Assembly: GCA_003697105.1 (NCBI GenBank)
Contig: RFFQ01000015.1
Location: 1 to 41,131, forward strand
Reading direction: 5' to 3'
Source of the DNA: Gemmatimonadota bacterium
GTDB taxonomy: Bacteria; 4572-55; J002
DNA length: 41,131 nucleotides
The notes under the pieces were generated by a model, which was not told the origin of the DNA, did not search any database, and was given only the letters and a program-made list of their open reading frames with translations. This document shows positions 1 to 41,131 of this stretch, piece after piece (the first letter of the stretch is position 1; every line of letters starts with the position of its first letter). The translations under genes were made by a program, and so were the position numbers.

Positions 1-1003
1 AAATATGATCCTCTTCTTCATAACGAGCAACCCACTGCTCCTCATCTACATTTGCAGGCGGGTTGGCTTGTTCCCATGTAATGGTCTGTTGGTAGGCATT
101 CGCAGGGGGAGTTTGTTCGCTATATTGCAATTCAGATCGGATACGAGTGGAATCGATTATCATATGTTGTTCCGGCATAAATCCCTTTTCCACGGGTAAT
201 ATGACATCCGGTAAGGTGATAATGTCACCGTTCCAACCCACTAATTCTGCAATGCGTTGAATCCATTCGTGCTCAGTCAAAGCATGTGTTTCAGCAACAT
301 TATAAATTCGACTGGAAGCCGTGTCCGACGTTATCGCCAAACAGATCGCATGGGCGACATCTTTGACGTATGCCCGTGACATTCGCCAGTTGGCATGATG
401 TTCATTGATCAATATTGCCGGGCGGTTGTCTGCCATCCGTTTCAGATAATGGTACATCCGGTGCTGGTAATCTCGTTCTCCATAAACCACCGGAAGCCTC
501 AGAATGGTGCCGGTAATATGTTCGTCATTCATAACGAGTTGTTCCACCAGAATTTTATCATATTTTTTCAATATTTCCGGGCTATTTTCTTGATGCTGGT
601 ACGGGTAAAGTGTTTGGCGTAATGGGGAATCCTCAGTTAAGGGCATGGATTCAGGGGCACCGGTTTCACTACCAATCAATTTACCGTACGCCCGGTAAAC
701 ATCACAACTGCTGATTGCAACGATGCGTGAGGTGATTCCACGAAACGTCTCCATCACCCATTTTGTATCCTCTTCACCGATGGGAACCATGTGGAGTACC
801 ACATCAGGCTTGAGGTCTGCAAATTCAGCTTGATGTTGATCGATTTGAAAGCGATCTCCTTCAATCAATCGTACCCCCGGTGGAATATCTCTTTTACGAG
901 TACCCCGATTAAACAGAATGACCTCGTGTTGGCCGGACTGATGGAGTTCTTGTACAACGTGATAACCAATAAACGCGGTACCGCCGATAATTAATATTTT
1001 CAT
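1..1003 (-). CDS. NAD-dependent epimerase/dehydratase, C-terminus cut by window edge
   Basis: The frame runs from ATG at 1003 to the window edge with no stop, giving at least 334 residues, so the C-terminus lies outside. The start is preceded by AAAGGAA. The N-terminus reads MKILIIGGTAFIGYHVV, an extended short-chain dehydrogenase Rossmann motif in which Ala replaces the usual second glycine of GGTGFIG. Other family signs are an N-terminal beta-alpha-beta fold, the segment ending VAISSCDVY around residues 115-125, a RLPVVYG segment and a late NVAE segment. These are typical of nucleotide-sugar epimerases and dehydratases. The usual YxxxK catalytic pair is less clear: a Y followed by K occurs in KKYDKILVEQ. 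Substrate cannot be told. It may belong to the atypical SDR group rather than a true sugar epimerase. Confidence 0.8.
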   Translation of the reverse strand, partial: MKILIIGGTAFIGYHVVQELHQSGQHEVILFNRGTRKRDIPPGVRLIEGDRFQIDQHQAEFADLKPDVVLHMVPIGEEDTKWVMETFRGITSRIVAISSCDVYRAYGKLIGSETGAPESMPLTEDSPLRQTLYPYQHQENSPEILKKYDKILVEQLVMNDEHITGTILRLPVVYGERDYQHRMYHYLKRMADNRPAILINEHHANWRMSRAYVKDVAHAICLAITSDTASSRIYNVAETHALTEHEWIQRIAELVGWNGDIITLPDVILPVEKGFMPEQHMIIDSTRIRSELQYSEQTPPANAYQQTITWEQANPPANVDEEQWVARYEEEDHI

Positions 1004-1144
1004 GGGGGATTCCTTTTCTATGATGGATGTGAGTTATGAAGCCACATACTGGACAACTAACATATTACCAATATGTTATGGGTTAAGTGAGGTTATCACC
1101 TTTTTGTGTTCTATCGACCCGTGATCGCTGGTGAACAAATTTCA

Positions 1145-1187
1145 AAAAGAAGGCAGTAATCGCTCGGTTATCAAGCGATCACTGCCT
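1145..1187 (-). terminator. Rho-independent terminator after the VIT/vWA gene
   Basis: A 13-bp stem with one mismatch (arms 1152-1164 and 1174-1186, 9-base loop) lies just downstream of the minus-strand stop at 1211. On the minus strand it is followed by CTTCTTTTTG, a U-rich tract. Confidence 0.8.
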
Positions 1188-1210
1188 CAATTTACACCCA
1201 TTTCAGGAGG

Positions 1211-3496
1211 TTAGGGAGAAATCAGTTGCCATTCCGCGTTGGTCAAGGTGGCTTGACCGTTGGGAGTAATATGGATAGAAACCTTTCCGGCGTTTACGAT
1301 CAGATTCTCACCGGCGGCTAGATATTCGGTCAAGTCACTTCGTTTTTGCAAAAGTTCAAAATAGGCTGGACTAAAGGGTTTAATTTGGATGATTTTCGCC
1401 GATCCCTGATGTTCGGCATCCACCCATGTCTCTTGTTGCAAATAAAACGTTCGATCTTTGATCTGTTGAATTCTGGATTGAGGGGGGTTGTCTCCACGTG
1501 GACGTTCATCGCCGCCCGCACTTCCCACACCCCAGGGCTCATCGCCAAGCGACTCATCGGTACGGGGGATGGGGGGGCGGGCAATTTTCATGGCACGCAT
1601 TTCTTGCTGAGCTTTCGCCCGGCCGACCGCACGTTTGCCCGTCTGTTCTTCGGAGGCAGCATTCATGGTGTCATAAGCTTGATCCCGCACGGCATTGTAG
1701 TAGTCGTCATCACTCTCAAACTCACTAAATTGTGGGGAATCCTGATCGACCAAAAACGAGGTGTACTCTGTGATAATCCCATATTTCTTACTCAGCGAAA
1801 TGATTTCATCAACCAGTTCTTTATCCTCACCGTGCCGGACAATCTGATCGATTAAAAAAGCGATTTTCCGTCCTGCCCAAATGCGGGGTAGAAAATCATT
1901 TTGGTTATCGAACTTGGGAAAATCTGTCGTTAGATGGTACGCCTGTTGGCGGCTGCCCTGTTTACCGCTCAAATGAATTGTTGTCGCTCCGTGCCCCCGG
2001 TACCGTCCAGCCACAATCAACTGCGAACCGCGAAAAATATCTGGCAGGGTTTGCGGGTAGAGCTCTTTGACACGCACACCGTCAAACCCCAACGTCACAT
2101 CCGTCAAAACGGGATTGGAGAGCTTGGCAAAAAGGGAACTGATCTTCACCTCGATATTCTCATCCGGCTCGACATACTCCGGGATGCCATGGTTATCCAG
2201 CGCCAATTTATCCAGTAATTGGGTGTTTACATCGTAGCCGACACCAAATACAAATAGTCGTGCGTTGGCATGATTTGCCGCCACGGTGTTGCTAATAATC
2301 TTCTGGATATTCTGCTCGCCGACCGTGGGCAATCCATCGGTTAAAAAGATAATCATGTTGGGGCGATTCCCTTTTTTCAGCATGGAAACACCTTCCAACA
2401 GAGCATCATTGATGTTCGTACCGCCCTCGGCTTCCAGACCCCGCACAAACTGCAACGCAGATTTCATATTGTGTCGGTTTGCATCGACCATCTGCGTGGC
2501 GTATGGTTCAATTCGGGTATCAAAGTCGATGATGTTAAACGTGTCATCAGGATTGAGCCGATTAATACAAAACTCAAGGGCATGCCGGGCTTGCTCCAGT
2601 TTTTCACCCGCCATGCTCCCGGAGGTATCGAGGATGAACAGCACATTTTTGGGGAGAACGTTCTGGTGAATTTTAGCGGAATTGGGGGATGCCATCAGTA
2701 GGAAAAAGCCGTCATTCCGACCATCGTTGAATGTAAGCACGTTAAAGCCTATATCGGCGTTGGAGACGGTGTAATAAAGGATAAAGTCGCGATCTGGGCG
2801 GGTGTTTTCCTCGGCGTAGCGCACCTTGACATGATTTTCTGTGACGTCATCCACCTCAATCTCATGAGTGGGAGAATAGACATTCAAAATGGATTGCGGT
2901 GAGCGAATATCGGCTTCCACGTTCACGGATGCGAGTGCCTTGCCGGAAAATTTCTCTGTACTGAGGGTATAATGGTATTTAACCGTCCCATTATCTTGCC
3001 GGAGCACCTCGGAATACTCTAATTTGATACGTTTTTCCCCCTTTGCCGGAATCGGGTAAATTCGCGCCTGAAACATCCGCCGGTTCATGTATTCTAGCAG
3101 TGCGGGGTCTTTCTGCTGGCGGACGATCTCTTCATATATCCGGCGGGCTTCCTCTTTGTCTAAAATGCGTCCTTCCAATTCTTCCCCGTTCACGTACATG
3201 CTGAAACGGGTGATATTCGCACCTTCCGGAATGGGAAAAATATAGGTACCTTCTAGTTCGCGGGATAATGGATTGGAAAAGACTTGATCTACCGTTGTAA
3301 CTGCCACTTGATCGGTGATTTGCACTTCCACGTGGTGGTACTTAATATTCAGACGAACTGGAGATTCTGGTGGCAGAGGCGGCGGCATAATTCGAGGCGG
3401 GTCAATGATGATAAAACCATCAGCAAAAGATACAACGGGTAAGAACAATAGCAGTGAGCATGCAACCCACATTGCGGGTAAAAGGCGGATAGGCAT
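1211..3496 (-). CDS. Secreted VIT domain plus von Willebrand factor A domain protein
   Basis: 761 residues when started at ATG 3496, which has a perfect AGGAGG eight bases upstream and opens directly on a signal peptide (MPIRLLPAMWVACSLLLFLP...). A longer in-frame start at 3628 would bury the signal peptide and has no ribosome site. After the signal peptide comes a VIT (vault/inter-alpha-trypsin) domain at about 25-165, including an EARRIYEEIV segment. A vWA domain follows with an intact MIDAS motif D290-T-S-G-S and the later FLTDGLPT strand. The C-terminal third is lower in complexity with a charged linker and then a small beta-rich end. Family members are exported or surface metal-ion-dependent adhesion-type proteins; the ligand is unknown. 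No sorting domain or transmembrane anchor is seen at the C-terminus. Confidence 0.88.
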   Translation of the reverse strand: MPIRLLPAMWVACSLLLFLPVVSFADGFIIIDPPRIMPPPLPPESPVRLNIKYHHVEVQITDQVAVTTVDQVFSNPLSRELEGTYIFPIPEGANITRFSMYVNGEELEGRILDKEEARRIYEEIVRQQKDPALLEYMNRRMFQARIYPIPAKGEKRIKLEYSEVLRQDNGTVKYHYTLSTEKFSGKALASVNVEADIRSPQSILNVYSPTHEIEVDDVTENHVKVRYAEENTRPDRDFILYYTVSNADIGFNVLTFNDGRNDGFFLLMASPNSAKIHQNVLPKNVLFILDTSGSMAGEKLEQARHALEFCINRLNPDDTFNIIDFDTRIEPYATQMVDANRHNMKSALQFVRGLEAEGGTNINDALLEGVSMLKKGNRPNMIIFLTDGLPTVGEQNIQKIISNTVAANHANARLFVFGVGYDVNTQLLDKLALDNHGIPEYVEPDENIEVKISSLFAKLSNPVLTDVTLGFDGVRVKELYPQTLPDIFRGSQLIVAGRYRGHGATTIHLSGKQGSRQQAYHLTTDFPKFDNQNDFLPRIWAGRKIAFLIDQIVRHGEDKELVDEIISLSKKYGIITEYTSFLVDQDSPQFSEFESDDDYYNAVRDQAYDTMNAASEEQTGKRAVGRAKAQQEMRAMKIARPPIPRTDESLGDEPWGVGSAGGDERPRGDNPPQSRIQQIKDRTFYLQQETWVDAEHQGSAKIIQIKPFSPAYFELLQKRSDLTEYLAAGENLIVNAGKVSIHITPNGQATLTNAEWQLISP

Positions 3497-3647
3497 GGCA
3501 CGTCCTCCTAAAAAAAGTAGGTAGGTCTGGCGGTTATAGGGAAGGGACGTTTGATCAAAAAGGACTTGCAGAATGAAATGAAGATGGGGTTTTGGCTGGA
3601 AAATGGAGGCACCAAAGGATACCATCATTCACCTCACCCGGTGCGGG

Positions 3648-4004
3648 TTATAGGGCGTATTGCTGTAATTCGTCTAGGGTTACAAATTCCAGCACAGAGA
3701 TATGAGTTGCTTCCAGAATAACCGGCGGCGCCACACCGGCATTGAAGGCTTCCACCCAACGGGCGACGCACACACACCACCGGTCTCCCGGTGTTAAACC
3801 CGGAAATTGAAACATGGGTACGGGAGTGGTTAGGTCATTCCCACACGATTTTGAGAAATTCAGGAATTCTGCCGTCATTTGGGCACATACCAAATGCAAC
3901 CCCCGGTCTTCCCGACCGGTTTCGCATTTACCTGTCCGGTAAAAGCCTGTCATCGGGCGAGTACAACAGATTTTCAGCTCGGTGCCCAATACGTTTTTTG
4001 CCAT
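3648..4004 (-). CDS. DUF2237 family protein
   Basis: 118 residues starting at ATG 4004, with GGAGA ahead. The sequence carries the features I associate with DUF2237 (COG3651): NVLG near the start, an internal DRGLHLVCAQMT segment, PGDRWCVCVARW and an EATHISVLEFV tail. Six cysteines (in CC, CET, VCAQ, SCGN, WCVC positions) are notable for so small a protein. No signal peptide or membrane segment is present, so it should be cytoplasmic. Function is unknown for the family. It is isolated from glmL by a terminator and from the VIT/vWA gene by 151 bp, so it is probably transcribed alone or with the VIT/vWA gene. Confidence 0.8.
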   Translation of the reverse strand: MAKNVLGTELKICCTRPMTGFYRTGKCETGREDRGLHLVCAQMTAEFLNFSKSCGNDLTTPVPMFQFPGLTPGDRWCVCVARWVEAFNAGVAPPVILEATHISVLEFVTLDELQQYAL

Positions 4005-4023
4005 GGCGTGTCTCCATTTTTCA

Positions 4024-4061
4024 TAAAATAAGGCGAAAGTGTATTAACACACTTTCGCCTT
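4024..4061 (-). terminator. Terminator after glmL
   Basis: A perfect 13-bp stem (4030-4042 with 4049-4061, loop ATTAAC) follows the glmL stop at 4088. Read on the minus strand it continues into ATTTTATG, a short U tract. Confidence 0.8.
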
Positions 4062-4087
4062 AATAGATGTTACAAATGTTGAAGGAA

Positions 4088-5926
4088 CTATGAGTTGGGG
4101 TAAATGTTCAATGCTTTATGCCATTCACGCAGTTTACGGACACGTTCGGTGTCATCGGTGGGTATCGTGAAAGGTTGGCGTCCTCGGGCATCAATAACGA
4201 TGCCGGTAACGCCGCCATAAAGCCGGTCTTCAACGGGCTTACCGTTACCTTCGCCCATGTCGAAGCCGCGTTCCGGGGTGATGGTGGCTTGCACATTGAC
4301 CCCTACAGGAAGCGGTACCAGCAACATATCGCCATAATTGACCGAATGGGTCGCTTTTGTACCATCGGGCATATCGATTTCCACCGTGACGCATTTAGCA
4401 CCTTCTTTTTTAGCATTTCCGACTGGCGCGATACACGTCCCGAGGCGGATCATACAATCTTTTTCAAATACTTCAGTCGCAGCTTCAGGATGGACTTGGG
4501 AGAGTACCCCCAGATGCGGCATCATAAAGATACTATCCACTGCCAATTGGGTTACTCCTTCCGGTAAGAAGGCATCGATCATCATCAAGGCGGTCTGTTG
4601 CCGGCGCGGGGCATGGGAAAGTACCCCACCGCTACCCACCAGCATGTTCAGATTGAGGACATTAACCAATGTTGCCCCAGATTCGGTTTGATCCACAAAA
4701 TCACCGACGGTACGTTGCCGTTGTACGCCTTTCAAGCCCTCTGCCAGCGCTTTGTGCTGTTCAAATGCCAAACGCAATGCTTCCCGGGCGATGGCTTGTT
4801 CGATGATCAACTCTTCTAAAGCATGCGGGATTGTTGTGGGGCGTATCATCTTGTTTTTAATGCGGTTACGGATGTCAGAGCGATCAATATCAAACGGGAC
4901 CCACCGCATCACATTTTCCAGACCGGCTTCTGCCAGCACATTGGACACACTGTAACTCATCCCCAAATTAGCACTAACCGAGCGGTTGAACACATCTTCC
5001 CCGATTTCCTCATTGCGGAATACAGAAAAGACGTCTGTCGTGGCACCCCCAATATCAACCCCCACTACTTGAATTTTGTTGATTTTGGCGATGGTTTCAA
5101 TGATCGAACCAACCGCTCCGGGGGTGGGCATAATCGGGACGGCAGTCCATTCCATCAATTTGTTATACCCGGGAGCATGCGACATCACGTGTTCCATAAA
5201 CAGGTCATGAATGGCATGGCGAGCGGGTCCCAATTCCTCCCGTTCTAGTACGGGGCGAAGATTCGGCACCACCGTCAGAGCAGTCCGCTGTTCCAGTGCT
5301 TTTTTGATGTCTGGCGTTGCGTCTTTATTACCGGCATAAATAACGGGGAGTTTATACTGCATCCCCAAACGGGCTTTGGGATCAGCGGAGGCGATTAAAT
5401 TTGCCATATCGACCACATGGGAAACCGTCCCACCGTCAATCCCGCCGGAGAGCAAAATCATGTCCGGTCGAAGCTGGCGAATCCGTTCCACTTTTTCATG
5501 GTCCATGCGTCCATCATTGGATGCTAACACATCCATCACGATGGCACCGGCACCGAGTGCCGCTCGTTCTGCGCTTTCTCCGGTCATCGTTTTGACCACA
5601 CCGGCAACCATCATCTGTAGCCCGCCACCGGCACTACTCGTGGAGATATAAATATCGGCGCCGACATCCCCTTTTTGGGGAGTGATAATGGTATCATCAT
5701 CAAGGAATTTCCGGTTGGGGTTGGTCACCTGAGCCAGCTCTTCAATTTCCTTAATCGCATTGAGGACACCTTTTGTCACATCTTCAAACGGTGCTTCCAC
5801 CGTCGTGGGGGCTTCACCGCGTAAGGTCTGCCGGTATTCCCCATCAATGTACTCAATCAGAATGGCTTTGGTAGTCGTACTACCACAATCGGTGGCTAAA
5901 ATACTTTTTAATTCCTTTTTTGCCAT
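4088..5926 (-). CDS. glmL: GlmL/MutL-type accessory (reactivation) protein of a B12-dependent mutase
   Basis: 612 residues from ATG 5926, chosen because GGGAGAA precedes it; an ATG 12 codons earlier lacks a ribosome site. The N-terminus has the ASKHA phosphate motif ATDCGSTTTKA and a second phosphate motif, VGVDIGGATTDVF, lies mid-protein. SSAGGG and LLSGGIDGGT are also present. Length and motifs fit the GlmL family (TIGR01319), ATPase-fold proteins found beside glutamate mutase or ornithine/lysine aminomutases and thought to help keep the adenosylcobalamin enzyme active. No mutase subunit is next to it here: the operon is closed by a promoter at one end and a terminator at the other. The start lies 47 bases inside the preceding gene, suggesting translational coupling. 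Confidence 0.9.
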   Translation of the reverse strand: MAKKELKSILATDCGSTTTKAILIEYIDGEYRQTLRGEAPTTVEAPFEDVTKGVLNAIKEIEELAQVTNPNRKFLDDDTIITPQKGDVGADIYISTSSAGGGLQMMVAGVVKTMTGESAERAALGAGAIVMDVLASNDGRMDHEKVERIRQLRPDMILLSGGIDGGTVSHVVDMANLIASADPKARLGMQYKLPVIYAGNKDATPDIKKALEQRTALTVVPNLRPVLEREELGPARHAIHDLFMEHVMSHAPGYNKLMEWTAVPIMPTPGAVGSIIETIAKINKIQVVGVDIGGATTDVFSVFRNEEIGEDVFNRSVSANLGMSYSVSNVLAEAGLENVMRWVPFDIDRSDIRNRIKNKMIRPTTIPHALEELIIEQAIAREALRLAFEQHKALAEGLKGVQRQRTVGDFVDQTESGATLVNVLNLNMLVGSGGVLSHAPRRQQTALMMIDAFLPEGVTQLAVDSIFMMPHLGVLSQVHPEAATEVFEKDCMIRLGTCIAPVGNAKKEGAKCVTVEIDMPDGTKATHSVNYGDMLLVPLPVGVNVQATITPERGFDMGEGNGKPVEDRLYGGVTGIVIDARGRQPFTIPTDDTERVRKLREWHKALNIYPNS

Positions 5927-6245
5927 CTTTTCGCTTCTCCCGTTCTGCTTTTTTGCGGGCACGTTCCGCTGTCTGAAAATCGTCTTCGTACCGCTCGATT
6001 TGAACTAGTAAGTATTCCACATTATCCCGGTGTTCGATGATCTCGGCAAACATATCATATTCCCGCCGGTTAAACACCGTATTCACAATCGGTGAGAAAA
6101 AGACCATCAACTGGCTGCCGACAAAGCTAAGTGGTTTGTGCATTTCTAAAAAGAGCACTGCCGGCACGGACATCCGAATATCGACCGTTTTTTTTGCCAG
6201 TTTATGGATGAGTTCCCGTTGCTCATCCGTTAATTTTTCTGCCAT
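5880..6245 (-). CDS. Unknown small protein in the glmL operon
   Basis: 121 residues; I do not recognise the family. The N-terminal half is mixed (AEKLTDEQRELIHKLAKK, then a hydrophobic stretch around residues 28-55 including PLSFVGSQLMVFFSPIVN). The C-terminal half is a strongly charged helix (ERARKKAEREKRKDGKKG). The middle hydrophobic region could be a membrane-associated helix. Its last 47 bases overlap the start of glmL in another frame, and it begins 15 bases after the upstream membrane-protein gene, so all three are one transcript. By position it may act with GlmL or its mutase, which is inference only. Confidence 0.65.
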   Translation of the reverse strand: MAEKLTDEQRELIHKLAKKTVDIRMSVPAVLFLEMHKPLSFVGSQLMVFFSPIVNTVFNRREYDMFAEIIEHRDNVEYLLVQIERYEDDFQTAERARKKAEREKRKDGKKGIKKYFSHRLW

Positions 6246-6259
6246 GCAATTCTGGAAGG

Positions 6260-6700
6260 TTATGGTGAGGGGCGCTCACCGGCAGATTCCATTTTCTGCC
6301 GGACAAACGCACTGATGTCATCCGCTTGATTTGCATCAAAAGGGAGAAACACTCCCCGAAAATTATCTTTCCGATTTGGCCGTTGAAAAGGGCTGAGAAA
6401 CACACCATCTTCGGCAATGTGGTAGCGTCGAAAATACGACCACCGCCACGTCTGTTTGATACCGGTTTTCCACACGGTGATGAATTCATCATCCAGGGCA
6501 TACGTGCTCGGCAAATAGTAGCCCGCCACCGCACTACCGGTCATCAACACGGCTAAAGCCGTCCAGAACAGCCCGTATATGAGGTAAACGCTTGCCCAAA
6601 TCCCCAAAATCAACAGGGCAATAAGGATTGCCCGGCGCGGAGATTGCGCGCACGGAAGGACTCTCCATTTTAGGTGTTCTGCGTGTTCCATGTATCTCAT
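6260..6700 (-). CDS. Unknown two-helix membrane protein, first gene of the glmL operon
   Basis: 146 residues; family not recognised. Two adjacent hydrophobic segments at about 24-42 and 45-63 (LIALLILGIWASVYLIYG and LFWTALAVLMTGSAVAGY) form a helical hairpin, followed by a soluble beta-rich domain of about 80 residues with many aromatic residues. That arrangement (short cytosolic lead, two helices, PH-like soluble part) is common in small bPH/YcxB-like membrane proteins, but I cannot assign it. Two starts are possible, ATG 6700 and ATG 6691, and neither has a strong ribosome site. A near-consensus promoter lies 23-51 bases upstream. Confidence 0.65.
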   Translation of the reverse strand: MRYMEHAEHLKWRVLPCAQSPRRAILIALLILGIWASVYLIYGLFWTALAVLMTGSAVAGYYLPSTYALDDEFITVWKTGIKQTWRWSYFRRYHIAEDGVFLSPFQRPNRKDNFRGVFLPFDANQADDISAFVRQKMESAGERPSP

Positions 6701-6722
6701 TTTTGTTCAAAGAGTGGAATTG

Positions 6723-6751
6723 ATATTACCAGACCGCTCCCGCATTGTCAA
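6723..6751 (-). promoter_or_regulatory. Sigma70-type promoter of the glmL operon
   Basis: On the minus strand TTGACA (6751-6746), a 17-base spacer and TAATAT (6728-6723). The -35 is consensus and the -10 is near it. The promoter sits between the znuB stop (6766) and the first gene of the glmL operon, so that operon need not depend on zinc-operon read-through. Confidence 0.75.
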
Positions 6752-6765
6752 GCGAAAAATGCCAG

Positions 6766-7569
6766 CTAAAACCGGACGATCCGCCGGAGGATCATGCCGG
6801 TAAAAAATAACACCGCTTGCACCAAAATGATCATAGCGCCGCTCGGCATATCCAGATAGTACGACGCAAATAATCCGATCGTCGCACTGAATACACCGGT
6901 TCCCATAGCGTAAAGGGTCATTTGTATAAACGTTCGGGAGATGAGCTTGGCAACCGCTGCCGGAATAACTAAAAATGCCGCAATCAAGATGATCCCAACC
7001 ACCTTTACGGCAACGACTATCGTCACAGCGATCAATATGGAGAGCAAATAATCATCAAACTGCACCGGAAGTCGATCCGCCTCCGCTAATTCCCGGTCAA
7101 ACGTACGGTATGCCCAACGACACCAAACGGGTGACAATAAGGCGGTCGCCATCACCACCCCACCGCTCAGCCAGAGGTCGGTTGGTGTGACTGCCAAAAT
7201 CGACCCGAATAAATAGGTAAACGCATCCGCGGTGTACTCCCGCTTGAGAAAGAGAAAGATCACACCCAGTGCCACCGATACCGAGAAAAAGATGCCAATG
7301 GTTGTGTCGCCGCTCAGGTCGGTCTGTTCGTGTACCCACGTGATTGCCACTGCCACAAATACCGTAAATGGAATTGCAACCCAGAGGGGTTCGGTATTGA
7401 GCAAGAGTCCTAAAGCAACCCCACCAAAGGCGGCATGGGCTAAGCCACTGCCTAAAAAGCTCAAACCCCGCTGAACCACGAAGACCCCTAAATAACTGGC
7501 AAGTCCGGCAACCAAAATACCGGCGATAAGAGCGCGTTGCATAAACGGCAAACTTAATATGTCAAGCAT
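6766..7569 (-). CDS. znuB: Zinc ABC transporter, membrane permease ZnuB
   Basis: 267 residues from ATG 7569. GGAGG ten bases upstream fixes this start; earlier codons would lengthen the protein into a non-membrane leader. The protein is almost entirely hydrophobic, with about seven or eight membrane helices. It shows ABC-3 family features: an early GLASYLGVFVVQRGLSFLG block, HAAFGGVALG, and late VVGIILIAAFLVIPAA. It forms the channel for zinc (or manganese) crossing the inner membrane with ZnuC and ZnuA. It overlaps the end of znuC by eight bases and is the last gene of the zur operon. Confidence 0.92.
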   Translation of the reverse strand: MLDILSLPFMQRALIAGILVAGLASYLGVFVVQRGLSFLGSGLAHAAFGGVALGLLLNTEPLWVAIPFTVFVAVAITWVHEQTDLSGDTTIGIFFSVSVALGVIFLFLKREYTADAFTYLFGSILAVTPTDLWLSGGVVMATALLSPVWCRWAYRTFDRELAEADRLPVQFDDYLLSILIAVTIVVAVKVVGIILIAAFLVIPAAVAKLISRTFIQMTLYAMGTGVFSATIGLFASYYLDMPSGAMIILVQAVLFFTGMILRRIVRF

Positions 7570-8344
7570 CGGTTGACATCCTCCAAAACATGGCATGGGC
7601 GTGCCCAGTGTGCCCAAATGCGCGCCGTAAGCACTCCTCCGTCAAAACCTGTTGCGGGGGACCAAAACCAATTTGCCGGCGATTAAGGAGCAACACATGC
7701 GATGAATGGTACGCCGCTTCCCAATCATGGGTAATCATCAAAGTGGTAGCGTGATGTTCCCGTTGGTACGTTTCCAGCAAACGATACATATCGGCTTCTC
7801 CCACTAAATCGATACCGGTTGCCGGTTCATCCAGCATAATCAAACGTGGTTTTCGGATGAGGGTTCGTGCCAAATAAACCCGTTGCAATTCGCCCCCAGA
7901 GAGTTTGCCGAGAGACCGGTCTACCAGATGCCCGGCATCCACTTGCGCCAAAGCATGCTGGGCGAGTTCACGTTCTGCCGGACGAATACGGGCGGGCCAC
8001 TGACGCCGCAACCCAGAAATGACCAATTCCACTGCCAGCGCCGGAAACGAGCGATCCAATGTTTTAACCTGCGGAATGTAACCAATCCAATGGGGTGGGA
8101 TGCGTTCCAACGGTTGCCCGAATAAAGTGATCGTCCCCCGGCTCGGCGAAATCAACCCCAGTAAAACCCGAATGAAGGTGGATTTTCCGGCACCGTTGGG
8201 TCCCAAAATCGAGACAAACGACCCACTCTCAATCTGTAAATGGATATCCTCCAGTGCTTGGTGTGTCTCAAATTGAACCGATAAGTGATTGACATTTACG
8301 GCAATAGCGGAAGATAATGGGGGGGATGACAGGGCGGAGGTCAT
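7562..8344 (-). CDS. znuC: Zinc ABC transporter, ATP-binding protein ZnuC
   Basis: 260 residues. All ABC ATPase motifs are present: Walker A GPNGAGKST (48-56), Q-loop Gln92, signature LSGGELQ (148-154, Glu in place of the more usual Gln), Walker B LIMLDE (168-173) with following D-loop, and switch His206. The protein is preceded by about 14 residues of non-conserved leader. It energises metal import through ZnuB. It overlaps znuA by four bases (ATGA) and znuB by eight, so translation is coupled. It is closest to the zinc/manganese subfamily by context. Confidence 0.92.
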   Translation of the reverse strand: MTSALSSPPLSSAIAVNVNHLSVQFETHQALEDIHLQIESGSFVSILGPNGAGKSTFIRVLLGLISPSRGTITLFGQPLERIPPHWIGYIPQVKTLDRSFPALAVELVISGLRRQWPARIRPAERELAQHALAQVDAGHLVDRSLGKLSGGELQRVYLARTLIRKPRLIMLDEPATGIDLVGEADMYRLLETYQREHHATTLMITHDWEAAYHSSHVLLLNRRQIGFGPPQQVLTEECLRRAFGHTGHAHAMFWRMSTDA

Positions 8345-9240
8345 TGTTCATCCTGTAAAATATGGAGCAAGGTTTGAGCGTTGGTACGCATAATTTCGGC
8401 ATACGTCTGGTAACCCGGCACCCCACCGATGGGGTCAATCTCGATAATGGGAATTCCCGTTGCTTCTGAAACAACGGCAGCTACCCGGTCTGGTGTTTGG
8501 GGTTGGCTGAGAATCGCCCTGACATGCTCCTGAGCGCATAACTTTATGATCCGTTGGATTTCACGAGGTGTCGATTCTTTACCGGGGATGGTCTCAATCA
8601 CGCCGGCAATCTTAATCCCGTAACGAACCAAAAAATAGTGAAAAAACGGATGGGACATGATCACCGTCTGTCCTTTCAGCGGCGCCAATTGCCGGGCGAT
8701 TTCATGATGCAAGGAATCCAGTTCTGCCGCAAATTTGCCGGCGTTGACGGTGTACGTCCCGCAACCGGGGGGGTCGATTTCACAGAGGGTTGCCACCAAC
8801 TGGGGTAACATCGCTTTGACCGTCAGCGGGTCTGTCCAAAAATGCGGGTCGATGTCATCGGAAAAAGCGTGTTGGTGAGCATCAGGAGCGTCATGATGGT
8901 GATCCCCTAAAAGCGGGAGAAGGGCATCCGGTGGCACCATTTCCAACAGTTCATAGCGTTCGACGGTCGGGAAACGGGCAACCCATTCATCCAGTTGAGG
9001 CGAACCGTAAAAAACCGCTGTGGAGGATTCCGCAAAACGTAAATCCGAAGGGCGAAGTTCATACGTATGAGGGGAGGTGCCCGGCGGTAACAATCGATGC
9101 ACCGTGGCACGTTCTCCAACCACCTGTTGCAGTATGGTGGCAAAAGGATGAATGGAAGTCATGTACGCCGGTTCGGCGTGAAGCGGCAGAGTGCGAACCA
9201 AACTGACTACCAGAATCAGGTAAATTGCAATGGATTTCAT
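8341..9240 (-). CDS. znuA: Periplasmic zinc-binding protein ZnuA
   Basis: 299 residues from ATG 9240, preceded by AAGGAAGG and opening on a signal peptide (MKSIAIYLILVVSLVRTLPLHA). The cluster A-I substrate-binding fold is shown by the metal ligands His31 (SIHPF), His58 (TSPHTYEL), His133 (DPHFW) and a late acidic ligand in EIDPIGG. A histidine-rich acidic loop at about 112-126 (six His) precedes His133; such loops are typical of zinc rather than manganese binders. It captures zinc in the periplasm for ZnuBC. It begins one base after the regulator gene ends. Confidence 0.92.
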   Translation of the reverse strand: MKSIAIYLILVVSLVRTLPLHAEPAYMTSIHPFATILQQVVGERATVHRLLPPGTSPHTYELRPSDLRFAESSTAVFYGSPQLDEWVARFPTVERYELLEMVPPDALLPLLGDHHHDAPDAHQHAFSDDIDPHFWTDPLTVKAMLPQLVATLCEIDPPGCGTYTVNAGKFAAELDSLHHEIARQLAPLKGQTVIMSHPFFHYFLVRYGIKIAGVIETIPGKESTPREIQRIIKLCAQEHVRAILSQPQTPDRVAAVVSEATGIPIIEIDPIGGVPGYQTYAEIMRTNAQTLLHILQDEQ

Positions 9241-9241
9241 G

Positions 9242-9667
9242 TCAGAGACCTTCCTTACATGTTTTGCAGAGACCATCCACAATGATGGTGGTAGCATACC
9301 AGACATAACCCTCCGGCAGATGAAGGGGTGGCAAATCAACGGAATTTAAACAAAAAATGTGCCCACAATGGACGCACTTAAAGTGAACATGCTCATCCGC
9401 GTGAGATTCCACATTACATTTTTGCAGATCGCACAAAGCATAGCGAGCCACACCCGCATCATCGGTCACTTTGTGAATTAGCCCTTTTTCCAGAAAGGTA
9501 CGCAAGGTGCGGTAGATGGTCACGCGGTCGTAATCATGACCCAACTGGCGTTCAATATCCGCATGGGAAAGCGCAAATCCCGCCCGGCTAAAGATACTTA
9601 AAATCAATCGCCGGACTGCTGTTACACGAATCTGGTGCTGGTGTAGCGTCTGTTCTAACAAAGTCAT
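9242..9667 (-). CDS. zur: Fur-family zinc uptake regulator
   Basis: 141 residues from ATG 9667, where Fur homology starts (MTLLEQTLHQHQIRVTAVRR). The open frame continues upstream to 9829, but that stretch crosses the promoter and operator. The winged-helix recognition region is YDRVTIYRTLRTFLEKGL (46-63). Metal sites include the His cluster at 89-95 and two CxxC pairs, C98/C101 and C134/C137, expected to hold structural zinc. It is the first gene of the znuACB operon, which makes Zur more likely than Fur, PerR or Mur. The ribosome site is weak. An exact palindrome overlaps its promoter, so it probably represses its own operon when zinc is plentiful. Confidence 0.87.
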   Translation of the reverse strand: MTLLEQTLHQHQIRVTAVRRLILSIFSRAGFALSHADIERQLGHDYDRVTIYRTLRTFLEKGLIHKVTDDAGVARYALCDLQKCNVESHADEHVHFKCVHCGHIFCLNSVDLPPLHLPEGYVWYATTIIVDGLCKTCKEGL

Positions 9668-9720
9668 GGCAGGGTGCAGTGAACGGTTAGAAGTTTGCAG
9701 TGTACAGTAAATGGGTGGGG

Positions 9721-9749
9721 AATATACGTTTTTTGCAACTAAGTTGCAA
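9721..9749 (-). promoter_or_regulatory. Promoter of the zur-znuACB operon
   Basis: On the minus strand TTGCAA (9749-9744), a 17-base spacer and TATATT (9726-9721). The predicted start of transcription is near 9714, leaving a leader of roughly 47 bases before zur. The -35 hexamer is one arm of the palindromic operator. Confidence 0.75.
9733..9749. promoter_or_regulatory. Putative Zur box
   Basis: TTGCAACTAAGTTGCAA is a perfect inverted repeat: two 8-base arms around a single central A. The size and symmetry match Fur-family operators. It covers the -35 and most of the spacer of the zur promoter, which is the position of a repressor site. I see no second full copy in the window. Confidence 0.78.
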
Positions 9750-9864
9750 TATAAATTTGAACGTTCGGATTTATGATTGCGATTGACCGGCTTTGATTGT
9801 AGATTAGGAATTACCGGATCAATACTCACTATTTGTCACTCAAATACGGTATAAGGAGCGATTG

Positions 9865-11034
9865 ATGCCAAAATTTCCACACGTTAGCCGCCATTTAGCG
9901 CAGATGGTTGGATCGGTATTTGAAAAATTTCGAGCATCCATGCAGGCGCAGGGGGAGAATCTGGTGCGGTTTCATTTGGGGGATACCTACCTGCCAGTAG
10001 CGTACCCGTTGCCGTTGCAAAAGCAGTTTGAACAACACTACCCGAAACTCAACCGCTATTGCGACACGTTCGGCATTGCCCCGCTACGAGAGGTACTAGC
10101 GGAGAAACTCCGCACAGATAATCATTTGCCGGTAGAGCCCTCCCATCTGCTGTTGACGGCAGGGGCAACGAATGCTCTTAGTTGTGCCGTTACGACCCTG
10201 CTGGAACCTGGCGAGGATTTGATGGTGCTCACGCCGGCGTGGCCCCTCTTTTTTGGGATTGCCAAGGTGAACCGGGTCAATGTGGTGGAAGCACCACTCT
10301 ATTTACGTTTATACGATGAACCCGATCTGGATATTGAGACCTATTTGGAGGCATATCTCACCCCCCAAACCAGCCTGATGTATCTCAATTCGCCCAACAA
10401 CCCAACGGGGAAAGTGTTGGCAGAAGATCAACTCCGCCAAGTTGCCCGCTTCGCCCAAAAACACAATCTTTGGCTGATTTCCGATGAAGCGTATGATGGA
10501 CTCACGTTTGGTGATATACCGCACATTTCAATTGGTTCATTTGAAGGGATGTTTGAGCAAACCATCTCGGTTTATACCTTTTCAAAATCGTTCATGTTTG
10601 CGGGTTTGCGGTTGGGATACGCCGTTGCCGATTCACCGGTCATTCGGGAATTAAACAAAGTTTTGGTACACCAGTTGTACAGCCCTTCCACACTCGCCCA
10701 GCAGATGATGATCGAACCGGTGCGAACGCGCCACCAGTGGTTACCTCGGGTGCGCGAGACTTACCAAAATTATCGCGACCAGTTTGTAGATCAGTTAAAT
10801 GTAACCGTACATGTCCCGCAGGCAGGGTATTTTCTCTTTTTCTCGGTAGCGGATTATTTGCACGGGCAAGAGAGTTGGCAATTTGTCAATCGATGTATTC
10901 AAAATGGTGTCGCTGCCGCACCGGGACATGATTTTGGTGCGGATTTCAGCGACTACATCCGCGTATGTTTCACCGCTGAAACCCCAGAGCGTATGGCGCA
11001 AGGCGTGGCCCGGTTGAATCAGTTATTAGCCTAA
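9865..11034 (+). CDS. Class I/II PLP-dependent aminotransferase
   Basis: 389 residues from ATG 9865, with AAGGAG six bases upstream; a TTG one codon earlier is less likely. Fold type I aminotransferase motifs are present: TAGATNAL, YLNSPNNPTG, the SDEAYD motif with PLP-contacting Asp and Tyr, Schiff-base Lys241 in TFSKSFMFAGLRLGY, and a C-terminal IRVCF arginine expected to bind the substrate carboxylate. It transfers amino groups between an amino acid and a 2-oxo acid in the cytoplasm. The exact substrate (aspartate, aromatic or other) cannot be read from the sequence. It diverges from the zinc operon and ends at an imperfect terminator, so it is probably monocistronic. Confidence 0.88.
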   Translation: MPKFPHVSRHLAQMVGSVFEKFRASMQAQGENLVRFHLGDTYLPVAYPLPLQKQFEQHYPKLNRYCDTFGIAPLREVLAEKLRTDNHLPVEPSHLLLTAGATNALSCAVTTLLEPGEDLMVLTPAWPLFFGIAKVNRVNVVEAPLYLRLYDEPDLDIETYLEAYLTPQTSLMYLNSPNNPTGKVLAEDQLRQVARFAQKHNLWLISDEAYDGLTFGDIPHISIGSFEGMFEQTISVYTFSKSFMFAGLRLGYAVADSPVIRELNKVLVHQLYSPSTLAQQMMIEPVRTRHQWLPRVRETYQNYRDQFVDQLNVTVHVPQAGYFLFFSVADYLHGQESWQFVNRCIQNGVAAAPGHDFGADFSDYIRVCFTAETPERMAQGVARLNQLLA

Positions 11035-11046
11035 TTTCAAACACCC

Positions 11047-11080
11047 ACCCGGCAAGGTTTTCAAAGCCTTTCGGGTTTTT
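11047..11080 (+). terminator. Terminator after the aminotransferase
   Basis: An interrupted stem (ACCCG..AAGG pairing with CCTT..CGGGT) is followed by a run of five T at 11076-11080. The asymmetry of the stem makes it weaker than others here. Confidence 0.55.
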
Positions 11081-11096
11081 ACGAACAGCGTCACCT

Positions 11097-12905
11097 ATGT
11101 GGTTTCGTCTTTTTCTTTCATGGATTATCTTCACCAGTCCGCTTGTGGCAAACGCGACCGGATTATGGAACCCCCATTATACCATCCAATATGATCACTA
11201 TTTATCCCGCAGTTCACTGGATCACCGTTTGGTACTACCGCTGAATCTTACGGATCAATGGCAAATACGGGCGGTACACCACCATTGGGGGGATGTGGAT
11301 CAGGCCATTGGCTATACTACCGAAAGTCAAGAAGATTCGTTGCGGATGGCATATCATCCCTGGCGGAAGTTGAAGCTTTTCAGCACAGTTGCCCGGCGTC
11401 GTAGTGGAGATCACAATGATTACCGGGAAAATCGTACCACAAAATACCATCTCGGTGTGGGTTGGCAATGGAATCCACAACGCCATTTGCAATTGAGAGG
11501 ATGGTACGGTTGGCTGTCTGACGTATTTGAAAGCGGCAGGTTGAGTACAGGTGAGATGAGTTCTTATCTACGAAATCAAGGTGTTGCGGTTCACCAGCAC
11601 GCCCGCTGGAGTGTTCGCACCCCGGTACATCGTGTGCGGCTTACCTCAGAGAATCAGTGGGAAAACCGAACATACACCACGGATTTTTCCACCACAAACC
11701 GTTTGAATTACCGTTTGAACCCTCGCCAACGTTATTTACCCCAAGGACAACTCCGGGTGGACCTAAAAACCTCCCAGCAAGATCGGTTTCGTTCGGTGGA
11801 GCGTATTGATCGGGAGCGATCCGTACAAGGCGGCGGAAGCCTGCTGATACGCTATGTTTGGGAGAAACGGTGGCAGGTGCAGATACGCGGCATATTAAAT
11901 TCGCTGGAAACCACCTATGATGAGCCGGACACCGTCCGGGTGCGAGCGGAGCAAAGCCGCCAATTAAGCGGTAATTTGCGCTACCAACTTACGCGGCGAA
12001 TTCAGTTGCAAACCGAATTTTCACGCCGCTTGACTCAATTTGACCACCGCCGGCGGGAAGATGGCGACCGCCGCTTATGGAAAGCCGGATTGCGTTATCA
12101 ATTTTCGGAAAGGGCCCACCTCCAATTGGATCGTCGCTTACAACGGCAACGCTATGACTACCGTGACCCCTCTTCGCAACGATATAACCGAGACCTGTTG
12201 GACAGCGATACATTTCTGAGAGCCAGTTTTCCGCTGACGGGCGCGACCTGGCTGAAACTTGATATAAGTGTGCAAGAGCATCATCTGATTTACCTTGATG
12301 CGGCAGAATCGGCGAGCAACCGCCGGAGTACGGTTTACACACTGGCGCCACTGCTGGGCTACCGGATTCATCCCCGCGTTTCCGTGCGCCAGCGGTTTAG
12401 TCTGACAGCAGATTACACCATTTACGATTTCACGGAGGACCAAAACTGGTTTTACCGCCGGCTGGCGTCATGGACGGAGGTGACAGTCTATGTTCCCCAA
12501 GCGTTCAATCCACAGGCAAACCCGGATTCCATCGGGGTAGCATACAATCTTGATCTTCGGGATCAGGGTCAATATACGTATGATCCGTATCTAACCACGT
12601 GGATTTACCAACAAAATTACCGGCAAAACCGGCATAGGTTCACCGTTTTTATCAAAAAGAGTTGGGGGAGAGGTCGTTTAACGGTGTATCCGCAATTCCA
12701 GATTGACTATGAACCACTTTTAAATCTGACCGATAAATCCTTTGCAAAAATACGATGGGGGAAACTCATCCGGCGGGAAACGCGGTGGCGGATGATCTAC
12801 ACGGTAGCGGATCGGGTAAATTTGCGCCTGGATGCCGTGTGGATTGAAGAACCCCACCGGAAAAATTACTGGGATGCGACGGTACGTCTAGCCTACCAAC
12901 CGTGA
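11097..12905 (+). CDS. Predicted outer-membrane beta-barrel protein, unknown family
   Basis: 602 residues; not recognised. A signal peptide ends near residue 21 (MWFRLFLSWIIFTSPLVANA). The rest is a long series of alternating polar/hydrophobic strands rich in Arg, Tyr, Trp and Gln, with repeated patterns such as QLRGWYGW, YRLNPRQRY and YQLTRRIQLQTEFSRR. It ends in VRLAYQP, close to a barrel-type last strand. This is what outer-membrane barrels of the FCB group look like. No plug, peptidoglycan-binding or enzymatic domain is visible. The ATG at 11097 has no clear ribosome site. It starts 17 bases after the aminotransferase terminator, and no terminator follows it. Confidence 0.7.
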   Translation: MWFRLFLSWIIFTSPLVANATGLWNPHYTIQYDHYLSRSSLDHRLVLPLNLTDQWQIRAVHHHWGDVDQAIGYTTESQEDSLRMAYHPWRKLKLFSTVARRRSGDHNDYRENRTTKYHLGVGWQWNPQRHLQLRGWYGWLSDVFESGRLSTGEMSSYLRNQGVAVHQHARWSVRTPVHRVRLTSENQWENRTYTTDFSTTNRLNYRLNPRQRYLPQGQLRVDLKTSQQDRFRSVERIDRERSVQGGGSLLIRYVWEKRWQVQIRGILNSLETTYDEPDTVRVRAEQSRQLSGNLRYQLTRRIQLQTEFSRRLTQFDHRRREDGDRRLWKAGLRYQFSERAHLQLDRRLQRQRYDYRDPSSQRYNRDLLDSDTFLRASFPLTGATWLKLDISVQEHHLIYLDAAESASNRRSTVYTLAPLLGYRIHPRVSVRQRFSLTADYTIYDFTEDQNWFYRRLASWTEVTVYVPQAFNPQANPDSIGVAYNLDLRDQGQYTYDPYLTTWIYQQNYRQNRHRFTVFIKKSWGRGRLTVYPQFQIDYEPLLNLTDKSFAKIRWGKLIRRETRWRMIYTVADRVNLRLDAVWIEEPHRKNYWDATVRLAYQP

Positions 12906-12926
12906 CCGGATGTTTTTGAAAAAATG

Positions 12927-12955
12927 TTGACAACCTTATGGGGATTCTGTATGAT
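12927..12955 (+). promoter_or_regulatory. Near-consensus sigma70 promoter
   Basis: TTGACA (12927-12932), exactly 17 bases, then TATGAT (12950-12955). It drives the small membrane protein at 13018. The predicted leader is about 55 bases and ends in an AGGAGGAGG ribosome site. Confidence 0.85.
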
Positions 12956-13017
12956 CCCTGATCAGATAATCGACTATTTAAGCGATTGTTTTGACCGTCT
13001 GTTAGGAGGAGGATCGA

Positions 13018-13308
13018 ATGAAATCAATTACGTCTCTGATTTTGTGTATCTTACTGGTAATAGTGTTCTTTAATGTTGCGGTTTATGGACAAAGCTCGTA
13101 TCAAGCTCAAGGGAATGAGAGCGAGGTCAAAAGTAAAGGTGAATTGGCGATCCCTACCCAGTACATCAAGATTGGGATCGGGGTACTCGTTGGGCTTATC
13201 TTACTGAAATTCCTTTTAATGAGTGTTCAAAACAGCCGGGCTAAAAAATATGCCCGGGATGTGAACCGCCGAAGCTTGGATGAGATCAAACGGAAACGAG
13301 GTTACTAA
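13018..13308 (+). CDS. Small membrane protein of unknown function
   Basis: 96 residues, family not recognised. It has a cleavable signal peptide or first helix at 1-24 (ending VAVYGQ), a short polar periplasmic stretch, one transmembrane helix at about 51-70 (IKIGIGVLVGLILLKFLLMS), and a strongly basic cytosolic tail (NSRAKKYARDVNRRSLDEIKRKRGY). If the signal is cleaved, the mature protein is a single-pass type I protein with a basic tail. The gene is a self-contained unit: near-consensus promoter, AGGAGGAGG ribosome site and a perfect terminator 12 bases after the stop. That packaging suggests high, independent expression. Confidence 0.75.
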   Translation: MKSITSLILCILLVIVFFNVAVYGQSSYQAQGNESEVKSKGELAIPTQYIKIGIGVLVGLILLKFLLMSVQNSRAKKYARDVNRRSLDEIKRKRGY

Positions 13309-13319
13309 CAGGAACCATC

Positions 13320-13343
13320 AAACCGCCATCAGGCGGTTTTTTT
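13320..13343 (+). terminator. Perfect terminator after the small membrane protein
   Basis: AAACCGCC, loop ATCA, GGCGGTTT, then a T run to 13343. The stem is perfect. Confidence 0.92.
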
Positions 13344-13371
13344 GTCGAAATGAATAATGAGGGTATAAACG

Positions 13372-14301
13372 ATGTCAAACATAGTCGTAGTGACATTCTA
13401 TAAGTTCTTTGATTTTACCGATTGCCGGGAACGGCGCGTACCGATTCAAACGGTTTGTGATGAAAATGGAATTAAAGGGACGATTCTGCTCGCAACGGAG
13501 GGCATCAATAGTACAATTGCCGGGACACGTGAAGGGATTGATACGGTTCTTCACTACTTGCGGGAAGACCCGCGTCTGGCGGATTTAACGTGGAAAGAGT
13601 CCTATCATGATGAAATCCCATTTTATCGCATGAAAGTGAAAGTCAAGCGAGAAATTGTTAGCTTGGGTATGCCAGAAGTCAACCCGAACAAAAAAAAGGT
13701 GGGCACATACGTCCCGCCACAAGAGTGGAACACCGTGATTTCCGACCCAGAGGTGTTGGTGATTGATACGCGTAATAGCTTTGAATATCAGGTAGGGACG
13801 TTCCAGCGGGCAGTGAACCCACACACAAAATCGTTTCGAGAGTTTCCCACTTATGTCCAGCAGGAACTTGATCCTCAAAAGTACAAAAAAGTGGCGATGT
13901 TTTGTACCGGCGGTATCCGTTGTGAAAAAGCCACAGCCTATATGCTAGAGAACGGTTTTGAACAGGTTTATCATCTGCAAGGGGGTATTTTGCAGTATCT
14001 GGCGGATGTGCCGGAAGAGGAGAGCTTGTGGCAAGGTGAATGTTTCGTGTTTGATGAGCGCGTTTCGGTGGACCATCACTTAAAAAAAGGGGTTTACGAA
14101 CTTTGCTACGGTTGCCACCACCCACTCACTCCGGCAGACCGGCAATCCCCGCACTATGAAGAAGGTGTCTGCTGTCCCTATTGTCACGATACCCTCAGCG
14201 AAGATAAAAAAGCACGTGCCCGCGAACGCCAAAAACAAATCCGTTTGGCAAAGGAACGGGGTGAAACCCATATTGGGCGCAGGTTTGAGCCGTCCAAATA
14301 A
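13372..14301 (+). CDS. trhO: tRNA uridine-34 hydroxylase, rhodanese-type (TrhO/YceA)
   Basis: 309 residues. The N-terminal UPF0176 domain (MSNIVVVTFYKFFDF..., with GTILLATEGINSTIAG) is followed by a rhodanese domain whose loop reads MFCTGGIRCEKAT. C178 matches the catalytic cysteine of E. coli YceA. A C-terminal Cys/His-rich tail has CYGCHHPL and CCPYCHDTL, which probably binds zinc. The family hydroxylates uridine-34 of certain tRNAs on the way to 5-methoxyuridine-type modifications. It starts 29 bases after the terminator of the preceding gene and is followed after 11 bases by the HhH/DUF3299 gene, so the two are probably co-transcribed. Confidence 0.92.
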   Translation: MSNIVVVTFYKFFDFTDCRERRVPIQTVCDENGIKGTILLATEGINSTIAGTREGIDTVLHYLREDPRLADLTWKESYHDEIPFYRMKVKVKREIVSLGMPEVNPNKKKVGTYVPPQEWNTVISDPEVLVIDTRNSFEYQVGTFQRAVNPHTKSFREFPTYVQQELDPQKYKKVAMFCTGGIRCEKATAYMLENGFEQVYHLQGGILQYLADVPEEESLWQGECFVFDERVSVDHHLKKGVYELCYGCHHPLTPADRQSPHYEEGVCCPYCHDTLSEDKKARARERQKQIRLAKERGETHIGRRFEPSK

Positions 14302-14312
14302 AGGGTATTCTC

Positions 14313-15203
14313 ATGGCAAAATGGGTGATACTGGTAGTGGTGGTAACCGGGCTTGTTGCCGGGTTTGTTCGGTGGTATTTTTCCGCAGATGTTCCGGAGC
14401 CACTTCCCATCACAGACGTGCAAGGGCAACGATTCGATGAACCGCCGGCGACCTCACCGCTCGATCAAGCCGATAGTACCTTTATCCGGCGTTCGCCCTA
14501 TTCTGTTGAGGAACAACTCGACCTCAACACCGCGACGTTCAGCCAGATTATGACCTTACCCGGCATGACACCCGACCTTGCCGGAACAATCATCAATTAC
14601 CGGCAGGCAAAAGATTACTTTGAGAGCGTGTACGACCTTGAAACCCTGCCCGGCATGACCCCCGATATCTTCCTCCAAATTAAGCCACTGGTACGAATCG
14701 AAGTACCAAAAACCGCTAATCTTGTTACGGAAATGGAGCAGAAACTCCAACGCAAATTAGCGGAAAGTCAGGTAAAAGATACCGGTGATTACCAATGGAT
14801 CACCTTCGACCTGCTCAGTGGATTTGACTACGAATACCCGGAAGAGATGTTTACCAATCCAGACCCCGATCTGGTCGAAATACCGGATCAAATTCCGCCG
14901 GAGGTGAAGGCACTCAGCGGAAAACCGGTCGTGATTCAAGGGTTTATGGTCCCGCTGGACTTCTTCGGGACGGAAGTCTCATCGTTTATTCTGACCAACA
15001 ATGTCCTATTATGCTGCTATGGGATCACACCCAAAATCAACGAGTGGATTTATGTCAAAATGGAAGGTCAAAAAACTGCCAAATATGTGAATAACGAAGT
15101 CATTACCGTTTACGGGATTTTGGATGTAGGGGAGGAAATCAAAGACGGTTATCTGGTGGGCATTTACCGGATGCTCGGCAATAAAGTGGAAACAGAGTTT
15201 TGA
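14313..15203 (+). CDS. Membrane-anchored helix-hairpin-helix / DUF3299 fusion protein
   Basis: 296 residues. An N-terminal signal anchor (about 5-23) is followed by a linker, then two helix-hairpin-helix units at 70-128. Each unit contains LPGMTPD, and the first starts LDLNTAT as in ComEA-type repeats. The C-terminal part, about 160-288, resembles DUF3299: VIQGFMVPLDFF, then a paired cysteine at 234-235 in LLCCYG, then NEWIYVKM. ComEA-like HhH pairs bind DNA at the cell surface during uptake; DUF3299 proteins are exported and uncharacterised. The combination on one chain is unusual. It lies 11 bases after trhO and 38 before the nitrilase gene. Confidence 0.78.
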   Translation: MAKWVILVVVVTGLVAGFVRWYFSADVPEPLPITDVQGQRFDEPPATSPLDQADSTFIRRSPYSVEEQLDLNTATFSQIMTLPGMTPDLAGTIINYRQAKDYFESVYDLETLPGMTPDIFLQIKPLVRIEVPKTANLVTEMEQKLQRKLAESQVKDTGDYQWITFDLLSGFDYEYPEEMFTNPDPDLVEIPDQIPPEVKALSGKPVVIQGFMVPLDFFGTEVSSFILTNNVLLCCYGITPKINEWIYVKMEGQKTAKYVNNEVITVYGILDVGEEIKDGYLVGIYRMLGNKVETEF

Positions 15204-15241
15204 GCAGGAGTTAGGGATTAAATCGAAAGGGGAAAAAAAGA

Positions 15242-16048
15242 ATGCTACGCGTTGGATATTATCAGTTCAAGCCACAATTTGGTGACGTGGCTAAAAATAT
15301 ACAGACCGTAATTAAGGCACTCCGCACCGTCACCGCCGATATTATTGTTCTGCCGGAACTGCCGTTCACGGGCTATTATTTTGCAAATCGAGCCGAAGCA
15401 ACCGCCCTGGCGGAAGACCCTGCAACCTCTCCGCAGGTGCAAAGCTTGATCGATTTGTGCAAAGACCGTGATTTCTATCTGGTCACTGGCTTTGCCGAGA
15501 AAAAAGCAGACAAGGTATTTAATAGTGCCCTGCTGTTGGGTCCGGAAGGACTCGTGCATACCTACCGCAAATTGCATTTGTTTAACGAGGAAAAACTCTG
15601 GTTTGATGCCGGGGATATACCTCTCGCGGTGCATAATGTCCGCGGAGCACAGATTGGTATGATGATTTGCTTTGATTGGGTTTTCCCTGAAGTTACCCGC
15701 ACGTTAGCGCTGCTGGGGGCAGATATCGTCTGCCACCCTGCCAATTTGGTATTGAGCTATTGCCAGCAGACCATGCTCTCCCGGTGTATTGAAAATGGGA
15801 TTTTCGCCATCACCTGCAACCGGTTCGGTATGGACAAACGCCCACAAGGGGAACTCAAATTCACCGGGAAAAGCCAGATTGTTGCTCCCAAGGGGGTATT
15901 ATTACACCGGTCCCGTTCCCAAGCCCATGATTTATTCCAGATCGATATCGACCCCGCACAAGCTCGGGATAAACAATTGACCGCTCACAATTCATTGCTA
16001 GCAGACCGGCGTCCTGAATTTTACGCACCCCTCTGTAAATCCCTCTAA
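15242..16048 (+). CDS. Carbon-nitrogen hydrolase (nitrilase superfamily)
   Basis: 268 residues; ribosome site GAAAGGGG before ATG 15242. The catalytic triad is intact: Glu39 in LPELPFTGY, Lys110 in YRKLHLF, and Cys143 in MICFDWVFPE. Length fits the single-domain nitrilase/omega-amidase group. It hydrolyses a C-N bond, releasing ammonia, in the cytoplasm. The specific substrate is not visible; candidates include deaminated glutathione, 2-oxoglutaramate and carbamoyl compounds. It is the third gene in the trhO group on the same strand. Confidence 0.87.
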   Translation: MLRVGYYQFKPQFGDVAKNIQTVIKALRTVTADIIVLPELPFTGYYFANRAEATALAEDPATSPQVQSLIDLCKDRDFYLVTGFAEKKADKVFNSALLLGPEGLVHTYRKLHLFNEEKLWFDAGDIPLAVHNVRGAQIGMMICFDWVFPEVTRTLALLGADIVCHPANLVLSYCQQTMLSRCIENGIFAITCNRFGMDKRPQGELKFTGKSQIVAPKGVLLHRSRSQAHDLFQIDIDPAQARDKQLTAHNSLLADRRPEFYAPLCKSL

Positions 16049-16095
16049 ATTAAACAGATTTATTACAAGACTTCAAGTAATCTATCAAAAAAGCA

Positions 16096-16125
16096 TTGAC
16101 AATGCCGCTTTCTATCTGATAGAAT
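16096..16125 (+). promoter_or_regulatory. Promoter of the hybrid sensor kinase gene
   Basis: TTGACA (16096-16101), 18 bases, then TAGAAT (16120-16125). The leader to the GTG start is about 35 bases and contains AAGGAG. Confidence 0.7.
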
Positions 16126-16166
16126 TATAGTCATCGTTTATCAATTATAATTTGAAGGAGCTTGGT

Positions 16167-18245
16167 GTGGATCAAACGGTACGCATTCTGGTGGTTGATG
16201 ATGAGCCGGCAATTTGTGAGATGATGTTTGAAACACTAGAAGAAGAGCAGTATCAGGTAGATACGGCGGAAAACGGCTTTGAAGCACTGGAATTGATCGA
16301 TCAGCACCCGTATGACCTTGTTATTACCGATTGGCGGATGCCCGGCAAGACCGGCTTAGAACTGTTGGAGCAAATTAAAGCAGACCATCCTCACATTGGG
16401 GTGATTGCCATCACCGCATACGGTACGATTGAAAATGCAGTGAAAGCCATGCAAACCGGAGCGCTCAACTATTTAGTCAAACCCCTTAAACCGGAACAGG
16501 TCAAGTTAGTAGTACGCCAAGCCCTGAATGAACTTTCCAGCCGGCGGCAACTCTGGGCATCCCAGCGCTTGATGGAGGAAATTGTCCAACATGCTCCCTT
16601 GGCGATCATTACGACCGATACCAAAGGCACTATCAACCAGTTTAACCGCGTCGCGGAAGAGGTCTTTGGGATTTCCACAGTCGTCGCCCAAGGTACATCC
16701 CTCATTGATCTAGTGCCTCCCCAAGAGCAAGATCATTTACGAGATTGGATGAGCCGCCTCTCCGAGCATGAACGATTACAACAGCACGAAATGCATATCA
16801 TCACCCCCGAAGGGCAGGTACGTTCGATCAGTATATCGCTCTCATTACTCACGGATCATGGACAACGTCCCTATGGCATCATCTTTTTGATTCAAGATTT
16901 GACCGCATCACGTGAATTGATTCTACAGTTGGAGCGCGCCAACCGCGAATTGAAAAAACTAGATGATCTGAAGTCGGATTTTGTGTCGAGTGTGTCTCAT
17001 GAATTGCGTACCCCGCTGGCGATGATCAAGGGGTTCAGCAGTATTATGCGCAAAAAAACCGATCTGGAGTATGAAAAACGGGAAAAATTTTTGAAGATCA
17101 TTGAAGACGAGAGTGACCGGTTAACCCAGTTAGTTGAAGATTTACTCGACCTTTCCAAAATTGAGTCCGGTGAAGTCAAACTGGGACAGGAATCAATGCC
17201 ATTAGAACCGGTAATCCACGAAGTCGTCACGTCATTTGAGCCGGAGATCGATGCGAAGCGAATCAAATTGGATGTGCGTATCCCCCAACCCTTACCGCCG
17301 GTATTTGCGGATCGAAATGCGGTCATTCAAGCCTTGACCAACCTGATCAGCAATGCGATTAAGTTCAGCTTTGAGGGGGGACGCATTGTAGTGGAAACTG
17401 AAGAAGAGGCGGATGATGTGCGGGTCTCCATCACAGATGAAGGTATGGGAATCCCGGCAGAGGATTTGGAAAATATCTTCCGAAAATTTTACCGGGTAGA
17501 ACGTCCCGGGATGGAAATTCGGGGCACCGGTTTGGGGCTATCCATTGTTAAAAACATCATTGAAGGGCACGGCGGAAGAATTGAGGTCCAGAGTGAGGTT
17601 GGAAAGGGTAGCACGTTTATGTTTACCCTACCCAAGCTGTATCCAGAAAGTGCCATGCGCGAGATGGAAATTGAACGAATGCAGACCCGTTCCGAGATGG
17701 ATCGGATGCTCTTTCTGCTAATTAAAATGATCACCCGGGTGATGCAAGCTCGAATCGGTTCGTTGATGCGCTTGAACCGGGAGGAAACCGAACTGTATAT
17801 TGCCATTGCACACGGGTTGGATGACCGGATTGCCAAAACCACCCGTATTCGGGTCGGGGAGGGCATTTCTGGCTGGGTTGCCCAGCATCGTGAACCCTTG
17901 TTGGTTCAAAATATCGAGACCGACCCCCGTTTTGGCAAATCCAGCCATTCCCGTTATGAAACAGCATCCCTGCTGAGCGTACCCATTCTGCATGGGGATC
18001 GCCTGCTAGGTGTTCTGAATATCAACAACAAAATCTCAGGGGATGTATTTACAGAAGAAGACCTTCAACTTTGCACAGCCCTTGCCAATAAAGTCGCACA
18101 GGTGATCACCATCACCGAGAATTACCATGATATGCGGGAGTTGTTCATCGATGCAACCGCCGAGATTCGGAGCGTGATCGACCGGGCACACGAAGAGGCG
18201 CTATCGATGGATCAAATTGAGATGGATTTAAAAGAATTGTTGTAA
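16167..18245 (+). CDS. Hybrid protein: response receiver, PAS, histidine kinase, GAF
   Basis: 692 residues, started at GTG 16167 because AAGGAG lies six bases upstream; an in-frame TTG five codons earlier has no such site. Domains in order: receiver at 4-118 with VVDDEP and phospho-acceptor Asp55 in ITDWRMPG; PAS at about 137-250; HisKA with His278 in SVSHELRTPLAMIKGF; HATPase at about 375-490 with N-box NLISNAIKF, G1 DEGMGIP and G2 RGTGLGLSIVKNI; then a GAF domain at about 520-665 (EGISGWVAQHREPLLVQN). No membrane helix is present, so it is cytoplasmic. A GAF placed after the kinase core is unusual. A partner receiver protein is not encoded nearby. Confidence 0.9.
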   Translation: MDQTVRILVVDDEPAICEMMFETLEEEQYQVDTAENGFEALELIDQHPYDLVITDWRMPGKTGLELLEQIKADHPHIGVIAITAYGTIENAVKAMQTGALNYLVKPLKPEQVKLVVRQALNELSSRRQLWASQRLMEEIVQHAPLAIITTDTKGTINQFNRVAEEVFGISTVVAQGTSLIDLVPPQEQDHLRDWMSRLSEHERLQQHEMHIITPEGQVRSISISLSLLTDHGQRPYGIIFLIQDLTASRELILQLERANRELKKLDDLKSDFVSSVSHELRTPLAMIKGFSSIMRKKTDLEYEKREKFLKIIEDESDRLTQLVEDLLDLSKIESGEVKLGQESMPLEPVIHEVVTSFEPEIDAKRIKLDVRIPQPLPPVFADRNAVIQALTNLISNAIKFSFEGGRIVVETEEEADDVRVSITDEGMGIPAEDLENIFRKFYRVERPGMEIRGTGLGLSIVKNIIEGHGGRIEVQSEVGKGSTFMFTLPKLYPESAMREMEIERMQTRSEMDRMLFLLIKMITRVMQARIGSLMRLNREETELYIAIAHGLDDRIAKTTRIRVGEGISGWVAQHREPLLVQNIETDPRFGKSSHSRYETASLLSVPILHGDRLLGVLNINNKISGDVFTEEDLQLCTALANKVAQVITITENYHDMRELFIDATAEIRSVIDRAHEEALSMDQIEMDLKELL

Positions 18246-18317
18246 GTCATCGAGCAATGGTGCTCAATCCGATGTGAAATGTATCACTTTATCCAATTTT
18301 AACAGGGAGGTTTTTCC

Positions 18318-18938
18318 ATGCGAAAACTCACACTTTTTACCCTACTTGGCTTGGCGTTACTGGTGGCAAGCGGTTGTGCCAAGCGGCAATATGTTACTCA
18401 ACCGGAGGATGAGAGCAGCAACCCGCCGGTTGCCGAAGCAGAACAACTGCAACCGATCCCCGAAGCTCCCCCGGTCATGATGCCGGCGGATAAAGACCGG
18501 AAAATCCGAGATATCGAGATGATCGAAGTTGAGGAGCCCACACCACCCCCTACGCCCCCTATTTCCGAACCTCCCGCACCGGCTCCCACAGATGATAAGG
18601 ATGTCTGGGAAGGCGCAATTACCCATAGCCCGATGGCAGGCGATACCCCCCCACCACCGCCACCACCACCGGTTATGGAAGAGCCACAGCAAATAAAAGG
18701 CTGGCGGGTACAAATCGGGGCGATGTCTGCCGAAGAAAATGCACACCGCCTTGCCTCCGAAGCGCGAAACATTCTGGGAGAGCGGGTATATGTCGATTAT
18801 GTTGATACCCCCCCGAACTGGAAGGTGCGTGTAGGGGACTGCAAAACCCGCGCGGAAGCAGACGCACTCAAGCAACGTGTTCAGAAAAACGGCTACAGCG
18901 GAGCGTGGGTTGTAGAGTGTATGATTAATAATCCTTAG
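18318..18938 (+). CDS. Lipoprotein with SPOR domain
   Basis: 206 residues. The signal peptide ends in a lipobox VASGC, with the lipidated Cys at 20. A long Pro-rich acidic linker (about 70-118, with runs of Pro) leads to a C-terminal SPOR domain at about 126-203 (GWRVQIGAMSAEENAHRLASEA ... WKVRVGDCKTRAEADALKQRV). SPOR domains bind denuded glycan strands at division septa. The protein is therefore a candidate outer-membrane lipoprotein reaching into the periplasm to septal peptidoglycan. It is preceded by an AGGGAGG ribosome site, lies 72 bases after the kinase gene and ends before a strong terminator. Confidence 0.87.
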   Translation: MRKLTLFTLLGLALLVASGCAKRQYVTQPEDESSNPPVAEAEQLQPIPEAPPVMMPADKDRKIRDIEMIEVEEPTPPPTPPISEPPAPAPTDDKDVWEGAITHSPMAGDTPPPPPPPPVMEEPQQIKGWRVQIGAMSAEENAHRLASEARNILGERVYVDYVDTPPNWKVRVGDCKTRAEADALKQRVQKNGYSGAWVVECMINNP

Positions 18939-18970
18939 TTTTCGTTGAATTCCCTAGGGAGGAGGGGATG

Positions 18971-19014
18971 AAAAAAGGCGAGCGATCCAGATGATCTGGA
19001 TTACTCGCCTTTTG
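18971..19014. terminator. Bidirectional terminator between convergent genes
   Basis: A long hairpin: outer arms AAAAGGCGAG with CTCGCCTTTT and inner arms ATCCAGA/TCTGGAT, separated by a small internal loop. It has A runs on one side and T runs on the other, so it can stop the lipoprotein transcript (plus) and the metalloprotease operon (minus). Confidence 0.9.
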
Positions 19015-19037
19015 TGTTTCGCCGGAGATTTTTACGA

Positions 19038-20882
19038 TTAACGCAATATCCCTAATTTCCCACGCTGCACCATTGATCCCGCCTGAAAAGTGTACAAATA
19101 CACGCCGGCAGAAACGACATTTCCGGCATTATTCCGCCCATCCCATAAAATTTGATCGGCCCCCGCCGGACGTTGTTCATCCAGCACCTTACAGACCAGA
19201 TCACCGGCAAGATCGTATATCGTAATACGCACCGTTTGAGGCTGATTAAGAGTATAACGGAAGGTCACACTGCGTTCTCGCGGATGAAACGGATTGGGCG
19301 CAACGATTACCTCATTCGCTTCGGTTTGGATCGATCCGGCATAAAAGGGTTTTGCCTCAGCGGCATCACTGCCGGTGTTTGCCAGTACGACGGTATAGAA
19401 CCGGTCAGATAGTGGAGTTTCGATCATGTACGTGCCATTGCGCAGATTTTCTGCCGGAATTTCCGTCAACACTTCAAGGACATGTCCATCGGTTTGGTCT
19501 TCTTCCAACACCCATGCCTTAAAATCCATTGGATTCGCGGCGATTGCCAATTTGAGCGGTTCATTGGGTTGCGGGGTAAACCGGAAAAATTTAGCGGCAA
19601 AGGGCGCAATGGTTTGGGACGCCACGGTGAGGGTATCTGGTAGAATCGGGTCAACACCATCGCGGACATCCCCTCCATAAGAGCCGGCAACATCGTAATC
19701 TGCCATATTAAACTGGTACAGGCTGTAGCGCCCATCGTATTGCTCATCGGGTAAATCGGCATAATTGGCAATGACCCAATCTTGGAAGATATCTTCCACC
19801 CGATCCGCATAACCGAGGGTTTGCAAGGCTTCATTCATACTTTCCAAACCATTTCGGGGCGATTGGATGCAAGCGCGCACAAACGCATTTCCGCCGTAAC
19901 GCTCTGTAAAATATGCCATCCACGAAAGCACCTTGCCGTAATCGGCAAATGAAAATTCCCAGCCGGTGAGGGCAAGACCGGGATCATCAAAAAAGCCCAT
20001 AATCTGACCCGGATTCGTGCTGTTATCATCACCGGCAAAGTAGGCGGTCGGGTCGATGTAACCGGCGTTATACATGGCGTGCATGGAAAACGCCTCATCC
20101 AGCCAGACCTCCTCATCCTGGTCCAATCCCCAATGGATTAAGTGCTGGAATTCGTGTGCTAACACATCGGCATAATCTCCCCGCGTAATTAAGAAACTGT
20201 CCAAAGTGATCATCTCTACTTGATTACTGTAAAACCAGCCCAATCCGGTGAGTACCGCGCCGTTATGTTCAAAATTTTCGTACTGGTCAACCGGATAAAA
20301 ATAGCCGGCTACAATGCCCTTTTCGGGGCGGGAATGGTCATGAATATCTTCAATCAAAATGTAGATACGCGGGTCCCCGTCGATTTCATCCGGCGGCGTG
20401 CCGAAAGCCTCCTCATTCAACTGGTAAATTCCACGGTCGGGGTCTCCAGCCGTCGTTTTTTCAAATAGGTTGATCACCCCAATGGCGTAAAATTCCTGGT
20501 CGTATTGGGGAATGTGCGGGTTGTCATCCTCAATAAACACGTAGCAATGTTCGCCAATGGCGGCACAGGTGGCATGAACCAGCCGTTGCGAATCCGGCCG
20601 TCGTTGCTGGGCATCAATCACGAGACTCCAAAATGACCGTTTATCCCCCACCCGGATGGAATCCGCCGCGATGTGAACGTTTTTTGTTTTATGTTGAACA
20701 CCGGTGGCCGGGTACGGTTTTGTTTTAGGATAGCGTTCCGCCAAATCGTGCCGGATTTCAGACATAAACGGGTGCAGATCGATTCTTTTGACCGCAGGTT
20801 GGGCTTGCAGATGGCTGCCGAAACTGATCAGGTAAACCACGGTCAATAAGCGGACAATCCTGGTTGGTATCATGTTTGTCAT
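19038..20882 (-). CDS. Secreted HExxH zinc metalloprotease with C-terminal sorting domain
   Basis: 614 residues. A signal peptide is at 1-28 (ending SHLQAQ). The catalytic region has H243-E-F-Q-H247 in LAHEFQHLIHW, followed by EVWLDEAFS, where Glu263 is a good candidate for the third zinc ligand. This resembles M30/hyicolysin-type metalloproteases, but the subfamily is inferred. The C-terminal 80 residues form a FlgD-like Ig module (VRITIYDLAGDLVCKV ... WDGRNNAGNVVSAGVYLYTF), the type used as a type IX secretion signal. It is the last gene of a five-gene run headed by the porV-like gene. Two starts, ATG 20882 and 20873, are possible; neither has a strong ribosome site. Confidence 0.85.
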   Translation of the reverse strand: MTNMIPTRIVRLLTVVYLISFGSHLQAQPAVKRIDLHPFMSEIRHDLAERYPKTKPYPATGVQHKTKNVHIAADSIRVGDKRSFWSLVIDAQQRRPDSQRLVHATCAAIGEHCYVFIEDDNPHIPQYDQEFYAIGVINLFEKTTAGDPDRGIYQLNEEAFGTPPDEIDGDPRIYILIEDIHDHSRPEKGIVAGYFYPVDQYENFEHNGAVLTGLGWFYSNQVEMITLDSFLITRGDYADVLAHEFQHLIHWGLDQDEEVWLDEAFSMHAMYNAGYIDPTAYFAGDDNSTNPGQIMGFFDDPGLALTGWEFSFADYGKVLSWMAYFTERYGGNAFVRACIQSPRNGLESMNEALQTLGYADRVEDIFQDWVIANYADLPDEQYDGRYSLYQFNMADYDVAGSYGGDVRDGVDPILPDTLTVASQTIAPFAAKFFRFTPQPNEPLKLAIAANPMDFKAWVLEEDQTDGHVLEVLTEIPAENLRNGTYMIETPLSDRFYTVVLANTGSDAAEAKPFYAGSIQTEANEVIVAPNPFHPRERSVTFRYTLNQPQTVRITIYDLAGDLVCKVLDEQRPAGADQILWDGRNNAGNVVSAGVYLYTFQAGSMVQRGKLGILR

Positions 20883-20896
20883 GGTTCAACAATGGG

Positions 20897-21523
20897 TTAA
20901 AAGCGGTAGGTCAACCGGGTTTGGATGGTGCTTTCCAACACGTCGGAGTTCACATGGAGGCTAAAGTGTCGTTGGCGTTTGTTGTAAATTCGGGCGGCGA
21001 TGATGGCATCTAGCACACTCACGGCATGGGTGATAAAAATCGCACTTTTGAATTGGTCGCGTACTTTCTTAGTATCGATATAATCCCCGTGTGCCTCACG
21101 ATAAACCTGCCATTCACGGGGATGTTCTGTAAAATCCCAACCGGGACCTTCAGGAGGCGTACCCCGTTTTTGGCGATACTCATCTATGGTCGAATAGCGG
21201 GAAAGGGCAAGATAATAGTCATCGGAATAGGTATCTGGGGGAATATCCCCGTATAAGTAGGCATATTCCTGATATTTTTCTTCTAACGCATTGACCCGGC
21301 TCGACTTGTAGAGATATGACCCCCAGACATAGGCGCCTAAACCCAGCATGGCGATACCGTTTTTAGTCGCACCGGTATAAAATTCGCCACTGCCGGGCAA
21401 AATTGCGGACATAAGGGCGGCTTTCCAGACCGGTTTGGGCGATGCCGTTTCTGCGGTGGTGGGGATCGCCCATGTCAGCAATAACCCCATTACGATCAGG
21501 TAAATCACTATTTTATGTGTCAT
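20897..21523 (-). CDS. DUF5683-like exported membrane protein, paralogue 1
   Basis: 208 residues: signal peptide at 1-24, then a KAALMSAILPGSGEFYTG block at about 34-51 and a hydrophobic helix (LGLGAYVWGSYLY). The middle is hydrophilic and Tyr-rich. A near-C-terminal block reads AIFITHAVSVLDAIIAARIYNK, and the tail forms predicted beta strands ending in F, as in a barrel strand. The PGxGxxY block resembles the DUF5683 family of FCB bacteria. Two further paralogues lie directly upstream. Function is unknown; location is probably the cell envelope. Confidence 0.72.
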   Translation of the reverse strand: MTHKIVIYLIVMGLLLTWAIPTTAETASPKPVWKAALMSAILPGSGEFYTGATKNGIAMLGLGAYVWGSYLYKSSRVNALEEKYQEYAYLYGDIPPDTYSDDYYLALSRYSTIDEYRQKRGTPPEGPGWDFTEHPREWQVYREAHGDYIDTKKVRDQFKSAIFITHAVSVLDAIIAARIYNKRQRHFSLHVNSDVLESTIQTRLTYRF

Positions 21524-21565
21524 GATGCTATCTTTTTACGGGGAGAAGTTTCACTTAATTTATTT

Positions 21566-22288
21566 TTAGTAAGTATGTATCCAACTCAATTGAACGCCCG
21601 GGTTACGAATATCTTCATTTAAGTGTAGATGGAGTTCGCTGGTGGCTTCTCGACGGTGGCGCGCCAGACGTGCCACATCGACTACTGCCAGTAAACGATT
21701 GATCAGTGCCGCCCCAATCATATACCCTGCCCAACGTTCGTTTTTCCATGCCTCATCTTTGAGGCGGTCATAGGTGTACCATTTTTCTTTGCTTGCCCAC
21801 ATCCACCCTTCGGCTTCGCTATAGAGATGATCCGGTGCGCTGTCACTCAAGCGGGCATCCCGCCGTTGCGCTTCATTATAATCATCGCTGGTGTAATAAT
21901 CCTGTAAATTACTCCAATAATCACTCGACTTTCCGGCAGGGTCCACGCCGGCATGAACGGCGGCAAACAACTTGTATTCATCTTCGCGCCAGTGTTGCCG
22001 GGTTTTGAACCATGTTCTAGCAGACCAGACGGCGGTTTCCGTACCGAAAAAGAAGACGGCATGACGCCGAGAACCCAAATAAAGTTGCCCCCACCCCGGC
22101 AAAATGGCGGACATCACCATCGCTATTTTGCCAGATCGATGGGTCGCCGAAGCGTCTAGTTGGTGTGCGTCTGAAAACATCTGGGAATCGCCGGCGGGTA
22201 ATGTGAGTGGCGATAATTCCGACGATTGGGTTGCACCGGATTGGCTCAGCCCCAATAGGAAGATCAGAGTCACAAAAAAAGGTTTCAT
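21566..22288 (-). CDS. DUF5683-like exported membrane protein, paralogue 2
   Basis: 240 residues. It has a signal peptide (1-20, ending SGATQS), the shared MVMSAILPGWGQLYLG block, a hydrophobic FFFGTETAVW segment, a long polar centre and a C-terminal MIGAALINRLLAVVDVARLARH block. This copy is the most canonical at the PGWGQxY motif but has lost the Asp-Ala and Asn-Lys pair kept in the other two near the C-terminus. Spacing is 42 bases to paralogue 1 and 14 bases to paralogue 3. Confidence 0.7.
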   Translation of the reverse strand: MKPFFVTLIFLLGLSQSGATQSSELSPLTLPAGDSQMFSDAHQLDASATHRSGKIAMVMSAILPGWGQLYLGSRRHAVFFFGTETAVWSARTWFKTRQHWREDEYKLFAAVHAGVDPAGKSSDYWSNLQDYYTSDDYNEAQRRDARLSDSAPDHLYSEAEGWMWASKEKWYTYDRLKDEAWKNERWAGYMIGAALINRLLAVVDVARLARHRREATSELHLHLNEDIRNPGVQLSWIHTY

Positions 22289-22302
22289 GTATGTGCCCGG
22301 TG

Positions 22303-23403
22303 TTAATAGGATTTAATCAGTGCCAATTTCGCTTCCGGTTCGCCACCTCGCCAATCGACTGAAAACTGCCAATCGAGGGGTTTGGGCTGTGAACGTTGCA
22401 TTTCCGCTAGATTTTTGTTGTATTTTTTCGTCAACCGGATAGCATCAATTGTGGCGGCGACATGGTTGACCAAAACGACACCCATTCCCAAATTTGCCTT
22501 ATCATATTCGGCTTCGGCATCATCACGCATCCGGTTGTACGTTGCCCGATTTGGGGAAGCATCATCACCAAGCACCGCTTCCGGGAAACCGGCATCATGT
22601 GGGCTCCACCCGTAAGGATGCTCGCGTTCCCAAATAAACGCCGTATAGGGGTTGCCCTGATCCGCAGTTTGATACCAATCATCCCAACCCAGAATATATT
22701 TATCATATTTACCAATATCTTCATAAAATTCATGATCGTACCGGGGATATTCATTGACTCCCGGCGTAAATACCCCGTTCTCATAGGTGCTCGTATCAAA
22801 ATAGAACTCTTCAGGGGGCGACCCCACCCCATCCCAACTAAATTCATTTGCCAGTAAAACAAAATGGGTACGACTGGGCACAAAACGATAGATTTCTTCG
22901 TCGGGGTCCCACACAGCCGAAACATAGATGTTCGTTCTGCCGTAACGGGGGTCGGTTTCATCCTCCAAAAAGACCGGATCGGCAAGCGCCACGTTCATCA
23001 AGTCATTCCGAACTTCAATGTACTGGTCAACGCTGTAGTGTTCATTCGCAAAGGCTTTGTATTCATCGGTTTTATCATCACCGTTGCTATTGAAGACAAA
23101 GTAGGTGGTCCAGGCGGCAATTTCTACCGCCGTGAAGATCAGCCCGTACTTTTCCCCCGCATACAAATGCCCCGACCCCGGCACCAATGCCGACATCAAC
23201 AGCGCTTTTCCCACGGATTTCTCGCCGGTGTTGGCGCTCATGTTCGCAGAATTTCCGTCGTCATCGCCTTGTAACAGCGCAAGGTATTCTGGCGTCTCCA
23301 CCGGATTAAGCAGATTATTCTCCAGATTTAAACCGGATTCCGCCCACAGCGCGGTGGGGCAAATCCACAGGCTGATGATTAACAGGATTAACACATTACG
23401 CAT
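22303..23403 (-). CDS. DUF5683-like exported membrane protein, paralogue 3 (long form)
   Basis: 366 residues, with AAGGAG before ATG 23403. Signal peptide 1-21. The shared KALLMSALVPGSGHLYAG block is near 65-82, followed by a hydrophobic segment (FTAVEIAAWTTYFVF). An insertion of roughly 130 acidic, Tyr- and Asp-rich residues (about 130-290) is absent from the two shorter paralogues. The C-terminal block is VVLVNHVAATIDAIRLTKKYNK, closely matching paralogue 1. The insertion may form an extra soluble domain; its role is unknown. Confidence 0.72.
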   Translation of the reverse strand: MRNVLILLIISLWICPTALWAESGLNLENNLLNPVETPEYLALLQGDDDGNSANMSANTGEKSVGKALLMSALVPGSGHLYAGEKYGLIFTAVEIAAWTTYFVFNSNGDDKTDEYKAFANEHYSVDQYIEVRNDLMNVALADPVFLEDETDPRYGRTNIYVSAVWDPDEEIYRFVPSRTHFVLLANEFSWDGVGSPPEEFYFDTSTYENGVFTPGVNEYPRYDHEFYEDIGKYDKYILGWDDWYQTADQGNPYTAFIWEREHPYGWSPHDAGFPEAVLGDDASPNRATYNRMRDDAEAEYDKANLGMGVVLVNHVAATIDAIRLTKKYNKNLAEMQRSQPKPLDWQFSVDWRGGEPEAKLALIKSY

Positions 23404-23436
23404 CAGAACGGCTCCTTCAATTTAAGTCGATAAAAT

Positions 23437-26361
23437 TTATTTGATGATGGCAATTTTATGGAATTTCACATCCGACCCTTGCGCGGACACCGCTTCCAAC
23501 CGGCAGATATAAACTCCAGTTGCGATATTACTGATGTCCCACGGGGTCTGGTGCATGGGCGCATAGCCCTGATCGGTCAGTTCCGCGATTAAATCTCCGG
23601 CAAGATCGAAAATGTTGATGTGGATGGTCGCATCGGTGGTGAGTTGGTAGTAGATGCGGGTCACCCCGATTTGTGTTGCCGGATTGGGATAGGTATAGAG
23701 GGCTTCAATGGAGAGGGCTTCCGCTGGCGTTTGAGCACCCTGATCGGGTTGGACAACACCCGTCCGCTGCCAACCACCCCGGTAACCAGACCACATTACC
23801 TTATCGGCACTGGAAAGCATCCCATCCAGTAGTTGAGGGATAAATGATGCCCCGTTAATACTAATTTCAAGGTTGGAATCCTGGTCAACATCCACCAATT
23901 CAATGGACTGGGTATTCTGCGGGATCGCCAGCGGGAATCCCGCCATACGTGAGCCATCCGCCTGCCAGCCGTACAGATTTCCATCATTCATCGCCGCAAC
24001 AACATCCATTTCATCATCACCATCCCGATCAAAAATCAGCATATTTTCCGTTTTATGTGGCATAATTTCCGTTGAATCCATAACAACTTGGGGGAAACCG
24101 GCATACGGTGTGCCGTGGGCAGTCCATTTGGAGAGTGTTTGTCCGCTCTCATTAACCCATAGGATCGGGTTTCCCCGGGCATCGTATCCAACGGCAAGAC
24201 CCTGTATATCGGCAGTATGCGTCCGGAACGCGGCAACAAGCTGCCCCTCCAACGTGATCGAATACAGATGCTGGTTAACACCCACAAAGCAGTATTGAGG
24301 TGTCATGACAACATCTGCCTTTCGGATGGGTTCTTCCAGCAACGGCAGTTCCCACCGGATTCGATGATCGGCATCCAAAACGGTAAGATAAGATTGATCC
24401 GCTTCAGAGGAAAGAATGGCTAATAGATTCTGATCAAACGCCAATTGTTCAATTTGCCGCCGGGTTCGATAAACTTCAATTGCCGAATGTGAGGGTACAG
24501 AAACGCTCACCAACCGTGTTTCTATGCCATTTGTTTCCCCGAAAAGTACCGCGGCGTTGGATTCTGCATGATTTCCCGGATACCACAGGGGTTGGTGCGA
24601 GATCGTCCATCCCGAGGCGGCGGTGTAAAACACCAATTGATCCGGTTGAGGCACACTACCGCGTGAAATTTGGCATAATACACTTTGATTCGACAAATTT
24701 TGGGCGGCAAAAACTACCGTCTCAAGCTCTCCATGCGTCGAACTTGCCACACCTAATGGCGCAAACATCAAAGCGTGTAACTCCGTGGAAATCGTTTCAA
24801 GCGGGTCCAGACTCGAAGGCATGATGGCAATGTCCAGCAACCCATCGGCTCCAACCGGAAAAAAGAGGGTTCGATCCCCATCAAAAATGGCATACTCAGA
24901 GGGCGGCAATTCACGGGGAAGGTTCAACCACAAGCCCCGATTCACTGTCAGGCTCATTTCAGCCCCCGGTTCACTGATGTTGAAGATGGTAATCCCCGTA
25001 GTTGCCCCGCCGTTACTGCGGCTGTTCGGGGTGGAATCGTGGTCGAAACGGTCATTATTTCCGGCAAAAAAGGCATCTTTGTAGAACCCGTAGGCGAAGT
25101 AATCACCTTCAAAATCATCAAAATCTTGAATACCATCCGCTTCTTCCAAATCGATACCTTTACGGTGCGGATCAACATTGACGCGGTTATTTGCCAGATT
25201 TGCGGCAATTACATTCTCATCGATATGCCAAATTAGCAGCCCGGAGCCGGGAATGCTGTAATCGTACTCACCGGCATCAAAAAAGCCGTTGCCGTTGGCA
25301 TCCCGCTGGCGATTTTCAATCAGGTAATATTCGCGGTCGGTGATGGGTATTTTCAGCACATCCGGGTACTGTTCTGCCGCCCGAAGGGTGTAAGTTTGCT
25401 CACCCACATCAGCCACTTGCGGCGTGACCCAGCCGAGTTGTACCCGGCACCACGCTGAAAGAAACGCCGGACTAAAGCCTTTGTAATTCCACTGTCCAAA
25501 ATCGAGTAAATCCCACATCCCGACGCGAGTATCGCCGGTTTCGGTATCGTACAGATCAGGCAAACCCAACTGCCGTGCAAAAATTGCCGCCCAGTTACCC
25601 AGATTATCAATGATGATATTATCTTGGGAGTTGGTTTCTGCCACGATCCCGCCGCCGAAAATCGGAACACCATCGTCTGTTAGCAGATGATCCGTCCCTA
25701 GCACGTGTAGCAGGTCACCGGAAGAAATAAAGGCGGAAGGAATATCGTTGGGAGTATCTCCCATGATGTCAGTCGCGACGTTGCTGCCGGCATGGACAAT
25801 GAGGTAGGCGGTGCGTTCAGGAGCCAGATTAAAATCCATCGCTGGATCGGCATCGAGGGCAACAATCGCATCCTGAAAGAGTTCAACAAGGCGAGTAGGG
25901 TTGGGGTCATCTTCTGCCTGTTCCGCATAGTATGCCATCGGTTGTGGGAGGGTATAGGGGTTACCGGAACGCGGGAAAAGGTTATCTTCCAACAGGAATT
26001 CAGGAGCGTTTAACTGCAGTTGACCGTAAGAAACGGCATCATAATAACTTGCTAACTGATGAAGCTGACGAGCGAACCACGCCTGATCGTGGTCTTCATG
26101 GCTATCCGGGTACATCAGCATTTTGCCGGTGCCGGTCGTGGTACTGTCTTCATCGGCAGGGAAATCCACCAACACCGTAACCACACGCACCACACCGGTG
26201 GACGGAAAACCGGTCATACTGGATCGCGTACCGTGCTGTTGGTACGTGGTTTTAAGATGTGATCCCAGTTGCTGTAATTCTACATCGCTCCAATCCGTTT
26301 GGGCATATAGCCACCCAGCAAAACTTAACAATCCAATAATACATCCAGCAAAATAGCGCAT
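23437..26361 (-). CDS. M6-type metalloprotease homologue lacking HExxH, with sorting domain
   Basis: 974 residues. Signal peptide at 1-20. The region 50-400 looks like an M6 (immune inhibitor A-like) peptidase: LVDFPADE, YYDAVSYGQL, LGLPDLYDTETGDTRVGMWDLL, and a late GLLIWHIDENV. However, the segment where HEFGH belongs reads A259-I-F-A-R263, directly before QLGLPDLYD, so both zinc histidines and the catalytic Glu are gone. A calcium-type loop DANGNGFFDAGEYD follows near 355. The central region has weak FG-GAP-like Asp-rich loops (FDRDGDDEMDVV, DVDQDSNLEI). The C-terminus is a FlgD-like module (IHINIFDLAGDLIAEL ... GVYICRLEA). It is probably secreted but not a zinc protease. Confidence 0.82.
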   Translation of the reverse strand: MRYFAGCIIGLLSFAGWLYAQTDWSDVELQQLGSHLKTTYQQHGTRSSMTGFPSTGVVRVVTVLVDFPADEDSTTTGTGKMLMYPDSHEDHDQAWFARQLHQLASYYDAVSYGQLQLNAPEFLLEDNLFPRSGNPYTLPQPMAYYAEQAEDDPNPTRLVELFQDAIVALDADPAMDFNLAPERTAYLIVHAGSNVATDIMGDTPNDIPSAFISSGDLLHVLGTDHLLTDDGVPIFGGGIVAETNSQDNIIIDNLGNWAAIFARQLGLPDLYDTETGDTRVGMWDLLDFGQWNYKGFSPAFLSAWCRVQLGWVTPQVADVGEQTYTLRAAEQYPDVLKIPITDREYYLIENRQRDANGNGFFDAGEYDYSIPGSGLLIWHIDENVIAANLANNRVNVDPHRKGIDLEEADGIQDFDDFEGDYFAYGFYKDAFFAGNNDRFDHDSTPNSRSNGGATTGITIFNISEPGAEMSLTVNRGLWLNLPRELPPSEYAIFDGDRTLFFPVGADGLLDIAIMPSSLDPLETISTELHALMFAPLGVASSTHGELETVVFAAQNLSNQSVLCQISRGSVPQPDQLVFYTAASGWTISHQPLWYPGNHAESNAAVLFGETNGIETRLVSVSVPSHSAIEVYRTRRQIEQLAFDQNLLAILSSEADQSYLTVLDADHRIRWELPLLEEPIRKADVVMTPQYCFVGVNQHLYSITLEGQLVAAFRTHTADIQGLAVGYDARGNPILWVNESGQTLSKWTAHGTPYAGFPQVVMDSTEIMPHKTENMLIFDRDGDDEMDVVAAMNDGNLYGWQADGSRMAGFPLAIPQNTQSIELVDVDQDSNLEISINGASFIPQLLDGMLSSADKVMWSGYRGGWQRTGVVQPDQGAQTPAEALSIEALYTYPNPATQIGVTRIYYQLTTDATIHINIFDLAGDLIAELTDQGYAPMHQTPWDISNIATGVYICRLEAVSAQGSDVKFHKIAIIK

Positions 26362-26430
26362 CCAAACGTCCCTAAAACAAACTGAAAAGTAAAAATTAAA
26401 CGTTAGAAGTTCGGGAGTACGTGCCTGCCT

Positions 26431-26458
26431 CTAACTCCGAATCCCTAACTCCGGATCA
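26431..26458. repeat. Two-copy 14-bp tandem repeat
   Basis: Two adjacent copies of CTAACTCCGRATCM with period 14, in the gap between the porV-like gene and the M6-type gene and reaching into the porV stop. The role is unknown and it may be a decayed intergenic repeat. Confidence 0.5.
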
Positions 26459-27547
26459 GAAATCGATAGCTAAAGAGTAGAAACGGTTGTAATCGGAAAG
26501 GTCACCACCGGGGAACATCCCGTAATCAATCTCAACGGTGTAATTGGCGAACTCCAACGCTACACCTCCACCAAACGAGGGACCGTCAATGTAGGAATCT
26601 GGACTGTTTGCCGCGCCGGGGGATTCCCGTTCGCGGGTGTAACCAACTCGCAGACCGCCCCCAAAACCAAAGCCGGTGGTTTCGTTCATGGGTGTGGCAT
26701 ACCAGACTTCTGCGCCAAAGCCCTGCGTGGACTCCTTCAACTCTTCGCTAATACCGTCATTGGTGCGGATCATTACTTTGTCATACTCGGCAGTGCCAGT
26801 AAAGCGCACGGCGCCGACTCGTTTGGTATATGCCAGACCCAACCGCAACGTCCGTGGAATCGGGTCGGCTTGGTCATCATTAATATACGTAATGTCTGGA
26901 CCAAAGTTTTGCAGATTCATCCCCAATTTCAAACCGGTCACCACTGGCACGTTGTAGAGCAGACCGATGTCAGTTGCCCATGTCATTCCGGTACCGGATT
27001 TATCTTGCTCCGTTTGACCGGTACCTTCATCTGCCAGATGGCTATAGATGAATTTTATGTTGAGACCCAGCGCCAGCGAAGGCATCAACTGCGTGCCGTA
27101 ACTGAAGGTAACGGCGCCATCATAGGCTTTGTCATAACCAAGCTCTTGCGCGTTTTCATCGGTGCGCAGGTATTCACCCATATCAAAGTAGCTCAACGAA
27201 AGTCCAAAATTCCCCCAATCTTCGAACTGTTGGGAATAGGTGAAATAGTAATATGCCAGTCCAAAATCCAATTCCGGTAGCCAATCGATACGAGTGAATG
27301 CTAATTGCCGGTCTTCGGTCATGTAGGATAGCGCGGCAGGATTCCACCACGTGGCGTAGGCATCACTGGTGGATGAGGTATTATCACGCCAGAAATCCGC
27401 CACGACGGATTGTGCCATCCCGGCACTGCGCGCACTGGGATTAAACGCCAAAAACGGCACGGCAGATGTTTCCGCCTGCACCACCGGAACCAACGCGCCG
27501 AACACAATCAGCAGAGTTAGCGAAACGATAATGAAAAAACGACTCAT
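26456..27547 (-). CDS. PorV/PorQ-family outer-membrane protein
   Basis: 363 residues with AAAGGAGG before ATG 27547. A signal peptide (1-25, ending VVQA) is followed by FLAFNPSARSAGMAQS, matching the PorV N-terminal pattern (hydrophobic, then PxARxxGMG/A), and by WWNPAAL. The remainder is a 14-strand-like FadL-type barrel pattern ending in a strand with terminal Phe (YSLAIDF). PorV shuttles sorting-domain proteins at the type IX secretion pore. Two proteins with such domains lie downstream on the same strand, which supports the role. The 94-base gap to the next gene has no terminator that I can see. It may be a PorV-like relative rather than the main PorV. Confidence 0.8.
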   Translation of the reverse strand: MSRFFIIVSLTLLIVFGALVPVVQAETSAVPFLAFNPSARSAGMAQSVVADFWRDNTSSTSDAYATWWNPAALSYMTEDRQLAFTRIDWLPELDFGLAYYYFTYSQQFEDWGNFGLSLSYFDMGEYLRTDENAQELGYDKAYDGAVTFSYGTQLMPSLALGLNIKFIYSHLADEGTGQTEQDKSGTGMTWATDIGLLYNVPVVTGLKLGMNLQNFGPDITYINDDQADPIPRTLRLGLAYTKRVGAVRFTGTAEYDKVMIRTNDGISEELKESTQGFGAEVWYATPMNETTGFGFGGGLRVGYTRERESPGAANSPDSYIDGPSFGGGVALEFANYTVEIDYGMFPGGDLSDYNRFYSLAIDF

Positions 27548-27755
27548 AACAAAACATCCTCCTTTAAAGATGCTAAAAATGAAAATACACCAAAATAGGT
27601 CAATAGCGCATGCGGTTCTTTCCGCACGATATATGCCATTTTGATCAACTTTGGTAGCTGTATTGATAATACATTCTGTTTCAATGGGTTAACTGATTTT
27701 AATGGCGGGACTGGACGGCTTCGCTAGGGGTTGGGAATTGTATATATTTTGCAAC

Positions 27756-28343
27756 TTACGCGGAGCGATGGTATAATTGATGGTGTTCAATGTAAGCACG
27801 CACGGTATCCGGCACAACATAGCGGATGCTTTGACCCCGTTGTACCCGTTCCCGAATCTGGGTGGAAGAGATCGCCACCTCTCGCATGGGGACAAACGTT
27901 ACCCGCCCGGTATAGCGAGCTTTAACGGCATCCAGATCAACTCCGGCGCGCGTAGTGGCTACTACGTGGCAGGCATTCAGAATGGCATCCGGGTCTTTCC
28001 ACGTATGCAGATTAGCGATAGCGTCGCCACCCACAATCCAATGTAGCTCTTGGGCATTGTATATCTTGCGGAAATGGCGAACGGTATCAATGGTGTAGGA
28101 TTTTCCGGTACGGCGGCATTCCACATCACTCACCGCAAACGCCGGATTATCCGCAACGGCAAGACGTACCATTTCCAGCCGGTGATGCACATCAAGGACC
28201 GGTTGTTTTGCTTTGTGGGGGGGATTCGCGGAAGGAATAAACAAAATTTTGGCTAAACCACAAGCCTCTTGGACATCCTGCGCTAAAATCAGATGCCCCA
28301 GATGTGGCGGGTTGAATGTACCCCCAAACAGTCCGATTTTCAT
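27756..28343 (-). CDS. nadD: Nicotinate-nucleotide adenylyltransferase
   Basis: 195 residues from ATG 28343, where GAGG precedes the start; an ATG five codons earlier gives an unneeded leader. The signature GGTFNPPHLGH (7-17) and the late ISSTQIRERV motif (SxTxxR type) identify a nucleotidyltransferase of the NadD family. Length is normal. It joins ATP and nicotinate mononucleotide to form deamido-NAD in the cytoplasm. It sits between the terminated FG-GAP gene and the porV-like gene. Confidence 0.95.
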   Translation of the reverse strand: MKIGLFGGTFNPPHLGHLILAQDVQEACGLAKILFIPSANPPHKAKQPVLDVHHRLEMVRLAVADNPAFAVSDVECRRTGKSYTIDTVRHFRKIYNAQELHWIVGGDAIANLHTWKDPDAILNACHVVATTRAGVDLDAVKARYTGRVTFVPMREVAISSTQIRERVQRGQSIRYVVPDTVRAYIEHHQLYHRSA

Positions 28344-28420
28344 CTTCTTGCCTCGCATTTTGATCGAGGTAAAACATACCGGATTTACGGAAAAATGTCA
28401 ATTCTGAAATAAAGAGAACT

Positions 28421-28456
28421 AAAAAAGCCTCACGAGTCCCATTTGACCCGTGAGGC
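28421..28456 (-). terminator. Terminator after the FG-GAP giant gene
   Basis: A stem GCCTCACG/CGTGAGGC (28427-28434 with 28449-28456) extended by inner pairs is followed on the minus strand by TTTTTT. It lies 27 bases after the stop at 28483. Confidence 0.9.
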
Positions 28457-28482
28457 GTTGACTGAGACAAGGTTACTTGGGA

Positions 28483-31400
28483 TTACTTGAGTAAAATCAT
28501 CCGTTTCACATCCTGAAACGTACCGGTTTGCAGGACATAGAGGTACATGCCAGACCGGACGTGCTGCCCGCGTTCGTCCGTGCCATCCCACACCACCGAG
28601 TAACGACCCGGTATCTGCTCCTGATCCGGCGCGATCAGTTGCCGGATCAACCGCCCGGAAACATCGTAAATGTTCAAAGTGACGGTGCTTTCCTGTGGTA
28701 AGTCAAACCGGATAGTGGTGCGCGGATTAAACGGGTTCGGGTAATTTTGATGCAGAACTGGGGCACCCGGCACCACCAGCTCGTTTTCAAACGGATCGAT
28801 TTCCACATCGGTCAAATAAAATCGATTTTCCCACCACGTGATCCGGTTGCCGGTAGTGGATGTGGCAACAATATCCATATCCCGGTCTCGGTCTAGATCA
28901 ACGAGATGGACGGCTTTGATACCTTCAAAAGTTTTGGTCACAATTTGCCGTGTGAGCAGGAATTGATCGGGGGAGACACGCTCGTATTCCCACCAATAAA
29001 TACCGTTGCTATCCGGCACGGTGCCGATCAAATCCTGATCGTAATCCCGATCCACATCGCCTAATAGCAGGTCAACTGCCCGGACGTCATCGATGAAGGT
29101 GCGACCAAATGTTTGGTCACCGTCATTTTCCCACAGCGCCAATTGGAAATCAGTAGCACCGGTAACCAAATCCATATCGCCATCCGTATCCCAATCTTTA
29201 GTGATGATGCTCGATCCACCTTGGAGGTTGGTGGCAATGGGGGTATTGAGGAAATTTCCATCTCCGATATTTTCCCACCAGCTAAATCTACCGGTTTCAC
29301 CGATGGTAATCAATACATCGGGGTCGCCGTCACTATCCACATCGCTCACCTGAACCGTATTGACACCTTCAGCTTCGATAACAATTGTTCCCGCGAGATC
29401 AAAGTTCGCATTGCCGTCATTTGCCCACCACGTGACCGTACCGGCAGTGGCGGCAGCAAGCACAAGGTCAGAATCCCCGTCACCATCCATGTCCGCCAGC
29501 GTGAAATCGGTGACACCACCTGCATCGGTCACAACCGAATGCTCGGTGAATGTCCCGTTGCCGTCATTTTGCCACCAACTAATGGCATCTTCGCCGGCAA
29601 TTGCGGCGATGATGTCCACGCCGGGGGTGTTGTCTAGGTTGAGTACTTTCATTTCAATGATGCTGTCAATACCGGTTGCAATGAGATGGGCTTCAAATAC
29701 CTCATCGCCGGTATTTTGCCACCAACTGATGCCGCCCACGCCGCCACTGATCAGATCGACTTCACCGTCACGGTTCACATCGGCAGAGGCAAGGGTTGCG
29801 GTTTGAGTGGTATTGGTGATCAAATCCATCCGGTGCCAGCGGTAGCTCGTCGCGCCAACCAGTAACACCGGCATTTCGGGTTCATCGGGGTCATCACTGA
29901 TGATGGTCAATGTTTCTTCGACATATCCTTCTGTCGTCGGGATAAAACTAACCAAAATGGTATCTTGTTCGCCCGGATAGAGCGTTAGGGGGGTAAAATT
30001 GGCGGCAAACGGTTCATTGACCTGAATACCGGTGATGTTCAGGGGTTCGGTACCGGCGTTCCCCACAAAAAAGGCGGCAACAAGCCCTTCACCTAAATTC
30101 ACTTCCCCAAAGTTGATGGTCTGCGGGGCACGGATAATGTTCGGTACTTCTGGATTTAAATCGTTTTTCCACATGACCAAATTATTGCCGTCATAGAGTG
30201 CGGCGAGCACATCCCAATCGCCATCTTGATCCATATCCTCTACCTGCACGGATTGGGGACCGGAGAGTGCGCTGGAAATGGATTTATAGGTAAAATTCTG
30301 AGCACCATCATTTTGCCACCAGCCAATCGAACGTCCAATGTATGCCACCCCGATAATGTCTTTAAAGCCGTCATTATCCAAATCCTTGACGGCGACATCG
30401 TAAGCGCCGTCATAGGCGGGGGTATCTAGGGTATGCCGGGTCATCATGCCGCTACCGTCATTTTCCCACCAGAGGAAGCGGTCGGTCTGGTAAGCGGCAC
30501 CTAGCAGGTCGGCATCACCGTCATTATCCACATCGTTGATGGTAATGGCTTGCAAGCCACCCACGCCGGTATCCAGTTCTTGTCGTGAAAAACTACCATA
30601 GCCATTACCAAACCACGCCACAAGATTATCATAACCCCGAGAAACACTGATAATGTCCATGCGCCCATCCCCGTTCAGGTCGGTAATTTTAGCATCAATG
30701 CAGTTTAATTCTGAGGTGGACAGTACATGCTTGCGATGCCGTCCATCGGGGAGGCGTTCCCACCATGCCAAAGTGTGGGTGTTGGTAGAAGTGGAGACCA
30801 CATCCATATCCCCATCCCCGTCCAGATCACCGGTATCGATAGCTTGCGAGTCCTCAAACCGCCCATCGAGGGTATTTTGAACGTAACTGAGGGTAAATGG
30901 CACATCTTCCCATAAGATCACATCATTAGAGATATAGCTCACGCCGTAAATATCCAAAAAGCCATCTTTATCGGCATCCGCAATTTTCAGGTCTGCCACA
31001 TCCCACGCTTCCAGAAAGGGGGGTAATGGATACGGTGGGGGTGGAAACGGTAAGGGGAAGGGGTCAAACGCTTCCCCCGTACCATCGTTGATCCAGCCGG
31101 TAACGCCGTAAAATCCACCAACAATGACATCGGGAAAACCATCCCACGTAAAATCATCGGTGCGGACGGCGCGGGCACGCAGCAGATCATTTTCGGTCAG
31201 ATAGATTTCTTCCCAATCCGGTTCACCGTCATTGCCGTTTCCGATCAGTAAAATCTGCGTCGGGCTATCATCTTCATCGTTCGAGATCAAGGTGATCTGG
31301 CCGGTATAGTCAATCTCTTCTTCGGGGGCGAGGGTAACGGCGAGGGCTACATTATTACCGGGAGCAACCGTAATCGGGACTTCCGCTTCTAAGGTGAAGG

Positions 31401-32673
31401 GTTCGTCGATGGTCACTTCACTGATGATCAAATCCGCATAGCCCCGGTTGGTGATAGTAAATTCCAAGGTTTCGGATTCTCCCAGATAGACCTGTCCATA
31501 ATCCAACACCAACGGCGAGACCACCATACTTGGGATCGGGGGGTTATAACTGCTTTCCCACCACGTCACTTGACCCGCCGTGCCAATGCCGACAATATCC
31601 GGATCGCCATCGCGGTCTATATCCGCGGCAGTGACTTTGCGGGCTTCGGTAAAGGTATTGGAGAGGACGATTTCATTGAAGGTCATATCGCCGTTGTTTT
31701 CCCACCAGCGGATGGTGTTTTGGTTGTATCCAGCTGCGACGATATCCCAATCGCTATCGCCATCCAGGTCCACACTGTAAACAGAGGTTGCCCCCAGCAG
31801 GCTATCGGTGATAGTAAATTCGTCAAAGCGTTCGGTACCATCATTTCGCCACCACCGAATTTCGTTATCGTCGAAGGCGGTTGCGATGACGTCCAGATCG
31901 GTATCACCGTCTAGGTCGAGGGCTTGATATTCCCGAACACCCCGAAACAGGGTCTCAATAGAGAGTTCCCGAAACGTGTTATCACCTTCGTTTCGCCACC
32001 ATTTAATGTCATTGAGGGAGCCCGCCGCCGCTCCAAGAATATCGACCAACCCATCCCGATTGAAGTCCATTGCCGTGACTTGTTCCACACTGTTGAAGTT
32101 TAGGTCAATTTCAACGGGGTAAAAGTTTTCAATGCCCAAATTGACCCACCAGATAATATCCACGACACCACTATCTTCGTTTTGGGCGCCAGTCAGGATG
32201 TCCATGTCCCCATCTAAATCAAGGTCAACTGGAAAGACCGTGCGAGCACTGTACAGGGTATCCGAGATAACCGCCGGGGTGGTGAATGCACCATTACCAA
32301 AATTTCGCCACCAGAGGACCGTATTGGCATCGCGAACCGCGGCTAATAAATCAGGGTCACCATCATAATCCATATCGGCGACAGCAATATCAGCGACTCC
32401 CGCCAGATTTTCCGCGACGATGCTGGCAGTAAAATTGGCATCACCGTCGTTTTCCAACCAGATAATTTGGTTAGCATCTTGGGCAGCGACCAGTAGATCA
32501 ACATCACCATCAATATCGACATCCACAGTAAGAACATCCACAGCACCTACCAGACCGGTGGTGATGGGATGTTCTGTAAATTCAATCTGTGCGTAAATCG
32601 GCAAAGTGAGACCGCTCCATAGAGCTAGGAAAAATATCAGACCGCAATGAATACGAAAATTCGTATTATCCAT
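28483..32673 (-). CDS. Giant secreted FG-GAP protein: three 7-blade propellers, two Ig-like linkers, sorting domain
   Basis: 1396 residues; AGGAGG eight bases before ATG 32673; signal peptide ending near residue 28 (LPIYAQ). I count 21 repeats, each with a calcium-type DxDxDGDxD loop followed by a WW-x-N-x-G strand. They fall into three groups of seven, separated by two choice-of-anchor/ASH-like Ig domains (starting at LDYGQVYLGES and INFGEVNLGEG). The last 90 residues are a FlgD-like sorting module with NYPNPFNPRTTIRF and NIYDVSGRLIRQL. It should be exported, probably by the type IX route, and be a calcium-stabilised surface or secreted protein. Unit 9 and a few others have degenerate strands. 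Ligand unknown. Confidence 0.9.
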   Translation of the reverse strand: MDNTNFRIHCGLIFFLALWSGLTLPIYAQIEFTEHPITTGLVGAVDVLTVDVDIDGDVDLLVAAQDANQIIWLENDGDANFTASIVAENLAGVADIAVADMDYDGDPDLLAAVRDANTVLWWRNFGNGAFTTPAVISDTLYSARTVFPVDLDLDGDMDILTGAQNEDSGVVDIIWWVNLGIENFYPVEIDLNFNSVEQVTAMDFNRDGLVDILGAAAGSLNDIKWWRNEGDNTFRELSIETLFRGVREYQALDLDGDTDLDVIATAFDDNEIRWWRNDGTERFDEFTITDSLLGATSVYSVDLDGDSDWDIVAAGYNQNTIRWWENNGDMTFNEIVLSNTFTEARKVTAADIDRDGDPDIVGIGTAGQVTWWESSYNPPIPSMVVSPLVLDYGQVYLGESETLEFTITNRGYADLIISEVTIDEPFTLEAEVPITVAPGNNVALAVTLAPEEEIDYTGQITLISNDEDDSPTQILLIGNGNDGEPDWEEIYLTENDLLRARAVRTDDFTWDGFPDVIVGGFYGVTGWINDGTGEAFDPFPLPFPPPPYPLPPFLEAWDVADLKIADADKDGFLDIYGVSYISNDVILWEDVPFTLSYVQNTLDGRFEDSQAIDTGDLDGDGDMDVVSTSTNTHTLAWWERLPDGRHRKHVLSTSELNCIDAKITDLNGDGRMDIISVSRGYDNLVAWFGNGYGSFSRQELDTGVGGLQAITINDVDNDGDADLLGAAYQTDRFLWWENDGSGMMTRHTLDTPAYDGAYDVAVKDLDNDGFKDIIGVAYIGRSIGWWQNDGAQNFTYKSISSALSGPQSVQVEDMDQDGDWDVLAALYDGNNLVMWKNDLNPEVPNIIRAPQTINFGEVNLGEGLVAAFFVGNAGTEPLNITGIQVNEPFAANFTPLTLYPGEQDTILVSFIPTTEGYVEETLTIISDDPDEPEMPVLLVGATSYRWHRMDLITNTTQTATLASADVNRDGEVDLISGGVGGISWWQNTGDEVFEAHLIATGIDSIIEMKVLNLDNTPGVDIIAAIAGEDAISWWQNDGNGTFTEHSVVTDAGGVTDFTLADMDGDGDSDLVLAAATAGTVTWWANDGNANFDLAGTIVIEAEGVNTVQVSDVDSDGDPDVLITIGETGRFSWWENIGDGNFLNTPIATNLQGGSSIITKDWDTDGDMDLVTGATDFQLALWENDGDQTFGRTFIDDVRAVDLLLGDVDRDYDQDLIGTVPDSNGIYWWEYERVSPDQFLLTRQIVTKTFEGIKAVHLVDLDRDRDMDIVATSTTGNRITWWENRFYLTDVEIDPFENELVVPGAPVLHQNYPNPFNPRTTIRFDLPQESTVTLNIYDVSGRLIRQLIAPDQEQIPGRYSVVWDGTDERGQHVRSGMYLYVLQTGTFQDVKRMILLK

Positions 32674-32808
32674 CGTAAAAACCTCCTAGAGTCAAAAATA
32701 GATAGAGATTAAGTGTTGGAAATGAGGGACAGACGGGGGGAATAGATGAAAGCTAGGGTCAATAATTTCGTTTAAAACAGAAAGGGTGTCAATAAAAAAA
32801 TATGGACG

Positions 32809-33372
32809 TCAGGCTTGGGGGAAAGCCGACATGCGTGTTAAGGCTTGTGCTTGTTGGATGTGGCGTTGTTGATGAACATACAACATGTGAACCGCATCAC
32901 CCACACTGAACCGGATTAAAGGTGTGAGTGGGGTACTGATTTTCAGGCGATTAATATCCAAGCCATCCAGGGTTTCGATGATTTGTTGAAATTGGGATTC
33001 ATGGGCGATAAACTTCGCGGGTACCTGAGCCGGTTCAGTGGATAGTTTGAAAAGGGATGGTGCTTTCAGCTTGACGCGTGAGCCCGGTTGAACTGCTTTT
33101 ACAAAAAAAGCACCTACCAACGTTGGTTTATAGGCTGTTTTCTCGCGGATGTTGTGCTGTTTAGCATATTCAATAGCGGCATTTAGCTTTTCAAAGTAAA
33201 GGGTATCCGTTATTAAAAGATGATCGAGACAGTCCGCGATACTCCATTTTTCCGGTGTGGGTTTCCAGCACAGTTGCGGGAGATTTAACGTTTTCAGAAA
33301 AACATCCATCTCTGTTTTGATGTGTTCTAGCCCGGTGTAAATCTGCTGGAGGTGGGGATTTTTTACGTTCAT
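32809..33372 (-). CDS. DinB-like four-helix metal-binding protein
   Basis: 187 residues. The pattern fits the DinB/YfiT superfamily: an N-terminal helix, KWSIADCLDHLLITDTLYFEKL with a candidate metal His in DHL, and a C-terminal HMLYVHQQRHIQQAQ with the second and third His. These proteins are metal-binding hydrolase/transferase-like bundles, many using a low-molecular-weight thiol. A basic stretch with Pro and Gly (AVQPGSRVKLKAP) is in the middle. The start overlaps the degV stop by four bases (ATGA), so the two are translationally coupled. Function beyond the fold is unknown. Confidence 0.75.
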   Translation of the reverse strand: MNVKNPHLQQIYTGLEHIKTEMDVFLKTLNLPQLCWKPTPEKWSIADCLDHLLITDTLYFEKLNAAIEYAKQHNIREKTAYKPTLVGAFFVKAVQPGSRVKLKAPSLFKLSTEPAQVPAKFIAHESQFQQIIETLDGLDINRLKISTPLTPLIRFSVGDAVHMLYVHQQRHIQQAQALTRMSAFPQA

Positions 33373-34220
33373 GCGTCATCTTCTGCGGCATAATAGGCAA
33401 CGGCAATCGCGCCATAGCCTGTATGGGAACCAATCACAGCACCGGCGCGAGCGGTGACCAATTCAACACAGTTAAATGTATCTTCAATATGCTCTCGTAA
33501 GGTTTCCATCGCGGCTTCGGCATGAACATGGAATACACCACCCCGGATACAGGTCGCCCCGTCCAGATGTTGTTTCATCAATTTGACAATTTCTTGGGGG
33601 AAGTGTTTCCGGTCCTTGACCTTGCTGAGCGCCACAATTTCCCCATTTCGTGTGCCCAAAATGGGTTTATAACCCAACAACTTACCGACCATACTCCGTG
33701 CCTGGCCGATTCGTCCGCCGCGCTTCAAAAAATCCAAGTTGGGGACGGCAAAAATGACCTGATTCCGCTGAATAATTTGTTCCAAACGGCGTAATATCGT
33801 ATCAACCGGCACCTGATTCTGGATCATCCGTTGGGCAGCTAAAACAATATTCCCCAACCCAAAACTGGCGTTCAGCGAATCAATAACGTGGATTTTGGCG
33901 CCGGTGTCACATATTTGTACCGCTTTGAGGGCATGGGAGACGGTTTGGCTCATCTTACTGGAGATGTGGATCGACAAAACCGTATTTTTGTCATCAAATT
34001 GCTGGTAGATGTCGCAAAATTCCGCTACGGTCGGCGCAGACGTAACCGGAAAATCATTGGTTGAGCGGATTTTTTCGTAAAATTCGTCAGGGGTGAGATC
34101 GACCCCATCCCGGTATTCCTGATCGCCAAAATTGATATGCAACGGGATAATCGGGATTGAATACTGTTCGGCAAACCCTTCGGGGAGGTCCGAAGTACTA
34201 TCGGTTACAATGTGAATCAT
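33369..34220 (-). CDS. DegV family fatty-acid-binding protein
   Basis: 283 residues from ATG 34220; an in-frame TTG two codons upstream is less likely. DegV hallmarks: VTDSTSDLP at the start, VTSAPTVAEF with the Thr-Ser fatty-acid head-group contact, SSKMSQTV, and FLKRGGRIG. These proteins bind a fatty acid, and in Firmicutes (FakB) they present it to a kinase. No fakA-like kinase is adjacent, only the coupled DinB-like gene. Cytoplasmic. Confidence 0.9.
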   Translation of the reverse strand: MIHIVTDSTSDLPEGFAEQYSIPIIPLHINFGDQEYRDGVDLTPDEFYEKIRSTNDFPVTSAPTVAEFCDIYQQFDDKNTVLSIHISSKMSQTVSHALKAVQICDTGAKIHVIDSLNASFGLGNIVLAAQRMIQNQVPVDTILRRLEQIIQRNQVIFAVPNLDFLKRGGRIGQARSMVGKLLGYKPILGTRNGEIVALSKVKDRKHFPQEIVKLMKQHLDGATCIRGGVFHVHAEAAMETLREHIEDTFNCVELVTARAGAVIGSHTGYGAIAVAYYAAEDDA

Positions 34221-34244
34221 AGGCAATATGGATCAAGGGTGGGC

Positions 34245-34279
34245 GAAACCCGATCTCCATCTGCCGGAGATCGGGTTTC
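34245..34279 (-). terminator. Perfect 14-bp hairpin between mdh and degV
   Basis: GAAACCCGATCTCC (34245-34258) pairs perfectly with GGAGATCGGGTTTC (34266-34279) around a 7-base loop. There is no U tract on either strand beyond the TTT in the stem, so it may be a weak terminator or an mRNA-end stabiliser rather than a classic terminator. It lies 9 bases past the mdh stop. Confidence 0.5.
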
Positions 34280-34287
34280 TGGGAAGA

Positions 34288-35274
34288 TTAGGTTAATAGG
34301 TCGGCAACGGTTTCTTTTTCGGTGCGTAATTCGGCGAGGGTTTTTGCCAATTTGTCTTTGCCGAAATCACTGAGGGGAATATCCTGCACAATCGTGGCAT
34401 TACCGTTTCCATCAGAGGTGACCGGAAAGGAGAAATACAACCCTTCATCTACACCATAGCTACCGTCAGAGACCACCGCCGAGGAGAACCAATCCCCTTC
34501 CGGCGTCGGAGTGATCATACTCTTTATGTGGTCTAAGGCAGCAGAAGCGGCGGACGCTGCCGAAGAAGCACCCCGAGCTTCGATAATCGCGGCACCGCGC
34601 TTTTGCACGGTGGTGATAAAATCTCCTCTGAGCCAATCATGGTCGTCAATAACCTCAAACACGGGTTTACCATTGATTTTGGCATTTTCCGCATCGGGAT
34701 ATTGGGTCGCACTGTGATTTCCCCAAATGGTCATGTTGGTCACAGCCGTGACAGGCACACCCGCTTTGGCGGCAAGTTGGCTCATGGCTCGATTTTGGTC
34801 TAAACGGGTCATGGCGGCAAACCGGTCTTTAGGGACACCGTCCGCGTGGTGTGCCGCAATCAGACAGTTGGTGTTTGCCGGATTACCAACCACCAGCACG
34901 CGAAGGTCATCGGCGGCACGGGTCAATGCTTTGCCTTGACCAATAAAAATCGGACCATTTTCCCGAATCAAATCGCCCCGTTCCATGCCTTTGGTACGGG
35001 GTTTCGCACCAACCAACAATGCCCAGTTGACCCCATCAAACACGACATTGGGGTCATCCCCCACCACAATATTTTCCAGTAAGGGAAAGGCACAGTCATT
35101 TAGCTCCATTACCGTACCTTCCAATGCCTTCAACACGGGTGTGATTTCCAATAGGTGAAGCGAGACCTTGGTATCATGTCCAAAAATTTCACCGGAAGCT
35201 AATCGAAATAACATGGCATATCCAATATTACCTGCCGCTCCGGTTACGGCAACTTTAACATGTTTACCCATCAT
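34288..35274 (-). CDS. mdh: Malate dehydrogenase, NAD/NADP-type
   Basis: 328 residues from ATG 35274, with AGGA ahead; earlier and later ATGs are nearby. The Rossmann motif GAAGNIG is at 12-18. Substrate and catalytic residues fit: the active-site loop arginines in [16 protein letters not shown], the Asp in TRLDQNRA, and the His in [11 protein letters not shown]. Length fits the cytosolic-type malate dehydrogenase branch. It interconverts malate and oxaloacetate in the TCA cycle. It has a perfect-consensus promoter, consistent with a housekeeping gene, and the downstream hairpin separates it from degV. Confidence 0.95.
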
Positions 35275-35325
35275 CCTATTCCTCATAAAAATAGATGTAT
35301 AAAAAATGCACGACTTACGTTAGCG

Positions 35326-35354
35326 ATTATATTCCCTTCAGTACGGCTTGTCAA
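35326..35354 (-). promoter_or_regulatory. Perfect consensus sigma70 promoter of mdh
   Basis: On the minus strand TTGACA (35354-35349), exactly 17 bases, then TATAAT (35331-35326). The predicted leader to mdh is about 45 bases. Confidence 0.92.
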
Positions 35355-35360
35355 GCGTTT

Positions 35361-36932
35361 TTAATCCATCGTGTACGAGAGGCGTAGAAACCCGCTAATA
35401 CCTCTATTTGTATAACGAAAATACGGCTGGTAATCACTATCCGCCAGATTTCGCAAAACCAGCGAAATTTGAAACGCCCCAACCGTTTGTGTTGCCCGCA
35501 TATGAAGCACCAGATAATCATCCAGTTGAGCCTTATCCTCCACCGTATAAAACTGTTTACCGACATATTCGGCGGCGACCTCCCCTTCAAACCCGTTGCG
35601 CGGGATGAAGCGCAGATTCAATTGGCCGGATAACTCGGGAGCATAGGGCAAATCCATGTTATCAGACTGCCAGTGGAGTTGTAACCGCACCGCCAGAAAT
35701 TCAAAAAGTACCGCCTCTAGGATGCTTTCGCTTTCAATGCGATCCACCGTTTGGGGATAATTAAACGGATGAAGCGGATTTTCCGTTCCGCTCACGGTCG
35801 AAGCCCAGACCAGCGGCTCCCGAATGCTTGAATAGCGAACATTAACGGTAATCGCATTGGTACTACTGGCAATATATTTGAGTTGCCCCCCGACAGAATG
35901 CCGGTAATAAGGATACTGCAATGCCAAATTGACCCCTACCGGACGCTCATCCCGATATATATCCTGAAATGCCAAATCCTGTATATGAGGATGGTACTCA
36001 GCTTGAACGTACCAGTTCCGGGTCAAAGTATGTCCGAGTTCGAGCCGCGGTAGAATTCGAGTCGCACTTGCTCCGGCATAATCTTCCGTGACGTAAAAGA
36101 TAGGATTCACCGACAACGTAGTCTGCGGCGAGAGGAAAGGGGTTCGTAAACCAACTGAAAACGTAGCAAAATAGAGGTCATCCCGCTGGGGAAGAAGGAC
36201 ATGATCCAGATTGCTCTGGCGGTAATAGATGCCAGCAGTCAGCAGCCGTTGGTTCTGAAGATAGGTGTAATTTGCCTCAACAATGGCATAGTTGTTCTGA
36301 TATTCAGGAAGATTTTCTGCTGGCGTTATCCGAAAATCCCCACTTTGTAGCGAAAGTTGCACCATTGACGGGTGATAAATCCGTTGTACCAAACCTTGAC
36401 CCGTTAGATGTCGGTATTTTTGCGGAGAGTCCAACTCTCGCTGAAATTGTTCCCCCTGGGCGAGCAAAAATCCATGCCAGTGACGGGGCATCTCAAAACC
36501 GGTCATCACTTCCGCATTGGACTGCTCATAAACGGAGTAGTCTTCCGTCTTGAAATAGAAGAGATGTGAGAATAAATCCCACGCCGTACCTTGGTAGTCA
36601 TATTCAGCATCCACCCCCCAGGTTTCGGTTGAGCTATAATGCCCCGAAAGGATTAAACGAGGCGGGGATTTATGAAAGCGTTGGTGCGCACTGGAATCGT
36701 CCGCAACCACTTTTTTTATTTGTTCGATGGGGAAATAGCCACTTTGCCCCATTTCTTCAATCTCTTGAATATCAGGAGACTCAAATTCAGGCTCAATAAT
36801 ATCATCTTCCACGGCAAGGCTTAGATTATAACCTCCAAAAAATAGGATAGTTAATAGGAGGTAAACCATTCTCATTGTTATCATTGTGTTTAATGACTTA
36901 AAAATGTACTTGACAAGGCTAATGCTAATCAT
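35361..36932 (-). CDS. Predicted outer-membrane beta-barrel, TonB-receptor-like without plug
   Basis: 523 residues from ATG 36932 (AAAGGA nearby); ATGs at 36884, 36875 and 36869 are alternatives that give a tighter signal peptide, because the hydrophobic core is MRMVYLLLTILFFGGYNLSLA. An acidic stretch (about 42-60) follows the signal. The rest is strongly beta, Tyr/Gln/Arg-rich, with ELSGQLNLRFIPRN and a last strand GISGFLRLSYTMD. Mid and C-terminal parts, including LVLHMRATQTVGAFQISLVLRNLADSDYQ, look like the end of TonB-dependent receptor barrels. No plug domain or TonB box precedes it. The ligand is unknown. Confidence 0.7.
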   Translation of the reverse strand: MISISLVKYIFKSLNTMITMRMVYLLLTILFFGGYNLSLAVEDDIIEPEFESPDIQEIEEMGQSGYFPIEQIKKVVADDSSAHQRFHKSPPRLILSGHYSSTETWGVDAEYDYQGTAWDLFSHLFYFKTEDYSVYEQSNAEVMTGFEMPRHWHGFLLAQGEQFQRELDSPQKYRHLTGQGLVQRIYHPSMVQLSLQSGDFRITPAENLPEYQNNYAIVEANYTYLQNQRLLTAGIYYRQSNLDHVLLPQRDDLYFATFSVGLRTPFLSPQTTLSVNPIFYVTEDYAGASATRILPRLELGHTLTRNWYVQAEYHPHIQDLAFQDIYRDERPVGVNLALQYPYYRHSVGGQLKYIASSTNAITVNVRYSSIREPLVWASTVSGTENPLHPFNYPQTVDRIESESILEAVLFEFLAVRLQLHWQSDNMDLPYAPELSGQLNLRFIPRNGFEGEVAAEYVGKQFYTVEDKAQLDDYLVLHMRATQTVGAFQISLVLRNLADSDYQPYFRYTNRGISGFLRLSYTMD

Positions 36933-36937
36933 ATATC
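36910..36937 (+). promoter_or_regulatory. Possible promoter of the cvpA-like gene
   Basis: TTGACA (36910-36915), a 16-base spacer and TATATC (36932-36937). Its -35 lies inside the longest reading of the divergent barrel gene, which is a small argument for a shorter start there. Confidence 0.45.
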
Positions 36938-36984
36938 CTTTAAATAGTTATACTTAAATTTTCTGGTAAAAAAGGATCAGAAAC

Positions 36985-37506
36985 ATGTTAGATGCTCTTA
37001 TTTATCTGTTAATTTTTGCGGGCATTGGTTTAGGCGTCTGGAAAGGCTTTCAATTTGTTCTCCGGCTTTGTGTGTATGCCATTGTCGTGATAGCCGGCTT
37101 TTTAGCCGCCTACATCGCATACCCCCATGGAGCAAAGATATTACACGCCTTATTACCGAGTGCCGACCTGAGCAAAATCATTGTTTTTAACGTGGTAATT
37201 TTGGCAATTTGGATGCCCGGATTTTATCTGGCTCGCCGCCTGATGCAACAAGCATTTACCGGGGTTGACCTGAAATGGTTTGATAAATTGTTTGGGGGAT
37301 TATTGGGTGTCATGGTCATCTTGTTTCTGGTTTGGGGAGTGCTTATCGGCATGATGGCGAAAAACATTAAAGTGAATTCCATCGCTAATTCCTCATTTGC
37401 CAAAACCTTAATCTATCCCAGTGGAACCGTGTATAAATTATTACCCGATAACATGAAAAAAAACTTTGAAAAAAACTATTACGAAGTTTTTTACTCCAAA
37501 TCCTAG
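36985..37506 (+). CDS. cvpA: CvpA family membrane protein
   Basis: 173 residues with AAAGGA before ATG 36985. Four predicted helices lie at about 3-22, 28-48, 65-85 and 104-125. The start MLDALIYLLIFAGIGLGVWKGF and the DKLFGGLLGVMVILFLVWG block before the last helix are CvpA family marks. A short polar C-terminal tail follows (NSSFAKTLIYPSG, then Lys-rich). CvpA is an inner-membrane protein linked in E. coli to envelope stress and colicin V production; its molecular role is not settled. It diverges from the barrel gene by 52 bases. Confidence 0.87.
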   Translation: MLDALIYLLIFAGIGLGVWKGFQFVLRLCVYAIVVIAGFLAAYIAYPHGAKILHALLPSADLSKIIVFNVVILAIWMPGFYLARRLMQQAFTGVDLKWFDKLFGGLLGVMVILFLVWGVLIGMMAKNIKVNSIANSSFAKTLIYPSGTVYKLLPDNMKKNFEKNYYEVFYSKS

Positions 37507-37533
37507 CCAAAATAAAACCAAAACCCCTTTTTT

Positions 37534-37567
37534 AATCCCCCAACCCCCAAGGCTTGGGGGATTTTTA
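37534..37567 (+). terminator. Terminator after cvpA
   Basis: A perfect stem AATCCCCCAA/TTGGGGGATT (37534-37543 with 37554-37563) with loop of 10 bases, then TTTATTT. Confidence 0.92.
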
Positions 37568-37698
37568 TTTGCTCTTCTATTTTATCCCAAATGAGAGAGA
37601 CTGTCAATCATTTTAGCCATTGTCAACGCCGCTGAAATTGGTTACGTTCCGGTTATTGGACTGTTTATATTGCCCTTACAGAATGAAAGGATATATCC

Positions 37699-38598
37699 AT
37701 GACACATGTATCTACCCGTTATTGGGGTATTTTTCTCTTGATGTTTTGCCTCTTGGCACGAGGTGTTCCGCTCTCTGCAAAAGAAAATCACCATTTTTTA
37801 TGGAAGATTGAAACCGAGCAGAATCAGGTCTATTTTTTGGGGTCGGTGCATATTTTAAGTGCCGATCAATACCCTCTGAATCCGGTCATCGAAAATGCCT
37901 TTGAGGCGGCAGATATTGTTGTTTTTGAAACCCATCTGGATAGCCTCGAATCTCCAGAAGTGCAATTGCATTTGCTCCAAAAAAGCGTGTACGGTGCCGA
38001 TGAAAATCTGAAAACGGCACTCTCCGATGAAACTTATGCGAAGGTTACATCCGTGGTGGAGCGGTTTGGCTTGCCAATGGCACAGTTCAATACCTTTCGA
38101 CCTTGGTTTTTAGCCATGACGTTTACCGTGTTAGAAGCACAGCGGTTGGGGCTTGTTCCAGAGTATGGCATTGATCGTTACTTCTTTACCAAAGCCAAAC
38201 AAGCCGGAAAAACCATTGAGGCACTGGAAAGCATTGACTTTCAACTCGCCCTGTTCACCGAGCTACCACCAGCGGAACAAGAACTGTTCCTGAAATACAC
38301 GTTGGCAGATTTGGATGTGATGAGCAACCAACTCGATACGATGATCTCGGCGTGGCAGACCGGAAATACAGTACTAATGGATAGCTTAGTTACGGAAAGT
38401 GTCCGCCGTTACCCAGAAATTAAGCCGTTTTATCAAAAACTAGATGATGAGCGCAACCAACGCTGGATTCCCCAGATCGAAGCCTATCTTCAGCAGGATA
38501 AAAATGTGCTGATCATTGTCGGAGCATTACACTTATCCGGTGAAGGCAGTGTGATCGACCTTTTGCGCCAAAAAGGATACCAGATTGAACAATTGTAA
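37699..38598 (+). CDS. Exported TraB/GumN family protein
   Basis: 299 residues with GAAAGGA before ATG 37699 and a signal peptide 1-26 (ending VPLSA). The TraB/GumN (Tiki-like) fold is shown by the two GxxH blocks: YFLGSVHIL at about 46-54 and IIVGALHLSG near 272-281, with conserved Glu in VFETHLD near 75 and FNTFRPWFLAM. Tiki relatives are metal-dependent peptidases and GumN is of unknown biochemical function. The His and Glu pattern is intact. Periplasmic by signal peptide. It is followed by a bidirectional terminator facing the convergent selenoprotein gene. Confidence 0.85.
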   Translation: MTHVSTRYWGIFLLMFCLLARGVPLSAKENHHFLWKIETEQNQVYFLGSVHILSADQYPLNPVIENAFEAADIVVFETHLDSLESPEVQLHLLQKSVYGADENLKTALSDETYAKVTSVVERFGLPMAQFNTFRPWFLAMTFTVLEAQRLGLVPEYGIDRYFFTKAKQAGKTIEALESIDFQLALFTELPPAEQELFLKYTLADLDVMSNQLDTMISAWQTGNTVLMDSLVTESVRRYPEIKPFYQKLDDERNQRWIPQIEAYLQQDKNVLIIVGALHLSGEGSVIDLLRQKGYQIEQL

Positions 38599-38604
38599 CC
38601 CGAC

Positions 38605-38640
38605 AAAAAAGCGCTTCTCATTGCTGGGAAGCGCTTTTTT
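38605..38640. terminator. Bidirectional terminator
   Basis: GCGCTTC and GAAGCGC arms are flanked by A6 on the left and T6 on the right. It serves the TraB/GumN gene (plus) and the thioredoxin-TPR gene (minus). Confidence 0.9.
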
Positions 38641-38692
38641 AGATTTAATGACACCGTTCGGGATATTCCCCCCCAACGGTTTGACCGAGCGG

Positions 38693-39745
38693 CTACTTTT
38701 CCTCATCCATCTGCTCAAATTTCGCCAACTGTTTTTTATAATAGTCATCATCCGGTTTGATGTGAATGGCTTTGTTGATAACGGCAATCGCGCTGGCTTT
38801 ATCCCCTAATTTATAATGCACTTCTGCTACGGTATCCAAAATCATTGCCTGATCTTCTGAACCCACTTCGGACAGCTCCGCCGCTTTTTGGGCATACGCC
38901 AGTGCTTTTTCAAGTTTCATTTCCAGTTCGGTCATACGCCAAGCGAATGAATTCAACGCTTGGGGGTCGTCGTTAAACCGGTCTGCCATAGCTTCCAGCA
39001 CCGCGGCTTCTTTTTCGGGTTCTTCCTGACGGGCGTAGTAACGCGCCAGAGCCGTATAGCTTTGTTGGGCAATGTCATCATTGGCGGTTTTTGCCAGTTG
39101 TTCCAATCGGGCAGTTTTGCCGCTGGTCTCCAGTTCAATTGTACCAATGTAATAGGCACTTGTCTGGTGCTCTGCTGTATGGAAGGGTGTGGTTTGAATT
39201 ACTGTTTTCAAGTATGGGAGTGCCGCTTCCTGGTCCCCTCGGTAAAAATATTTTTGACCGATCTGAAACTTCAATTCCGCACTCTGGGGATCCGCTTTGA
39301 GTTTCTCTTTCAGATAAGCCAACGTTCCAATGCCATTGAGATAATCGTTCAATGTTTTCAGATACGCGTCTTTCGTGGAAAAGCCCATAATCCGGTCGAT
39401 TTCCTCCTTGCTGGAGACATCCACCAAAATAACCTGCGGGATCGATTTAATCCCAAATGTTTTCACAAGTGCCTTGTTTTCTGGATGATCGATATTATAC
39501 TGCCCGCTGACTACAATCGAATTTACGGAACTGACCTCATCGGATTTGAATACAGCGGCATCCAGCCGCTTGCAGGGAACTCACCAGTCAGCATAAAAAT
39601 CGACCAACACCATCGATTTATTTTGGGCTTTCGCCATGTCAATCAACTCATCCAGTGATTTGCCCTTCTGAAAATCCAACGCGGCAAATGCGCTAGAGAC
39701 CCCCATCCACAAGGTCAGTGCGATAACACTAAAAATCAGACGCAT
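38693..39745 (-). CDS. Probable selenoprotein: secreted thioredoxin-TPR fusion with UVPC active site
   Basis: Read from ATG 39745 (perfect AGGAGG ahead), the frame gives 350 residues with one internal TGA at codon 55 (39583-39581). The N-terminus is a signal peptide (MRLIFSVIALTLWMGVSSAFA). The context is VLVDFYADW-TGA-VPCKRLD, i.e. a thioredoxin motif WCxPCK in which the first Cys is TGA. Cys58 is the partner, and P103 in KSIPQV fits the cis-proline. Residues from about 130 to 350 form TPR-type helices (AELKFQIGQKYFYRG, EVHYKLGDKASAIAV). Downstream of the TGA is a SECIS-like hairpin. Other genes here use TGA as a normal stop, so global recoding does not explain it. Alternatives are a point mutation or sequencing error. 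Expected role: periplasmic redox or scaffold protein. Confidence 0.85.
39551..39574 (-). promoter_or_regulatory. Putative bacterial SECIS element
   Basis: On the mRNA, starting 7 bases after the TGA: TGC, bulged A, AGCGGC, loop TGGAT, GCCGCT, GTA. The core stem is six perfect pairs, extended by three weaker pairs. The apical loop opens 17 bases after the TGA and holds GG at positions 2-3. This fits the spacing and loop-G rule for SelB-binding bacterial SECIS hairpins. Confidence 0.75.
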
Positions 39746-39796
39746 AAATATCCTCCTAAAAAAAGTGGGTGACCCGCTAACATGAAGTGTGCGGTA

Positions 39797-39825
39797 GTGA
39801 TACGGACGAATGAAGCATTTGTCAA
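39797..39825 (-). promoter_or_regulatory. Promoter of the thioredoxin-TPR gene
   Basis: On the minus strand TTGACA (39825-39820), 17 bases, then TATCAC (39802-39797). It lies between the TPR gene and the selenoprotein start, which suggests separate transcription. Confidence 0.65.
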
Positions 39826-39840
39826 GAGCAAATACGTTGA

Positions 39841-40425
39841 CTAAAACCGGTATGGGGGTAAGCCCAAGAGTCGCCGGGTTTCACGAATTGCCTGTTTGAC
39901 CTGCTGTTGGCGAATAATCTCCATCTGGTGGGCATCTTTGAGGAGTTCGTAGGTTTGTTCGATAAGGGGTAATGCCTGCTCCGCTTGTTTCATATCCAGA
40001 TACAACATACCCAGATTCCAGCAACACCCTGCCAACTTGATCGGGTCGGCAATCGCCTCGGCGATCTCAATCCCTAGACGAAAATGACGGATGGCTTGAT
40101 ATGGAATGCCCTTCAGGTAGTAAACAGAGCCAATGTTATTGTGGTCATCAATCAACTGGTCCTGATTTTGGAGTTGCTCGTCCAATGCCAGCGCTTGTTC
40201 AAAATGCTCTAACGCCATATCATATTGCTCATCATCCAGAAGCAAAGAACCTAAACCGGCATGGGTAAATGCCAAACTCGGTAGATGATTGAGTTCTTTA
40301 CTGAGGGCATGAGCTTTTTCCCACATCAGGAAGGCAAGTTGCCAATCACCTTCCTCTTGAAGTTCTTCGGCTTGCTCTAATAGGTAATGTAATCGTTTAA
40401 AGTCTTCGGATAATTCCATGCTCAT
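39841..40425 (-). CDS. TPR-repeat protein
   Basis: 194 residues with AGGAG eight bases before ATG 40425. No signal peptide. It is made of about four tetratricopeptide helix pairs: QAEELQEEGDWQLAFLMWEKA, GSLLLDDEQYDMALEHFEQALAL, GSVYYLKGIPYQAIRHFRLG and GMLYLDMKQAEQALPLIEQ, followed by a basic helical tail. TPR scaffolds mediate protein-protein contacts and the partner is unknown. It starts four bases after the trmB-like gene, and its ribosome site lies in that gene's end, so the two are co-expressed. It has no close relation to the TPR region of the selenoprotein beyond the fold. Confidence 0.85.
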   Translation of the reverse strand: MSMELSEDFKRLHYLLEQAEELQEEGDWQLAFLMWEKAHALSKELNHLPSLAFTHAGLGSLLLDDEQYDMALEHFEQALALDEQLQNQDQLIDDHNNIGSVYYLKGIPYQAIRHFRLGIEIAEAIADPIKLAGCCWNLGMLYLDMKQAEQALPLIEQTYELLKDAHQMEIIRQQQVKQAIRETRRLLGLPPYRF

Positions 40426-40429
40426 GGGT

Positions 40430-41080
40430 TTATCTCCTAATGATTAGCTGGTAGAGCGATTGTCCGCTCCGATGATACTTGCGTTCAAAGGGTGTGACCG
40501 GTGGTCGTGGGACAAAAAGGTTGATCTGCCCCGTAATTCCGGTTGCGCGCTGGTAGGCATACTGAAATTCTTCCACGTAGATACGCCAATTACTGCGGAC
40601 TTCCACGTACTCTCCCAATTGGATCAGGCTAGTAAAAATGGGATGCCCGTGCCAGCGCCGTTTCAGATGCGTGGCTTTCGGATACGGATTCGGATATAAC
40701 AGATAATGTCGCTTAACCTCCCAGCCAGCAGCAGCGGCTTGTAGCCAAAAATCGATTAAATCTGCCCGAACAATACGAAAATTTGCGCCCGAGGTCTTTC
40801 CTTTTGCCAAGCGATGGGCTGATTTGTCAATCCCTAGCACCCAATGATCCGGAAATTGATCCGCAAGCCAGCGGGTACTCTCTCCAACTCCGCAACCAGA
40901 GTCTAAAATCAGGGGTTGGGGATGTTCCCCCCGAACCTGATCCACCTCTTCAAAAATACGTTGCTGGTATGCAGAAACCGGCCGTTGAAACGGATGCTTT
41001 AAGTGCCTTTGGACTTGCTTTTCCAGCGCATCATGAATCCCGCGCTGGTTAGTAGTAATAGTACGGCTGTTGGCGTTCAT
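40430..41080 (-). CDS. TrmB-like SAM-dependent methyltransferase
   Basis: 216 residues. Motif I is LDSGCGVGES (59-68), followed by acidic motif II IDKS, and a YPNPYPKATHLKRRW block (129-143) corresponding to the FPDPWPKxRHxKRR signature of tRNA (guanine-46-N7) methyltransferase. The late TPFERKYHRSGQSLYQL segment matches the TrmB C-terminal T-x-[FY]-E-x-[KR]. N-terminal 30 residues are a basic helix. It differs from classical TrmB in the Asp-to-Ser and Trp-to-Tyr positions, so it may be a subfamily with another target. It begins close to the window end with no clear ribosome site. Confidence 0.78.
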   Translation of the reverse strand: MNANSRTITTNQRGIHDALEKQVQRHLKHPFQRPVSAYQQRIFEEVDQVRGEHPQPLILDSGCGVGESTRWLADQFPDHWVLGIDKSAHRLAKGKTSGANFRIVRADLIDFWLQAAAAGWEVKRHYLLYPNPYPKATHLKRRWHGHPIFTSLIQLGEYVEVRSNWRIYVEEFQYAYQRATGITGQINLFVPRPPVTPFERKYHRSGQSLYQLIIRR

Positions 41081-41131
41081 TATAGCAATGTATAGTTAGC
41101 AGTGGGAAAGAACTCATAAACTCCCCAACTC

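Follow-up and report, generated by a model that had tools for sequence, protein, structure and literature searches.

Selenoproteins with a thioredoxin fold and selenocysteine (Sec) in the first position of a UxxC motif have been described before. The Sec thioredoxin (PF00085) and the Trx-like 2 or 'thiol:disulfide interchange protein' class (PF13098, cd02953) share both the fold and the Sec position with the protein presented here (PMC13188914 Table 1, PMC2398784). These listed proteins are described by their thioredoxin domain, with no TPR region or lipoprotein anchor mentioned, and it is this description that sets them apart. The class cd02953 is DsbD-gamma-like, as is the catalytic domain discussed below. 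Marine metagenome reads of the thioredoxin-TPR family may have been counted earlier as Trx-like, with the TPR part unseen (PMC2398784).

CnoX (YbbN) likewise consists of a thioredoxin domain followed by a C-terminal TPR domain. However, it is cytoplasmic, carries SxxC in E. coli and no Sec, has another TPR arrangement and has GroEL as its partner. The C-terminal (gamma) domain of DsbD is among the best matches of the catalytic domain (profile E ~1e-23 in the PDB, TM 0.7 of target). Unlike DsbD, the protein described here has no membrane domain, possesses a TPR tail and has Sec in place of Cys; the NCBIfam DsbD model scores only 62.6 bits against a cut-off of 330, with the match confined to the C-terminal domain. 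The rhodanese/DsbD-like selenoprotein TsoB (NF045694) shares the DsbD-gamma-like stretch, and all 13 A2 members match it weakly, but the score (56.4 vs. a cut-off of 805 bits), the architecture and the Sec motif (UxxxxU) differ. Finally, exported thioredoxins of Bacteroidota (L020-L024) have a signal peptide, a thioredoxin domain and a long C-terminal tail, with ~20% identity over the length; their motif, on the contrary, is CxxC, without Sec.

No thioredoxin-TPR entry is present among the 119 prokaryotic selenoprotein families and subfamilies of the 2026 inventory (PMC13188914 Table 1). The window protein scores below the cut-off of every NCBIfam model, and literature searches on selenoproteins with TPR, Marinimicrobia or Fidelibacterota yielded no description of a thioredoxin-TPR selenoprotein. 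The chemistry of UxxC thioredoxin folds is known; the architecture, the lineage and the repeated Sec/Cys exchange are new.

Gene structure and neighborhood

The window, i.e., the whole 41,131-nt stretch of DNA analyzed, carries the gene at 38693-39745. These coordinates had been given correctly in the preliminary description, and the strand, unstated there, is the minus strand. The following features were recognized:

38693..39745, minus strand: complete coding sequence of the predicted selenoprotein (350 residues, Sec at 55), from ATG at 39745 to TAG at 38693
39752..39757, minus strand: ribosome-binding site AGGAGG, 6 nt upstream of the ATG, by direct reading
39680..39745, minus strand: predicted signal peptide of ~22 residues without a lipobox, judged by eye
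39350..39625, minus strand: thioredoxin domain PF00085, residues 41-132, closest to the DsbD C-terminal domain in sequence and fold
39581..39583, minus strand: putative Sec codon TGA, residue 55, first position of W-U-V-P-C-K
39572..39574, minus strand: TGC codon of the resolving cysteine (Cys58), invariant across the aligned homologues
39551..39574, minus strand: putative SECIS hairpin, lower stem UGCA/UGUA, upper stem GCGGC/GCCGC (or AGCGGC/GCCGCU)
39564-39560, minus strand: apical loop UGGAU of this hairpin
39437..39439, minus strand: Pro103, a proline invariant in the homologue alignment, where the thioredoxin fold usually has its cis-proline
38696..39322, minus strand: all-helical TPR region, residues 142-350 (Pfam TPR matches and model, pLDDT >90 over most of it)
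38604..38641, no strand assigned: terminator candidate, a hairpin flanked on either side by T runs (AAAAAAGCGCTTC...GAAGCGCTTTTTT), by direct reading; the pattern scan did not report it

Behind AGGAGG and the ATG, the N-terminus is hydrophobic (MRLIFSVIALTLWMGVSSAFA) and reads as a signal peptide. Pfam identifies the thioredoxin domain with 47.7 bits (gathering cut-off 23.5), as well as several TPR repeats. The frame earlier proposed to run from a signal peptide with AGGAGG to a TPR tail extends over 350 residues from ATG to TAG. Its single internal TGA is codon 55, in the context ...LVDFYADW-U-VPCKRLDA... (TGA translated as Sec), and the frame is unbroken for 295 codons beyond it. This agrees with the claim that the sole internal stop is a TGA at the first Cys of a WCxPCK motif, the second Cys (Cys58) being intact. 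Throughout the window, 22 in-frame TGAs have long open frames on either side, and a thioredoxin UxxC context is only encountered at 39583-39581.

The predicted structure (mean pLDDT 85, 8-row alignment) combines a thioredoxin fold with an all-helical superhelix behind it. The active-site region is among the weakest parts of the model, with a pLDDT <50 at residues 61-65.

Beyond the hairpin at 38604-38641 lies a convergent gene of the TraB/PrgY/GumN family, and the hairpin between the two genes is likely a two-way terminator. Elsewhere in the window, a zinc-type ABC transporter operon (ZnuA, ATPase and ABC-3 permease) with a Fur-family regulator is found at 6766-9829, where the listed frames of the regulator and ZnuA overlap by ~100 bases. 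A PorV-like protein and FlgD-Ig, CHU_C and Por_Secre_tail domains are present at 19038-32673; these domains suggest a type IX secretion system and a bacterium of the FCB group. No 16S gene is present in G000, G001, G192 or G193, and these T9SS-type proteins are the sole pointer to that group.

SECIS hairpin and selenocysteine machinery

A hairpin with GG in its loop, at the distance of a bacterial SECIS, had been noticed earlier. It is indeed present (AGCGGC-UGGAU-GCCGCU), with the loop beginning 16 nt past the UGA, and covariation backs it. The published bacterial SECIS model asks for a loop of 3-9 nt, an upper stem of 4-16 bp, a G in the first two loop positions, a spacing of 16-37 nt and an MFE <= -7.5 (PMC13188914). 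With its 5-nt loop UGGAU, a stem of 5-6 bp, a spacing of 16 and -13.1 kcal/mol, the hairpin of the window falls within these limits. This model, as coded here in its loose form, is nevertheless passed by 551 of the 1546 TGA triplets of the window (36%), which makes it a weak and too permissive test. The homologues share a narrower class, with a spacing of 16, a loop of 5 nt containing GG and at least 5 bp; of these 1546 triplets, only the TGA of codon 55 falls into it.

Taken alone and compared with dinucleotide shuffles, the hairpin is not significant (z -0.66), and for this reason covariation and synonymous recoding were used. Against synonymous recodings of the window gene, the folding z is -2.72, and a stem of equal length arises in 0.3% of the recodings (P 0.003). 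The mean folding z of all Sec genes in the same comparison is -1.64, vs. -0.16 for the Cys genes.

The main hairpin type, seen in 44 Sec genes, has a 5-nt loop, mostly UGGAU or UGGAC, closed by a stem. Its four core pairs are formed in all 44 genes, and base changes on both sides are observed at each of the six stem pairs, with CG, UA, AU and GU as pair types. The 44 genes of this alignment were picked for GG in the loop, with L137 added, a selection that does not in itself favor stem pairing. The covariation score amounts to 0.369, compared with 0.128 in shuffles (none of 500 as high), a test that kinship among the genes can inflate; slid registers give at most 0.101. Chance pairing fits neither the outcome of the slid registers nor the variety of pair types. 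The stem of this putative SECIS is conserved by compensatory change. The hairpin is real and fits the published model, but would be weak evidence if taken from the window gene alone.

Two other candidate hairpin types were encountered. The second, ACC-AGUU-GGU-like and further downstream of the UGA, occurs in eight genes (L089, L094, L096, L097, L101, L102, L105 and L114); the third, GCC-CGUGN-GGY, occurs in L056 and L058, with its loop farther from the UGA than the 16 nt of the main type. The covariation test covers the main type. L034 fits none of the three types well. Rfam SECIS_1 (RF00031) has no match in the window genome or in any of 14 control genomes, and no Rfam family matches the window DNA.

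The window genome (G000, 97% complete) encodes SelB (384 bits, cut-off 242), SelA (585 bits, cut-off 268) and a tRNA-Sec with anticodon UCA. Its SelD (L144, G000:C12:941-1864) contains one in-frame TGA in the motif AG-U-ASK and is itself a predicted selenoprotein. All the components of the machinery that the preliminary description proposed to look for (selA, selB, selD and selC) are thus accounted for. The SelD in the genome of L019 likewise has an in-frame TGA.

A genome-wide reassignment of TGA to another amino acid, e.g., Trp, would equally leave a TGA in frame. However, TGA serves as the ordinary stop of seven of the 22 other genes in the window, which indicates recoding and not a reassigned code. 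The corresponding homologue column, moreover, contains Cys and not Trp, and the genome has SelB and tRNA-Sec. Such a reassignment is considered to be of negligible probability.

Among the Sec-bearing genomes tested, SelA is above the cut-off in 34 of 37, and a full match is missing in G347, G280 and G382. A SelA fragment is located at a contig end in one of these three, and the other absences may be assembly gaps. SelA is also present in nine of the ten Cys-form genomes of Fidelibacterota tested; hence, its co-occurrence does not separate the Sec and Cys forms and only shows competence.

Homologues and Sec/Cys exchange

In 76 distinct homologues, the column of Sec55 holds TGA in 59 and Cys (TGC or TGT) in 17, and no other residue or stop in any of them, which answers the earlier suggestion to align homologues for Cys or TGA. 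The first search revealed a TGA in the same column of two Neomarinimicrobiota genomes (L018 and L019) and Cys in others; four genomes of other lineages (L030, L034, L056 and L058) have the TGA as well. When 199 genomes of Fidelibacterota, the phylum of L019, were searched with a profile, dozens of full-length copies came to light, mostly with a single TGA. In the homologue alignments, the second cysteine of the motif is invariant: the two redox residues, U55 (Cys or Sec) and C58, two apart, are conserved together with P103.

Most of the TGA homologues are proteins of Fidelibacterota (Neomarinimicrobiota) with a lipobox Cys, recognized by eye. They are predicted lipoproteins, and the window protein has a predicted plain signal peptide. 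An exported thioredoxin-TPR selenoprotein had been called unusual beforehand. The type is absent from the list of 119 families; far from being a one-off, it is found widely in Fidelibacterota, and the relatives are mostly predicted lipoproteins.

A pseudogene or a sequencing error, in which a Cys codon turned into TGA and left a start-truncated TPR protein, has to be weighed here. A mechanical ORF caller indeed yields only a 257-residue ORF with a GTG start, the truncated TPR protein that had been foreseen for automated annotation, and the species of the window is represented by a single assembly. Against this, 58 further distinct genes, spread over several lineages, have the same TGA, the 295 codons downstream are intact, the SECIS covaries and the Sec machinery is complete. 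A sequencing error is very unlikely, given that dozens of independent assemblies show this TGA, and the whole explanation, by decay or by error, has a very low probability. The TGA at 39583-39581 almost certainly inserts Sec, as judged from the sequence data. The machinery, the Sec/Cys column and the compensatory changes in the hairpin all bear out the proposal of a selenoprotein with Sec at the first active-site position, and the reading as a whole, an exported thioredoxin-TPR selenoprotein, is highly probable.

In a maximum-likelihood tree built quickly from 56 proteins, ten Sec/Cys changes are required, at least eight of which are forced by well-supported branches. Here, the window protein stands by itself on a long branch (1.4 changes per column) close to the base of the Fidelibacterota group. 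G001, its closest relative by class, has the Cys form. Both points weigh against the selenoprotein reading.

In Cys homologues, the hairpin is much weaker, with the exception of L126 (G338) and L132 (G333). These two Cys genes keep the main hairpin type, and in the tree, each has a Sec gene as its sister, a pattern expected after a change from Sec to Cys. They are likely recent Sec-to-Cys conversions with a putative SECIS remnant. A retained hairpin is the same kind of evidence as used in 2006, in a study that detected such changes in only four families, for the most part formate dehydrogenase and SelD (PMC1794560). A loss of the Sec machinery was considered as the origin of the Cys form in G333 and was not adopted: no SelA exceeds the cut-off in this genome, but a C-terminal SelB-like fragment persists, and the assembly is broken.

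Several further relatives were observed. The window genome also carries a shorter Cys relative (L065). A short thioredoxin-only protein of a Fidelibacterota genome (L139, G221:C16:52745-53146) has one in-frame TGA. At L019:3158-5049, the Sec gene lies 2 nt behind a gene for an FKBP-type peptidyl-prolyl isomerase, which suggests co-expression with this folding enzyme. In the few loci compared, no shared neighbor genes were found, and the neighboring genes do not point to a partner.

Putative function in the envelope

In the proposed mechanism, the hairpin directly after the UGA (39583-39581) would let SelB deliver the Sec-tRNA(UCA), and the ribosome would insert Sec and proceed to the TAG at 38693. 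The exported product would consist of a signal peptide, a thioredoxin domain with the U-x-x-C redox pair and a C-terminal TPR superhelix. In the envelope, the Sec55 selenolate would attack a substrate disulfide and Cys58 would resolve the mixed selenylsulfide, which makes the protein a disulfide reductase. A membrane reductase of the DsbD type would then return the oxidized protein to its reduced state, and substrate or partner proteins would be bound by the TPR part.

Genes for a full DsbD and for a short CcdA-like protein are present in the window genome. Together with the DsbD-gamma-like domain, they favor an exported disulfide reductase to which DsbD would supply electrons. The window protein is probably an exported thiol-disulfide reductase, the redox direction being the inferred part; for DsbD as its electron donor, the chances appear evenly balanced. 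A docking of substrate or partner proteins by the TPR part is a putative role.

Thioredoxin folds with CxxC serve isomerase, oxidase, selenium- or metal-handling and reductase roles alike. The protein could be a genuine selenoprotein acting as an isomerase, an oxidase or a selenium- or metal-handling protein, and PDI-type domains also match its thioredoxin domain. On the contrary, the domain closest to it is DsbD-gamma, which is reducing, and the genome has a DsbD; a role other than reductase is thus rather improbable.

The main functional rival to an exported reductase is an exported chaperedoxin. By analogy with CnoX, the TPR part would serve damaged envelope proteins as a holdase, with Sec protecting or reducing their cysteines. 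The order of the domains is that of CnoX (PMC8129009). Among the matches listed in the fold search, a thioredoxin domain with TPR occurs only in YbbN/CnoX of E. coli (3qou) and in its Salmonella homologue. In L019, the gene follows that of the FKBP-type folding enzyme by 2 nt. The overall fold of YbbN, however, is a poor match (TM 0.25, rmsd 23, 16% identity): the domains correspond, but their arrangement differs. Furthermore, Pfam TPR_20 (PF14561) stays below its cut-off (20.1 vs. 25 bits), and CnoX works with GroEL in the cytoplasm, whereas the window protein has an export signal. A chaperedoxin is considered unlikely, though a more serious candidate than the other roles named above.

For the family as a whole, only a tentative proposal can be made: Fidelibacterota and a few other lineages might possess an undescribed, envelope-anchored selenoprotein family of Sec-dependent exported chaperedoxins, with many Sec/Cys switches, including recent Sec-to-Cys changes in which the SECIS was kept.

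The thioredoxin-TPR architecture is an addition to the inventory of 119 families and occurs commonly in a widespread phylum whose members are mostly uncultured. Standard gene calling would end such genes at the TGA and miss their catalytic half. The family, which comprises 59 Sec and 17 Cys versions and has a SECIS that covaries, offers a good natural set for asking why, and in which direction, bacteria switch between Sec and Cys, and it also suits tests of SECIS rules outside E. coli. Moreover, it points to the use of selenium in the disulfide chemistry of the envelope.
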